Of a DNA stretch of 41,314 nt, positions 1-41,314 are shown in pieces. The DNA comes from Ensifer sp. Root278 (GTDB taxonomy: Bacteria; Pseudomonadota; Alphaproteobacteria; Rhizobiales; Rhizobiaceae), in NCBI RefSeq assembly GCF_001429285.1, contig NZ_LMJJ01000019.1, forward strand, positions 1-41,314, in the 5' to 3' direction. Made by a program: the position numbers and the translations under genes. The notes under the pieces are model-generated. The model worked only from the letters and a program-made list of their open reading frames with translations, did no database searches and was not told the origin of the DNA. Positions within the stretch are counted from its first letter, which is position 1. Each line of letters starts with the position of its first letter.

Positions 1-320
1 TTGAGGATGCGCGCTCCGGCCAGGGGGTCGCTCTCGCGATCCTCGACCATCAGCGAGCCGCAGATGGCGGCGCGCAGCCGGCGGCCATTCAGCACCATGG
101 GCAGGACGTTGACGCCGACAAATCCGGAAATGACGCCCTTGTCGTTCACGTGCACGAGGGGGCGTATCTGCGGATCGCAGCCGGGCGCATCGAGGTAAAG
201 CTGCTGCATGTAATCGGCAAGTGCCGGCGGCGGTGTGCTCTGGTCATTGCGGAACACCCGCTGGAACATGCCTGCAATCGCCGGGATGTCCGCGCGTTCG
301 AGCGAACGGATTTCGCTCAT
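1..320 (-). CDS. GNAT-like acyltransferase, 3' end cut by window edge
   Basis: The minus-strand frame opens with ATG at 320 and runs off the left edge after 106 codons. The visible part begins MSEIRSLERADIPAIAGMF and continues with a segment ending in NGRRLRAAICGSLMVED. This matches the start of the protein at 2553-3701: both have ExxDIPxxxxMFxRxFR near residues 8-25 and an NGR...A..C..M.E block about 60 residues later. It is therefore a second member of the same GNAT-like family, on the opposite strand of the same locus. The start overlaps the stop of the methyltransferase by four bases (ATGA, 317-320), so the two are probably translated together. The acceptor is unknown; an acyl substituent on the polysaccharide is an inference from location only. 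Confidence 0.75.
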   Translation of the reverse strand, partial: MSEIRSLERADIPAIAGMFQRVFRNDQSTPPPALADYMQQLYLDAPGCDPQIRPLVHVNDKGVISGFVGVNVLPMVLNGRRLRAAICGSLMVEDRESDPLAGARIL

Positions 321-1015
321 CTGGGTAAGCTTCCGGCCCGGTCATCGATTTTTCTGACGATGGCGACGCGCGGCTTGCCGTCGCGATCGGTTGCGAACGT
401 CACAGGCTCATAGGTCTTGATGCGCGACAGAAGGGCCGCCGCCTGTCGATCCTGGCCCTCGCCAAACTCGAACAGCAGCCAGCCGCCCGGCTTCAGAAAG
501 GCGACGGCGTCGCGGATCAGGCGCTGGTGAATGGATATGCCATAGGGGCCGCCATCAAAGGCTTCACGCGGCTCGCTTTCAAGCAGGTGCGCCCGGTCTC
601 CCTCCAGACGTCCGGTCGAGATGTAAGGCGGATTGCAAACGATCATATCGACCGCGCCTTCGAGATTATCGCCTTCGAAGGCGGCGAAGAGATCCCCCTG
701 CCGGATGGAGACACGTGCGCCCGTCTCGAGCCGGTCGACGTTGCGGCGCGCCAGCGCAACGGTGCTGTCCGTGAGGTCGGCGCCCCAGACGCGGGCAGAC
801 GGGACATCGTTGGCGATACCGAGTGCGAGATTTCCAGAGCCGCAGCACATGTCGATGACGGTTGGTGCCGAAGGGCCATCCGCGAGGATCGACACGGCTT
901 TTCTTCCGAGGAGCTCCGTTTCCTCGCGCGGGACGAGAACGTCGGGTGCCAGTTCAAGCTCCACGCCCATGAAGCGATGCAGACGGATATGATTGTCGTT
1001 GTGCGGCACGGCCAC
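317..1015 (-). CDS. PrmC/HemK-like class I SAM methyltransferase, short form
   Basis: This is a Rossmann-fold methyltransferase. The SAM-binding loop is visible as VIDMCCGSGNLALGIA, followed by the amino-methylase motif NPPYI and the PrmC-type stretch with FDGGPYGISIHQRLI and LKPGGWLLFEFG. NPPY enzymes methylate planar nitrogens such as glutamine amides or adenine. At 232 residues it lacks the N-terminal helical domain that lets true PrmC (about 280-290 residues) bind release factors, so its substrate may differ. The start is unsure: GTG at 1015 has a GAGGA nine bases upstream, but the frame stays open and protein-like (RVYRFIQEQFDRGHEG) back to a TAG at 1076-1078, where only a CTG at 1064-1066 could initiate. 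It is coupled by ATGA to the GNAT-like gene and is divergent from the flippase. Confidence 0.85.
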   Translation of the reverse strand: MAVPHNDNHIRLHRFMGVELELAPDVLVPREETELLGRKAVSILADGPSAPTVIDMCCGSGNLALGIANDVPSARVWGADLTDSTVALARRNVDRLETGARVSIRQGDLFAAFEGDNLEGAVDMIVCNPPYISTGRLEGDRAHLLESEPREAFDGGPYGISIHQRLIRDAVAFLKPGGWLLFEFGEGQDRQAAALLSRIKTYEPVTFATDRDGKPRVAIVRKIDDRAGSLPR

Positions 1016-1240
1016 CCCCTCATGTCCTCGGTCGAATTGTTCCTGGATAAATCTGTAGACGCGCAGTGCTGCAGACTATTGTAATCGGGTAAATGAAGCT
1101 CAAATGCAATTGCGGCGCATGTGTTAACCGCGCAATCATCTCTACCTGCTACCTTGCGCAGCGATCAAAGGCGATTGCTCGCTGTCATTGAGTGCGCTTC
1201 TGCGCAATGAACGGCTGGTTGGTGTCAAAGGCAGATCGGA

Positions 1241-2563
1241 ATGGCTTCGGAAGGTGTGAAGGAACGCGCGCACAGACCGTTCCTCTCGATGATCATGTCC
1301 TATGCTGCATCTGGCGGCAGCCTCGTCATCGGGTCCGCCGCCCAGCTTCTGACGTTTGCTATCCTGGCGCGCTGGCTCGGCGTGCATGAGTTCAGCGTTT
1401 TCGTCGCAATTACCGCTGTCGCCAACATCGCCGTGCACCTGTGCGGTCTCGGCGCGATGGAATGCCTGGTGCGCCGCGTGGCGCGCGATCGCAGCATGTA
1501 CGCGCGCATGCTCGGGCACAATATTCTGCTGACCGCCGTGAGCGGCGTGATCCTGGTTCTGCTCGGCGCTGCCGTCCTGCCATTCTTCTTCACATTGTCA
1601 CCGGATCCCGCCACCAATGTCGCGGTGATCACGCTGATGCTCATCACCAACATCGTCTTCGTTCGCATCATCGTGCTGGCGGAGCAGATTTTCCTCGCGC
1701 ATTCGAATTTTGCCTCGGCAAACAAGGTCGTCGTCGGCTTTGCCGTGGCGCGCACCATTGCCGCCGCGCTCGCCTGTATCGCGTTCGGAGCTGCGACGGT
1801 CGCCTCCTGGGCGGTGTGGCAGTTCATCTGTCATGTGCTCGTGGCTGTCGGATGCTGGCGTGCCGTCAAGGTGCTGGGGCGTCCGACCTATGGCATCGTC
1901 CGTGAAGAGTTGCCGCTGGGGCTCTATTTCAGCATCCCGTTCATCCTGCGGGCCGTCAGGCAGAATGCCGACCTCTTGGTTTTGAGCCTGGTGGCGACTG
2001 CCGAGGTCATGTCGAGCTACAGCGTCGCGCGGCGTATGCTGGAGAGCAGCTACCTGTCGGTTGAAGCGCTGAACCGGTTGATCTATCCCGGCTCCGCGAA
2101 AGCGACTGCAACCGGGCTGCACCATGCGTTCGAACGTGTGCGCAAGGTGCTGATTGCCGCCACCTCGATCAGTATCGCTGCCGCCGTCGCGGTCTTTGTG
2201 CTCGCTCCAGTCTTGCCCTATCTTTTCGGCAAGGATTACGTGTCGCTCGTTTCCTTCGTCCGCATCCTCTGCTGGGTCGTGGTGCCGCTTGCCATGTGGA
2301 CGGTGGCGATGGAGGCGCTCGGCGCATCTGGGCACCATCCGGCGCGCGCCTCGGTCATGGGCCTCGGCAGCGTGCTCGGCGCCGCGCTTACGGCCTGGGC
2401 CACCTGGCATGCGCCGCCGACCGGAACCTTCGTCTCCTTCTATGTCATCGAAATTGCGATGGTCTTGGTGTCCTGGACCGTCTTCTTGCGCTTCGTGCGG
2501 AATGATCGGGAGCAGGCCGCTGGCGGCGCGTCTCTGGCAACGAGGATGGCCCATGAAGCTTGA
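1241..2563 (+). CDS. Wzx-type polysaccharide flippase
   Basis: A 440-residue, strongly hydrophobic protein with about twelve predicted membrane helices in the pattern of the MOP/polysaccharide-export superfamily. The first helix contains SYAASGGSLVIGSAAQLLTF, and RAVRQNADLLVLSL lies mid-protein, as is typical of flippases. Such proteins move undecaprenyl-linked sugar repeat units across the inner membrane. ATG at 1241 is used; no strong ribosome binding site is evident, and an internal ATG near codon 18 is an alternative. It is the first gene of the plus-strand polysaccharide run and overlaps the next gene by 11 bases. The 225 bases between it and the divergent methyltransferase carry no other gene and probably hold both promoters. 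Confidence 0.85.
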   Translation: MASEGVKERAHRPFLSMIMSYAASGGSLVIGSAAQLLTFAILARWLGVHEFSVFVAITAVANIAVHLCGLGAMECLVRRVARDRSMYARMLGHNILLTAVSGVILVLLGAAVLPFFFTLSPDPATNVAVITLMLITNIVFVRIIVLAEQIFLAHSNFASANKVVVGFAVARTIAAALACIAFGAATVASWAVWQFICHVLVAVGCWRAVKVLGRPTYGIVREELPLGLYFSIPFILRAVRQNADLLVLSLVATAEVMSSYSVARRMLESSYLSVEALNRLIYPGSAKATATGLHHAFERVRKVLIAATSISIAAAVAVFVLAPVLPYLFGKDYVSLVSFVRILCWVVVPLAMWTVAMEALGASGHHPARASVMGLGSVLGAALTAWATWHAPPTGTFVSFYVIEIAMVLVSWTVFLRFVRNDREQAAGGASLATRMAHEA

Positions 2564-3701
2564 GGCCGAAAACAGCCATGCCGCAAGGCCGCTCGGCCGG
2601 GAAACGCCGCGCCTGGGCAACGTACGGGCCATGGAGCCGCGGGATATTCCCATCGTCAGCAGCATGTTCACCCGCATCTTTCGCAAACGCGAAGAGGCGG
2701 CGAGCGAAGAGCTTCGACAATATCTCGAGACCACCTTCTTCGGCAGCCCGCTCTATACGCCGGAAAACGGCAGCATCGTCTATGACGACGGGACTGGCGG
2801 TATCGGCAGCGCCATACTGGCGCTGCCGATGGAGTTCACGGTCAATGGCCGACATACGGTGGCGAAACTGCTTTGCGCCTTCATGTCCGAAGGCAAGGCC
2901 GGCGCAGTCGGCGCGGCCTGCCTTGCCCGCGCCATGCGCGCCGCCAGACAGGACATGTGCTTTTCGGACAATTCGTCGCCGGTCAGTGCGGACCACTGGG
3001 TGGCAGGCGGGGGCGTCGTGCTTCCGATACAGAGCCTCGATTGGCGCCGTGCCTTTCGGCCGCTCAAAGCCTGGGCTCTGACGATTGGCCGGCAGGCACC
3101 GCTCCTCCGGTCGCGCGTCGTCATGGGGCCGCTTGCTGTTGCCGATCGAATCTTGCGCCGCCGTCGCCCCCGGACGAAGCCGGATGCGCGAGCCGGTTGC
3201 ACGACGCGCGCCATCGATCCCGCGGCCTTTGTCGAATGCGCCGAGCCGATGCTCCTGCGTTTTGCCGTCAGACCCGTCTGGTCCCGCAGTGAATTCGACT
3301 GGCTGACGGCCGTCGCCGGTTTGAACAGCACTCTGGGGGAACTCCTGAGCCGGGAGGTCGTGGATGAGGGCGGGCGCGTGATCGGCGCCTATCTCTATTT
3401 CGGCAAGGCCGCTGAGACGGCGACGGTGCTCAACATCGTCTGCGAGGCGGGCCGTGAGTTCGACGTCACCGCGCAAATGTTCCATTCGCTTGATGCGGAG
3501 GGCTATGCGCTTGCCGTCGGCAGCGCGCAGCCTTTCCTGATGAACGCGATCTCTCGCCAGAGATGGCTCTCCTTCCATCATCGCGGCTACTTCTGCATGG
3601 TGACCCGGCACGCGGATCTCAAGGATGCCGCGCAACGCAACGACATCTATGTCGGCGGACTGGCGTCGGAGAGCTGGAGCCGGTTGCTGACTGACTTCTG
3701 A
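2553..3701 (+). CDS. GNAT-like acyltransferase family protein
   Basis: A 382-residue protein starting at ATG 2553, inside the end of the flippase gene. The N-terminal half (about residues 25-170) resembles a GNAT fold: VRAMEPRDIPIVSSMF, a central strand with GSAILALPMEFTVNGR, and CAFMSEGKAGAVGAACLARA as the probable acyl-CoA-binding region. The C-terminal half looks like a second degenerate GNAT-type domain (GGRVIGAYLYFGK). It is homologous to the truncated gene at 1-320. Its place between a flippase and a chain-length protein suggests transfer of an acyl group to the polysaccharide or its lipid-linked repeat. That role is inferred, and no catalytic residue can be named with certainty. Confidence 0.75.
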   Translation: MKLEAENSHAARPLGRETPRLGNVRAMEPRDIPIVSSMFTRIFRKREEAASEELRQYLETTFFGSPLYTPENGSIVYDDGTGGIGSAILALPMEFTVNGRHTVAKLLCAFMSEGKAGAVGAACLARAMRAARQDMCFSDNSSPVSADHWVAGGGVVLPIQSLDWRRAFRPLKAWALTIGRQAPLLRSRVVMGPLAVADRILRRRRPRTKPDARAGCTTRAIDPAAFVECAEPMLLRFAVRPVWSRSEFDWLTAVAGLNSTLGELLSREVVDEGGRVIGAYLYFGKAAETATVLNIVCEAGREFDVTAQMFHSLDAEGYALAVGSAQPFLMNAISRQRWLSFHHRGYFCMVTRHADLKDAAQRNDIYVGGLASESWSRLLTDF

Positions 3702-3709
3702 CCCCGCGC

Positions 3710-3736
3710 GTTAAGCGGCAAGCCCTGCCGTTTAAC
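3710..3736. terminator. Hairpin after the GNAT-like gene
   Basis: GTTAAGCGGCA at 3710-3720 pairs with TGCCGTTTAAC at 3726-3736 across a five-base loop (AGCCC), with one G-U pair. It begins nine bases after the stop codon. No T-run follows, so it may be a weak terminator, an mRNA-stabilising hairpin or a protein-binding dyad rather than a strong intrinsic terminator. The next 90 bases lead to the chain-length gene and include an AT-richer patch that could be a promoter. Confidence 0.5.
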
Positions 3737-3829
3737 GGAATATTCACCCTACAACCTTAATTCTGCGATAGATGGCGGCTCGCGGGGTCACGATCTTCGC
3801 GTCTTGATGGGCGTGCGTGAGGGATGCTT

Positions 3830-5446
3830 ATGTACAGGCCGGACGAGGCCGAAAAACGGAGGCCCAGCCAGCAGGCGCACGATCAGCGTGCACCGGCCGC
3901 GAGAGGCTCGTTGCTCGATCTGCTGTCGTCTGACTTGCCGGAAACGGAGCAGGTGGCCGAGAAGTATGTAAACGCCCGGCCGCAACCCAATGAACCCTCG
4001 GAAGTATCAAGGCGCCAAGTCAAGGCCGCTGCGTCACCCCCACCGGTGCGTCGCGACAGCTATCTCCCCGGATTGAACGAACTCGGCAACATTGGCGTCG
4101 ATGATATCATCGGCTGGCTGCGCGACGGGCTCCTCTGGATCGTCGTCGCAGTGATACTCTGTGTGGCCGCCGCGCTTGCCTATGCGATGACGGCGACGCC
4201 GCGCTACAATGTCTACACCGACATCGTTGTCGACCCCTCCAATCTGAATGTCGTCAGCGATGACGTTTTCACCTCCAACCCGCAGCGCGACGCGCAGTTG
4301 CTGGAAGTCGAAAGCAAGCTTCGCATTCTCACGTCGCGCAACGTGCTGTCGCGTGTGATCGACCTGTTGCACCTTGCCGAGGATCCGGAGTTCGTGAAGC
4401 CCTCGGCCTTCGGTTCGCTGAAGAGCCTCTTTTCGACGAAGGCGGAGCAGCAGGCAGGAAATGAACTTGCCGCGATGCGAGCGCTATCGGAGCGCGTCGA
4501 AGCCCGGCGCGAGGAGCGCTCCTTCGTCGTGGTCATGAAGGTCTGGAGCGAGGAGGCGGCGAAGGCGGTGACACTGTCCAACACGATCGTCGCGGCCTTT
4601 GAGCAGGAGCTGTTTCAATCTGCCGCCGAGAGCGCCGGCCGTGTTGCCCAGAACCTCAATGCGCGCCTCGATGAATTGCGCCACAATGTCACCGAGGCTG
4701 AACGCGCCGTCGAGGATTTCCGCCGCAAGAATGGTCTGCAGTCGACCAATGACGGCCAGCTCGTCAGCAATCAGCTTTCGAACGAACTGAACACGCAGGT
4801 TCTCGACGCCCAGCAGCGCTTCATCCAGGCGGATACGCGCTATCGGCAGATGAACGATGCTATCGCTCAGGGCCGAATCGCGAGCGCCTCGGAGTTCGAA
4901 TCCGTCAACATGACGAACCTGCGCGAGCAGTACAACGTGCTGCAGCAGCAGATCGCCTCGATGCAGCGCACCTATGGCGAGCGTCACCCCCGTCTCGTCA
5001 ATGCCCGGTCCGAGCGCACGACGCTGGAAGGCGCTATGACCGACGAAGCGCGCCGCATTCTCGATCGTGCCAAGGCGGACATGGGTCGCGAGCAGCAGGC
5101 GTTTGCTGCCCTGCGGGCCAAGGCGAGCGACGAGAAGTCCAACGTGTTTTCCGACAACGAGGCTCAGGTGCAACTTCGGGATCTCGAGAGAGATGCCCGC
5201 GCCAAGGCCACCATCTACGAGACCCACCTGGCGCGCGCCCAGCAGATCACCGAGCGCCAGCAGATCGACACGACCAATGTCCGCGTGATCTCGCGCGCGC
5301 TGCCGCCGAATGCGCGGAGCTGGCCGCCGCGGACATTGATCCTGCTCGCGGGAGGCGTAATCTTCGGTCTCGCACTTGGTATCGGCCTGGCCCTGACGCT
5401 AGGGCTCTGGCGTTTCCTGCGCGGACGCCGGCTCGCAGTGGCCTGA
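3830..5446 (+). CDS. Wzz/Wzc-type polysaccharide chain-length protein without kinase domain
   Basis: This is a polysaccharide co-polymerase of the inner membrane. An unusually long, Pro/Gln-rich cytoplasmic stretch of about 100 residues precedes the first membrane helix (LLWIVVAVILCVAAALAYAM). A large periplasmic region rich in heptads follows (coiled coil, residues about 215-430), and a second helix (LILLAGGVIFGLALGIGLAL) lies near the C-terminus, preceded by the Pro-rich LPPNARSWPPR. The protein ends 16 residues after that helix, so the tyrosine-autokinase domain of Wzc/ExoP is absent. I prefer ATG 3830, because GAGGG lies six bases upstream; ATG 3824 sits directly on it. The gene ends 13 bases before the polymerase gene, which fits joint control of chain length. 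Confidence 0.88.
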   Translation: MYRPDEAEKRRPSQQAHDQRAPAARGSLLDLLSSDLPETEQVAEKYVNARPQPNEPSEVSRRQVKAAASPPPVRRDSYLPGLNELGNIGVDDIIGWLRDGLLWIVVAVILCVAAALAYAMTATPRYNVYTDIVVDPSNLNVVSDDVFTSNPQRDAQLLEVESKLRILTSRNVLSRVIDLLHLAEDPEFVKPSAFGSLKSLFSTKAEQQAGNELAAMRALSERVEARREERSFVVVMKVWSEEAAKAVTLSNTIVAAFEQELFQSAAESAGRVAQNLNARLDELRHNVTEAERAVEDFRRKNGLQSTNDGQLVSNQLSNELNTQVLDAQQRFIQADTRYRQMNDAIAQGRIASASEFESVNMTNLREQYNVLQQQIASMQRTYGERHPRLVNARSERTTLEGAMTDEARRILDRAKADMGREQQAFAALRAKASDEKSNVFSDNEAQVQLRDLERDARAKATIYETHLARAQQITERQQIDTTNVRVISRALPPNARSWPPRTLILLAGGVIFGLALGIGLALTLGLWRFLRGRRLAVA

Positions 5447-5459
5447 GAAGGGGGACGGC

Positions 5460-6788
5460 ATGACGAGCGCCGTCTATCGCGAGGAGAGCCCGGCGGACCT
5501 GCTCCGCGTCCGTATAGGAACCGTGCTCTTCATGGCGACGTTCCTGTTTTTCTGGATAACGACCACGCCCTTTATCGACCTGACCGGGGCGGCGGTGCTG
5601 GATCCTTCGGCCGGCAACTCCAATCGGTTGAACCAGATCGTATCGCTTGCACTCTTCGCGGCCATGTTGGCCTATGGGCTGGCGCACCCGATGCGGGGCA
5701 TCATCCTGCAGCCGCGGCCATTGCTGGCCGTGCTCTACATCTGGTTCCTGTTCGTCTCGGCCATATCGGCCTATCCGATGTTCGGCATCAAGGGGACCGT
5801 GCTCGCCGTAATGGTGACGATCAATGCCAGCATTTACCTGCTGCTGCCCGCTTCGGAGCGACATTTCGCCAAGATGCTCGGTATCGGCACCCTGTTCATG
5901 CTGGCGGTCGCCTATTACGGGGTTCTCTTCAAGCCGACCCTGGCGATCCACCAGGCCTCCGAACTGCGCGAACCGATGAACGCCGGCCTTTGGCGTGGTC
6001 ATTTCCCCCACAAGAACAGCGCTGCGGCGGCCATGGTGATTGCCGCCTTCTTTGGCCTCTTCGTCATGAACGTCTGGTCACGACTGGCTGGGCTGGTTAT
6101 CGTCGTTTTATCGTTCAACTTCCTGCTCCACACGGGCGGCAAGACTTCGACCGCCATGCTGCCGGCGATCGTGCTGCTTGCCTGGGTTTTCGAGCGGTTC
6201 CGCTTCCTGCGCATCCCGATCGTTATCGGCGGGGTCGGTCTGTTCAATCTCTTCGCCGTCGGCTCCGCGGTGTTCAAGCCACTCAGCGACTTCGTCACCG
6301 AGCTTGGCATCGATGCGACCTTTACCAATCGCGCCGATATCTGGCGCTTCGCCTTCACGGCGCTCGCCGAACAACCGATCACCGGCTACGGCTTCAAGGC
6401 TTTCTGGCAGACGTCGGAACTGGTCAACAGCGGCGGCTCGATCGAGACCTGGGCTGTGGCGGCCGCAAATGGTCACAACTCCTATCTCGATATCGCCCTG
6501 ACGACGGGTTTTCCCGGATTGTTGCTGACGGTGATCTGGCTTTTGGTTCTGCCTCTCCGCAACATCGCGCGCCTGGCACCGGCCGTGGAGCATTCGCATC
6601 TGACCCGGCTTTACATCCGCGTCTGGCTCTACACGATCTTCAACGCCGGCCTCGAAAGCCTGTTTTTCGAGGGCGGCAACCTGCTGTGGTTCACATTCCT
6701 CTTTTCCCTTTACGGCCTGCACCTTCAATCGCGCGCGGTTCTTTCGGTGGCCCCGCAGCAGGTAAAATCCGGAGCCGTCTATGCCTGA
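5460..6788 (+). CDS. Wzy/O-antigen-ligase-family polymerase
   Basis: A 442-residue multispanning protein with about ten helices. The O-antigen ligase/polymerase signature region lies between residues about 180 and 350: GLWRGHFPHKNSAAAAMVIA, then LHTGGKTSTAMLP, then TNRADIWRFAFTALAEQPITGYGF, and NGHNSYLDIALTTGFPGLLL after the large periplasmic loop. The order H-K-N, S/T-rich helix, R..IW, G.G, and H.N.Y/L matches the Wzy_C family. It should polymerise lipid-linked repeat units in the periplasm or ligate them to an acceptor. ATG 5460 is preceded by AAGGGGGA. The end overlaps the deacetylase start by eight bases. Confidence 0.88.
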   Translation: MTSAVYREESPADLLRVRIGTVLFMATFLFFWITTTPFIDLTGAAVLDPSAGNSNRLNQIVSLALFAAMLAYGLAHPMRGIILQPRPLLAVLYIWFLFVSAISAYPMFGIKGTVLAVMVTINASIYLLLPASERHFAKMLGIGTLFMLAVAYYGVLFKPTLAIHQASELREPMNAGLWRGHFPHKNSAAAAMVIAAFFGLFVMNVWSRLAGLVIVVLSFNFLLHTGGKTSTAMLPAIVLLAWVFERFRFLRIPIVIGGVGLFNLFAVGSAVFKPLSDFVTELGIDATFTNRADIWRFAFTALAEQPITGYGFKAFWQTSELVNSGGSIETWAVAAANGHNSYLDIALTTGFPGLLLTVIWLLVLPLRNIARLAPAVEHSHLTRLYIRVWLYTIFNAGLESLFFEGGNLLWFTFLFSLYGLHLQSRAVLSVAPQQVKSGAVYA

Positions 6789-7542
6789 TCTCCTGCAAAC
6801 CGTCGACGGCCTTGTCGATCGCGTCGCCAACCGGTTGATCTGGCGCTTCGCGGCTAAGCCGCGCGACGTTGTGACCGATGTGCCACTCGTTTCCTTCACC
6901 TTCGATGACGTGCCGGATACTGCGCTTCATAACGGTGCCGCGATCCTCGAGCGCCACGGTGCGCGGGGAACGTTCTACATCGCCGGCGGATTGGCTGATC
7001 GAGTCGAAGCTGATCGCACTCTGATCTCAGCGGAGGGATGCGCCGATCTCGCCGACCGCGGCCACGAAGTCGGCTGCCATACCTTTTCACATAGCAAGAT
7101 CAGGCGCCTGGGTGCTGCCGGTCTTGCTCGGGATCTCGACCGCAATACCGATTATCTGAAGCGCAGCGGTGTCGGGGCGGCAGCGACGAATTTCGCCTTT
7201 CCCTACAATGCCGCCTGGCCGCTGTCGCGCCGGGAACTGGGTCGGCGCTACCGCACCTGCCGCGCCGCTGGCGAAAGCATCAACCGCACCGCCGTCGACC
7301 CGTTGATGCTGAAGGCAGTAGAGATCCGACAGCCGGAAGCGGATGCGCGCGCACTGAGCGGTTGGATCGACGATGTGGTCGCCCGGCCCGGTTGGCTCGT
7401 GTTTTTCACCCACGACATCGCCGCGCGTCCGACGCCCTATGGCTGCACGCCGGAAACGTTGGAACACCTCGTCGAATACGCGGTCGCAAAGGGATGCGTG
7501 GTCCTGCCCGTCGAGCGGGTGCTCGACAGGCTTGGCTGGTAG
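6781..7542 (+). CDS. NodB-type polysaccharide deacetylase
   Basis: A 253-residue carbohydrate esterase family 4 protein. The NodB-homology motifs are clear: TFDD at residues 40-43 (Asp43 as metal ligand) and HTFSH at 100-104 (the two zinc-binding His). FPYN near residue 140 and FFTHD near residue 216 supply later motifs. It should remove N- or O-acetyl groups from sugar residues. No signal peptide is visible, so it may work on lipid-linked intermediates at the cytoplasmic side or be exported by another route. It overlaps the polymerase gene by eight bases and lies nine bases before the GT4, so it belongs to the same transcription unit. Confidence 0.9.
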   Translation: MPDLLQTVDGLVDRVANRLIWRFAAKPRDVVTDVPLVSFTFDDVPDTALHNGAAILERHGARGTFYIAGGLADRVEADRTLISAEGCADLADRGHEVGCHTFSHSKIRRLGAAGLARDLDRNTDYLKRSGVGAAATNFAFPYNAAWPLSRRELGRRYRTCRAAGESINRTAVDPLMLKAVEIRQPEADARALSGWIDDVVARPGWLVFFTHDIAARPTPYGCTPETLEHLVEYAVAKGCVVLPVERVLDRLGW

Positions 7543-7551
7543 GAGAGCGCC

Positions 7552-8811
7552 ATGTCTGGCCAACGAAACGGCAACAACAGGCTGCTCGCCATCAACAACT
7601 ACTTCTATCGCCGCGGCGGCGCCGAAGCGGTTTTCTTCGACCATATGAAGATGTTCGGCGATATCGGCTGGGACGTGGTGCCCTTCGCCATGGAGCATGA
7701 GGACAATAAGCCTTCGCCATGGTCCGACTATTTCGTCTCCGAGATCGAATATGGCCGGCGCACCAATCTGCTGCGCAAGGTCGTGCAGGCGGCGAGCGTG
7801 ATCTACTCGCGCGAGGCGCAGCGCAATGTCGACCGGCTGATCCGGAGTGCCCGGCCCTCGATCGCCCATGCGCACAATGTCTATCATCATCTGTCGCCGG
7901 CGATCTTCTCGACGCTGAAGCAAGCCGGCATCCCTGTCGTCATGACGGCGCACGACCTGAAGCTTGCCTGCCCCTCCTACAAGATGCTGCGTGATGGCGC
8001 CGTCTGCGAGGACTGTCGCGGCGGGCACGTCTACAACGTGTTGCGCCACCGCTGCATCAAGGGAGAGGTGACGCTGAGCGCGGTGGTGCTGGCGGAAACG
8101 CTGGTCCACCGCGCGCTCGGTCTCTACCGCAACCAGGTGGACCGCATCGTCGTGCCGAGCAAGTTCTATGTCGACAAGTTGGTCGAGTGGGGATGGCCGC
8201 GTGAGCGCATGGTCCACATTCCGAACTTCGTCGACGTCGAGGACTATTCCGACCAATGGACAGAGGGCGACTACTTCGTCTTCGCCGGACGTCTGGCGCC
8301 GGAGAAGGGGTTGGGGACGTTGGTAAGAGCGGCGGCATCGTCGCGTCAGCGCCTGGTGATCGCCGGAACCGGGCCCGAGGAAGCGATGCTTCGCGAGCTG
8401 GTCGAGCAGACCGGGGCCGATGTCACATTCGCCGGTTATCTCTCGGGCCAGGCCCTGCACCGTCTGATTGGGGAAGCACGCGCCCTGGTCCTGCCATCTG
8501 AATGGTACGAGAACGCACCGATCAGCGTGCTTGAAGCCTATGCGTTGGGACGACCAGTCATCGGCGCATCGATCGGCGGTATCCCCGAAATGATCCGGGA
8601 AGGTGAGACCGGGATGACGGCAAAACCCGGTGATGCTGACGATCTCGCACGGGTACTGACGCGGATGGCGGCGCTCCCTTCCTCCGAACGTGCGGCGATG
8701 GGGGCATCGGGCCGGCGTTGGGTCGCCAGTGAATTCTCCGCTGCCGCCTATCGAGACAGAACACTTGACCTCTATGCATCGCTCGGGGCGGGGGAGGGCC
8801 GGCGCCGTTAA
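7552..8811 (+). CDS. GT4-family glycosyltransferase
   Basis: A 419-residue GT-B glycosyltransferase. The N-terminal domain opens with a glycine loop (NNYFYRRGGAEAVFFDH), and AHNVYHHLSP and MTAHDLKLACPSYK follow. A Cys cluster (LACPSYK, CEDC, HRC; residues about 141-172) is typical of one GT4 subgroup and may bind metal. The C-terminal domain has FAGRLAPEKGLGTLVRAA, the nucleotide-sugar-binding IAGTGPEEAMLREL, and SEWYENAPISVLEAYALG, which holds the conserved E-x7-E pair. It adds one sugar to the repeat unit in the cytoplasm; donor and acceptor cannot be read from sequence. AGGAG precedes ATG 7552 by six bases. Confidence 0.92.
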   Translation: MSGQRNGNNRLLAINNYFYRRGGAEAVFFDHMKMFGDIGWDVVPFAMEHEDNKPSPWSDYFVSEIEYGRRTNLLRKVVQAASVIYSREAQRNVDRLIRSARPSIAHAHNVYHHLSPAIFSTLKQAGIPVVMTAHDLKLACPSYKMLRDGAVCEDCRGGHVYNVLRHRCIKGEVTLSAVVLAETLVHRALGLYRNQVDRIVVPSKFYVDKLVEWGWPRERMVHIPNFVDVEDYSDQWTEGDYFVFAGRLAPEKGLGTLVRAAASSRQRLVIAGTGPEEAMLRELVEQTGADVTFAGYLSGQALHRLIGEARALVLPSEWYENAPISVLEAYALGRPVIGASIGGIPEMIREGETGMTAKPGDADDLARVLTRMAALPSSERAAMGASGRRWVASEFSAAAYRDRTLDLYASLGAGEGRRR

Positions 8812-8947
8812 CCGTCGCGCGCAATTTGTAGTAATGTGGGCTCGCCGTATGGTTTCTGGTCAGTTATATAAGTGGTCAATGAAATATTTACTTGGTTGAT
8901 AAGTATTTCGCCGTGAAATCCGGTACGGACAACCTTCGAGGCGACGC
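8812..8947 (+). promoter_or_regulatory. AT-rich gap, probable promoter region for the second half of the locus
   Basis: These 136 bases between two GT4 genes are markedly richer in A+T than the surroundings, mainly 8826-8920. A possible sigma70-like pair is CTTGGT (8891-8896) and TGAAAT (8914-8919) with 17 bases between. GGTCA occurs twice (TGGTCAGTT, TGGTCAATG). A drop in GC like this often marks a promoter or the site of an AT-preferring regulator. The pair fits the consensus only loosely. Confidence 0.4.
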
Positions 8948-10237
8948 ATGAGCAGTAACTCTGATGTCTCGCGAAGTCACCGCCAGCAGCCGGTGATTGC
9001 ACAGGAGATCGCACAATCCGGGCTGTCCGAGGGACGCGCGCAGATGCCCCGGCGCGGCGCGGCTCTGTCTGGAAGGCAGCGGGCTCTGGCCGTCCAGAGT
9101 GGAGCTGTTGCCGCCAGAGGCGAGCGCAAGCGCGTGATGATGCTGGGCTTGCGCGGCATTCCGAACGTTCAGGGTGGTGTCGAGAAACACGTCGAAATGC
9201 TCGCCAGCAAACTTCTGGGCTACGGCTGGGATGTCGAGGTCGTCGGGCGTCGGCGCTATCTTCAGGAAAGCGACTGCTACGCCTGGAACGGGGTCGAGGT
9301 CATCCCTCTCTGGTCGCCGCGCCGCATGGCGCTGGAGGCGCTCGTTCACACCTTCCTCGGCGTATGTCTTGCCGCCTGGCGGCGACCGGACGTATTGCAT
9401 ATCCACGCCATCGGCCCGGCATTGATGACGCCGCTTGCACGCGTTTTCGGACTGAAGGTTGTCGTCACCCATCATGGCTACGACTACGACCGGCAGAAAT
9501 GGGGCGCCTTTGCCAGGCGGACGCTGAAGCTCGGTGAGTTCTTCGGCATGCGGTTCTCGAATGGGCGTGTGGCGATATCGCAGGATATCGTCCAGACCAT
9601 GCGCGCGCGCCACCATGTGTCGATGACGCTGGTCCCAAATGGTGTCGCGATTACGCTGCCCTCCGGCAACGCCGGTATCCTGCGTGAATTTGGCCTGGCG
9701 CCGCGATGCTACATCCTGCTCGCCGCACGATTGGTTCCGGAGAAGCGGCAGCTCGATCTCATCAGGGCCTTTGCGAAATGTGGGCTGACGGATGTCCGGC
9801 TCGTGATCGCCGGTGGCGCGGAGTTCGAGACACCCTATGTCCGGGAGATGAGAACCCTCGCCGCCGAGGTGCCGGGGGTGGTGCTTACCGGCTTCCAGTC
9901 CGGCGATAGACTGGCAGAACTCTTCGCCAATGCCGCCCTGTTCGTGCTGCCTTCAAGCCATGAGGGCATGCCGATCGCGCTGCTGGAGGCGATGGCCTAC
10001 GGCCTGCCCTTGCTGGCAAGCGATATCATTCCCAACCGGGAACTGGACCTTGCGCCCGACGAGTACTTTCCGCTGGGCGATATCGATGCGCTTGCAGCCG
10101 GCATCACCGCAAAGCTTGCTGCGCCACTCAGCGATGACGATGTGCGGGAGCGCGCGGCCCACGCGGAAGCTACCTACAGTTGGACAAACGTGGCGCAAAA
10201 GACTGCGGCGGTGTATAGCGCATTGCTGGCGAAATAG
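8948..10237 (+). CDS. GT4-family glycosyltransferase with N-terminal extension
   Basis: A GT-B glycosyltransferase. The catalytic part starts near residue 60 with MMLGLRGIPNVQGGVEKHVEML, then VDVEVVGRR-like and DVLHIHAIGPALMTPLARVFG segments and THHGYDYDRQKWG. The C-terminal domain has LLAARLVPEKRQLDLIRAF and SSHEGMPIALLEAMAYGLPLLASD, which carries the E-x7-E motif. GGVEKHVE links it to the EpsF/rhamnosyl-type GT4 group, but the sugar is not assignable. The 60 residues before the fold are Ser/Arg/Gln-rich and low in complexity; a GTG near 9136 would give a normal-length enzyme. It is the first gene after the AT-rich gap. Confidence 0.88.
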   Translation: MSSNSDVSRSHRQQPVIAQEIAQSGLSEGRAQMPRRGAALSGRQRALAVQSGAVAARGERKRVMMLGLRGIPNVQGGVEKHVEMLASKLLGYGWDVEVVGRRRYLQESDCYAWNGVEVIPLWSPRRMALEALVHTFLGVCLAAWRRPDVLHIHAIGPALMTPLARVFGLKVVVTHHGYDYDRQKWGAFARRTLKLGEFFGMRFSNGRVAISQDIVQTMRARHHVSMTLVPNGVAITLPSGNAGILREFGLAPRCYILLAARLVPEKRQLDLIRAFAKCGLTDVRLVIAGGAEFETPYVREMRTLAAEVPGVVLTGFQSGDRLAELFANAALFVLPSSHEGMPIALLEAMAYGLPLLASDIIPNRELDLAPDEYFPLGDIDALAAGITAKLAAPLSDDDVRERAAHAEATYSWTNVAQKTAAVYSALLAK

Positions 10238-10376
10238 GCCGACGTTCGCGTCTGCCCGTGTCTTCGCCAATCAAGTACGACAGCGCGCCTTGCACGTTTG
10301 GACGGGCAGGCGGGCGCCGTCGTGGTCCGTTCGACGATTGCCGTGCCTTGCACGCCGCCTGGAAGACAAGCTGACA

Positions 10377-10739
10377 ATGAACCTCAAACGCGCCGCCGGC
10401 CTTTTCGCATGGCTCCTTTTTGCCGTGATCGCCTATTCGACGATGTCTCCCCTCGAATTGCGTCCGCGCATCGGGCATCTCGTTCATCTCGAGCGGTTCG
10501 GCGCTTTCGGCCTGCTGGGGCTGCTGTTCGCGATCGCCTATCCGAAGCACCTCGTGCGTGTCTTGGTTCTCGTGCTTGCCACTGCGATCGGCTTCGAACT
10601 TTTGCAGATGATTTCGGCGGATCGCCATGCGCGGGCGGCTGATGTCGCTGTCAAGCTTCTCGGTGGTGTCTGCGGCGTCTTCGGCGGCTGGTTCCTCTTT
10701 CGCTATCGGTTGCCATTGCTGCGTTTGCTGGGGCGGTAA
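10377..10739 (+). CDS. VanZ-like small membrane protein
   Basis: A 120-residue protein with about four membrane helices. The VanZ-type features are AYSTMSPLELRPR after helix 1, then HLERFGAFGLLGLLF, and GFELLQMISADRHARAADVAVKLLG, where polar residues sit between helices 3 and 4. VanZ-like proteins accompany many polysaccharide and glycopeptide loci; their molecular role is not settled. The start is ATG 10377. It lies 139 bases after the GT4 stop, a stretch with no other gene, and upstream of the GT2 gene. Confidence 0.75.
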   Translation: MNLKRAAGLFAWLLFAVIAYSTMSPLELRPRIGHLVHLERFGAFGLLGLLFAIAYPKHLVRVLVLVLATAIGFELLQMISADRHARAADVAVKLLGGVCGVFGGWFLFRYRLPLLRLLGR

Positions 10740-10755
10740 ACCAAAACGCAAAATA

Positions 10756-10777
10756 TCGCGGGTAAGATCGCCCGCGA
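10756..10777. terminator. Short hairpin between VanZ-like and GT2 genes
   Basis: TCGCGGG (10756-10762) pairs with CCCGCGA (10771-10777) across an eight-base loop. It begins 16 bases after the VanZ-like stop. There is no T-run, so partial termination or mRNA end protection is more likely than full stop of transcription. Confidence 0.4.
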
Positions 10778-10820
10778 CTTGGGCGCGGTTGTCGACGCGC
10801 TGTTGATATGAGGAGAATGC

Positions 10821-11819
10821 GTGGCAGTATCCGTCATCATCAAGACGCTGAACGAAGAAAAGCGCATCGCCGCGAACATCGAGAGTGCGCTTGTCGCCCT
10901 CAAGACGGTCGGCGGTGAGGTCATCGTTGCCGATAGCGGTTCCTCCGATAGAACCATAGAGATTGCCTCCCGCTATCCGGTCGTCATCGCCCAGATCAGC
11001 CCGCCGGCGCTTCCAAGTTGCGGGATCGGTCCGCAGCTCGGTTTCCAGTATTCCCGCCACGAGCACATCTGCCTGCTCGATGGCGACATGCTTCTGGACA
11101 GCGATTTTCTTGAGGTTGCCGAGGTGTTCCTGGCCGACAATCCTAAGGTCGGCGGCGTCACCGGTCATGTCCAGGAGATGCTGACTTCCAACCTCGAATT
11201 TGCCCGGCGAGTAACGCGCAATGCGCCGGAGAACCGCATCGGCGCGATCGACCGCATGAACGGCGGCGGCCTGTATCGCCGCTCGGCGATCCAGGCGGTC
11301 GGTTACCTCTCCGATCGCAATCTCCACGGCTACGAGGAGTTCGACCTCGGTATCCGGCTGCGCAGTGCCGGCTGGAAGCTGCATCGCCTCGACCGCCGCT
11401 TCGTCCAGCATTTCGGCCACACGGACAATTCCTACCGGCTGCTCGTCCGCCGCTGGAAGAGTAAGTATCTGTTCGGCATTGGCGAGCTGCTGCGCGCATC
11501 GCTTGGCCGGCCCTATTTCCTGCAGCTCATCAGGGAGCTGCCGGAGCTCAAGCTCTGGGCTCTGGTTTATCTCTGGTGGGCGGTTTCGCTCGGCCTGCTG
11601 CTTTTCATGCCCAACAGGGCGCTCGCGCTCGGCGTGGTCCTTGCGATCCTCGCCGGCGTCGTCGGGCTCATGAGCCTGCGCAAGGGGGGCATCAGCATGG
11701 GGCTCTACACCGTCGTTGCCTGGTTCTTCCATGCGGCGGCCCTGCCGGTCGGCTTCTTCCGGGCGCGCCGGAAGCCTGATGCGCCAATCGAGAGCAAGCT
11801 GCTCGGGGCCCCGGCGTGA
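10821..11819 (+). CDS. GT2-family glycosyltransferase with C-terminal membrane helices
   Basis: A 332-residue GT-A enzyme. The N-terminus reads VSVIIKTLNEEKRI, followed by VIVADSGSSDRT (nucleotide-binding) and CLLDGDM (the DxD metal site, near residue 90). NGGGLYRRSAIQAVGYL and GYEEFDLGIRLRSAGW form the acceptor-side motif in place of ED/QxxRW. After residue 225 two to three hydrophobic helices anchor it to the inner membrane. GTG at 10821 has AGGAG five bases upstream. The stop overlaps the GTG start of the glycoside hydrolase (GTGA, 11816-11819). Confidence 0.88.
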   Translation: MAVSVIIKTLNEEKRIAANIESALVALKTVGGEVIVADSGSSDRTIEIASRYPVVIAQISPPALPSCGIGPQLGFQYSRHEHICLLDGDMLLDSDFLEVAEVFLADNPKVGGVTGHVQEMLTSNLEFARRVTRNAPENRIGAIDRMNGGGLYRRSAIQAVGYLSDRNLHGYEEFDLGIRLRSAGWKLHRLDRRFVQHFGHTDNSYRLLVRRWKSKYLFGIGELLRASLGRPYFLQLIRELPELKLWALVYLWWAVSLGLLLFMPNRALALGVVLAILAGVVGLMSLRKGGISMGLYTVVAWFFHAAALPVGFFRARRKPDAPIESKLLGAPA

Positions 11820-13984
11820 TAGGGCGTCGGCTGTTCGCTGCTGCGGCATTGCTCCTCGCATTCGGTTCGCCCATGCGCGCATCGGATCAGTGGCTTCCCG
11901 TGCGCGAAGTCTCACTCGAACTAGAGGCTGGCAGCCCTCTCGACTTCTCATCTTTCCTGCCGAACGGGACGATCAATGCGGATCGTCGCCTGGTCGCAGG
12001 CACCAATGGCCGACTCGCGTTCGCGAGCTCGCCCGAAAAACCTGAAAGGATGCTCTGCGCGTCACTCGCCTGGAGCCCGGCGTCCGGCGGGTTTCCCGAT
12101 CACGTAACGGCCGATCGCTACGCCCGGCAGTTGGCGATGCACGGCTACAATCTCGCTCGACTGCATTTCGTCGATGCCAGCCTGATGTTCGGCCGTGACC
12201 GGGATTTCGACTACGACCCCGAGACCCTCGACCGCATTCAGTATCTGCTGGCGGCGCTGAAGCGCAACGGCATCTACTGGATGGTCGATGGCCTCTCGTC
12301 GCTGCGCGGCGTCTATGGCGGCTTTGACGACCGCTGGGACGATGGAGGAAACCTCAAGCTCGAGCTGCTTGTGGATGACCGGGCGTTCGATCACTGGAAG
12401 CGCATGCAGGAAACGATCCTTGCGCGCGTGAACCCCTATACGGGCGTCGCGCCCATCCGCGACGATGCCCTGGCGGTCGTCATTCTCGCCAACGAGAACG
12501 GGATGGAGTTCGACGCTGTCGTGCACGATCGGCCGGGAAAAGCGCCTTACGATCCGTTGCTCGCCAAGCCCTTCAATGACTGGCTGGCGAAACGCTATGG
12601 CTCCACCGAAGCTTTGGCCAAGGCTTGGCCCGATCTTCGCTCCGATGAGACGATCGAGGCGAGATCGGTCGAGCTTCCCGCAGACCGCTACGGCGACAGC
12701 GCGCGTCTGCGGGATCTGCAGGCTTTCTTCATCGAGACGGAACGGGCCACAACCGCACGAATGAGCGAGGTGCTGCGCGGGCTTGGCTACCGCGGCCTGA
12801 TCAGCAACTACAACAATTGGCCGACGGTCCAGGCGTCGCTCAGCCGGCGCGACCTCGAAGCCGTGACCATGAATACCTATCACGACTGGGTCAGCGGCTA
12901 CGCGCCGGGCAGCAAAACCACCCAGGCCAGCTCGATTGCCGACGGGGTGAACTATATCCGGATGATCGCCGCAGCGCGCTGGCTCGGCAGGCCCTTCGTG
13001 ATCAGCGAATACGATCATCTCTTCTGGAACCGCTACCGCTTCGAGGCGGGGCTGGCGATGTCGGCCTATGCGGCGCTCCAAGGCTGGGATGCGCTTTGCC
13101 GCCATGGTCACGGCCCGATCGTTCTTACCTATGGCGAGCCCTTCGCACACAAGAAGGCAATGCTTCCCTATGCGATCGCCCTCGATCCCGTCGCCCGTGC
13201 CGGCGAGACGCTGGCAGCGTTGCTTTACCGCCGCGGGGACGTTGCGACATCGGACGTAACCGTCCCGTTTGCCGTGCGTGGTGAAGAGGATCTATCTGAC
13301 GACATGCAGGCGCGGGAGCCGGAATATCTGACCGACCTCGCGCTCGTCGGGAGGATCGGACTTGAGGACGTAAAGGATCTCGACAAAACACCTGCCGTAC
13401 TGCAACCACGTCAGCAAAACAGCGAAGCGCTGCTCGAAAGCCTGCGCCAAAGCGGCGCGCTTCCGGCGGACAATGGCACGAACATCGATGCCGGCATCTA
13501 TCAGAGCAGCACAGGCGAGATCGTGCTGAACCGTTTTGCCGGGCAATTGCGCGTTGCAACGACCGCGACCGAAGCAGCAGCCTTCTCGTCGCTACGCGAG
13601 CCTATCGATCTCGGGGTCCTGAGCATCGACGGGGCCGACGGCAATGGGCTGATCGCGGTCTCGGCCCTCGATGCGGAAGCATCCCTGAGCAAGAGCCGCC
13701 GTTTCCTCTTGATCTTTGCGACCGATGCGCAGAACACCGGCATGACATTTCGCGACACCGAAGAGAAGGTGATCGAGGATTTCGGGCGGTTGCCCGTCCG
13801 GATCCGGGAAGGCTATGTGGATCTTTCGCTGGAGCGAAGCGCTGCGAGCTGGAGCGTCTCGCCTGTTGGTCTCGATGGGACTGTGCATGCGCCCGTCGTG
13901 AAGGGGAAGGGCGCCGTCGCCTTCCGTCTCTCAAACAAACTTCCCTCCGGTCCGACGACCTATTTCCTTCTCGAGCTGCAATAG
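11816..13984 (+). CDS. Secreted clan-A-type glycoside hydrolase
   Basis: A 722-residue protein with a Sec-type signal peptide (RRLFAAAALLLAFGSPMRA). The TIM-barrel of GH5/GH42-like enzymes is suggested by HGYNLARLHFVD, by ILANENG with the Asn-Glu pair of clan A (Glu227 as acid/base), and by FVISEYDH, where Glu398 is the probable nucleophile. WPTVQ and TYHDW lie between, and the last 250 residues look beta-rich. It should cut a polysaccharide in the periplasm or outside the cell. Its translation is coupled to the GT2 gene, so the substrate is probably the product of this locus: a trimming or release enzyme, comparable in role to the EPS glycanases of rhizobia. The exact GH family cannot be fixed by eye. 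Confidence 0.82.
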   Translation: MIGRRLFAAAALLLAFGSPMRASDQWLPVREVSLELEAGSPLDFSSFLPNGTINADRRLVAGTNGRLAFASSPEKPERMLCASLAWSPASGGFPDHVTADRYARQLAMHGYNLARLHFVDASLMFGRDRDFDYDPETLDRIQYLLAALKRNGIYWMVDGLSSLRGVYGGFDDRWDDGGNLKLELLVDDRAFDHWKRMQETILARVNPYTGVAPIRDDALAVVILANENGMEFDAVVHDRPGKAPYDPLLAKPFNDWLAKRYGSTEALAKAWPDLRSDETIEARSVELPADRYGDSARLRDLQAFFIETERATTARMSEVLRGLGYRGLISNYNNWPTVQASLSRRDLEAVTMNTYHDWVSGYAPGSKTTQASSIADGVNYIRMIAAARWLGRPFVISEYDHLFWNRYRFEAGLAMSAYAALQGWDALCRHGHGPIVLTYGEPFAHKKAMLPYAIALDPVARAGETLAALLYRRGDVATSDVTVPFAVRGEEDLSDDMQAREPEYLTDLALVGRIGLEDVKDLDKTPAVLQPRQQNSEALLESLRQSGALPADNGTNIDAGIYQSSTGEIVLNRFAGQLRVATTATEAAAFSSLREPIDLGVLSIDGADGNGLIAVSALDAEASLSKSRRFLLIFATDAQNTGMTFRDTEEKVIEDFGRLPVRIREGYVDLSLERSAASWSVSPVGLDGTVHAPVVKGKGAVAFRLSNKLPSGPTTYFLLELQ

Positions 13985-14064
13985 AAATCGTCTGTCGCCA
14001 GTGGATCAATGAATGGCCACGATGTCAGCTTATTCTCCGCCGCTTTCAAGCACAGGAGGGTACG

Positions 14065-14484
14065 ATGAAAATATCGGAAGCCATGCATCCCGGCGCTCGC
14101 TGGATCTCTCCCGAAACAGATATCAAGACGATCGCACGCATCATGCGGGACGAGGATATTGGGGCCTTGCCCGTCGGCGAAAACGACCGCCTGATCGGCA
14201 TGGTCACGGATCGCGACATCGCCTTGCGTGCCTTTGCCAATGGGCGCGATCCCGCTTCGATGACGGCACGCGACTTGATGACCAGGGATATTGTTTACTG
14301 CCGCACCGGTGAGACGATCGAACACGCCGTCCACCTGATGGAGGCGAAACAGGTCCGGCGTCTGCCTGTAATCGACGAGGACAAGCGCATGGTCGGCATG
14401 CTGTCACTGGGCGACATATCCCATGCCAGCAGCCGGCAGTTGTCAGGTGAACTTGCGCGGGCAGTCACGGCTCATCACCTCTAA
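14065..14484 (+). CDS. CBS-domain pair protein
   Basis: A 139-residue protein made of two CBS domains: residues about 8-60 (DIKTIARIMRDEDIGALPV, then LIGMVTDRDI) and about 73-125 (TGETIEHAVHLMEAKQVRRLPVID, then MVGMLSLGDI). CBS pairs bind adenosyl ligands such as AMP, ATP or SAM and usually act as energy sensors. The partner is not visible here. AGGAGG precedes ATG 14065. It follows the glycoside hydrolase by 80 bases but shows no clear link to polysaccharide synthesis. Confidence 0.9.
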   Translation: MKISEAMHPGARWISPETDIKTIARIMRDEDIGALPVGENDRLIGMVTDRDIALRAFANGRDPASMTARDLMTRDIVYCRTGETIEHAVHLMEAKQVRRLPVIDEDKRMVGMLSLGDISHASSRQLSGELARAVTAHHL

Positions 14485-14500
14485 CATCCTGCCTCTACAG

Positions 14501-14526
14501 TTGCGGCGCCTACTACGGCGCCGCAA
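14501..14526. terminator. Bidirectional terminator hairpin
   Basis: TTGCGGCGCC (14501-14510) and GGCGCCGCAA (14517-14526) form a perfect ten-base-pair stem with a six-base loop. It lies between the converging CBS and OmpW genes, so it can serve both. Confidence 0.75.
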
Positions 14527-14555
14527 ACGGTTTCTCGCGTCGCTCCGCGAACGGA

Positions 14556-15263
14556 TCAGAAGCGGTAACTGATGCCCGTGCCGATCAGCCAGGGGTCGAG
14601 TTTGACCTTGCCGCTGACCGCACCGGCACCGGGCAGCGTCGCGTTGACCTCAGGCTCAAGGAACAACTTCTTGACGTCGAAGTTCAGACCCCAATGGTCG
14701 TCGAGCTTGATGTCGACGCCCGCCTGCAGCGCCACGCCGAAGGTGTTCTTCATGTTGAAGCTCGAGAAATCGCCCCGGGGCTTCTCGTTGTAGAACATCG
14801 TGTAGTTCACGCCAGCGCCGACATAGGGCTTGATCTCGTCGGTGACGTTGAAGTGGTACTGCAATGTCAGCGTCGGCGGCAGCAGCCACGCCTTGCCGAT
14901 TTCGCCGAGACCGGAGATCGAGCCGCTGCCGCGCGCCGTGTGCGGCGTCGTGCCGAGGACCAGTTCAGCCGCGATGTTGTCGGTGAAGAAGTAGGTGATG
15001 TCGAGTTCCGGCACGACGGAATTGCTGACGCCGACCTTTTCGCCATCAAGCGCTGTGCCATTCAGGGAGAGCGAGGCTTTGTCGTCGGGCAGGACGGCCA
15101 GCGCGCGGGCGCGGATCATCCATCGGCCCGGCTCGCTGGCGAGAGGCATTTCCGGTGCCGCGACCGCGCTGGGCTCGGAGAGATCTGCCGCCGTCGCGAT
15201 CGCGAGCGGCGCCGCGAGTACGGCAAAGACGACGGCAGATGGCAAGATGGCGCGAGTAGGCAT
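14556..15263 (-). CDS. OmpW-family outer-membrane protein
   Basis: A 235-residue protein from ATG 15263, with a signal peptide (AVVFAVLAAPLAIATA) cleaved near residue 26. The mature part shows the eight-stranded OmpW pattern: RWMIRARALAVLPDD, VPELDITYFFTDNIAAELVLG, LPPTLTLQYHF, IKPYVGAGVNYT, and a terminal Phe (GTGISYRF) as needed for barrel assembly. OmpW forms a narrow hydrophobic channel for small non-polar molecules. An upstream ATG would add 18 non-signal residues and is rejected. About 190 bases upstream (15264-15455) hold its promoter and the end of the ABC operon. Confidence 0.9.
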   Translation of the reverse strand: MPTRAILPSAVVFAVLAAPLAIATAADLSEPSAVAAPEMPLASEPGRWMIRARALAVLPDDKASLSLNGTALDGEKVGVSNSVVPELDITYFFTDNIAAELVLGTTPHTARGSGSISGLGEIGKAWLLPPTLTLQYHFNVTDEIKPYVGAGVNYTMFYNEKPRGDFSSFNMKNTFGVALQAGVDIKLDDHWGLNFDVKKLFLEPEVNATLPGAGAVSGKVKLDPWLIGTGISYRF

Positions 15264-15455
15264 GATTTCCGGACCCCCAGAAGAAATTGAACATCGCCGG
15301 TCAGGGCGTTCGGCCACAGGGTATCTGCGGCCGGCGGCACTATGCTCACGAAGTGCGTCTCAGGGGTTGTCCTGGATCAATGCGGCCACGAATCACCAAG
15401 TCCTTGGGGGTAAAGGCGGATTCGTCCGGACCCAAGAACTTCGTGCAATCCCTTG

Positions 15456-16198
15456 TCAGGCAGGCATGCGCGGAATGCTGGCAAGCAACCGCTGCGTATA
15501 GGGGTGCTTGGGTACAGCCAAAATGTCGCGGGTCTTGCCGCTCTCGACCACCTTGCCCCGTTCCAGGATGATCATTTCTTCACAAAGGGCGGCAACGACG
15601 CCGAGATCGTGGGAGACGAACACCAGCGTCAGTTTTTCCGAAAGCGTCTTAAAGAGCTCGACGATGCGGATGCGGGTCGAAAGATCGAGCGCACTGACCG
15701 CTTCGTCGGCGAGCACGATCTGCGGACGGGCGACGATCGCACGGGCAATAGCGATGCGCTGGCGCTGGCCGCCCGAGAATTCGTGCGGATAGCGGCGCAT
15801 CGCGTCAAGCGGCAGGCCTACCGCTTCGAGCGCTTCGGCGACCGTCTGCGTGCGATCGCCCGGGATCCGCAACGACCTGAGCGGCTCGCCGATGATGTCG
15901 ATCACCCGCTGGCGCGGGTCGAGGGACGAATAGGGATCCTGGAAGACCGGCTGCACCGCGCGTCGATAGCGCTGCATGAAGGCACTGTTTCCAGTATCGA
16001 GGCTCTCCTCGCCAAAGCGAATGACGCCGCTGGTCGGGCGAATGAGCCCGAGCATCAGCCGCAGAAGCGTCGTCTTGCCGGACCCGGATTCGCCGACGAG
16101 GCCGACGCTGACACCGGGGCGGACAGACAGCGAGACGTCGTTGAGCGTGGTCTGCTCGCGGGAATAGCCGAAGCTGACGTTTTGAAGATCGAGCATCA

Positions 16199-16202
<4 letters not shown>
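15456..16202 (-). CDS. ABC transporter ATPase, peptide/nickel type (second)
   Basis: A 248-residue ATP-binding subunit of the OppF/DppF group. Walker A is GESGSGKTT, the Q-loop lies in VFQDPYSSLDP (a hallmark of this group), the signature is FSGGQRQRIAIARAI, Walker B is IVLADEAVSALD and the switch His lies in FVSHDLG. The C-terminal KHPYTQRLL is also typical. The usual DEPVSALD reads DEAVSALD here. Three ATG codons in a row (16202, 16199, 16196) could start it; the first overlaps the previous stop (ATGA). It is the last gene of the five-gene operon. Confidence 0.92.
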
Positions 16203-17004
<802 letters not shown>

Positions 17005-17008
<4 letters not shown>

Positions 17009-17856
17009 CGCGATCTCCCGCGTGTCGGATCGCCGATGTCGCGCAGGCCGTCGGCGAGAAGGTTCATGCCGATGACAAGGGCGACCAGGGCGATGCCGGG
17101 AGCAATCGCGCCGATCGGCGCCGTATAGACGGTGCCCTGCGCTTCCTGCAGCAGCCGTCCCCAGGAGGCGTTTGGCGGCGGTGCGCCGAGACCAAGATAG
17201 GAGAGCGACGCCTCGGCGATGACGGCAAGGCCGAACTGCAAAGCGAAATTGACCGAGAGCGTCGGCCAGATATTGGGAAGCACGTGGCGAAAAACGACGC
17301 CGGCCCAAGAGGTTCCCGATGTTCGCGAGGCGACGATATAGTCCTGGCGCAGCACCCGTTTGGCGAGGATGCGGGTCAGCCGAGCGACGGTTGCGGAGAT
17401 CGCGAGGCCAAGGGCCAGGATTGCCGTCCACAGACTGGCGCTGTCGCTTGCCGCGACCACCAACATGGCCAGAAGCAGGGTCGGGAAGGCGATCAGGATA
17501 TCGAGCGTCGCGGCCATCACGTCGTCGGCAAGGCGTGTTGCAAAGGCGGCGAGAACGCCGAGACTGACGCCGACCGTCGCGCCGATCGCAACGGCGCCGG
17601 TGCCGACAAGAAGCGCCGTTCGCGCACCGATCATCAGTTGCGTGAGCAGGTCGCGCCCCAGCCGGTCGGTCCCGAGCCAGTGCAGGAGCGATGGCGCTTC
17701 CAGTCGGCCACCGGAGGCGTTCAAAGGATCGTACGGCGTCCAGAACAGCGTGAGCAGGGCGACGAGCAGATTGATGCCGACGAGCGCGAGCCCGAGGGTG
17801 AGGGCAAGAGAGTGCCGTTGCTCCCGTCTGGATACCGACGTCTCGACCGGGCTCAT
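17005..17856 (-). CDS. ABC transporter permease, DppC type
   Basis: A 283-residue inner-membrane permease. An N-terminal helix (ALTLGLALVGINLLVALLTLF) is followed by HWLGTDRLGRDLLTQLMIGART, the DppC/OppC landmark, four or five further helices, and the EAA loop near residues 185-205 (LRQDYIVASRTSGTSWAGVVFRHVLPN). It forms the pore with the DppB-type partner. ATG 17856 overlaps the stop of that gene (ATGA). Confidence 0.93.
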
Positions 17857-18818
17857 GCGCTGCCTCCAACGGCGCGCTCGCGCAGGCGCGGATCGATCAG
17901 CCGCTGGGTAAGATCGGCGCCAAAGCCGATCAGCAGCACCAGTAGCGTCGAGATGAACAGCACGCCCTGGACGTTGGGATAGTCACGCTGCTCGATCGCG
18001 AGCAGCAGCATCGAGCCGAGACCCGGCAGCGCGAAGACACGCTCGATGACGACGGCGCCGAGCAGGGTCGTGGCAAGCTCGATGCCGAGAATGGAGACGA
18101 TCGGCACGGCGCCGTTGCGGATGCCGTGGCGAACAAGCGCTTCAGGAAAGCTGGCGCCGAGGGCGCGCGCGGTGCGCAGGTAATCGCTGCCGAGAACATC
18201 CTGTGTCGCCGAACGCACGTAGCGCAGCAGCGATGCGCCCATGACGAGCCCGATCGTCAAAACAGGCAGCGCCAGCGCATAGAGCACCTGTCCCTCATTC
18301 TGCCAGCCGCGGCGGGGAAAGCCGCCTGATGGAAACAGCCGGAAGGTGACGGCAAAGACAGTGACGAGCAGGATGCCGACCCAGAAGACCGGAATGGCGA
18401 TGCCGAGCTGCGAGACCGTCGAGATCAATCCGCCATACCAGCGGTCGGCCTTGACGGCCGAGAGAATGCCGAGCGGCACCGCGATCAGAATGGACAGCAG
18501 GAAGCCCATCAGCGCCAGCGGTACGGTGACCGTCAGCCGCGCGGCGATCTCCTCGATCACGGGCTTGCCACTGACGAAGGAGGTGCCGAGATCGAAGCGG
18601 GCGAGGCTGCCGGCAAAACGAAGGAACTGCTGCCAGAGCGGCAGGTTCGAACCGACCTGCTCGCGAGCCTTTTCGATCTGCGCGGCATCGGCGCCGACGG
18701 ACAGAAGCGCATTGGCCGGGTCGCCGGGGAGCAGGCGCAACAACACGAACAGCACCACCGCCGCGATCAGCAGCGACAGGATGAGGATGGCAAAGCGGCG
18801 GACGAGATAGGTGAGAAT
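17853..18818 (-). CDS. ABC transporter permease, DppB type, apparent AUU start
   Basis: The permease carries RLLPGDPANALLSVGADAAQ after the first helix, the PSGGFPRRGW loop and the EAA loop (LGSDYLRTARALGASFPEALVRHGIRNG). The first helix is fully encoded only if translation begins at ATT 18816-18818, giving I/M-LTYLVRRFAILILSL, the canonical DppB start. AAGGA ends eight bases upstream of it. A stop (TGA, 18837-18839) closes the frame seven codons further up, and there is no ATG, GTG or TTG between. The first GTG (18758) would remove the membrane anchor. A nearby ATG at 18824-18826 is in another frame. Either AUU initiates, as in infC, or one base has been lost near the start. Confidence 0.85.
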   Translation of the reverse strand: MLTYLVRRFAILILSLLIAAVVLFVLLRLLPGDPANALLSVGADAAQIEKAREQVGSNLPLWQQFLRFAGSLARFDLGTSFVSGKPVIEEIAARLTVTVPLALMGFLLSILIAVPLGILSAVKADRWYGGLISTVSQLGIAIPVFWVGILLVTVFAVTFRLFPSGGFPRRGWQNEGQVLYALALPVLTIGLVMGASLLRYVRSATQDVLGSDYLRTARALGASFPEALVRHGIRNGAVPIVSILGIELATTLLGAVVIERVFALPGLGSMLLLAIEQRDYPNVQGVLFISTLLVLLIGFGADLTQRLIDPRLRERAVGGSA

Positions 18819-18977
18819 GGCTGCATTCCTTTCTTCTCACGGGGTCCCGCGATCAGAGAAGTTGGCTTTTGCATCAAAACGGAGAGGGAGGCTAGAGCGG
18901 CGGCTCTATTTTAGTGTGGCCTGTATCGGACTGGCCGAAACGGCTCGGGCGAGGCCAAGCAAGCTTGCGGAACGCAA

Positions 18978-19002
18978 AGCCCCCGGATTGGATCCGGGGG
19001 CT
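18978..19002 (-). terminator. Intercistronic hairpin between binding-protein and permease genes
   Basis: AGCCCCCGGAT (18978-18988) and ATCCGGGGGCT (18992-19002) form a perfect eleven-base-pair GC-rich stem with a three-base loop. On the minus strand it starts 33 bases after the binding-protein stop and is followed by only TTTG. It probably stops part of the transcripts and protects the upstream mRNA, giving more binding protein than permease. The rest of 18841-19035 shows no gene. Confidence 0.75.
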
Positions 19003-19035
19003 CTTCATTGCCGCGAAAAGCGGAAGTCGTTTCGC

Positions 19036-20580
19036 TTACTGCTCGCTCTTCTTGATGCCGTAGGCAAAGAACTGCGAGTTCAGACCATTCACCGGGTAGC
19101 CTGACACAGCCGAGCTCGAAACGACGATTTGCGGATAAAGATAGAGCCAGTTGCTGGCGGCATCCTCGGCGATGATCGTGTTGGCTTCCTTGAGCTTGGC
19201 GGTCTGCTCGTCGGTGTTGGCGGCGGCTTCCGAGGCCTTGATCAGGTCGACAACCTTGGGGTTGTTGTAACCCCAGTAGAAGTCCGGGTTGCCGTAGAAG
19301 ACGATGTCGCGGTGGTTGACGTGCTCCTGCAGCGTCGCCTGGAAATCATGTGCCTTGTAGACCTTCGTGTACCATTCGTTGGCGGTGATCACGTTGATCT
19401 CGACCTTGATGTTCACCTTGGCGAGTTCGCTCTGGATGAACTGGGCGACGATCGGGTGCGGGTCGTAGTTCGGCGTGTCGAGCTTGAAGGTGAAGCCATC
19501 GGCAAAGCCTGCTTCCTTCAGGAGCGCCTTGGCGCTTTCGACGTCATAGGTGTCGACGGCGGTGAGGTCCACGTACCAGGGATCGGTCGGCGGCACGAAG
19601 GAGCCGATCAGCGTGCCGTACTCGCCCCAGATCGAGGTCAGCAACTTCTTGTCGTCGATGGCGCGGGCGATCGCCTTCCTGACCTTGACGTTGTCAAAGG
19701 GGGCGACGCGGTCGTTGAAGGCAAGCAGTTGCTTGGTGGTCGACTGGCCGGCGGTTACGGTGAAGTCAGGATTGTCCTTGAACTGGGCGATCGAGTCCGG
19801 GCTCTGGACACTGGTGATGATGTCGACCGCGCCGGTCAGAAGCGCATTGTTGAGTGCGGTTGCGTCGGTGAAGTACTGGAAGACGACTTCGCCATTGGTC
19901 GGTGCTGTGCCCCAATATTTGTCGTTGCGGGTCAATGCCAGCGACGAGCCGCGGCGCCATTCGTCGAGGCGATAGGGGCCGGTGCCGTCTTCGCTGGCGT
20001 TCAGGTCCTTTGCCGCATCGTTGACGATCCAGACGTAGCTCAGATTGTAGGGGAGCGAGATCGAGCGTGCGGACAGCTTGACGACGACGGTTTGGTCATC
20101 GGGCGTCTCAATCGCGCTGATCGTCGAAAGGCTCTTCTTGCGCGAACTCTTGGATTGCTCGGCGGTCACGCGCTCGATGCTGTACTTCACGTCGGCTGCG
20201 GTGAGCGGGTCGCCGGAATGGAAGGCAACGCCAGGGCGAAGCTTGAACGTGTAGGTAAGGCCGTCTTCGCTGACGCTCTGCTCGGCGACCAGACCCGGCT
20301 GGACGTCGCCCGCATCGGTCAGCGTGAACAGCGCTTCATAGACATTGCAGTTGAAGGCTTCGTTGATGCCCTGGCCGGCGCCGGCGGTGTTGTCGAGGTT
20401 CTGCGGCTCGTAGAGCGAGCCGATGGTGATCGAGGCGTTGGGGTCAAACTTGGCGTCCTCGGCGAAGACGGCTGTGCTCGTCGACAGAGCGAGCGCCAGT
20501 GTGGCGGCAGCCAGAGTTGCCCCTCGTGCGCGGCGGGCTTGTCCCGCGGTCTTGCCAAAACCGATGATAGTGCCAGTCAT
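19036..20580 (-). CDS. ABC transporter substrate-binding protein, peptide type (SBP_bac_5)
   Basis: A 514-residue periplasmic binding protein. The signal peptide has a long basic n-region (residues 1-20, QARRARGATL) and a hydrophobic core ending in TAVFA. The mature protein opens with ITIGSLYEPQNLDNT, then GLVAEQSVSEDGLTYTFKLRPGVAFHSGDPLTAADV, the classic family-5 signature, and later VRKAIARAIDDKKL and NYDPHPIVAQFIQ. Substrates of this family include oligopeptides, opines and sugars; the exact ligand is not readable. ATG 20580 has AGGAG eight bases upstream. It is the first gene of its operon and is divergent from the LacI-type regulator. Confidence 0.93.
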   Translation of the reverse strand: MTGTIIGFGKTAGQARRARGATLAAATLALALSTSTAVFAEDAKFDPNASITIGSLYEPQNLDNTAGAGQGINEAFNCNVYEALFTLTDAGDVQPGLVAEQSVSEDGLTYTFKLRPGVAFHSGDPLTAADVKYSIERVTAEQSKSSRKKSLSTISAIETPDDQTVVVKLSARSISLPYNLSYVWIVNDAAKDLNASEDGTGPYRLDEWRRGSSLALTRNDKYWGTAPTNGEVVFQYFTDATALNNALLTGAVDIITSVQSPDSIAQFKDNPDFTVTAGQSTTKQLLAFNDRVAPFDNVKVRKAIARAIDDKKLLTSIWGEYGTLIGSFVPPTDPWYVDLTAVDTYDVESAKALLKEAGFADGFTFKLDTPNYDPHPIVAQFIQSELAKVNIKVEINVITANEWYTKVYKAHDFQATLQEHVNHRDIVFYGNPDFYWGYNNPKVVDLIKASEAAANTDEQTAKLKEANTIIAEDAASNWLYLYPQIVVSSSAVSGYPVNGLNSQFFAYGIKKSEQ

Positions 20581-20666
20581 GTCCCAAACTCCTGCATTGT
20601 GCCTGTCACGCGGATCGCGTCGCCACCCGAATGTACGCACCGGATGATTGCGATGCATCATACTTA

Positions 20667-20688
20667 TTCCCTAGTAATTTAGTGGGAA
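20667..20688. promoter_or_regulatory. Imperfect dyad near the peptide-transporter promoter
   Basis: TTCCC (20667-20671) and GGGAA (20684-20688) flank an AT-rich centre (TAGTAATTTAGT), with CTA/TAG inner matches. It lies about 87 bases upstream of the binding-protein ATG, where an operator would be expected. No regulator can be assigned. Confidence 0.35.
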
Positions 20689-21000
20689 AATTGGTTTCTT
20701 TTGTCCGTCGAAGTTGAAAATTGTACCCGCGGCCGTGGCGGATGGGCATACGCGTATTTCGCCTTCCGTCGTCCGGCGCACTTTCGAGATATATCAGGGA
20801 GCCTTCACGGACCAGTTTGGTTCCGGCGAATTGGGCCGCCACCCAACTCTGATTTTGAACGGTCTTCTCCATAAGCTTTATGCAGGATTGCCGGCTTGGA
20901 ATAAGGGGGGACGTCGATTGTTATTCATGACGATTTTCCCTCGAAAATTGCAAAATGCAACACGTCGACAAAAGGATTCGACACCCAGGAGATTCTGATA

Positions 21001-21032
21001 TATCGCATGATTAATCGTTTAATCATGCGATA
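21001..21032. promoter_or_regulatory. Perfect 14-bp-arm palindrome, likely LacI-type operator
   Basis: TATCGCATGATTAA (21001-21014) and TTAATCATGCGATA (21019-21032) are exact reverse complements around TCGT. The core TGATTAATCGTTTAATCA is symmetric about a central CG apart from one T-T position, as in operators of the LacI/GalR family. It ends 16 bases before the TTG start of the LacI-type gene and overlaps its probable -10 and start site. Autoregulation by the encoded repressor is the simplest reading. Confidence 0.75.
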
Positions 21033-21048
21033 GCGGAAACCACGGATT

Positions 21049-22128
21049 TTGGCGCGTTCCGGACCAAAACTAACGAGGATTGCCAGAGCGCTCGGCGTGT
21101 CCGCAGCCACGGTTTCGAACGCGCTCTCCGGCAAGGGCCGCGTGTCTGCCGAAATGGTGGAGAAGATCCGCGCGACCGCGGCCGAGCTCGGTTACGTACC
21201 GAGCCAGGCGGGCAGGGCGCTCAGGACCGGTCGCACCGGCGTCATCGGTCTCGTTCTTCCCGATATCGCCAATCCGCTCTTCCCCCAGATCGCCCAGGCG
21301 ATCGAGCTTGCCGCCTCGTCGTCGGGCTACGGCGTGCTGATTGCGGACTCGCGCGGCGACGTCTCGACCCAGACCAAGGCGATCGAGCGGCTGATCGACC
21401 GCGACGTCGACGGCCTGGTGATCGTGCCGCGGCGCGGTACCCGCGTCGCCGATGTCGGCTGTCCGGTTGCCGTCATCGATACGCCCTCGACGCCCGGCAA
21501 CACGGTTGCCGCCGACCACTGGGGTGGCGGCCAGCAGATCGCCGAGCACCTGAAGGCGCTCGGGCACCGGCGCGTGCTGATCATCGGCAACAATCCCGCC
21601 TCGAACGTGCAGAACGACCGCGCCGGCGGCATCCGCTCCGTCTTCGGCCAAGGGCTTCATACCGACACGCTCTGGATCGAGCCCTTGGAGAAAGTGTCCG
21701 GAAAGGGCTGTCCGCTCGGGCTCGCCGGGAAGGTGGCGGAAGGCTACACCGCGTTTGCCTGCATCTCCGATCTCCATGCGCTCCGGGCACTGACCGAATT
21801 GCAGCGCGCCGGCATCAATGTTCCGGAAAAGGCGAGCGTGACCGGTTTTGACGATCTGATCTGGTCGCCGGTTATCACTCCAGCGCTCACGACCGCGCGC
21901 ATGGACATGACCGAGATTGCCGCGATTGCCGTTGCCGCGCTCGTCAAGGCGATCCGCGAGCGCGATCCGTTCGATCCCGAGATCGGCGCACCGGTCACGG
22001 CCGAGAAGTCGAAAGTGCCGATGCATCTGGTCGTCAGGCAATCGGCCGCCGCACCGCCCGCGCTTCAACCCGTTCATACCACTGCCACCGCAGCCACATC
22101 CGTCACCGAAGGAGGACACCAGTCATGA
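21049..22128 (+). CDS. LacI-family transcriptional regulator
   Basis: A 359-residue repressor. The N-terminal helix-turn-helix is clear (LTRIARALGVSAATVSNALSGKGRVS), with the hinge helix region LGYVPSQAGRALRTGRTGVIGLV. The periplasmic-binding-protein-like domain follows, with LPDIANPLFPQIAQAIELAA and, near the end, ASVTGFDDLIWSPVITPALTT. TTG 21049 is the only plausible start, because an in-frame TAG lies at 21031-21033. The last 25 residues are Ala/Thr/Pro-rich and include the overlap with the next gene's AAGGAGG site. The stop overlaps the binding-protein ATG (ATGA). The effector is probably a purine, nucleoside or breakdown product, judged from the operon. Confidence 0.92.
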   Translation: MARSGPKLTRIARALGVSAATVSNALSGKGRVSAEMVEKIRATAAELGYVPSQAGRALRTGRTGVIGLVLPDIANPLFPQIAQAIELAASSSGYGVLIADSRGDVSTQTKAIERLIDRDVDGLVIVPRRGTRVADVGCPVAVIDTPSTPGNTVAADHWGGGQQIAEHLKALGHRRVLIIGNNPASNVQNDRAGGIRSVFGQGLHTDTLWIEPLEKVSGKGCPLGLAGKVAEGYTAFACISDLHALRALTELQRAGINVPEKASVTGFDDLIWSPVITPALTTARMDMTEIAAIAVAALVKAIRERDPFDPEIGAPVTAEKSKVPMHLVVRQSAAAPPALQPVHTTATAATSVTEGGHQS

Positions 22129-23144
22129 AGAAGTTCCTGCTTGCCTCGAGCGCGCTCTTGCTCGTCGCCCCTGCCGCGTCTGCTCAGGAAAAGACGCTCA
22201 CAATTTCCGTCTACGGCTTTGCCCAGGACGCATTCAAGGAGCTTGTCTACACGCCGTTTGAGCAGAAGTGCGGTTGCAAGCTGGTGGTCGAAACCGGCAA
22301 CAGCGTCGAGCGCCTGGCAAAGATGGAAGCCAACAAGGCAAGCCCGGTTGTCGACATGGCCGTCGTTTCGATGGCCGACGCGCTCTCGGCTTCGCGCGCT
22401 GACCTGATCGAAAAGATCGACACCTCGAAGCTCCAGAACTTCAACAAGCTCTATGACCTTGCCAAGGATCCGAACGGCGACGGCATGAGCGTCGGCTACA
22501 CCTTCTACGCAACCTCGATCGTCTATCGCTCGGACAAGATGGAAGTGAATTCCTGGGCCGATCTGCTCGACGAGAAGAACGCCAGCCACGTCGCCTTCCC
22601 GAACGTCACGACCAACCAAGGCCCGCCGGCGCTCTACATGGTTGGCGAGGCCATCGGCAAGAATACGCCGGACCTCAAGGAAGCGATTGCCGCCGTCGGT
22701 GCCAAGAAGGACGACATCGTCACCTTCTACGTCAAGTCTTCGCAGCTCGTGCAGTTGATGCAGCAGGAAGAGATCTGGGCCGCACCGATCGGCCGCTTCT
22801 CTTGGGAAGGCTTCACCAAGCTCGGCCTGCCAATCAAGTGGGCAACGCCGAAGGAAGGCCAGACCGGCGGCATGAATGTGATGGTGCTGACCAAGGGCGG
22901 CAAGAACCAGGACTTGGCGCTTCAGTTCATGGATTTCTGGCTCTCGACCGAAATCCAGACGGCGCTCGCCGAAAAGCTGGTCGACAGCCCGGCCAACAAG
23001 GACGTCAAGGTTTCGCCGGAGATCGCCGAGAACCTGACCTACGGCGAAGAGACGGTGAAGAACCTGAAGCTGATCCCCTCGGCTGTTGCCCTCGACAACC
23101 GCGAAGCGTGGCTGTCGGAGTGGAACGCGCAGGTCGGCCAGTAA
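22125..23144 (+). CDS. ABC transporter substrate-binding protein, PotD/iron type
   Basis: A 339-residue periplasmic protein with a clean signal peptide (KKFLLASSALLLVAPAASA, cut before QEK). The mature sequence has the SBP_bac_8/PotD style: LTISVYGFAQDAFKELVYTPFE, DMAVVSMADALSASRADL, and GYTFYATSIVYRSDKM. A Cys-Gly-Cys at residues about 49-51 follows the first helix. Family members bind polyamines, thiamine, Fe(III) or small anions, but the downstream nucleoside hydrolase and adenine deaminase make a purine or nucleoside ligand likely here (inference). AAGGAGG precedes ATG 22125, which overlaps the regulator's stop. Confidence 0.88.
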   Translation: MKKFLLASSALLLVAPAASAQEKTLTISVYGFAQDAFKELVYTPFEQKCGCKLVVETGNSVERLAKMEANKASPVVDMAVVSMADALSASRADLIEKIDTSKLQNFNKLYDLAKDPNGDGMSVGYTFYATSIVYRSDKMEVNSWADLLDEKNASHVAFPNVTTNQGPPALYMVGEAIGKNTPDLKEAIAAVGAKKDDIVTFYVKSSQLVQLMQQEEIWAAPIGRFSWEGFTKLGLPIKWATPKEGQTGGMNVMVLTKGGKNQDLALQFMDFWLSTEIQTALAEKLVDSPANKDVKVSPEIAENLTYGEETVKNLKLIPSAVALDNREAWLSEWNAQVGQ

Positions 23145-23158
23145 GCCAAACAACTGAA

Positions 23159-23189
23159 CTCCATCGGCCGAACTTTTCGGCCGGTGGAG
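23159..23189 (+). terminator. Intercistronic hairpin after the binding-protein gene
   Basis: CTCCATCGGCCGAA (23159-23172) pairs with TTCGGCCGGTGGAG (23176-23189) across CTT, with one G-U pair. It begins 14 bases after the stop and has no T-run. It resembles the hairpin at the same place in the other ABC operon and probably raises binding-protein mRNA relative to the permeases. Confidence 0.7.
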
Positions 23190-23244
23190 CCACGGCCACC
23201 GGGACGGGCAGGCCGCTCTACTTGATGCCTTGAAAGGAAGAAGG

Positions 23245-24072
23245 ATGTTTCAGAACCGCGCCGAAGCCCTGGCGCTCGCTCTGCCCGCAGCGGTCTTTGC
23301 GGCGATCGTCTTTCTTGCGCCGGTGGTGATCCTGCTGGCGGAAGGCTTTCGCAACGCCGACAGCTGGTCGCTGTCGGCCTATACGACCTTTTTCTCGGAT
23401 CCGCTGAACCGCACCGTCTTCCTGCGTACCTTCCGACTTGGTCTGATGGTCACCGCTGTTTCGGCGGTCATTGGCTATGCCGCGGCCTTTGCCATCGTCA
23501 ATCTGACGCCGCGCAACAAGGGGCAGATGATCGGCCTCGTCGTGCTGCCGCTGATGATCTCGTCGGTTGCCCGCACCTATGCCTGGATCGTCATCCTCGG
23601 CCGCACCGGCATCGTTAACCAGGCGCTGCAACTGGTCGGCCTCTCGGATGAGCCGATCCGCTTTCTCTTTACCGAAACGGCCGTCTTCATCGGTCTCCTT
23701 CAGCTCTTCCTGCCGCTGATGATCCTGTCCTTGATCAGCGCGCTTGAGAACATGCCGAAGGATGCAATTCCTGCGGCGCGTGTTCTTGGCGCCAACTGGT
23801 TCCAGGTGTTCTTCAAGGTGATCCTGCCGCTCACCAAAGAGGGCCTTGTGATCGGCGGCACGCTGGTCTTCACCGGCTCGCTGACGGCCTACATCACGCC
23901 TGCGATCCTCGGCGGTTCCAAGGTGCTGATGCTCGAAACGCTGCTCTACCAGCGCGTCACCGTCGCCAACGATTTCGTCGCAGCCAGCGTCATCGCCTTC
24001 ATTTTGATCGTCATGAGCTTTGCCGCCAATCTTCTTTTGAAACGGCTTGCCACCGCGAGGAACAAGCGATGA
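23245..24072 (+). CDS. ABC transporter permease, PotB type
   Basis: A 275-residue permease with six helices. The first is ALALALPAAVFAAIVFLAPVVILL, and the EAA loop reads ALENMPKDAIPAARVLGANWFQVFFKVILPL (residues about 172-202). ATG 23245 is chosen because AAAGGA lies six bases upstream; a TTG five codons earlier is less likely. The stop overlaps the next permease (ATGA). Confidence 0.92.
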   Translation: MFQNRAEALALALPAAVFAAIVFLAPVVILLAEGFRNADSWSLSAYTTFFSDPLNRTVFLRTFRLGLMVTAVSAVIGYAAAFAIVNLTPRNKGQMIGLVVLPLMISSVARTYAWIVILGRTGIVNQALQLVGLSDEPIRFLFTETAVFIGLLQLFLPLMILSLISALENMPKDAIPAARVLGANWFQVFFKVILPLTKEGLVIGGTLVFTGSLTAYITPAILGGSKVLMLETLLYQRVTVANDFVAASVIAFILIVMSFAANLLLKRLATARNKR

Positions 24073-24848
24073 CACCCCGCGTCTTTTCACCCCTTGTGCT
24101 CTTCCTGGTGATTGGCTTCCTGATAGGGCCGTTCTTCATCATCGTCGCCGCCTCGCTTTCAGGCGGCGAGACGCTGGCCTTCCCACCGCAGGGCTTCTCG
24201 CTCAAATGGGTCGCCAAGGTCTTCACTGTCGAGAGCTTCCGCGAGAGCTTCGCGATCTCGATGCTTTTGGCGATCGGCGGTACGGCTGCGGCGCTTGTGC
24301 TTGGCGTTCCCGCGTCCTATGCGCTTTCACGCTACAAGCTGCCGTTCGGCGAAACCATCCGCACGATCGTGTCGCTGCCGATCATTGTGCCGGGCATCAT
24401 CGTCGGCCTGGCGCTGCTGCGCTACATCGTCGTGCCCTTCGGTTTCAACATCACGCTGACCCTGTTTCTCGCGCATACGGCGCTGGTTCTGCCCTATGCG
24501 GTGCGGGTGGTCTCGGCGAGCCTCAACAACCTGCGCTCCGACATCGAGGAGGCGGCCGTGCTGCTCGGCTCCTCGCGCGCCGGCGCCTTCTTCCGCGTGG
24601 TGATGCCGAACATCCGCAGCGGCATCTTGGCCGCCTTCATCCTCGGCTTCGTCACGAGCTTCAACCAGGTGCCGGTATCGCTCTTCCTTTCCGGCCCCGG
24701 CGTGCGCACGCTGCCGATCGACATGCTCTCCTACATGGAGATCACCTACGATCCGTCGGTCGCCGCCCTCTCGGCACTGCTCGCCTTCATGTCCATCGGC
24801 ATCGTCTTCCTTGCCGAACGCTTCCTGGGATTCTCTCGCTATGTCTGA
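24069..24848 (+). CDS. ABC transporter permease, PotC type
   Basis: A 259-residue permease with six helices: LVLFLVIGFLIGPFFIIVAASL first, then LLAIGGTAAALVLGVPASYAL. The EAA loop is NLRSDIEEAAVLLGSSRAGAFFRVVMPN (residues about 153-180). It pairs with the preceding permease. It overlaps that gene by four bases and the ATPase gene by eight. Confidence 0.92.
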   Translation: MTPRVFSPLVLFLVIGFLIGPFFIIVAASLSGGETLAFPPQGFSLKWVAKVFTVESFRESFAISMLLAIGGTAAALVLGVPASYALSRYKLPFGETIRTIVSLPIIVPGIIVGLALLRYIVVPFGFNITLTLFLAHTALVLPYAVRVVSASLNNLRSDIEEAAVLLGSSRAGAFFRVVMPNIRSGILAAFILGFVTSFNQVPVSLFLSGPGVRTLPIDMLSYMEITYDPSVAALSALLAFMSIGIVFLAERFLGFSRYV

Positions 24849-25869
24849 CGCCGCCTTCCTCAGCCTTGAAAAACTGACGCTCGCCTATGGCGATACCGTT
24901 GCGGTGAAGGATCTCGACCTTTCGATCCGCAAGGGCGAACTCGTGGCGTTCCTCGGACCGTCCGGTTGCGGCAAGACGACGACGATGCGCTCGATCGCCG
25001 GCCTGCTGACGCCGGCCTCCGGTGCCATCAGGCTCGACGGTGCCGATATCACTCGGGTCTCCGCAAACAAGCGCTCCGTCGGTCTAGTCTTCCAGTCCTA
25101 TGCACTGTTCCCGCACCTGACCGTGTTCGAAAACGTCGCCTTCGGCCTGCGGCTGAAGAAGCTGCCGGCGACAGAGATCGAGAGCAAGGTAACGGCCGGG
25201 CTGAAGTCGGTCGGGCTTTCGAAGTTCTCCGCCCGTAAGCCGGGCGAACTCTCGGGCGGCCAGCAGCAGCGCGTGGCGCTGGCGCGCTCGATGGTCATGG
25301 AGCCGAAGGTGCTGCTTCTCGACGAGCCGCTGTCGAACCTCGACGCCCGCCTGCGCCTCGAAATGCGAACGGAATTGCAGCGCGTCCAGAAGGAAACCGG
25401 CGTCACGATGATCTTCGTCACCCACGACCAGGGCGAAGCCCTGTCGCTGGCGGATCGGATCGTCGTCATGCTCAACGGCGCGATTGAGCAGATCGGCACG
25501 CCCGAGGATATCTACAACCGCCCGATCTCGCGCTTCGTCGCCGATTTCGTCGGCTTCGAGAACATCTTTGCCGTCGAGGGCGGCAAGCTTGCGGTCGGCA
25601 ACGGCCCGATCGATCTTTCCGGATCCCTGCCGCCTGACACGGCAGGGCTTGCGTGGCGTCCGCGCATGGTGACCCTTGGTTCAGGTCCTTTCCAAGGCAC
25701 CGTGCGCGGAGCCTCTTTCTCCGGCAGCACGCGCGAATACCTGCTCGATACGCCGCTCGGTGCCATCAAGGCCGAGGAAGATGCCGCATTGGCGGCGCGC
25801 GAAACCGGCTCTACGATTGCCTTCGATCTCCCGGTCGACAAGGCTGCGCGCCTCAAGAAGTTCGGTTGA
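24841..25869 (+). CDS. ABC transporter ATPase, PotA type
   Basis: A 342-residue ATPase. Walker A is GPSGCGKTT, the Q-loop lies in VFQSYALFPHLTVFENVAFGL, the signature is LSGGQQQRVALARS, Walker B is LLLDEPLSNLD and the switch His lies in FVTHDQGEAL. After residue about 235 comes a shorter TOBE-like regulatory domain (LAWRPRMVTLGSG, FSGSTREYLLDTP). The start ATG 24841 overlaps the permease end by eight bases. It powers the importer of this operon. Confidence 0.93.
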   Translation: MSDAAFLSLEKLTLAYGDTVAVKDLDLSIRKGELVAFLGPSGCGKTTTMRSIAGLLTPASGAIRLDGADITRVSANKRSVGLVFQSYALFPHLTVFENVAFGLRLKKLPATEIESKVTAGLKSVGLSKFSARKPGELSGGQQQRVALARSMVMEPKVLLLDEPLSNLDARLRLEMRTELQRVQKETGVTMIFVTHDQGEALSLADRIVVMLNGAIEQIGTPEDIYNRPISRFVADFVGFENIFAVEGGKLAVGNGPIDLSGSLPPDTAGLAWRPRMVTLGSGPFQGTVRGASFSGSTREYLLDTPLGAIKAEEDAALAARETGSTIAFDLPVDKAARLKKFG

Positions 25870-25875
25870 CGTCAT

Positions 25876-26796
25876 ATGGGTGTCTGGATCGATACGGACA
25901 TGGGCTTCGACGACATCGCCGCGGTGCTTGTCGTCCTTCATGCCGCTGAAGAAATCGACGGCGTTTCGCTCGTCTTCGGCAACACGCCGATCGAACAGGT
26001 GAAGCGCAACGCCGCCAGTGCCGCGCTCGCCTTCGGCTGGAACTTCCCCATCCATGAGGGCCGCGCCTCGCCAGTGCTTGGCAGGCTTGAGACTGCCGAA
26101 CGTATTCTCGGCGAGGCCGGCATGCCGACCGCCGGGCTGACGCTGCCGCGAGCCGATGCACTGCCGCAAAGCGACGCTTTCGCTGCTCTCTCAGCCTGGT
26201 TGGAACAGGAAGGGCCAAAGCGCATTCTCGCTCTCGGGCCGCTCACCAACCTTGGCGCCCTCTGCCTTGCCCGCCCGGACCTTGCCGCGCGCATCACCGA
26301 CCTTACCTGGATGGGCGGCGGCGTCACCAGCGGCAACCACACAGCCTCCGCCGAATTCAACGCCTTTGCCGATCCGGAGGCGCTTGCCATCGTGCTCGCG
26401 CACGGCCTGCCGCTGCGCATGGTCGATCTCGATCTCTGCCGCAAGGTCTTTGCCTATCCGGACGACGTTGCGCCGATCCGCTCGGCCGGCGGCGTCAATG
26501 CCGCGCTGATCGCCGATCTGCTTGCCGGATACATCTCGATCGGTACCAGCCGTGGACGCCCGGGCATGGCGATCTATGACCCCTCAGCCGCCGTCGCCTT
26601 CGTCAACCCCGGCGCAGTCTCCTTTAAGAGCGCACGTATCGATGTCGAGCTTGGCGGATCCCTGACGCGAGGGCGTACCGTCGTCGAAACCCGCGCGAGC
26701 CATGCGACCTTCAATGCCGAATACGCCGTTGACGCACACGTCGAGACGACGCGGGCCCAGATCCTGGGTGCGTTGATGAAAGAAGCGCAGAAATGA
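25876..26796 (+). CDS. Inosine/uridine-preferring nucleoside hydrolase family
   Basis: A 306-residue enzyme of the IU-nucleoside hydrolase fold. The calcium- and ribose-binding motif DTDMGFDD occupies residues 6-13, and LALGPLTNLGAL, TWMGGGVTSGNHTASAEFNAFADPEA (the second ribose/Ca site) and LDLC follow. It should split a purine or pyrimidine nucleoside into ribose and base in the cytoplasm. It starts six bases after the ATPase stop and overlaps the adenine deaminase gene (ATGA), so supply of adenine from adenosine is a natural role. Confidence 0.92.
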   Translation: MGVWIDTDMGFDDIAAVLVVLHAAEEIDGVSLVFGNTPIEQVKRNAASAALAFGWNFPIHEGRASPVLGRLETAERILGEAGMPTAGLTLPRADALPQSDAFAALSAWLEQEGPKRILALGPLTNLGALCLARPDLAARITDLTWMGGGVTSGNHTASAEFNAFADPEALAIVLAHGLPLRMVDLDLCRKVFAYPDDVAPIRSAGGVNAALIADLLAGYISIGTSRGRPGMAIYDPSAAVAFVNPGAVSFKSARIDVELGGSLTRGRTVVETRASHATFNAEYAVDAHVETTRAQILGALMKEAQK

Positions 26797-28574
26797 ACTC
26801 CGTGCTGCAGCCTCAGGACCTGGCCGATGCGGCGCTCCGGACCCGCGCGGTGGCCGCAGCGCGCGGTGAGCAACCCTTCGACATCCTGATACAAGGCGGG
26901 ACGCTGGTCGACGTGGTCACCGGCGAGCTTCGTCCGGCCGATATCGGTCTGGTCGGATCGTTGATCGCGAGCGTGCACGAGCCCGGCACGCGCAGCGACG
27001 CGGCTGATATCATCGATGCGGGCGGTGCCTTCGTTTCACCTGGCCTGATCGATACGCATATGCATGTCGAAAGTTCGATGGTGACACCGGCGACCTATGC
27101 CAACGCGGTGCTGCCGCGTGGTGTCACGACCGTTGTCTGGGACCCGCATGAGTTCGGCAACGTCAACGGTGTCGCTGGAGTGCGGTGGGCTGCGGATGCC
27201 ATTCGCGATCTGCCGCTGCGCACCGTTCTGCTGGCGCCGTCCAGCGTACCGTCGGCGCCGGGTCTGGAACTGGCCGGCGCCGATTTCGACGCGGGCATCA
27301 TCGCCGACATTTTGAGCTGGCCGGAAATCGGCGGCATTGCCGAGATGATGAACATGCGCGGCGTCATCGACGGCGAGGCGCGCATCAGCGCTATCGTCCA
27401 GGCCGGGCTCGCCGCCGGCAAGCCGGTCAACGGCCATGCGCGCAGCCTTGCCGGCACCGACCTTCAGGCGTTCGTCACCGCAGGCGTCAGCTCCGACCAC
27501 GAGCTCGTGTCCGGCGACGATCTGATGGCGAAGCTGAGAGCAGGGTTGTCGATTGAACTGCGCGGCTCGCACGATCACCTGTTGCCTGAGTTCGTCAATA
27601 CCCTCAATGCCCTAGGCCATCTTCCTCAGACGGTGACGCTCTGTACCGACGACGTCTTTCCGGACGATCTCGCCCGCGCTGGCGGCCTTGATGATGTCGT
27701 CCGCCGGTTGGTCCGCTACGGCCTGCCCGCCGAATGGGCGCTACGGGCGGCGACGCTCAACGGTGCCGTCCGGCTCGGCCGGCACGATCTGGGGCTCGTT
27801 GCGCCCGGACGCCGGGCGGATATCGTGGTCTTCGAGGACCTGAGCGAGTTCCGCACGCGCACGGTGATCGTCGACGGCAAGGTCATCGCGAAGAGCGGTG
27901 ACATGATCGAGCCGCTGACTGACATCGATGTCGCGCCGTTATACGGCACGATGAAAATTGCACCGCTCGCAGAGGCCGATTTCCGCATCTGCGCTGCCGG
28001 AACGAAGGTGCGCGTCGCGACCATCGATCGCCCGCGTTTCACCCAATGGGCCGAAGCAGTTGCCGAGGTGGAAGGCGGCTTCGTCGTGCCGCCCGAGGGG
28101 ACTACGGTGATCGCAGTCGCGCACCGCCACGGGCGCGCTGACAGCCGGCCACGCGTCGGCTTGCTTTCGGGTTGGGGCGCCTGGCGCGGGGCCTTCGCCA
28201 CCACGGTCTCGCACGACAGCCACAACCTCACCGTCTTCGGTGGCAACGCTGCAGACATGGCTGTGGCGGCCAATGCGGTGATCGCCGCCGGCGGCGGCAT
28301 GGCCGTCGCGTCCGGCGGCAAGGTTGACGTTCTCCTGCCGCTACCGATTTGCGGGTTGGTTTCGGAACAGCCGCTCGCGGAGATAGCTGCCGGCTTCGCA
28401 GAACTTCGCGATGCTGTTGGCCGCATTGTGGATTGGCAGCCACCCTATCTGGTCTTCAAGGCCTGTTTTGGCGCGACGCTCGCCTGCAACGCCGGACCGC
28501 ACCAGACCGACCGCGGCATCGCCGATGTCGCAATCGGCAAACTGATGGAAAGCCCGATATTGGAAGTGCTTTGA
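26793..28574 (+). CDS. ade: Adenine deaminase
   Basis: A 593-residue amidohydrolase-superfamily enzyme converting adenine to hypoxanthine and ammonia. The metal-binding DTHMHVESSM lies at residues 87-96 (His89, His91). The adenine deaminase hallmarks follow: TTVVWDPHEFGNVNG, PGLELAGADF, GIAEMMNMRGVI, NGHARSLAGTDLQAFVTAGVSSDHE, and LCTDDVFPDDL. The C-terminal domain includes FGGNAADMAVAANAVIAAGGGMAV. Length matches the family (about 550-600). It is the last gene of the LacI-led operon. Confidence 0.94.
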   Translation: MNSVLQPQDLADAALRTRAVAAARGEQPFDILIQGGTLVDVVTGELRPADIGLVGSLIASVHEPGTRSDAADIIDAGGAFVSPGLIDTHMHVESSMVTPATYANAVLPRGVTTVVWDPHEFGNVNGVAGVRWAADAIRDLPLRTVLLAPSSVPSAPGLELAGADFDAGIIADILSWPEIGGIAEMMNMRGVIDGEARISAIVQAGLAAGKPVNGHARSLAGTDLQAFVTAGVSSDHELVSGDDLMAKLRAGLSIELRGSHDHLLPEFVNTLNALGHLPQTVTLCTDDVFPDDLARAGGLDDVVRRLVRYGLPAEWALRAATLNGAVRLGRHDLGLVAPGRRADIVVFEDLSEFRTRTVIVDGKVIAKSGDMIEPLTDIDVAPLYGTMKIAPLAEADFRICAAGTKVRVATIDRPRFTQWAEAVAEVEGGFVVPPEGTTVIAVAHRHGRADSRPRVGLLSGWGAWRGAFATTVSHDSHNLTVFGGNAADMAVAANAVIAAGGGMAVASGGKVDVLLPLPICGLVSEQPLAEIAAGFAELRDAVGRIVDWQPPYLVFKACFGATLACNAGPHQTDRGIADVAIGKLMESPILEVL

Positions 28575-28730
28575 GGTGTAACTCGCGCGGTCAGCTCGGT
28601 TTAAGCCGCCTGTGCGATCCGCTCTCAGCTCCAATGGGACAGATCACTTCTCCGTTCAGAGAACTGATACAAGCCCCTGAAATTGCGCATCTTCGGGTGA
28701 TTTGCGGCCACGCGCCCGGGCTGGCGCGCG

Positions 28731-29906
28731 CTATTCGGCGCGCGGCAGCTCCTGCTCCACCAGCGTCGACCAGAAGGCAACGCCCGGGCCGATCGCGGCG
28801 TCGTTGAAATCATAGGCGGTGTTGTGATGCAGCGCGCCGTCGACGGCGGGGCCGTTGCCGAGCCACACATAGCAGCCCGGAGCTTCGAGCCCGAAAAAGG
28901 CGAAATCGTCGCCGGCGGTGGAGGGCGGAAATGCCGTGCGGGTCTTTTTGCCGAAGACGGCTTGGGCCGCCTTCAGCGCCCGGGCGGTCGCATCGCCATC
29001 GTTGACGACGGGTGGGATGCGGCGCTCGAATTCGTAGTCGACCGCAATCCCGTACATTTCCGCCGTGCCCCGGGCCAGTCGTCCGATCTCGGTTTCGAGC
29101 TGGTCGCGCACTTCGGGTGTATAGGCGCGGGCGGTGCCGCCGATTTCCACGATGTCGGGGATCACGTTCAGTGCTTTTGGGTCGCCGGCACGCACGGAGC
29201 AGGCGCTGACGACGGCCGGTTGCAAGGGATCGACGACGCGGCCGACGATCGACTGCAGCGAGGCAAGGAAGGTACCGGCCGCCGTTACGGGGTCGCGGCC
29301 GAGATGCGGCTTGGCACCGTGGGTTCCGACACCGCGGAAGGTCAGACGCCAGCTGTCCGAGGAGGCGAGCTGCGGCCCGGCGACGACGGCGATTTCGTCC
29401 GGATCGAGGCCGGGCATGTTGTGCAGACCGTAGACGGCGTCGCAGGGAAAACGCTGAAACAGCCCTTCCTCGACCATGCGCTTCGCGCCGCCGCGGCCTT
29501 CCTCGGCCGGTTGGAAAATGAAATGAACGGTGCCTGAGAAATTGCGGGTCTTTGCCAGATGGCGGGCGGCACCGAGCAGTAATGTGGTGTGGCCGTCATG
29601 GCCGCAGGCATGCATCTTGCCGGCTTCGCGGGACTTGTAGGGTCGGTCGGCGATTTCGGGCATGGCGAGTGCGTCCATGTCGGCGCGAAGACCGATCGAG
29701 CGCGTGCCGTTGCCCACTTGCAGGGTGCCGACGACGCCGGTTTTTCCCAAGCCTCGATGGACCTTTAGCCCGGCGGCCTCGAGCCATTTGGCAACGAGGT
29801 CGCTGGTGCGCTCCTCCTCGAACCCGAGTTCCGGATGGGCATGCAGATCGCGACGGAAGTCCGTGAGGAAGGCGAGGTCGTCAGCAATTCCGTCTGGCAG
29901 GCGCAT
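28731..29906 (-). CDS. M20-family amidohydrolase (hippurate hydrolase-like)
   Basis: A 391-residue zinc/manganese-type aminoacylase. It has RRDLHAHPELGFEEERT at the N-terminus, GLRADMDALAMPE, MHACGHDGHTTLLLGAA with the metal-binding Cys/His/Asp cluster, FQPAEEGRGGAKRM with the catalytic Glu pair, and a small dimerisation domain (HGAKPHLGRDPVTAAG). PSTAGDDFAFF near the end carries further ligands. Members hydrolyse N-acyl amino acids or similar amides. ATG 29906 is taken; the open frame continues upstream but looks non-coding. The gene converges on ade, with 156 gene-free bases between, and is divergent from the phosphoribosyltransferase. Confidence 0.92.
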   Translation of the reverse strand: MRLPDGIADDLAFLTDFRRDLHAHPELGFEEERTSDLVAKWLEAAGLKVHRGLGKTGVVGTLQVGNGTRSIGLRADMDALAMPEIADRPYKSREAGKMHACGHDGHTTLLLGAARHLAKTRNFSGTVHFIFQPAEEGRGGAKRMVEEGLFQRFPCDAVYGLHNMPGLDPDEIAVVAGPQLASSDSWRLTFRGVGTHGAKPHLGRDPVTAAGTFLASLQSIVGRVVDPLQPAVVSACSVRAGDPKALNVIPDIVEIGGTARAYTPEVRDQLETEIGRLARGTAEMYGIAVDYEFERRIPPVVNDGDATARALKAAQAVFGKKTRTAFPPSTAGDDFAFFGLEAPGCYVWLGNGPAVDGALHHNTAYDFNDAAIGPGVAFWSTLVEQELPRAE

Positions 29907-30097
29907 GTTCAGGTATTCCCGTGGTTCATCTGGCGAAGGGCTTGTGAATTCCGCGCGCTTTGCTCGCTGCACGGTGCCCTTTCGGTTTGATCGAAGTCGC
30001 AAACGGTATAGACGAAAACCACCGGGATCAGAACAGCGAACCGGCTTTTTGGGTCGCCTTTCAATCCGGGCGAAATGCGCAGACGAGGACGGAACCG
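29907..30097. promoter_or_regulatory. Divergent intergenic region
   Basis: These 191 bases separate the divergent amidohydrolase and phosphoribosyltransferase genes and must hold both starts of transcription. A TTTGAT (29986-29991) and TATAGA (30007-30012) pair on the plus strand is only 15 bases apart, so it is a poor match. No operator is evident. Confidence 0.35.
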
Positions 30098-30778
30098 ATG
30101 CAGCCTCACGACTTCTGGCAGGAGGTCTACCCGCCGAAAAGTTTCGGCATTCAGGCGGGTTATCGCGATTTCTTCCCGGCAACGCTCGGCGACGGCCGCC
30201 AGATATTGCTGCCGATCCGGCCGCTCTCGGATGGCAGGCACGCGCTCGCCTCGCTGATCGTCAACCAGGCGAGCTTTGCGGTGGAAGATGCGCTGGCCAC
30301 CGAACTTGCGGCAAAGCTTGCCGCCTTCGAGCCCGATGTCGTGGCCGGTCTCCCGACATTGGGCCTGACGCTTACTTCTGCCGTTGCGCGCAAGCTCGGC
30401 CATAGCCGCTACGTGCCGCTCGGTACATCAAGAAAATTCTGGTATGTCGACGACCTGTCGGTGCCGCTCTCCTCGATCACGACGCCGGACCAGAAGAAGC
30501 GGCTCTACGTCGATCCGCGCATGCTTCCACTGCTCGAGGGGCGACGTGTCGCGCTGATCGACGACGTGATATCGAGCGGCACGTCGATCCTGGCCGGGCT
30601 GACCCTGATGGAGGCTTGCGGCATCGAGCCGGTCGCGATCGGCGCCGCCATGCTGCAGACCGAGCGCTGGCGACAGCCGCTCGCCAACCTCGCGCCTTAT
30701 TGGCCGGAACGCGTCGTGGGGGTGTTCCAGACCCCGATGCTCGCGCGCAGCGACGATGGCACTTGGCAGGTGGTCTGA
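30098..30778 (+). CDS. Type I phosphoribosyltransferase domain protein
   Basis: A 226-residue protein. The PRPP-binding loop is VALIDDVISSGTS (residues about 151-163), with the two acidic residues and the GTS expected of type I enzymes. VVAGLPTLGLTLTSAVARKLG supplies the first phosphate-binding part, and GTSRKFWYVDDLSVPLSSIT the flexible hood. The family includes adenine, hypoxanthine, xanthine and pyrimidine enzymes as well as PRTase-fold regulators. Its closeness to a nucleoside hydrolase and adenine deaminase suggests purine-base salvage, but this is inference. ATG 30098 has a GAGGACGGAA stretch upstream. Confidence 0.8.
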   Translation: MQPHDFWQEVYPPKSFGIQAGYRDFFPATLGDGRQILLPIRPLSDGRHALASLIVNQASFAVEDALATELAAKLAAFEPDVVAGLPTLGLTLTSAVARKLGHSRYVPLGTSRKFWYVDDLSVPLSSITTPDQKKRLYVDPRMLPLLEGRRVALIDDVISSGTSILAGLTLMEACGIEPVAIGAAMLQTERWRQPLANLAPYWPERVVGVFQTPMLARSDDGTWQVV

Positions 30779-30923
30779 CCGCGTAGAGATCGCAAACAGG
30801 CGCGCTACCATGAAACGGCCGAGCCCGAGAGGGCTTCGCGAACGGCATTCTCTTTGCCATCTTTCAACGTGAAAACTTTAGGCAAGCTTTGGTCCGAGCG
30901 GCAGTCTTCGCGAAAGGAAGTCC

Positions 30924-31325
30924 ATGCGCTTCGTCAATCCGATCCCTTTCGTCCACGACATCGCCCGGTCGCGGGAATTCTACGAGAAGACGCTCGGCCT
31001 GACAGTTCGCGAGGACTTCGGAAACTTCGTCCTCTTCGAGAGCGGCTTTGCCGTCCACGAAGGCCGCTCGCTCGAGCGAACAGTCTGGCGGGAAGAACTC
31101 GCCTCGGCGGAACCCTATGGGCGAGGAAACCTGCTCCTGTATTTCGAACACGATGATGTCGACGCAGCTTTCGCACGCGTCGCGCCCCATGTGGAACTGA
31201 TCCATCCGGTCGAACGGCAGGATTGGGGGCAGCGCGTGTTCCGTTTCTATGATCCGGATGGGCACGCCGTCGAGGTCGGGGAGCCGCAGGCGCTGGGATC
31301 CACGGTCGAACTGGAGAAGCGCTAG
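30924..31325 (+). CDS. VOC/glyoxalase-fold protein
   Basis: A 133-residue protein of the vicinal-oxygen-chelate fold. It has two beta-alpha-beta-beta-beta modules: NPIPFVHDIARSREFYEKTLGLTVREDFGNFVLFESG, and LLYFEHDDVDAAFARV ending in VFRFYDPDGHAVEVGE, where the last Glu is a usual metal ligand. The family covers glyoxalases, dioxygenases and resistance proteins; function is not assignable. GGAAG lies before ATG 30924. The 145 bases upstream, after the phosphoribosyltransferase, show no feature. Confidence 0.85.
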   Translation: MRFVNPIPFVHDIARSREFYEKTLGLTVREDFGNFVLFESGFAVHEGRSLERTVWREELASAEPYGRGNLLLYFEHDDVDAAFARVAPHVELIHPVERQDWGQRVFRFYDPDGHAVEVGEPQALGSTVELEKR

Positions 31326-31359
31326 CTTCCTGCGAGGCTGAGCTTCATTGGGGGCCAGA

Positions 31360-31423
31360 CGCTTCCGACGAAAGAGGAAGCGCCCAGGTTTCGTGCTTGC
31401 GAGGCGCTTCGGGGCCGAAGCGC
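31360..31423. terminator. Two hairpins between converging genes
   Basis: CGCTTCC (31360-31366) pairs with GGAAGCG (31376-31382), and GCGCTTCG (31404-31411) pairs perfectly with CGAAGCGC (31416-31423) across four bases. The repeated GCGCTTC arms could also pair across the two hairpins. They lie between the VOC gene and the copper island, which point towards each other, and probably end transcription from both sides. Confidence 0.6.
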
Positions 31424-31444
31424 TGCCGCTTTGCAGCCAATGCC

Positions 31445-31906
31445 CTAATTCGCCGGACGGACCTGATAGTAGACCGTCGACTGGGCGCCTGCCTTGGCGA
31501 TCGTATAGACGTCGTAGGACGCCTGCGGGTCATTGCCCATGCCGAGCGAGCCTGCGGGCATGCCGGGCACGGCGATGCCGGCGATATCGGGCCGCTCAGA
31601 GAGAAGCTTGCGAACCGCTTCCAGCGGCACATGCCCCTCGATGACGTAGCTGTCGACTACTGCCGTATGGCAGCCTTCCACGTCGGCGGGCACCGCGAAG
31701 CGCGTCTTGATCGCCGACATATCGGCCTCGTCGTGCACCTCGACCTTGTAGCCGGCCGCCTCCATCGCCTCGGCCCATTGCTCGCAGCAGCCGCATTGCG
31801 GATCCTTGTAGATGGCCATGGTGCCGGCCGCAGCCGCGGCGGCTGTCGCAAAGAGGGTGATGCCTGCGATTGCGCCTGCTACGAAATGTCTACGTAACAC
31901 GTCCAT
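31445..31906 (-). CDS. DUF411 family secreted metal-associated protein
   Basis: A 153-residue protein with an export signal (GAIAGITLFATAAAAAAG). The thioredoxin-like DUF411 core has IYKDPQCGCCEQWAEAM with Cys38, Cys40 and Cys41, a further GCH at residues 78-80, and the closing motif VPGMPAGSLGMG. DUF411 genes recur beside copper-resistance genes, and the Cys/Met pattern suits periplasmic Cu(I) binding; direct function is not established. It is the last gene of the minus-strand copper operon. Confidence 0.88.
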   Translation of the reverse strand: MDVLRRHFVAGAIAGITLFATAAAAAAGTMAIYKDPQCGCCEQWAEAMEAAGYKVEVHDEADMSAIKTRFAVPADVEGCHTAVVDSYVIEGHVPLEAVRKLLSERPDIAGIAVPGMPAGSLGMGNDPQASYDVYTIAKAGAQSTVYYQVRPAN

Positions 31907-31990
31907 TGGACGCTCCTTTCCGGTTCTGCCTGACTATAGCATCGTGCCGGCCCGGGCGGCGTGATTTCGACCCGGGCCGTTTGTCGCAGC

Positions 31991-32284
31991 TTACTTGACT
32001 TCGGTCACGGTCAGCTTGCCGTTGACCCGGTCGGCGACGAATTCGATCGAGGCGCCTTCCTTGAGCTTGGCAAGCACCGCATCGTCGCCAACGCGGAACA
32101 CCATGGTCATGGCCGGCATGTCGAGGTTCTTCAGGTCTTCATGATCGATCGTCACCTTCTTGGCCTTGGTATCGATTTTCTTGACGACGCCCTTGGTGAA
32201 CTCCGCCGCGTGTGCGGGAAGGGCAAAGGCGGCGGCGGAGGCAGCGAGCGCAAGCGCTGCGAAGAATGTACCTACGGTCTTCAT
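31991..32284 (-). CDS. CusF-like periplasmic copper-binding protein
   Basis: A 97-residue protein with signal peptide (FFAALALAASAAAFALPAHA). The CusF-type beta barrel has VKKIDTKAKKVTIDHEDL, then LDMPAMTMVFRV. His48 and Met59/Met61 sit where CusF has its His and two Met copper ligands. It should bind Cu(I) or Ag(I) in the periplasm and pass it to a partner. It follows the cupredoxin gene by 27 bases. Confidence 0.9.
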   Translation of the reverse strand: MKTVGTFFAALALAASAAAFALPAHAAEFTKGVVKKIDTKAKKVTIDHEDLKNLDMPAMTMVFRVGDDAVLAKLKEGASIEFVADRVNGKLTVTEVK

Positions 32285-32311
32285 GGTCAGATCCTTTTCT
32301 ATGATCGGGGA

Positions 32312-32797
32312 TTACTTCTTCACGACGTAGAGCGGACCGTGCATGCCGGCGTCGTAGTGGCCGGGCACCAGGCAGGCGAACTCGAAGGTGCCGTCATTGG
32401 TGAAGGTCCAGTAGATGTCGCCGGATTTGCCGGGCTCGAGCCGGATGGCGTTCGGGTCGTCGTGCTCCATGTCGGGGAACTTCTCCATGGTGATCTTGTG
32501 TTCCTGGATCGTCGCCTTGTCGTCGAGAACGAATTCATGGGCCAATTCGCCGGCATTCTTGATCGCGAAATGAACGGTCTGGCCCTGACGCACCTTGATG
32601 GTCGCCGGGGTGAAGATCATCTTGCCGTCGTCGGTTTCCTTCATCGTGACGCGGATCGTCTGCGTCGCCTTCTTGCTGTCACCGGGCTCGCCGACGGACA
32701 CTTTGTCGTGGCCGCCCGCGTGGCTGCCCGATGCGAGCGCCTGGGCGGAGAAGGCAGAGGCGACAACGAGCGCCAGAGCGAATGCTGTTTTCTTCAT
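32312..32797 (-). CDS. Secreted cupredoxin (type 1 copper) protein
   Basis: A 161-residue blue-copper-fold protein with signal peptide (ALALVVASAFSAQALA). The four ligands are visible as His87 (AHEFVL), Cys142, His147 and Met152 (ACLVPGHYDAGMHG). An N-terminal His-rich stretch (SHAGGHD) and a KFPDMEHDDPNA loop are typical of the plastocyanin/azurin-like proteins found in copper clusters. It may carry electrons or copper for the multicopper oxidase encoded just upstream. ATG 32797 is the start that gives the signal peptide. Confidence 0.9.
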   Translation of the reverse strand: MKKTAFALALVVASAFSAQALASGSHAGGHDKVSVGEPGDSKKATQTIRVTMKETDDGKMIFTPATIKVRQGQTVHFAIKNAGELAHEFVLDDKATIQEHKITMEKFPDMEHDDPNAIRLEPGKSGDIYWTFTNDGTFEFACLVPGHYDAGMHGPLYVVKK

Positions 32798-32847
32798 CGT
32801 ATGGTTCCTGGTGGAATTGAGAGAATTCATCGTGGTCAGCCGTTGCT

Positions 32848-34185
32848 TCATGGTTTCGGCGTGATCACGGTCTTGGCACCCTTTGCCCGCGTTGCTTCCG
32901 GCAGTTCGCCGGTCCACTCCCAGGCTTGTGTTCCCGGCGGGTTCTCGTACCAGCCGGGATCGCTGTAATCGCCGGCGGAGATGCCTTCGCGCACCTTCAC
33001 CACCGAGAACATTCCGCCCATCTCCAACGCGCCGTGCGGACCCCAGCCGGTCATCATCGGGATCGTGTTGTCGGGGAGCGGCATTTCCATTTCGCCCATG
33101 TCGGCCATGCCGGCCGTTCCCATGGGCATGTAGTCGGGCTTGACCTTGCGGATCTTCGCCGCGACCGATGTCTTGTCGGCGCCGATGAAGGTCGGGATAT
33201 CGTGGCCCATCGCATTCATCGTGTGGTGCGATTTGTGGCAATGGATCGCCCAGTCGCCCTCATACTTTGCGTCGAATTCGTAGGCGCGCATGGCGCCGAC
33301 GGGGATGTCGATCGACACTTCCGGCCACCGCGCCTCCGGCCGCACCCAGCCGCCATCGGTGCAGGTTACCTCGAAATCGTAGCCGTGCATGTGGATCGGA
33401 TGGTTGGTCATGGTGAGGTTTCCGACCCTCACCCGCACCCGGTCGTTCTTGGACACGACCAGCGGGTCGATATCGGGGAAGATCCGGCTGTTCCAGCACC
33501 ACATGTTGAAGTCGGTCATCTCCATGATCTTCGGCACGTAGGTGCCGGGATCGATGTCGTAGGCGTTGAGCAGGAACACGAAGTCGCGGTCGACGCGCAT
33601 GAAGTCCGGGTCCTTCGGATGCACCACGAAGAAGCCCATCATGCCCATGGCCATCTGCACCATCTCGTCGGCGTGGGGATGGTACATGAAGGTGCCCGAC
33701 TTCACGAGGTCGAACTCGTAGACATAGGTCTTGCCCGAGGGGATGTGCGGCTGCGACAGTCCGCCCACGCCATCCATGCCCGAGGGCAGGATCATGCCGT
33801 GCCAGTGGATGGTGGTGTGTTCCGGCAGCTTGTTGGTGACGAAGATCCGAACGCGGTCGCCTTCGACCGCCTCGATCGTCGGACCCGGCGACTGGCCGTT
33901 GTAACCCCAGAGATAGGCGGTCATACCGTCGGCCATTTCGCGTTCGACCGGCTCGGCGACGAGGTGAAATTCCTTGACGCCGTTGTTCATGCGGTGTGGC
34001 AGTGTCCAGCCGTTGAGGGTGACGACCGGGTTGTAGTCAGGTCCGCTCGTCGGCACCAGCGGCTTCTGGGTCGCGGCATTGTCCATGCTTGCCGCTTCGG
34101 GCAGGCCGGAGTTGGAGGTTTGCGCCCATGCGGCGGTGGAAACGAGAGCCGCGCCTGCACCAAGGAAGTGTCTTCTGTTGAACAT
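32848..34185 (-). CDS. Tat-exported multicopper oxidase
   Basis: A 445-residue three-domain oxidase. The N-terminus NRRHFLGAGAAL is a twin-arginine-type signal. All copper motifs are present: TIHWHGMI, FMYHPHADEM, NHPIHMHGYDFE and IHCHKSHHTMNAM, covering the type 1 and trinuclear sites. A Met-rich segment follows the last site (MPMGTAGMADMGEMEMPLP), as in Cu(I)-oxidising members of the family, and the protein continues about 125 residues beyond the last site. It should oxidise Cu(I) to less toxic Cu(II) in the periplasm. ATG 34185 has AAGGA upstream and lies 14 bases after the TolC-like stop. Confidence 0.93.
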   Translation of the reverse strand: MFNRRHFLGAGAALVSTAAWAQTSNSGLPEAASMDNAATQKPLVPTSGPDYNPVVTLNGWTLPHRMNNGVKEFHLVAEPVEREMADGMTAYLWGYNGQSPGPTIEAVEGDRVRIFVTNKLPEHTTIHWHGMILPSGMDGVGGLSQPHIPSGKTYVYEFDLVKSGTFMYHPHADEMVQMAMGMMGFFVVHPKDPDFMRVDRDFVFLLNAYDIDPGTYVPKIMEMTDFNMWCWNSRIFPDIDPLVVSKNDRVRVRVGNLTMTNHPIHMHGYDFEVTCTDGGWVRPEARWPEVSIDIPVGAMRAYEFDAKYEGDWAIHCHKSHHTMNAMGHDIPTFIGADKTSVAAKIRKVKPDYMPMGTAGMADMGEMEMPLPDNTIPMMTGWGPHGALEMGGMFSVVKVREGISAGDYSDPGWYENPPGTQAWEWTGELPEATRAKGAKTVITPKP

Positions 34186-34199
34186 GATCCTATTCCTTC

Positions 34200-35663
34200 T
34201 CAATGCCCTGCAGCGCCGGCTTCCGCCGTCGCGGGGGCGGCCGTTGCTTCGGCTGCTCCGCCTGATCCGCCACCGTGGATCGCCGTCATCAGATCGCTGT
34301 CGGCGAGCCAGAAATCGCGTTTCGCATTGACTGAGAGAACGGTCGAATCGACCCTCGCCCTGACGTCGGCAAGCAGTTCGAAGGTGCTGGTGATCATCCC
34401 GTTGTAGCTAAGCGTCGCCTCCTCCTCGATCTTGCTGCGCAGCGGCACGATGCTGTTGCGATAGTGGCGGGCGATATCGTAGCGCGAGCGATAGGCCTCA
34501 TAGGCGGAGCGCGCCTCGGAGCGGATGTTGACCGCCTTTTCGGCAAGCAGGTTGGCCGAGCGCATGTGGGCAAGCTCTGCCTTGCGCATGCGCGCGTTGC
34601 CGCTGTCGAAGATCGGGATGACGAATTCGAGCTCGAACTGGCCCGTCGTCTCGACCTTGGTGCCGTGATCCTCTTGCTCCCGTTCCGCTTCCGCACCAGC
34701 GACGAGTTCCAGATCGGTGACGAAGCGGGTCGCCTCGGTCAGCTTGTAGGATTTTGCGACGGCCTCGAGATCGAGACGGGCGATCTGCAAGTCGACGCGT
34801 CGCTTCAGCGCCTCCGCCTCGATGCTATCCTTGCGGGCAAGCGTCTTCGGCAGGTCCGGCAGGCGGTTCGGTACCTGGTAGTCGACATCGGATCCCCACA
34901 GGCCCATCCGTCGTGTGAGGTTCTCCTTGGCAAGCCGCGCGGCAAGTCGCGCCTCGGCCGCCTGTCCGGCAAGTTCCGCATTGAAGACATGTTCCCGCGC
35001 CTGCGCGCCCTTGCCCATGGCACCGGTTTCACCGAGCTTGGCGGCAAGTTCCGAGGAGGCGTCAGCAGCAATCTGGGCCCGGCTCAACTGTCCGACGGTT
35101 TCCCAAGCAGCGACGGCCTCGATCCAGGCGCGACGGGCTTCAGCGGCAAGTTCCAGGGTCCTGAGCGCTGCTGAAAGTTGCGCCTGGCGAAAACGGGCAT
35201 CGGCGATGGCAATGGTCTTGTCGCGCGTCAGCAGCGCCAGGATGTTGGTGGTGACCAGGCCCTCGATTGCGCGGTAGGCTTCGAGTTCCGGCGCGCCGAT
35301 CCCGGTCGTGCCGATCGAGACGGTGGGGTTAAGGAAAAGGGTCGCCTGCCAGGCGTCCGCCGAGGCATCGCCAAGATCGGCGTAGGTCGCTTGAAGACCC
35401 TTGTTGTTGAGAAGCGCGATCTGAACGGCGGTGTCAGCGTCGATCGTCTTGCGCTTCAAGAGCGCCTTGACCTCGGCATTGACCTTGTCCGCCTGTTCTC
35501 GGTTTTGGATCCAGACGCTTTTCTTGGTCGCAGCTGTCGCAACCTTCGCATCCACCGTCGTAAAACCCGCGTCCTTGGCCGAATACTCTGCGTTGGTCGC
35601 GCAGCCGGCGAGCACGAGCGGCAGGCCGATGAGCGCCGCCAGCTTGATCTTGCGGCTCATCAT
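34200..35663 (-). CDS. TolC/CusC-family outer-membrane efflux lipoprotein
   Basis: A 487-residue outer-membrane factor. LPLVLAGC forms the lipobox (Cys21). Two OEP repeats with long helices are visible: ADTAVQIALLNNKGLQATYADL and AAEARRAWIEAVAAWETVGQLSRAQ in the first; EAEALKRRVDLQIARLDLEAVAKSYKL and AELAHMRSANLLAEKAVNIRSEARSAYEAYRSRYDIARHY in the second. Such proteins form trimeric channels with an inner-membrane pump. No CusA or CusB gene lies beside it, so its pump partner is elsewhere or its role is different. Two ATGs (35663, 35660) are possible; the first overlaps the lipoprotein stop (ATGA). Confidence 0.9.
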   Translation of the reverse strand: MMSRKIKLAALIGLPLVLAGCATNAEYSAKDAGFTTVDAKVATAATKKSVWIQNREQADKVNAEVKALLKRKTIDADTAVQIALLNNKGLQATYADLGDASADAWQATLFLNPTVSIGTTGIGAPELEAYRAIEGLVTTNILALLTRDKTIAIADARFRQAQLSAALRTLELAAEARRAWIEAVAAWETVGQLSRAQIAADASSELAAKLGETGAMGKGAQAREHVFNAELAGQAAEARLAARLAKENLTRRMGLWGSDVDYQVPNRLPDLPKTLARKDSIEAEALKRRVDLQIARLDLEAVAKSYKLTEATRFVTDLELVAGAEAEREQEDHGTKVETTGQFELEFVIPIFDSGNARMRKAELAHMRSANLLAEKAVNIRSEARSAYEAYRSRYDIARHYRNSIVPLRSKIEEEATLSYNGMITSTFELLADVRARVDSTVLSVNAKRDFWLADSDLMTAIHGGGSGGAAEATAAPATAEAGAAGH

Positions 35664-35890
35664 GACGCGTCCCCCTTCTTGGGCGATTGGGCGTCGTTCA
35701 ATGGACCCCACGGCTTCGGGCCGATCGGCTCGCGGTGGGTATAGCCGACAACAGGGCTTCGATACTGGAGGCTACGAATTCCGCTGGTGCCGTCGGCGGG
35801 ATCGCCAAGGCTTGAAACCTCGGCAGGCAATGTGGCAGCGCATCCGCCCAGAATGATGGGCAGGAGCGCCATGGAAAACAAACGTTTCAT
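35660..35890 (-). CDS. Small lipoprotein of the copper operon
   Basis: A 76-residue protein with a signal peptide and lipobox (ALLPIILGGC, Cys17). The mature part is short and Pro/Gly-rich (SLGDPADGTSGIRSLQYRSP, then EPIGPKPWGPLND) with no known domain. It overlaps the TolC-like gene by four bases, so the two are translationally coupled. A helper role in assembling the outer-membrane channel is possible but unproven. ATG 35890 gives the proper signal; the longer frame to 36010 does not. Confidence 0.8.
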   Translation of the reverse strand: MKRLFSMALLPIILGGCAATLPAEVSSLGDPADGTSGIRSLQYRSPVVGYTHREPIGPKPWGPLNDAQSPKKGDAS

Positions 35891-36026
35891 GGTCAAACCT
35901 GAAATGTGAATGGCAGAGGTCGGCGACCGACCGGCAGTGGTCCGGGCGGGCCTCATCGCTGACCGTGCTACGGTGCCTCGCGTTTCAGTTGACGCGCAAA
36001 AGGCGGCCACAGCGCTTTGCTCTGCT

Positions 36027-36070
36027 GCATGTTTTTGCCCTTCAATCGGCTAGGATAAAAGGCAACATGC
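36027..36070. promoter_or_regulatory. Spaced inverted repeat upstream of the lipoprotein gene
   Basis: GCATGTT...GCC (36027-36039, with TTT inserted) is matched by GGCAACATGC (36061-36070). The arms enclose 21 bases. It lies about 140 bases upstream of the lipoprotein start, between it and the Cys-rich gene, and could be an operator or an mRNA hairpin. The CueR-type dyad seen before copA is not present here. Confidence 0.35.
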
Positions 36071-36094
36071 AGAAGCGGTCACGGCTTCACAAAG

Positions 36095-36487
36095 TCAGGC
36101 TTTTGGAGGGCGATGTAGGCCGTCGAGCTCACCTGGGGTCAGCTGCGGCTGCGGTCCGAAGTTGCGGATGGAGCGCGGGAAAACGGGATGGCTAGCGCCG
36201 GTATCGGCAAGGACTGCAACGGCGGCACAGAAGGTCTTGCAGCAATCCTTCTTGTCGGCCTTGCCGCTATCCTGGGTCGGCTTCACCTTGCCCTTGTCGA
36301 GGCTCGGGCAATGCTCGGTCGCTGCCTGGATCGGGTTGTCTGAGGACGCTTCGATCTGCTTCGAGCCGTGCGTGGCCGCATGTGTCATGCCGGATGCGGT
36401 GGAATAGGGCAGCAGGGCCAGCGACAGCATGACTGCCAGCTTCAGCACAATCAGCAAACGCAGATATGTGGTTCGCACCTTTTCCAT
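36095..36487 (-). CDS. Cys-rich exported hypothetical protein
   Basis: A 130-residue protein I cannot assign. A hydrophobic N-terminal segment (LRLLIVLKLAVMLSLALLPY) acts as signal or anchor. The mature part has His36 and His40 (THAATH), His59-Cys60, a Lys-rich stretch and DCCKTFC (Cys82, Cys83, Cys87), a likely soft-metal site. The tail is Pro-rich. Placed directly downstream of cueR, it may bind periplasmic copper. It resembles in layout the small Cys/His proteins of DUF2946 type, without proof of kinship. ATG 36487 follows a good promoter by only seven bases. Confidence 0.65.
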   Translation of the reverse strand: MEKVRTTYLRLLIVLKLAVMLSLALLPYSTASGMTHAATHGSKQIEASSDNPIQAATEHCPSLDKGKVKPTQDSGKADKKDCCKTFCAAVAVLADTGASHPVFPRSIRNFGPQPQLTPGELDGLHRPPKA

Positions 36488-36493
36488 AATCGA

Positions 36494-36522
36494 TCCGTAA
36501 AAACGCCCGCGATTCCTGTCAA
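36494..36522 (-). promoter_or_regulatory. Sigma70-like promoter of the Cys-rich gene
   Basis: On the minus strand TTGACA (36517-36522) and TACGGA (36494-36499) are 17 bases apart, directly before the ATG at 36487. The -35 is perfect and the -10 is weak. Transcription from it would begin at or almost at the start codon, so the mRNA would be nearly leaderless, or the -10 is slightly shifted. Confidence 0.45.
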
Positions 36523-36583
36523 TGCCGCTTGCGCTTCGCACCGTCACGAATGCGTGAGACTTTGCCAAGCGCATGGGACCACG

Positions 36584-37054
36584 TCATCCGCGGCGGCGGT
36601 TGCGAACAGGATCGATGCCGGCCGTGCCGAAACGGGCGGGCTCCGCCTGCTTTGCTGGGGTGTTCCCGGCATCGGCCAGATCGTCAAGAATAGGACAGTC
36701 CGGTCGTCCGTCGCCATGGCAATGGGCCGCGAGATGCTTCAGCGTCCGGCTCATCGCCTTCAGCTCCTCCGCCTTGCGTTCCAGGATCTCGACATGTTCG
36801 AGGGCGATCTTCTTGACCTCGCCGCTGGCACGCGATCGGTCGCGCCACAGCGCCAAAAGGTCGGCCATCTGCTCGACGGTGAAGCCGAGATCCCGCGAGC
36901 GGCGGATGAAGCGCAGCGTATGGACGTCGTTGTCGCCATAGTTGCGGTAGCCGGCTTCGCTGCGGTCGGCCTGTGGAATGAGGCCGATCGTCTCGTAATA
37001 GCGGATCATTTTCGTCGAGACGCCGGAGGCGCGTGAAGCTTCGCCGATATTCAT
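36584..37054 (-). CDS. cueR: CueR copper-responsive MerR-family activator
   Basis: A 156-residue MerR regulator. The winged helix reads MNIGEASRASGVSTKMIRYYETIGLI, followed by the GYRNYGDNDVHTLRFIRRSRDLGF segment and the long dimerisation helix. Cys112 and Cys120 (HCHGDGRPDCPIL) fall at exactly the metal-loop positions of E. coli CueR, so it should sense Cu(I). It lies 102 bases downstream of copA on the same strand. The C-terminal 30 residues (after DDLAD) are an extension rich in Arg and Pro. Confidence 0.93.
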   Translation of the reverse strand: MNIGEASRASGVSTKMIRYYETIGLIPQADRSEAGYRNYGDNDVHTLRFIRRSRDLGFTVEQMADLLALWRDRSRASGEVKKIALEHVEILERKAEELKAMSRTLKHLAAHCHGDGRPDCPILDDLADAGNTPAKQAEPARFGTAGIDPVRNRRRG

Positions 37055-37106
37055 GATTTCATCCTTGCAGCCGCCTTCGCGGCCATTCCCTTCGAATATA
37101 AGGGCT

Positions 37107-37146
37107 CTCCCCGGCTTCCGCCATGCTGTGGCGGGAAGCCGGGGAG
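37107..37146 (-). terminator. Terminator between copA and cueR
   Basis: CTCCCCGGCTTCCGCCA (37107-37123) pairs with TGGCGGGAAGCCGGGGAG (37129-37146), with a single bulged G and a five-base loop. On the minus strand it starts 10 bases after the copA stop. The downstream T content is low (CCTTATATT). It should reduce read-through from copA into cueR. Confidence 0.7.
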
Positions 37147-37156
37147 AATGTCGATC

Positions 37157-39673
37157 TTACGCCGCGCGTCCTGCCGCGACCGGGCGGAATGCCCTCAGCC
37201 GCAGCGCGTTGCCGAGCACGAAGACGCTCGACAATGCCATGGCGCCGGCCGCGAAGATCGGCGACAAGAGCAGGCCGTAGGCCGGATAGAGCGCGCCGGC
37301 TGCTACCGGGATCAGCACAACATTATAGGCGAAGGCCCAGAACAGGTTCTCCTTGATGTTGCGGATCGTCGCCTTCGACAGTGCGATCGCATTCGGGACA
37401 CCGAGCAGATCGCCGGACATCAGCACCACATCGGCGCTTTCGATGGCGACATCCGTGCCGGTGCCGATCGCCAGCCCGACATCGGCTTCGGCCAGCGCCG
37501 GCGCGTCGTTGATGCCGTCGCCGACGAAGGCGACCGCGCGTCCGCCTTGCTTCAGCTTCTTCAGCGCTGCGACCTTGCCGTCGGGCAGGACTTCGGCGAT
37601 GACCTCGTCAATGCCGAGCTTGGCGGCGATGGCTTCGGCGGTGCGGCGGTTGTCGCCGGTGATCATCGCGACCTTCAAGCCAAGCTCGTGCAGCATGCGG
37701 ATCGCCTGCGGCGTCGTCTCCTTGATCGGGTCGGCAACGGCGATGATCGCCGCAAGCTTGCCGTCGATCGCCGCATAGAGCGGGCTCTTGCCTTCGGAAC
37801 CCAGGCGGGTCGCCTGCTCGGCGAAAGCGGAAACGTCGAGCTTCAACTGCGCCATCAGCCGGTCGGCGCCGACATGGACGGTGCGGCCCGTGACTTCGGC
37901 GCTGGCGCCGAAGCCGGGGATGGCCTCGAACTTCGCCGGCTCGGCGATTGCCAGGCCCTTTGTCTTTGCGGCCTCGACGATTGCTTCGGCGATCGGATGC
38001 TCGGAGCGGGTTTCGACGGCGGCGACCAGTGCCAGAACGGTATCGCGGTCGAAGCCTGCGGCGGTTTCTAGGTCGGTCAGTTCAGGCCGTCCCTTGGTCA
38101 AGGTACCGGTCTTGTCGACGGCGATGACGGCGGCATTGCGCAGCATCTGCAGTGCCTCGCCCTTGCGGAAGAGTACGCCCATTTCGGCGGCGCGTCCGGT
38201 GCCGACCATGATCGACGTCGGGGTGGCAAGGCCCATGGCGCAGGGGCAGGCGATGATCAGAACTGCGACGCCGTTGACGAGCGCGAAGGTCAGCGCCGGA
38301 TCGGGGCCGAAGACCAGCCAGATGCCGAAGGTCAAAAGCGCGATGGCGATGACTGCGGGCACGAACCAGGCGGTGACGCGATCGACCAGCGACTGGATCG
38401 GCAGCTTCGCGCCCTGGGCCTGCTCGACCATGCGGATGATCTGCGCCAGCACCGTGTCGGCGCCGACCTTGGTTGCACGGAAGGTGAAGGAGCCGGTCTT
38501 GTTGATCGTGCCGCCGACCACCTCGCTGCCGGCGATCTTTTCAACCGGAACCGGCTCGCCGGTAATCATCGATTCGTCGACATAGGAGTTGCCGTCGATG
38601 ACGCTGCCATCGACCGGAACCCGGTCGCCGGGACGCACCAGTACGGTATCGCCGGCGTGCACGTCGGAAAGCGGGACCTCGATCGTCTCGCCGTTGCGGA
38701 CCAAGCGGGCGGTCTTTGCCTGCAGGCCCATCAGATGCTTGATCGCCTCGGATGTCCGGCCCTTGGCGCGTGCTTCGAGGAAGCGGCCGAGCAGGATCAG
38801 CGTGACGATGACGGCCGCCGCCTCGTAGTAGACGTTGGCAGTGCCGTCAGGCAGCAGATCCGGTGCAAAGGTTGCGACGACCGAATAGATCCAGGCGGCC
38901 GACGTGCCGATCGCGACAAGCGAGTTCATGTCGGGCGCCAGGCGGAAGAGGGCGGGGACGCCCTTCTCATAGAAGCGCAGGCCCGGGCCGAAGAGCACCA
39001 GCGTCGTCAGCACGAACTGCAGATACCAGCTTTCCTGCATGCCGATATTGGTCATGACGAAATCATGCACGGCCGGGATGAAGTGCGAGCCCATTTCGAG
39101 CACGAAGATCGGCAGCGTCAGGACGCCGGCGATCAGCAGCGAGCGTGCGAGCTTGCGGGTCTCCTGTTCGCGCTTCTCGCCTTCGCGGTCGACGCTTTCG
39201 TCGCCGGTGATGCGCTTGGCGGCGTAGCCGGCAACGCGAACCGCCTCCTCGAGCGCGGCGGCCGTTGCGATCCCCTTCGTCACGTGTACGGAGGCGCGCT
39301 CGGTCGCCAGATTGACACTGGCTTCCGTGACGCCCGGCACGGTCTTCAGCGCCTTCTCGATGCGCGCGACGCAGGAGGCGCAGGTCATGCCTTCGATTGT
39401 GAGTTCGATCGTGTCTTCGGCGGCGCCGTACCCTGCATTTTCGATCGCCTTGACGATGTCGGCGGACTTGGTGCTGGCATCGAAGCGAACATCGGCGCGT
39501 TCCGTTGCGAGGTTGACCGAGGCTTCGGTGACACCAGGCACGGCGCGGATCGCCTTTTCAACGCGGGAGACGCAGGACGCGCAGGTCATGCCCTCGACGG
39601 GTATGCTCGCACTCAGCGCGGCCGCGGAAATCGCTTCGAGATTGTTCGTTCTAATGGGGGTCACCGATCCCAT
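37157..39673 (-). CDS. copA: CopA-type Cu(I)-exporting P1B-ATPase
   Basis: An 838-residue P-type ATPase. Two heavy-metal-associated domains carry GMTCASC (Cys31/Cys34 and Cys98/Cys101). After the first helices come the actuator domain ([11 protein letters not shown]), the transmembrane copper motif CPC at residues 476-478 ([13 protein letters not shown]), the phosphorylation site DKTGTLTKG (Asp520), the HP motif (SEHPIAEA), [14 protein letters not shown] and [17 protein letters not shown]. It pumps Cu(I) from cytoplasm to periplasm. ATG 39673 follows AAAGGAG and a CueR promoter. Many rhizobial genomes name this gene actP. Confidence 0.96.
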
Positions 39674-39702
39674 GATCGTGCTCCTTTCGCTGTCTTTGTC
39701 AC

Positions 39703-39733
39703 AAGATGGAGCTTCCAACGATGGGAAGGTCAA
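39703..39733 (-). promoter_or_regulatory. CueR-dependent promoter of copA
   Basis: On the minus strand TTGACC (39728-39733) and CATCTT (39703-39708) are separated by 19 bases, the stretched spacing typical of MerR-type promoters. The spacer holds the dyad CCTTCC-CATCGT-TGGAAG, which closely matches known CueR operators. It ends 29 bases before the copA ATG. CueR encoded at 36584-37054 is the expected activator. Confidence 0.88.
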
Positions 39734-39953
39734 TGGCGCTGCCGAACTTTCTCTGCGCCGCCAACCCTGATGGGCCAAAACTAATTTGAAGCGGCGCCAA
39801 AAACACACGGCACAAACCCAAAAAATCTTGGTGTTTCCGTTTGCGTATGTCCTTGATGTAAAATTGATTAGTCGCTCTCGCGCGATTTAAGCGGGCCCGC
39901 CGTTACTTGGCTTCGTCCTCGGTCCGCTTCTCGAAACGAACATTCGCCGCGCA

Positions 39954-40076
39954 ATGACCATCTCGCGCCCGATCAGTCTTATGCTCCTTATCGCAACGGT
40001 TGGCATGTTCGTGCTGATGGTCGTGCCGTCCTTCCGGCGGACGTGCGAAGAAGCATTCGAGGACGAGGAAGACTGA
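39954..40076 (+). CDS. Probable 40-residue single-helix membrane protein
   Basis: A short plus-strand frame from ATG 39954 to TGA 40076. The peptide has a hydrophobic helix (ISLMLLIATVGMFVLMVV) followed by SFRRTCEEAFEDEED, an acidic tail with one Cys. Third codon positions are mostly G or C, as in the neighbouring genes, and much more so than in the overlapping minus-strand frame. A strong terminator begins 20 bases after its stop. No good ribosome binding site precedes it, which lowers confidence. It is divergent from copA; a link to copper is speculative. Confidence 0.5.
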   Translation: MTISRPISLMLLIATVGMFVLMVVPSFRRTCEEAFEDEED

Positions 40077-40096
40077 TCGCAAGCCGACTGGGAAAC

Positions 40097-40129
40097 TTGA
40101 TAACGGCGGCCACGTGCGGCCGTTATCAA
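40097..40129 (+). terminator. Intrinsic-type terminator after the small ORF
   Basis: TTGATAACGGC (40097-40107) and GCCGTTATCAA (40119-40129) form a perfect eleven-base-pair stem, followed by TTTC. It could end plus-strand transcription of the 40-residue gene and minus-strand transcription of the AHSA1-like gene. The 218 bases from 40130 to 40347 show no further gene or repeat. Confidence 0.7.
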
Positions 40130-40347
40130 TTTCAGCTCGGTCCCAGGTGAGCCAGAAGCTCTCGCATTCGAAAGCCCTGACGGAAGGTTCGAATCTGGTC
40201 AAGGCGAAGAGAAGCTGGTCCGACATCGTGCTCGATGCCAACTGCGGTCCACGCTCAACAACGGCTTTGCGCCCTCGCTCCTTCCGGAATGGCCGGTGGA
40301 GTTCCCAAGAGCATACGTTCCCCCGGAGGCGAGTTTCCCGACCCGCG

Positions 40348-40773
40348 CTACTCGTCTTTGCTTGAAAGCAATTCGTCGAGCTGCTCCAGCTGTTCCGGCA
40401 ATGCGGCCGCCGAGCCCTGTAGTGTTTCCTCAAGCGCCTCCTTGGACGGATAGATTTCGTGGAAATTCAGCAGCGTCTTCCCGCCCTGGTCCTCGAAGGT
40501 TACGGTCGTGACCGCGCCCTCTTCGCCCTCGTCGTTGGTCCAGACGATGCGCTCGTTCGGCACCACCTCGAGATACTTGCCGTAGAAGGCCATGGTGTCC
40601 GAACCGCCGGCGCCGAATTCCAGCCGATATTTGCCGCCGGTACGGACGTCCATATCGCACGATACGAGCGAAACGCCGGATGCCGATTTTGGCACCCACC
40701 AGCGCTGGAACAGCTCGGGCTGGCTTGTCCGCGTTACGACGAGTTCGCGATCCCCTCTGCGCTCGACTGACAT
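40348..40773 (-). CDS. AHSA1/SRPBCC-domain protein lacking its first helix
   Basis: A 141-residue protein of the START-like AHSA1 family. QPELFQRWWVPKS, GGKYRLEFG, FYGKYLEVVPNERIVWTNDEGEEG and VTTVTFEDQGGKTLLNFHEIYPSKEAL are all family-typical, ending in LPEQLEQLDELL. At the N-terminus RELVVTRT runs straight into SQPELF. In family members about 13 residues (an F-D-A-P...VFEAW segment) normally lie there, so an in-frame loss at about 40725/40726 is likely. The fold without that helix may be unstable. Such genes usually sit behind an ArsR regulator; here only a degraded frame is found upstream. Confidence 0.7.
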   Translation of the reverse strand: MSVERRGDRELVVTRTSQPELFQRWWVPKSASGVSLVSCDMDVRTGGKYRLEFGAGGSDTMAFYGKYLEVVPNERIVWTNDEGEEGAVTTVTFEDQGGKTLLNFHEIYPSKEALEETLQGSAAALPEQLEQLDELLSSKDE

Positions 40774-40798
40774 GCCGTGCTACTCACCACCGGGACTG

Positions 40799-40987
40799 TT
40801 AACTTGCTGAATCATCGCTTCCCTCTTTTTTCATTTCGCTGATGATTTCGTCCAATGCTTCGAAGCGGGCCCCGACGAGCTTGCGATGCGCCTCGATCCA
40901 CTCGGCGTCCGCCTTGAGGCCGCGTTTCCCAAGCTTGCAGATCTCACCCATCCAACCTTCTGCGTGACGACGAGGCACGTATCGCCC
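40799..40987 (-). pseudogene. Degraded ORF upstream of the AHSA1-like gene
   Basis: The minus-strand frame ending in TAA at 40799-40801 encodes a protein-like stretch (KADAEWIEAHRKLVGARFEA, then LDEIISEMKKEGSDD) but is closed by TGA after 62 codons and has no proper start. The helical W-E-A-H-R...R-F-E-A-L-D pattern resembles the C-terminus of ArsR-type regulators that pair with AHSA1 genes. Another frame directly upstream (to about 41064; GIDPEGDTCLVVTQKVGW) also looks coding and meets this one at GW, as if joined by a frameshift. Identity is uncertain. Confidence 0.4.
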
Positions 40988-41063
40988 TCAGGATCAATCC
41001 CGGTTTTGACCCCAAGGCTGCTGGCATGAAGATGGGCGGGGGCCCAAAGTTTGGAATTGACCA

Positions 41064-41093
41064 ACGCTGAAAGCCGACCCTTGTATTCAGCGT
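41064..41093. terminator. Hairpin between the degraded ORF and the last gene
   Basis: ACGCTGAA (41064-41071) and TTCAGCGT (41086-41093) are perfect complements around 14 bases. It lies 41 bases after the stop of the minus-strand gene at the right edge. There is no T-run; it may be a weak terminator. Confidence 0.4.
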
Positions 41094-41133
41094 AGTGGGC
41101 CGACTGCAGGGACGACGAACGGAGCGACGGCCC

Positions 41134-41314
41134 TTACTTCACCGTGATGGCAAGTCCGCTGAGATCGGCGTTGACTTGCAGGCCTACCTGCTTGCCTGAG
41201 AGCTCGAGTTGGGCATCCTTGTCATTGGTCATGGCGATCACCTGGGCCCCTTTGCCGACCGCGCCGCCACCGCCTACCGCACCGTAGACCCCCGTCACAT
41301 CTCGGGCGCGGCGA
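41134..41314 (-). CDS. 3' end of a probable secreted protein
   Basis: The last 59 codons of a minus-strand gene whose start lies beyond the window. The visible sequence is Gly/Val-rich and beta-like: DVTGVYGAVGGGGAVGKGAQ, then LELSGKQVGLQVNADLSGLA and a final ITVK before TAA at 41134-41136. The layout (TGVYG, small-residue repeat, GLQVN...L.I) recalls the C-termini of DUF992-type periplasmic proteins of rhizobia, but the match is loose. Confidence 0.5.
   Translation of the reverse strand, partial: RRARDVTGVYGAVGGGGAVGKGAQVIAMTNDKDAQLELSGKQVGLQVNADLSGLAITVK

Follow-up and report, generated by a model that had tools for sequence, protein, structure and literature searches.

A putative operon for purine nucleoside uptake and breakdown with a PotD-like importer in Ensifer and related bacteria

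Seven co-directional genes of Ensifer sp. Root278, open frames at 21049-28574 on the + strand of the 41,314-nt stretch of DNA that we analyzed (the window), probably form a locally regulated operon for the uptake and breakdown of a purine ribonucleoside, most likely adenosine. They encode, in order, a LacI regulator, a binding protein, two permeases, an ATPase, a nucleoside hydrolase, and an adenine deaminase (Table 1), and their Pfam families are LacI plus Peripla_BP_3, SBP_bac_8, BPD_transp_1 (twice), ABC_tran, IU_nuc_hydro, and Amidohydro_1 plus Adenine_deam_C. Open frames and the Pfam scan confirm the gene set proposed in a first-pass annotation. That annotation had described a LacI-controlled, purine-related operon with a PotD/SBP_bac_8-type importer, a reading supported by linkage, and a repressor that senses a purine, a part that is not supported as regards a purine base. 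We consider the gene neighborhood good evidence for purine nucleoside import, and a purine-nucleoside cargo for an importer of the PotD/SBP_bac_8 type is newly proposed here.

According to this model, the SBP_bac_8 protein would capture the nucleoside in the periplasm, and the two permeases and the ATPase would carry it inward. The hydrolase, judging from its family and neighbors, would split it into ribose and base; adenine deaminase would convert adenine into hypoxanthine and ammonia, and the hypoxanthine would then be salvaged by a phosphoribosyltransferase or oxidized. The LacI-type repressor would bind a palindrome just ahead of its own gene, with the riboside or ribose as its inducer.

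Table 1. Features of the operon and its surroundings in the window
Feature	Position	Strand	Basis
Operator, inverted repeat, 13-bp arms, 4-bp center	21002..21031	.	Sequence inspection
LacI-family regulator, TTG start	21049..22128	+	Pfam LacI + Peripla_BP_3
Periplasmic binding protein, SBP_bac_8 (PotD-like)	22125..23144	+	Pfam; PDB relatives 4edp, 3pu5, PotD
Hairpin in sbp/permA spacer	23159..23189	+	RNA folding of spacer
ABC permease 1 (PotB/PotH-like); ORF opens TTG 23230	23245..24072	+	Pfam BPD_transp_1; NCBIfam PotB best, below cut-off
ABC permease 2 (PotC/PotI-like)	24069..24848	+	Pfam BPD_transp_1; NCBIfam PotC best, below cut-off
ABC ATPase; ORF opens TTG 24811, likely start ATG 24841	24841..25869	+	Pfam ABC_tran; NCBIfam PhnT2, PotA below cut-off
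Nucleoside hydrolase	25876..26796	+	Pfam IU_nuc_hydro 2e-63; alignments
Adenine deaminase	26793..28574	+	953 bits over 589 residues to 3nqb
M20 amidohydrolase (YxeP / IAA-amino-acid hydrolase type)	28731..29906	-	TIGR01891 above cut-off; PDB 1ysj best
Phosphoribosyltransferase (PRK06031)	30098..30778	+	NCBIfam 393 bits vs cut-off 175

Gene order and linkage among relatives

Five of the six joints, all of which had been described as tight, are so. Read from the sequence, the lacI/sbp, permA/permB, and nh/ade joints are 4-bp overlaps; permB and atp overlap by 8 bp, provided that the ATPase starts at ATG 24841, and 6 bp separate atp from nh. The exception is the sbp/permA joint, where a spacer with a hairpin measures 85 bp if the permease starts at TTG 23230 and 100 bp if it starts at ATG 23245, which by eye has the better ribosome-binding site. 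The folding energy of the spacer, -37.6 kcal/mol (z = -3.2), was equaled by none of 200 shuffles. A stem at least as stable as -16 kcal/mol recurs in all 98 sbp/permA spacers of 30 to 320 nt, a count made without shuffle control and excluding two loci (L117 and L118) with spacers of 8 to 14 nt. The hairpin is perhaps an mRNA-stabilizing element.

Three sampled genome searches yielded 35 places besides the window, all of which were retrieved. Although many rhizobia and related soil bacteria carry the operon, others do not, and its distribution is patchy: matches at an E value of 1e-40 were found in 6/385, 28/297, and 7/398 genomes, with Ensifer sp. Root278 counted in each. Gene-order conservation bears out the proposed unit: all seven genes are kept, with the same order and orientation, in 77 of the 80 near loci, which excludes a chance arrangement. 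The three departures are L014, L030, which runs into a contig end, and L038, which lacks ade. At 21 distant loci, which are among the 35 places and have binding proteins 47 to 81% identical, the hydrolase gene is present in 20.

Importers without hydrolase and ade are not common within the clade, since the hydrolase occurs in 98 of the 101 near and distant loci. L030 ends too early to be informative, leaving a linkage of 98/100 with two real exceptions. L014 (Sinorhizobium sp. 8-89) consists of the importer alone: lacI, hydrolase, and ade are all missing, and the best hydrolase match in its genome is not close (33%). At L114, lacI, the operator, and the importer are accompanied by a DUF3500 gene in place of hydrolase and ade; it is the second importer copy of its genome, and the other, L107, has both. 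A contig-end artifact at L114 was rejected: the 2.2 kb that remain of the contig past the ATPase gene hold the DUF3500 gene and neither hydrolase nor ade. On the tree, hydrolase linkage requires 4 changes, compared with 13.2 in shuffles and with 0/500 shuffles as low, a test that is weakened by the inclusion of close relatives.

The same linkage reappears farther away. A second binding-protein group of five loci (31 to 36% identical, support 100/99) has hydrolase and ade in four. These four hydrolases keep both group-I histidines and the second-group ade products are 30 to 32% identical, so that the linkage recurs here between different enzymes. At three of the five loci there is also a TRZ/ATZ - MTA/SAH-deaminase-type amidohydrolase that scores below model cut-offs (the nearest solved relative of the one at L120 is 4f0r), and at L128 a member of the allantoate-amidohydrolase family scores above cut-off. 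Support for joining the two hydrolase-linked groups is weak (75/23). Nine further distant relatives showed neither hydrolase nor ade by tblastn with the window proteins within the retrieved stretches and by a few Pfam scans, a search that very distant enzymes could escape. Among 15 other binding-protein matches in the Ensifer genome, the two best (L134 and L135) were examined over 19 kb.

The loci also bear on whether the importer carries free adenine (or hypoxanthine), the hydrolase serving nucleosides that enter by another route. The presence of ade in the operon at 77/80 near and 18/21 distant loci would fit such a cargo. Yet L038, L117, and L118 keep importer and hydrolase without ade, and no examined locus shows the reverse, ade without hydrolase; a nucleoside is therefore the likelier cargo. 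Moreover, two other ade genes in this genome flank an NCS2-type base permease, a usual route for bases. We consider import of the free base quite improbable.

Importer and regulator

The family models that best match the importer are PotD, PhnS, PotB, PotC, and PhnT2, and automatic annotation would accordingly make it a transporter of polyamine, thiamine, iron, or 2-aminoethylphosphonate that merely adjoins purine genes. A likely homologue of its ATPase in R. etli, RHE_RS17470, is annotated as spermidine/putrescine in the passages available from one study (PMC9611204), and the importer persists without the hydrolase at L014 and L114. However, all transporter models shown score below cut-off, the binding protein reaching 59 bits against 582 for PotD, and the hydrolase linkage described above, repeated in the second group, also speaks against these cargoes, so that we give this explanation very little credence.

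The importer shares its architecture and Pfam families with PotABCD of E. coli, and its binding protein is 26% identical to PotD. We take the acids D168, E171, and D257, and also E36, to be polyamine contacts of PotD. The first three positions are V/I/L, N/T/S, and N in all 102 binding proteins compared, and W229 and W255 are likewise replaced in 102/102; polyamine is thus an unlikely cargo as far as these residues can tell. The E36 position remains D or E in every one of the 102, which is in keeping with the annotated cargo. Markers of the importer group are N251, D287, the adjoining hydrolase, and a conserved C-x-C in the binding protein (C49-x-C51). An AlphaFold2 model of this protein, built on an alignment of 21 close sequences only, has a mean pLDDT of 61, too low to read a fold or a pocket from it.

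BmpA/PnrA/Nup systems are nucleoside importers. They presumably share their cargo class with the importer described here but differ in the binding protein, which belongs to PF02608 in those systems and to PF13416 here. The Pfam scan of our binding protein returned four SBP_bac families only, without PF02608 (Bmp), and five Bmp-family binding proteins are encoded elsewhere in the Ensifer genome. Our search of the open-access literature, a scope outside which subscription journals and databases lie, found no paper on this importer.

The regulator belongs to the LacI family, with the N-terminal helix-turn-helix (PF00356) and the ligand domain (PF13377) both above cut-off; its best NCBIfam model, an RbsR, gives 162 bits, below the model's cut-off of 382. 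The operator has a core palindrome, TGATTAATCGTTTAATCA, at 21008-21025 ahead of lacI, with a central CG. Every near locus except L014, which has no lacI, contains a match to the pattern TTAAWCGWTTAANC (79/80), and among distant loci with a lacI relative 16/18 match TTAAWCGWTTAA. Because the 7.1-Mb genome contains a single exact operator site, a global purine regulon was dropped as an explanation; two more sites have two mismatches each.

Sensing of a purine base is not supported. Two residues that we take to be base contacts of PurR, R190 and T192, are replaced by Ser and Val in all 98 aligned regulators, and some features of the ligand pocket are common to RbsR. Ravcheev et al. (2014; PMC4052901) list, in the passages available, AdeR, HpxR, and UriR among five groups of LacI-family local regulators of nucleoside utilization. 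The present system resembles the AdeR-type regulons of that study in having a local LacI-family regulator of nucleoside use, and its regulator may be that "AdeR," a lead only, as those passages name no AdeR genes or genomes.

Hydrolase, deaminase, and downstream genes

The hydrolase carries the previously noted motif DTDMGFDD at residues 6-13 and, by eye, has no signal peptide; it is apparently cytoplasmic. The acids of the Ca site (D6, D8, D12, D13, and D235), which comprise the DxDxxxDD motif and a later Asp characteristic of the family, are present in 103/103 hydrolases, one per locus. Family and Ca-site acids are shared with nucleoside hydrolases of groups I, II, and III, which in the passages available from PMC8910321 are distinguished by His/His, Trp/Trp, and Cys, respectively, in contrast to Leu/Tyr here. 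L78 and Y234 occupy the two group-I (IU-NH/Rih) histidine positions, and the Trp pair of group II (IAG-NH) is likewise missing. At the first position, in the beta3-alpha3 loop, Leu is found in at least 96% of 99 hydrolases, and at the second, before the last Asp, Tyr is found in 97/99 and Phe in 2/99. A hydrolase with Leu and Tyr at these positions is new here, and its leaving-group chemistry must differ from that of group I.

Pyrimidine-specific enzymes top the PDB matches of the hydrolase. Group-I hydrolases need two Tyr in helix alpha8 for purines, according to the available part of PMC8910321, and in the alignment to 1mas the hydrolase has one of the two. Both observations count against the adenosine reading, as do the missing group-I histidines, L014 and L114, the acidic residue kept at the PotD E36 position, the five Bmp proteins, and the patchy operon.

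Judging from sequence comparison, the deaminase is orthologous to adenine deaminase 2 of A. tumefaciens (Atu4426; PDB 3nqb, 3t81, 3t8l). Agrobacterium deaminases are close to this crystallized enzyme; the one inside an Agrobacterium copy of the operon (L062) scores 1171 bits to 3nqb and is 73% identical to the window protein. H89, H91, E184, H215, H236, D286, and D287, the metal-ligand and catalytic residues of COG1001, are invariant in 100/100 aligned sequences, and the Adenine_deam_C domain (PF13382) is present; the score against TIGR01178 is 353 bits, below the cut-off of 472.5. In the literature, the Agrobacterium enzyme converts adenine into hypoxanthine and ammonia. The passages available treat Atu4426 as an enzyme by itself.

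The M20 gene downstream lies on the opposite strand in the window; among 62 complete loci that hold it, 7 have it co-directional 3' of ade, with gaps of 9 to 24 bp. A relative 69 to 73% identical, partly cut by the stretch ends, occurs near clusters L120, L121, and L123, whereas seven further M20 genes identified in the Ensifer genome reach at most 48% identity. Both observations would suit a cargo other than plain adenosine, such as N6-modified adenosine, deoxyadenosine, a cytokinin riboside, or another N-riboside. So would the unusual Leu/Tyr site of the hydrolase, with W4, W108, W145, and R226 conserved only in its group, and the occurrence elsewhere in the genome of Bmp-family proteins, the usual nucleoside-binding type. 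In contrast, the available part of PMC12133300 describes the orthologous Agrobacterium deaminase as acting on unmethylated adenine. Overall, a modified or different riboside appears unlikely, and plain adenosine remains our preferred cargo.

One version of the modified-cargo idea, highly unlikely in our view, is that the operon serves to recover N6-acylated or carbamoylated adenosines, e.g., threonylcarbamoyl-adenosine from tRNA turnover: the C-x-C PotD-type importer would bring them in, the Leu/Tyr hydrolase, as a fourth class, would remove ribose, the M20 enzyme would strip the N6 group, and adenine deaminase would finish. We know of no salvage pathway of this kind.

The phosphoribosyltransferase gene reported 1.5 kb farther on is indeed there. 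It is present in 43 of 77 complete loci, always on the same strand as ade (43/43), directly 3' of ade in L019, L046, L060, L063, and L065 and 3' of a co-directional M20 gene in seven loci; it is likely part of the operon in some genera. We rejected it as an operon member in this window, where the M20 gene on the - strand intervenes; it is therefore unlikely to be on the ade transcript.

Family models name importers of this type after polyamines, iron, thiamine, or phosphonates. If purine nucleosides are the cargo of this group, the current names of a set of alphaproteobacterial genes are wrong, and the importer family would gain a new kind of cargo. The hydrolase, in turn, offers a test case for an N-ribohydrolase that works without either group-I histidine.

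Organization and conservation of the operon

The window comes from a 7.1-Mb genome nearest to Ensifer adhaerens, and the operon's binding protein is 99% identical to that of strain ST2. The first-pass annotation described a LacI-controlled purine uptake and salvage operon with a PotD/iron-type importer, held together by six overlapping or near-touching joints. Five of the six are indeed this tight, but the binding-protein and permease genes are separated by a spacer of 85-100 bp. The spacer hairpin folds strongly (z = -3.2; as stable in 0/200 shuffles), and a stem of -16 kcal/mol or lower occurs in 98/98 relatives' spacers (30-320 nt), a set counted without shuffle control and excluding L117 and L118, whose spacers are just 8-14 nt. 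The phosphoribosyltransferase gene described 1.5 kb beyond the operon is present, although it lies behind an opposite-strand M20 amidohydrolase gene.

Features in the window and in related stretches
Stretch	Position	Strand	Feature
Window	16199-20661	-	Divergent oligopeptide/dipeptide-type ABC importer upstream of the operon (by eye)
Window	21049-28574		Seven-gene co-directional operon: LacI regulator, SBP_bac_8 binding protein, two permeases, ATPase, nucleoside hydrolase, adenine deaminase (ade)
Window	22269-22277		C-x-C motif (C49-G-C51) of the binding protein
Window	23159-23189		Spacer hairpin
Window	28731-29906	-	M20 amidohydrolase
Window	30098-30778	+	Phosphoribosyltransferase (PRK06031)
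Window	32312-34203	-	Two frames resembling a cupredoxin-like protein and a multicopper oxidase (by eye)
L090 (S. meliloti Ak57)	17700-18957		NCS2 permease after phosphoribosyltransferase
L114	678-1760		DUF3500 gene, within the 2.2 kb past the ATPase
L144 (window's genome)	8151-13276		Two further ade genes around an NCS2-type (Xan_ur_permease) gene, LysR regulator beside

Conservation of gene order had been put forward as a check on the operon, and all seven genes keep identical order and strand in 77 of the 80 near loci, the best 80 of 248 binding-protein relatives in one scan of the genome collection. Three loci depart from this: L030, which reaches a contig end; L038, which has no ade; and L014, which has the importer alone and in whose genome the best hydrolase match is 33% identical. 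The last is Sinorhizobium sp. 8-89, in which the four importer genes are kept, lacI, hydrolase, and ade are absent from the locus, and a carbamoyltransferase gene lies upstream. An M20 gene was found in 62 of the 77 complete near loci; in seven (L015, L022, L023, L025, L036, L058, and L066), it lies 9-24 bp beyond ade in the same direction, with its end overlapped by the phosphoribosyltransferase match. Five further complete near loci have the phosphoribosyltransferase directly after ade. Relatives of this M20 protein (69-73% identical, partly cut at stretch ends) also lie beside the nonorthologous hydrolase/ade clusters L120, L121, and L123; of seven further M20 genes detected in the window's genome, none exceeds 48% identity to the ade-adjacent one. 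Across the 10 loci L001-L010, the binding protein of the oligopeptide/dipeptide-type importer lies close to the operon in all but one. The L090 record is labelled pSymA, whereas the operon copy of S. meliloti 1021 sits on pSymB.

Sampled searches (E 1e-40) covered three overlapping genome sets: 385 from the class, 297 from the order, and 398 from the phylum. They matched 6, 28, and 7 genomes, respectively, and each count includes the window's genome. Since so few sampled genomes match and 12 genomes of the same family were listed without a match, the operon is patchily distributed, even inside its own family. All 35 places besides the window were fetched. Among the 21 at 47-81% identity (the distant loci), the hydrolase is present in 20, ade in 18, and a LacI relative in 18; the hydrolase of L117 and L118 is divergent, and both loci lack ade. 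A true exception is L114, an additional importer copy that has lacI and the operator, but the 2.2 kb past its ATPase contain a DUF3500 gene and neither hydrolase nor ade; L107, in the same genome, holds both enzymes. Among the 14 places at 28-37% identity, four (L120, L121, L123, and L128) have both enzymes, L122 carries just a deaminase-type amidohydrolase, and neither gene was found in the remaining nine by tblastn of the fetched stretches. Nor was either found near the window genome's two next-best binding-protein paralogues (L134 and L135).

The binding protein

In a tree of 49 binding proteins, the main group, from near and distant loci (32 rows), has support of 99/96, and a second group, L120-L123 with L128 (5 rows), has 100/99. 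Linkage to the hydrolase requires 4 changes on the tree versus 13.2 when shuffled (as low in 0/500), a contrast inflated by near-copies. In the best tree, the two groups jointly make up one side of a branch, with weak support (75/23); its deep joins are unsure because several branches are long. The second group's enzymes are not close to those of the main group (hydrolases 28-39% and deaminases 30-32% identical); thus, this importer type adjoins more than one kind of purine-nucleoside enzyme.

The ligand residues of E. coli PotD (sequence from NC_000913) we take to be D168, E171, D257, W229, W255, E36, and S83. The first five are replaced in 102/102 main-group proteins; in the same set, the E36 position is still acidic and most proteins retain S83. 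Both cysteines, C49 and C51, occur in 102/102 main-group proteins, 4/5 of the second group, and 0/11 unlinked relatives (no hydrolase or ade nearby), and could form a disulfide or a metal site. At 17 positions, one residue accounts for at least 95% of the main group and is common to at least 4/5 of the second group but to 0/11 unlinked relatives. None of the transporter family models shown reached its curated cut-off.

The two enzymes

When one hydrolase per locus was aligned, the calcium-site acids were invariant (103/103). Among 99 main-group hydrolases, the beta3-alpha3 loop His is replaced by Leu in at least 96%, and Tyr (97) or Phe (2) stands in place of the His that precedes the last Asp; five solved nucleoside hydrolases, aligned for comparison, have His at both positions. 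All four second-group hydrolases keep both group-I histidines. Nucleoside hydrolase groups are set by His/His, Trp/Trp, or Cys, with archaeal exceptions lacking the second residue, and the Leu/Tyr pair was not found in the available portion of this review (PMC8910321). Since Trp stacking is described there as activating purine leaving groups in group II, the Tyr would be compatible with a purine preference. Against this, some of the best-matching solved structures are of pyrimidine-specific enzymes, and alignment to 1mas reveals just one of the two alpha8 tyrosines tied to group-I purine activity (same portion of PMC8910321).

The deaminase is orthologous to A. tumefaciens adenine deaminase 2, Atu4426 (953 bits), to which the Agrobacterium operon copy (L062; 73% identical to the window's) scores 1171 bits. 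Its metal and acid residues are invariant (100/100). Atu4426 deaminates unmethylated adenine, according to the part of PMC12133300 available.

Regulation and probable cargo

A match to the operator core TTAAWCGWTTAANC precedes lacI in 79 of the best 80 of 248 relatives; none was found in L014, which lacks lacI. Of the 18 distant loci that carry a LacI relative, 16 have the 12-base core, L106 shows a near variant, and L111 has neither. The exact site occurs just once in the window's genome. The regulator does not conserve PurR R190 and T192 but retains equivalents of R196, D248, and D275, plus a P-x-F partly common to RbsR, a pattern that weakly favors a riboside or ribose as inducer. A LacI-type AdeR is named among nucleoside-use regulators in the accessible part of PMC4052901 and may be identical to this regulator; the operon may therefore have been foreseen in part. 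For R. etli CFN42, the accessible part of PMC9611204 includes adenine deaminase RHE_RS17480, "spermidine/putrescine" ATPase RHE_RS17470, and LacI regulator RHE_RS17450 in a minimal-medium list, with other isoenzymes listed for bacteroids; by spacing alone, these tags fit the seven-gene order.

No signal peptide is evident by eye in the hydrolase N-termini, and an intracellular substrate is therefore expected. In the loci examined, the hydrolase occurs without ade in three (L038, L117, and L118) and ade without the hydrolase in none, and the window's genome has two other ade genes around an NCS2-type permease; both observations argue for a nucleoside rather than a base as cargo. Adenosine would be the simplest candidate, because ade is nearly always present. 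Overall, the operon stands up, on better evidence than the first-pass annotation could draw on, and we infer that its importer is specific for purines. As the genome encodes five Bmp-family binding proteins, the importer may handle a special cargo instead of a general one.
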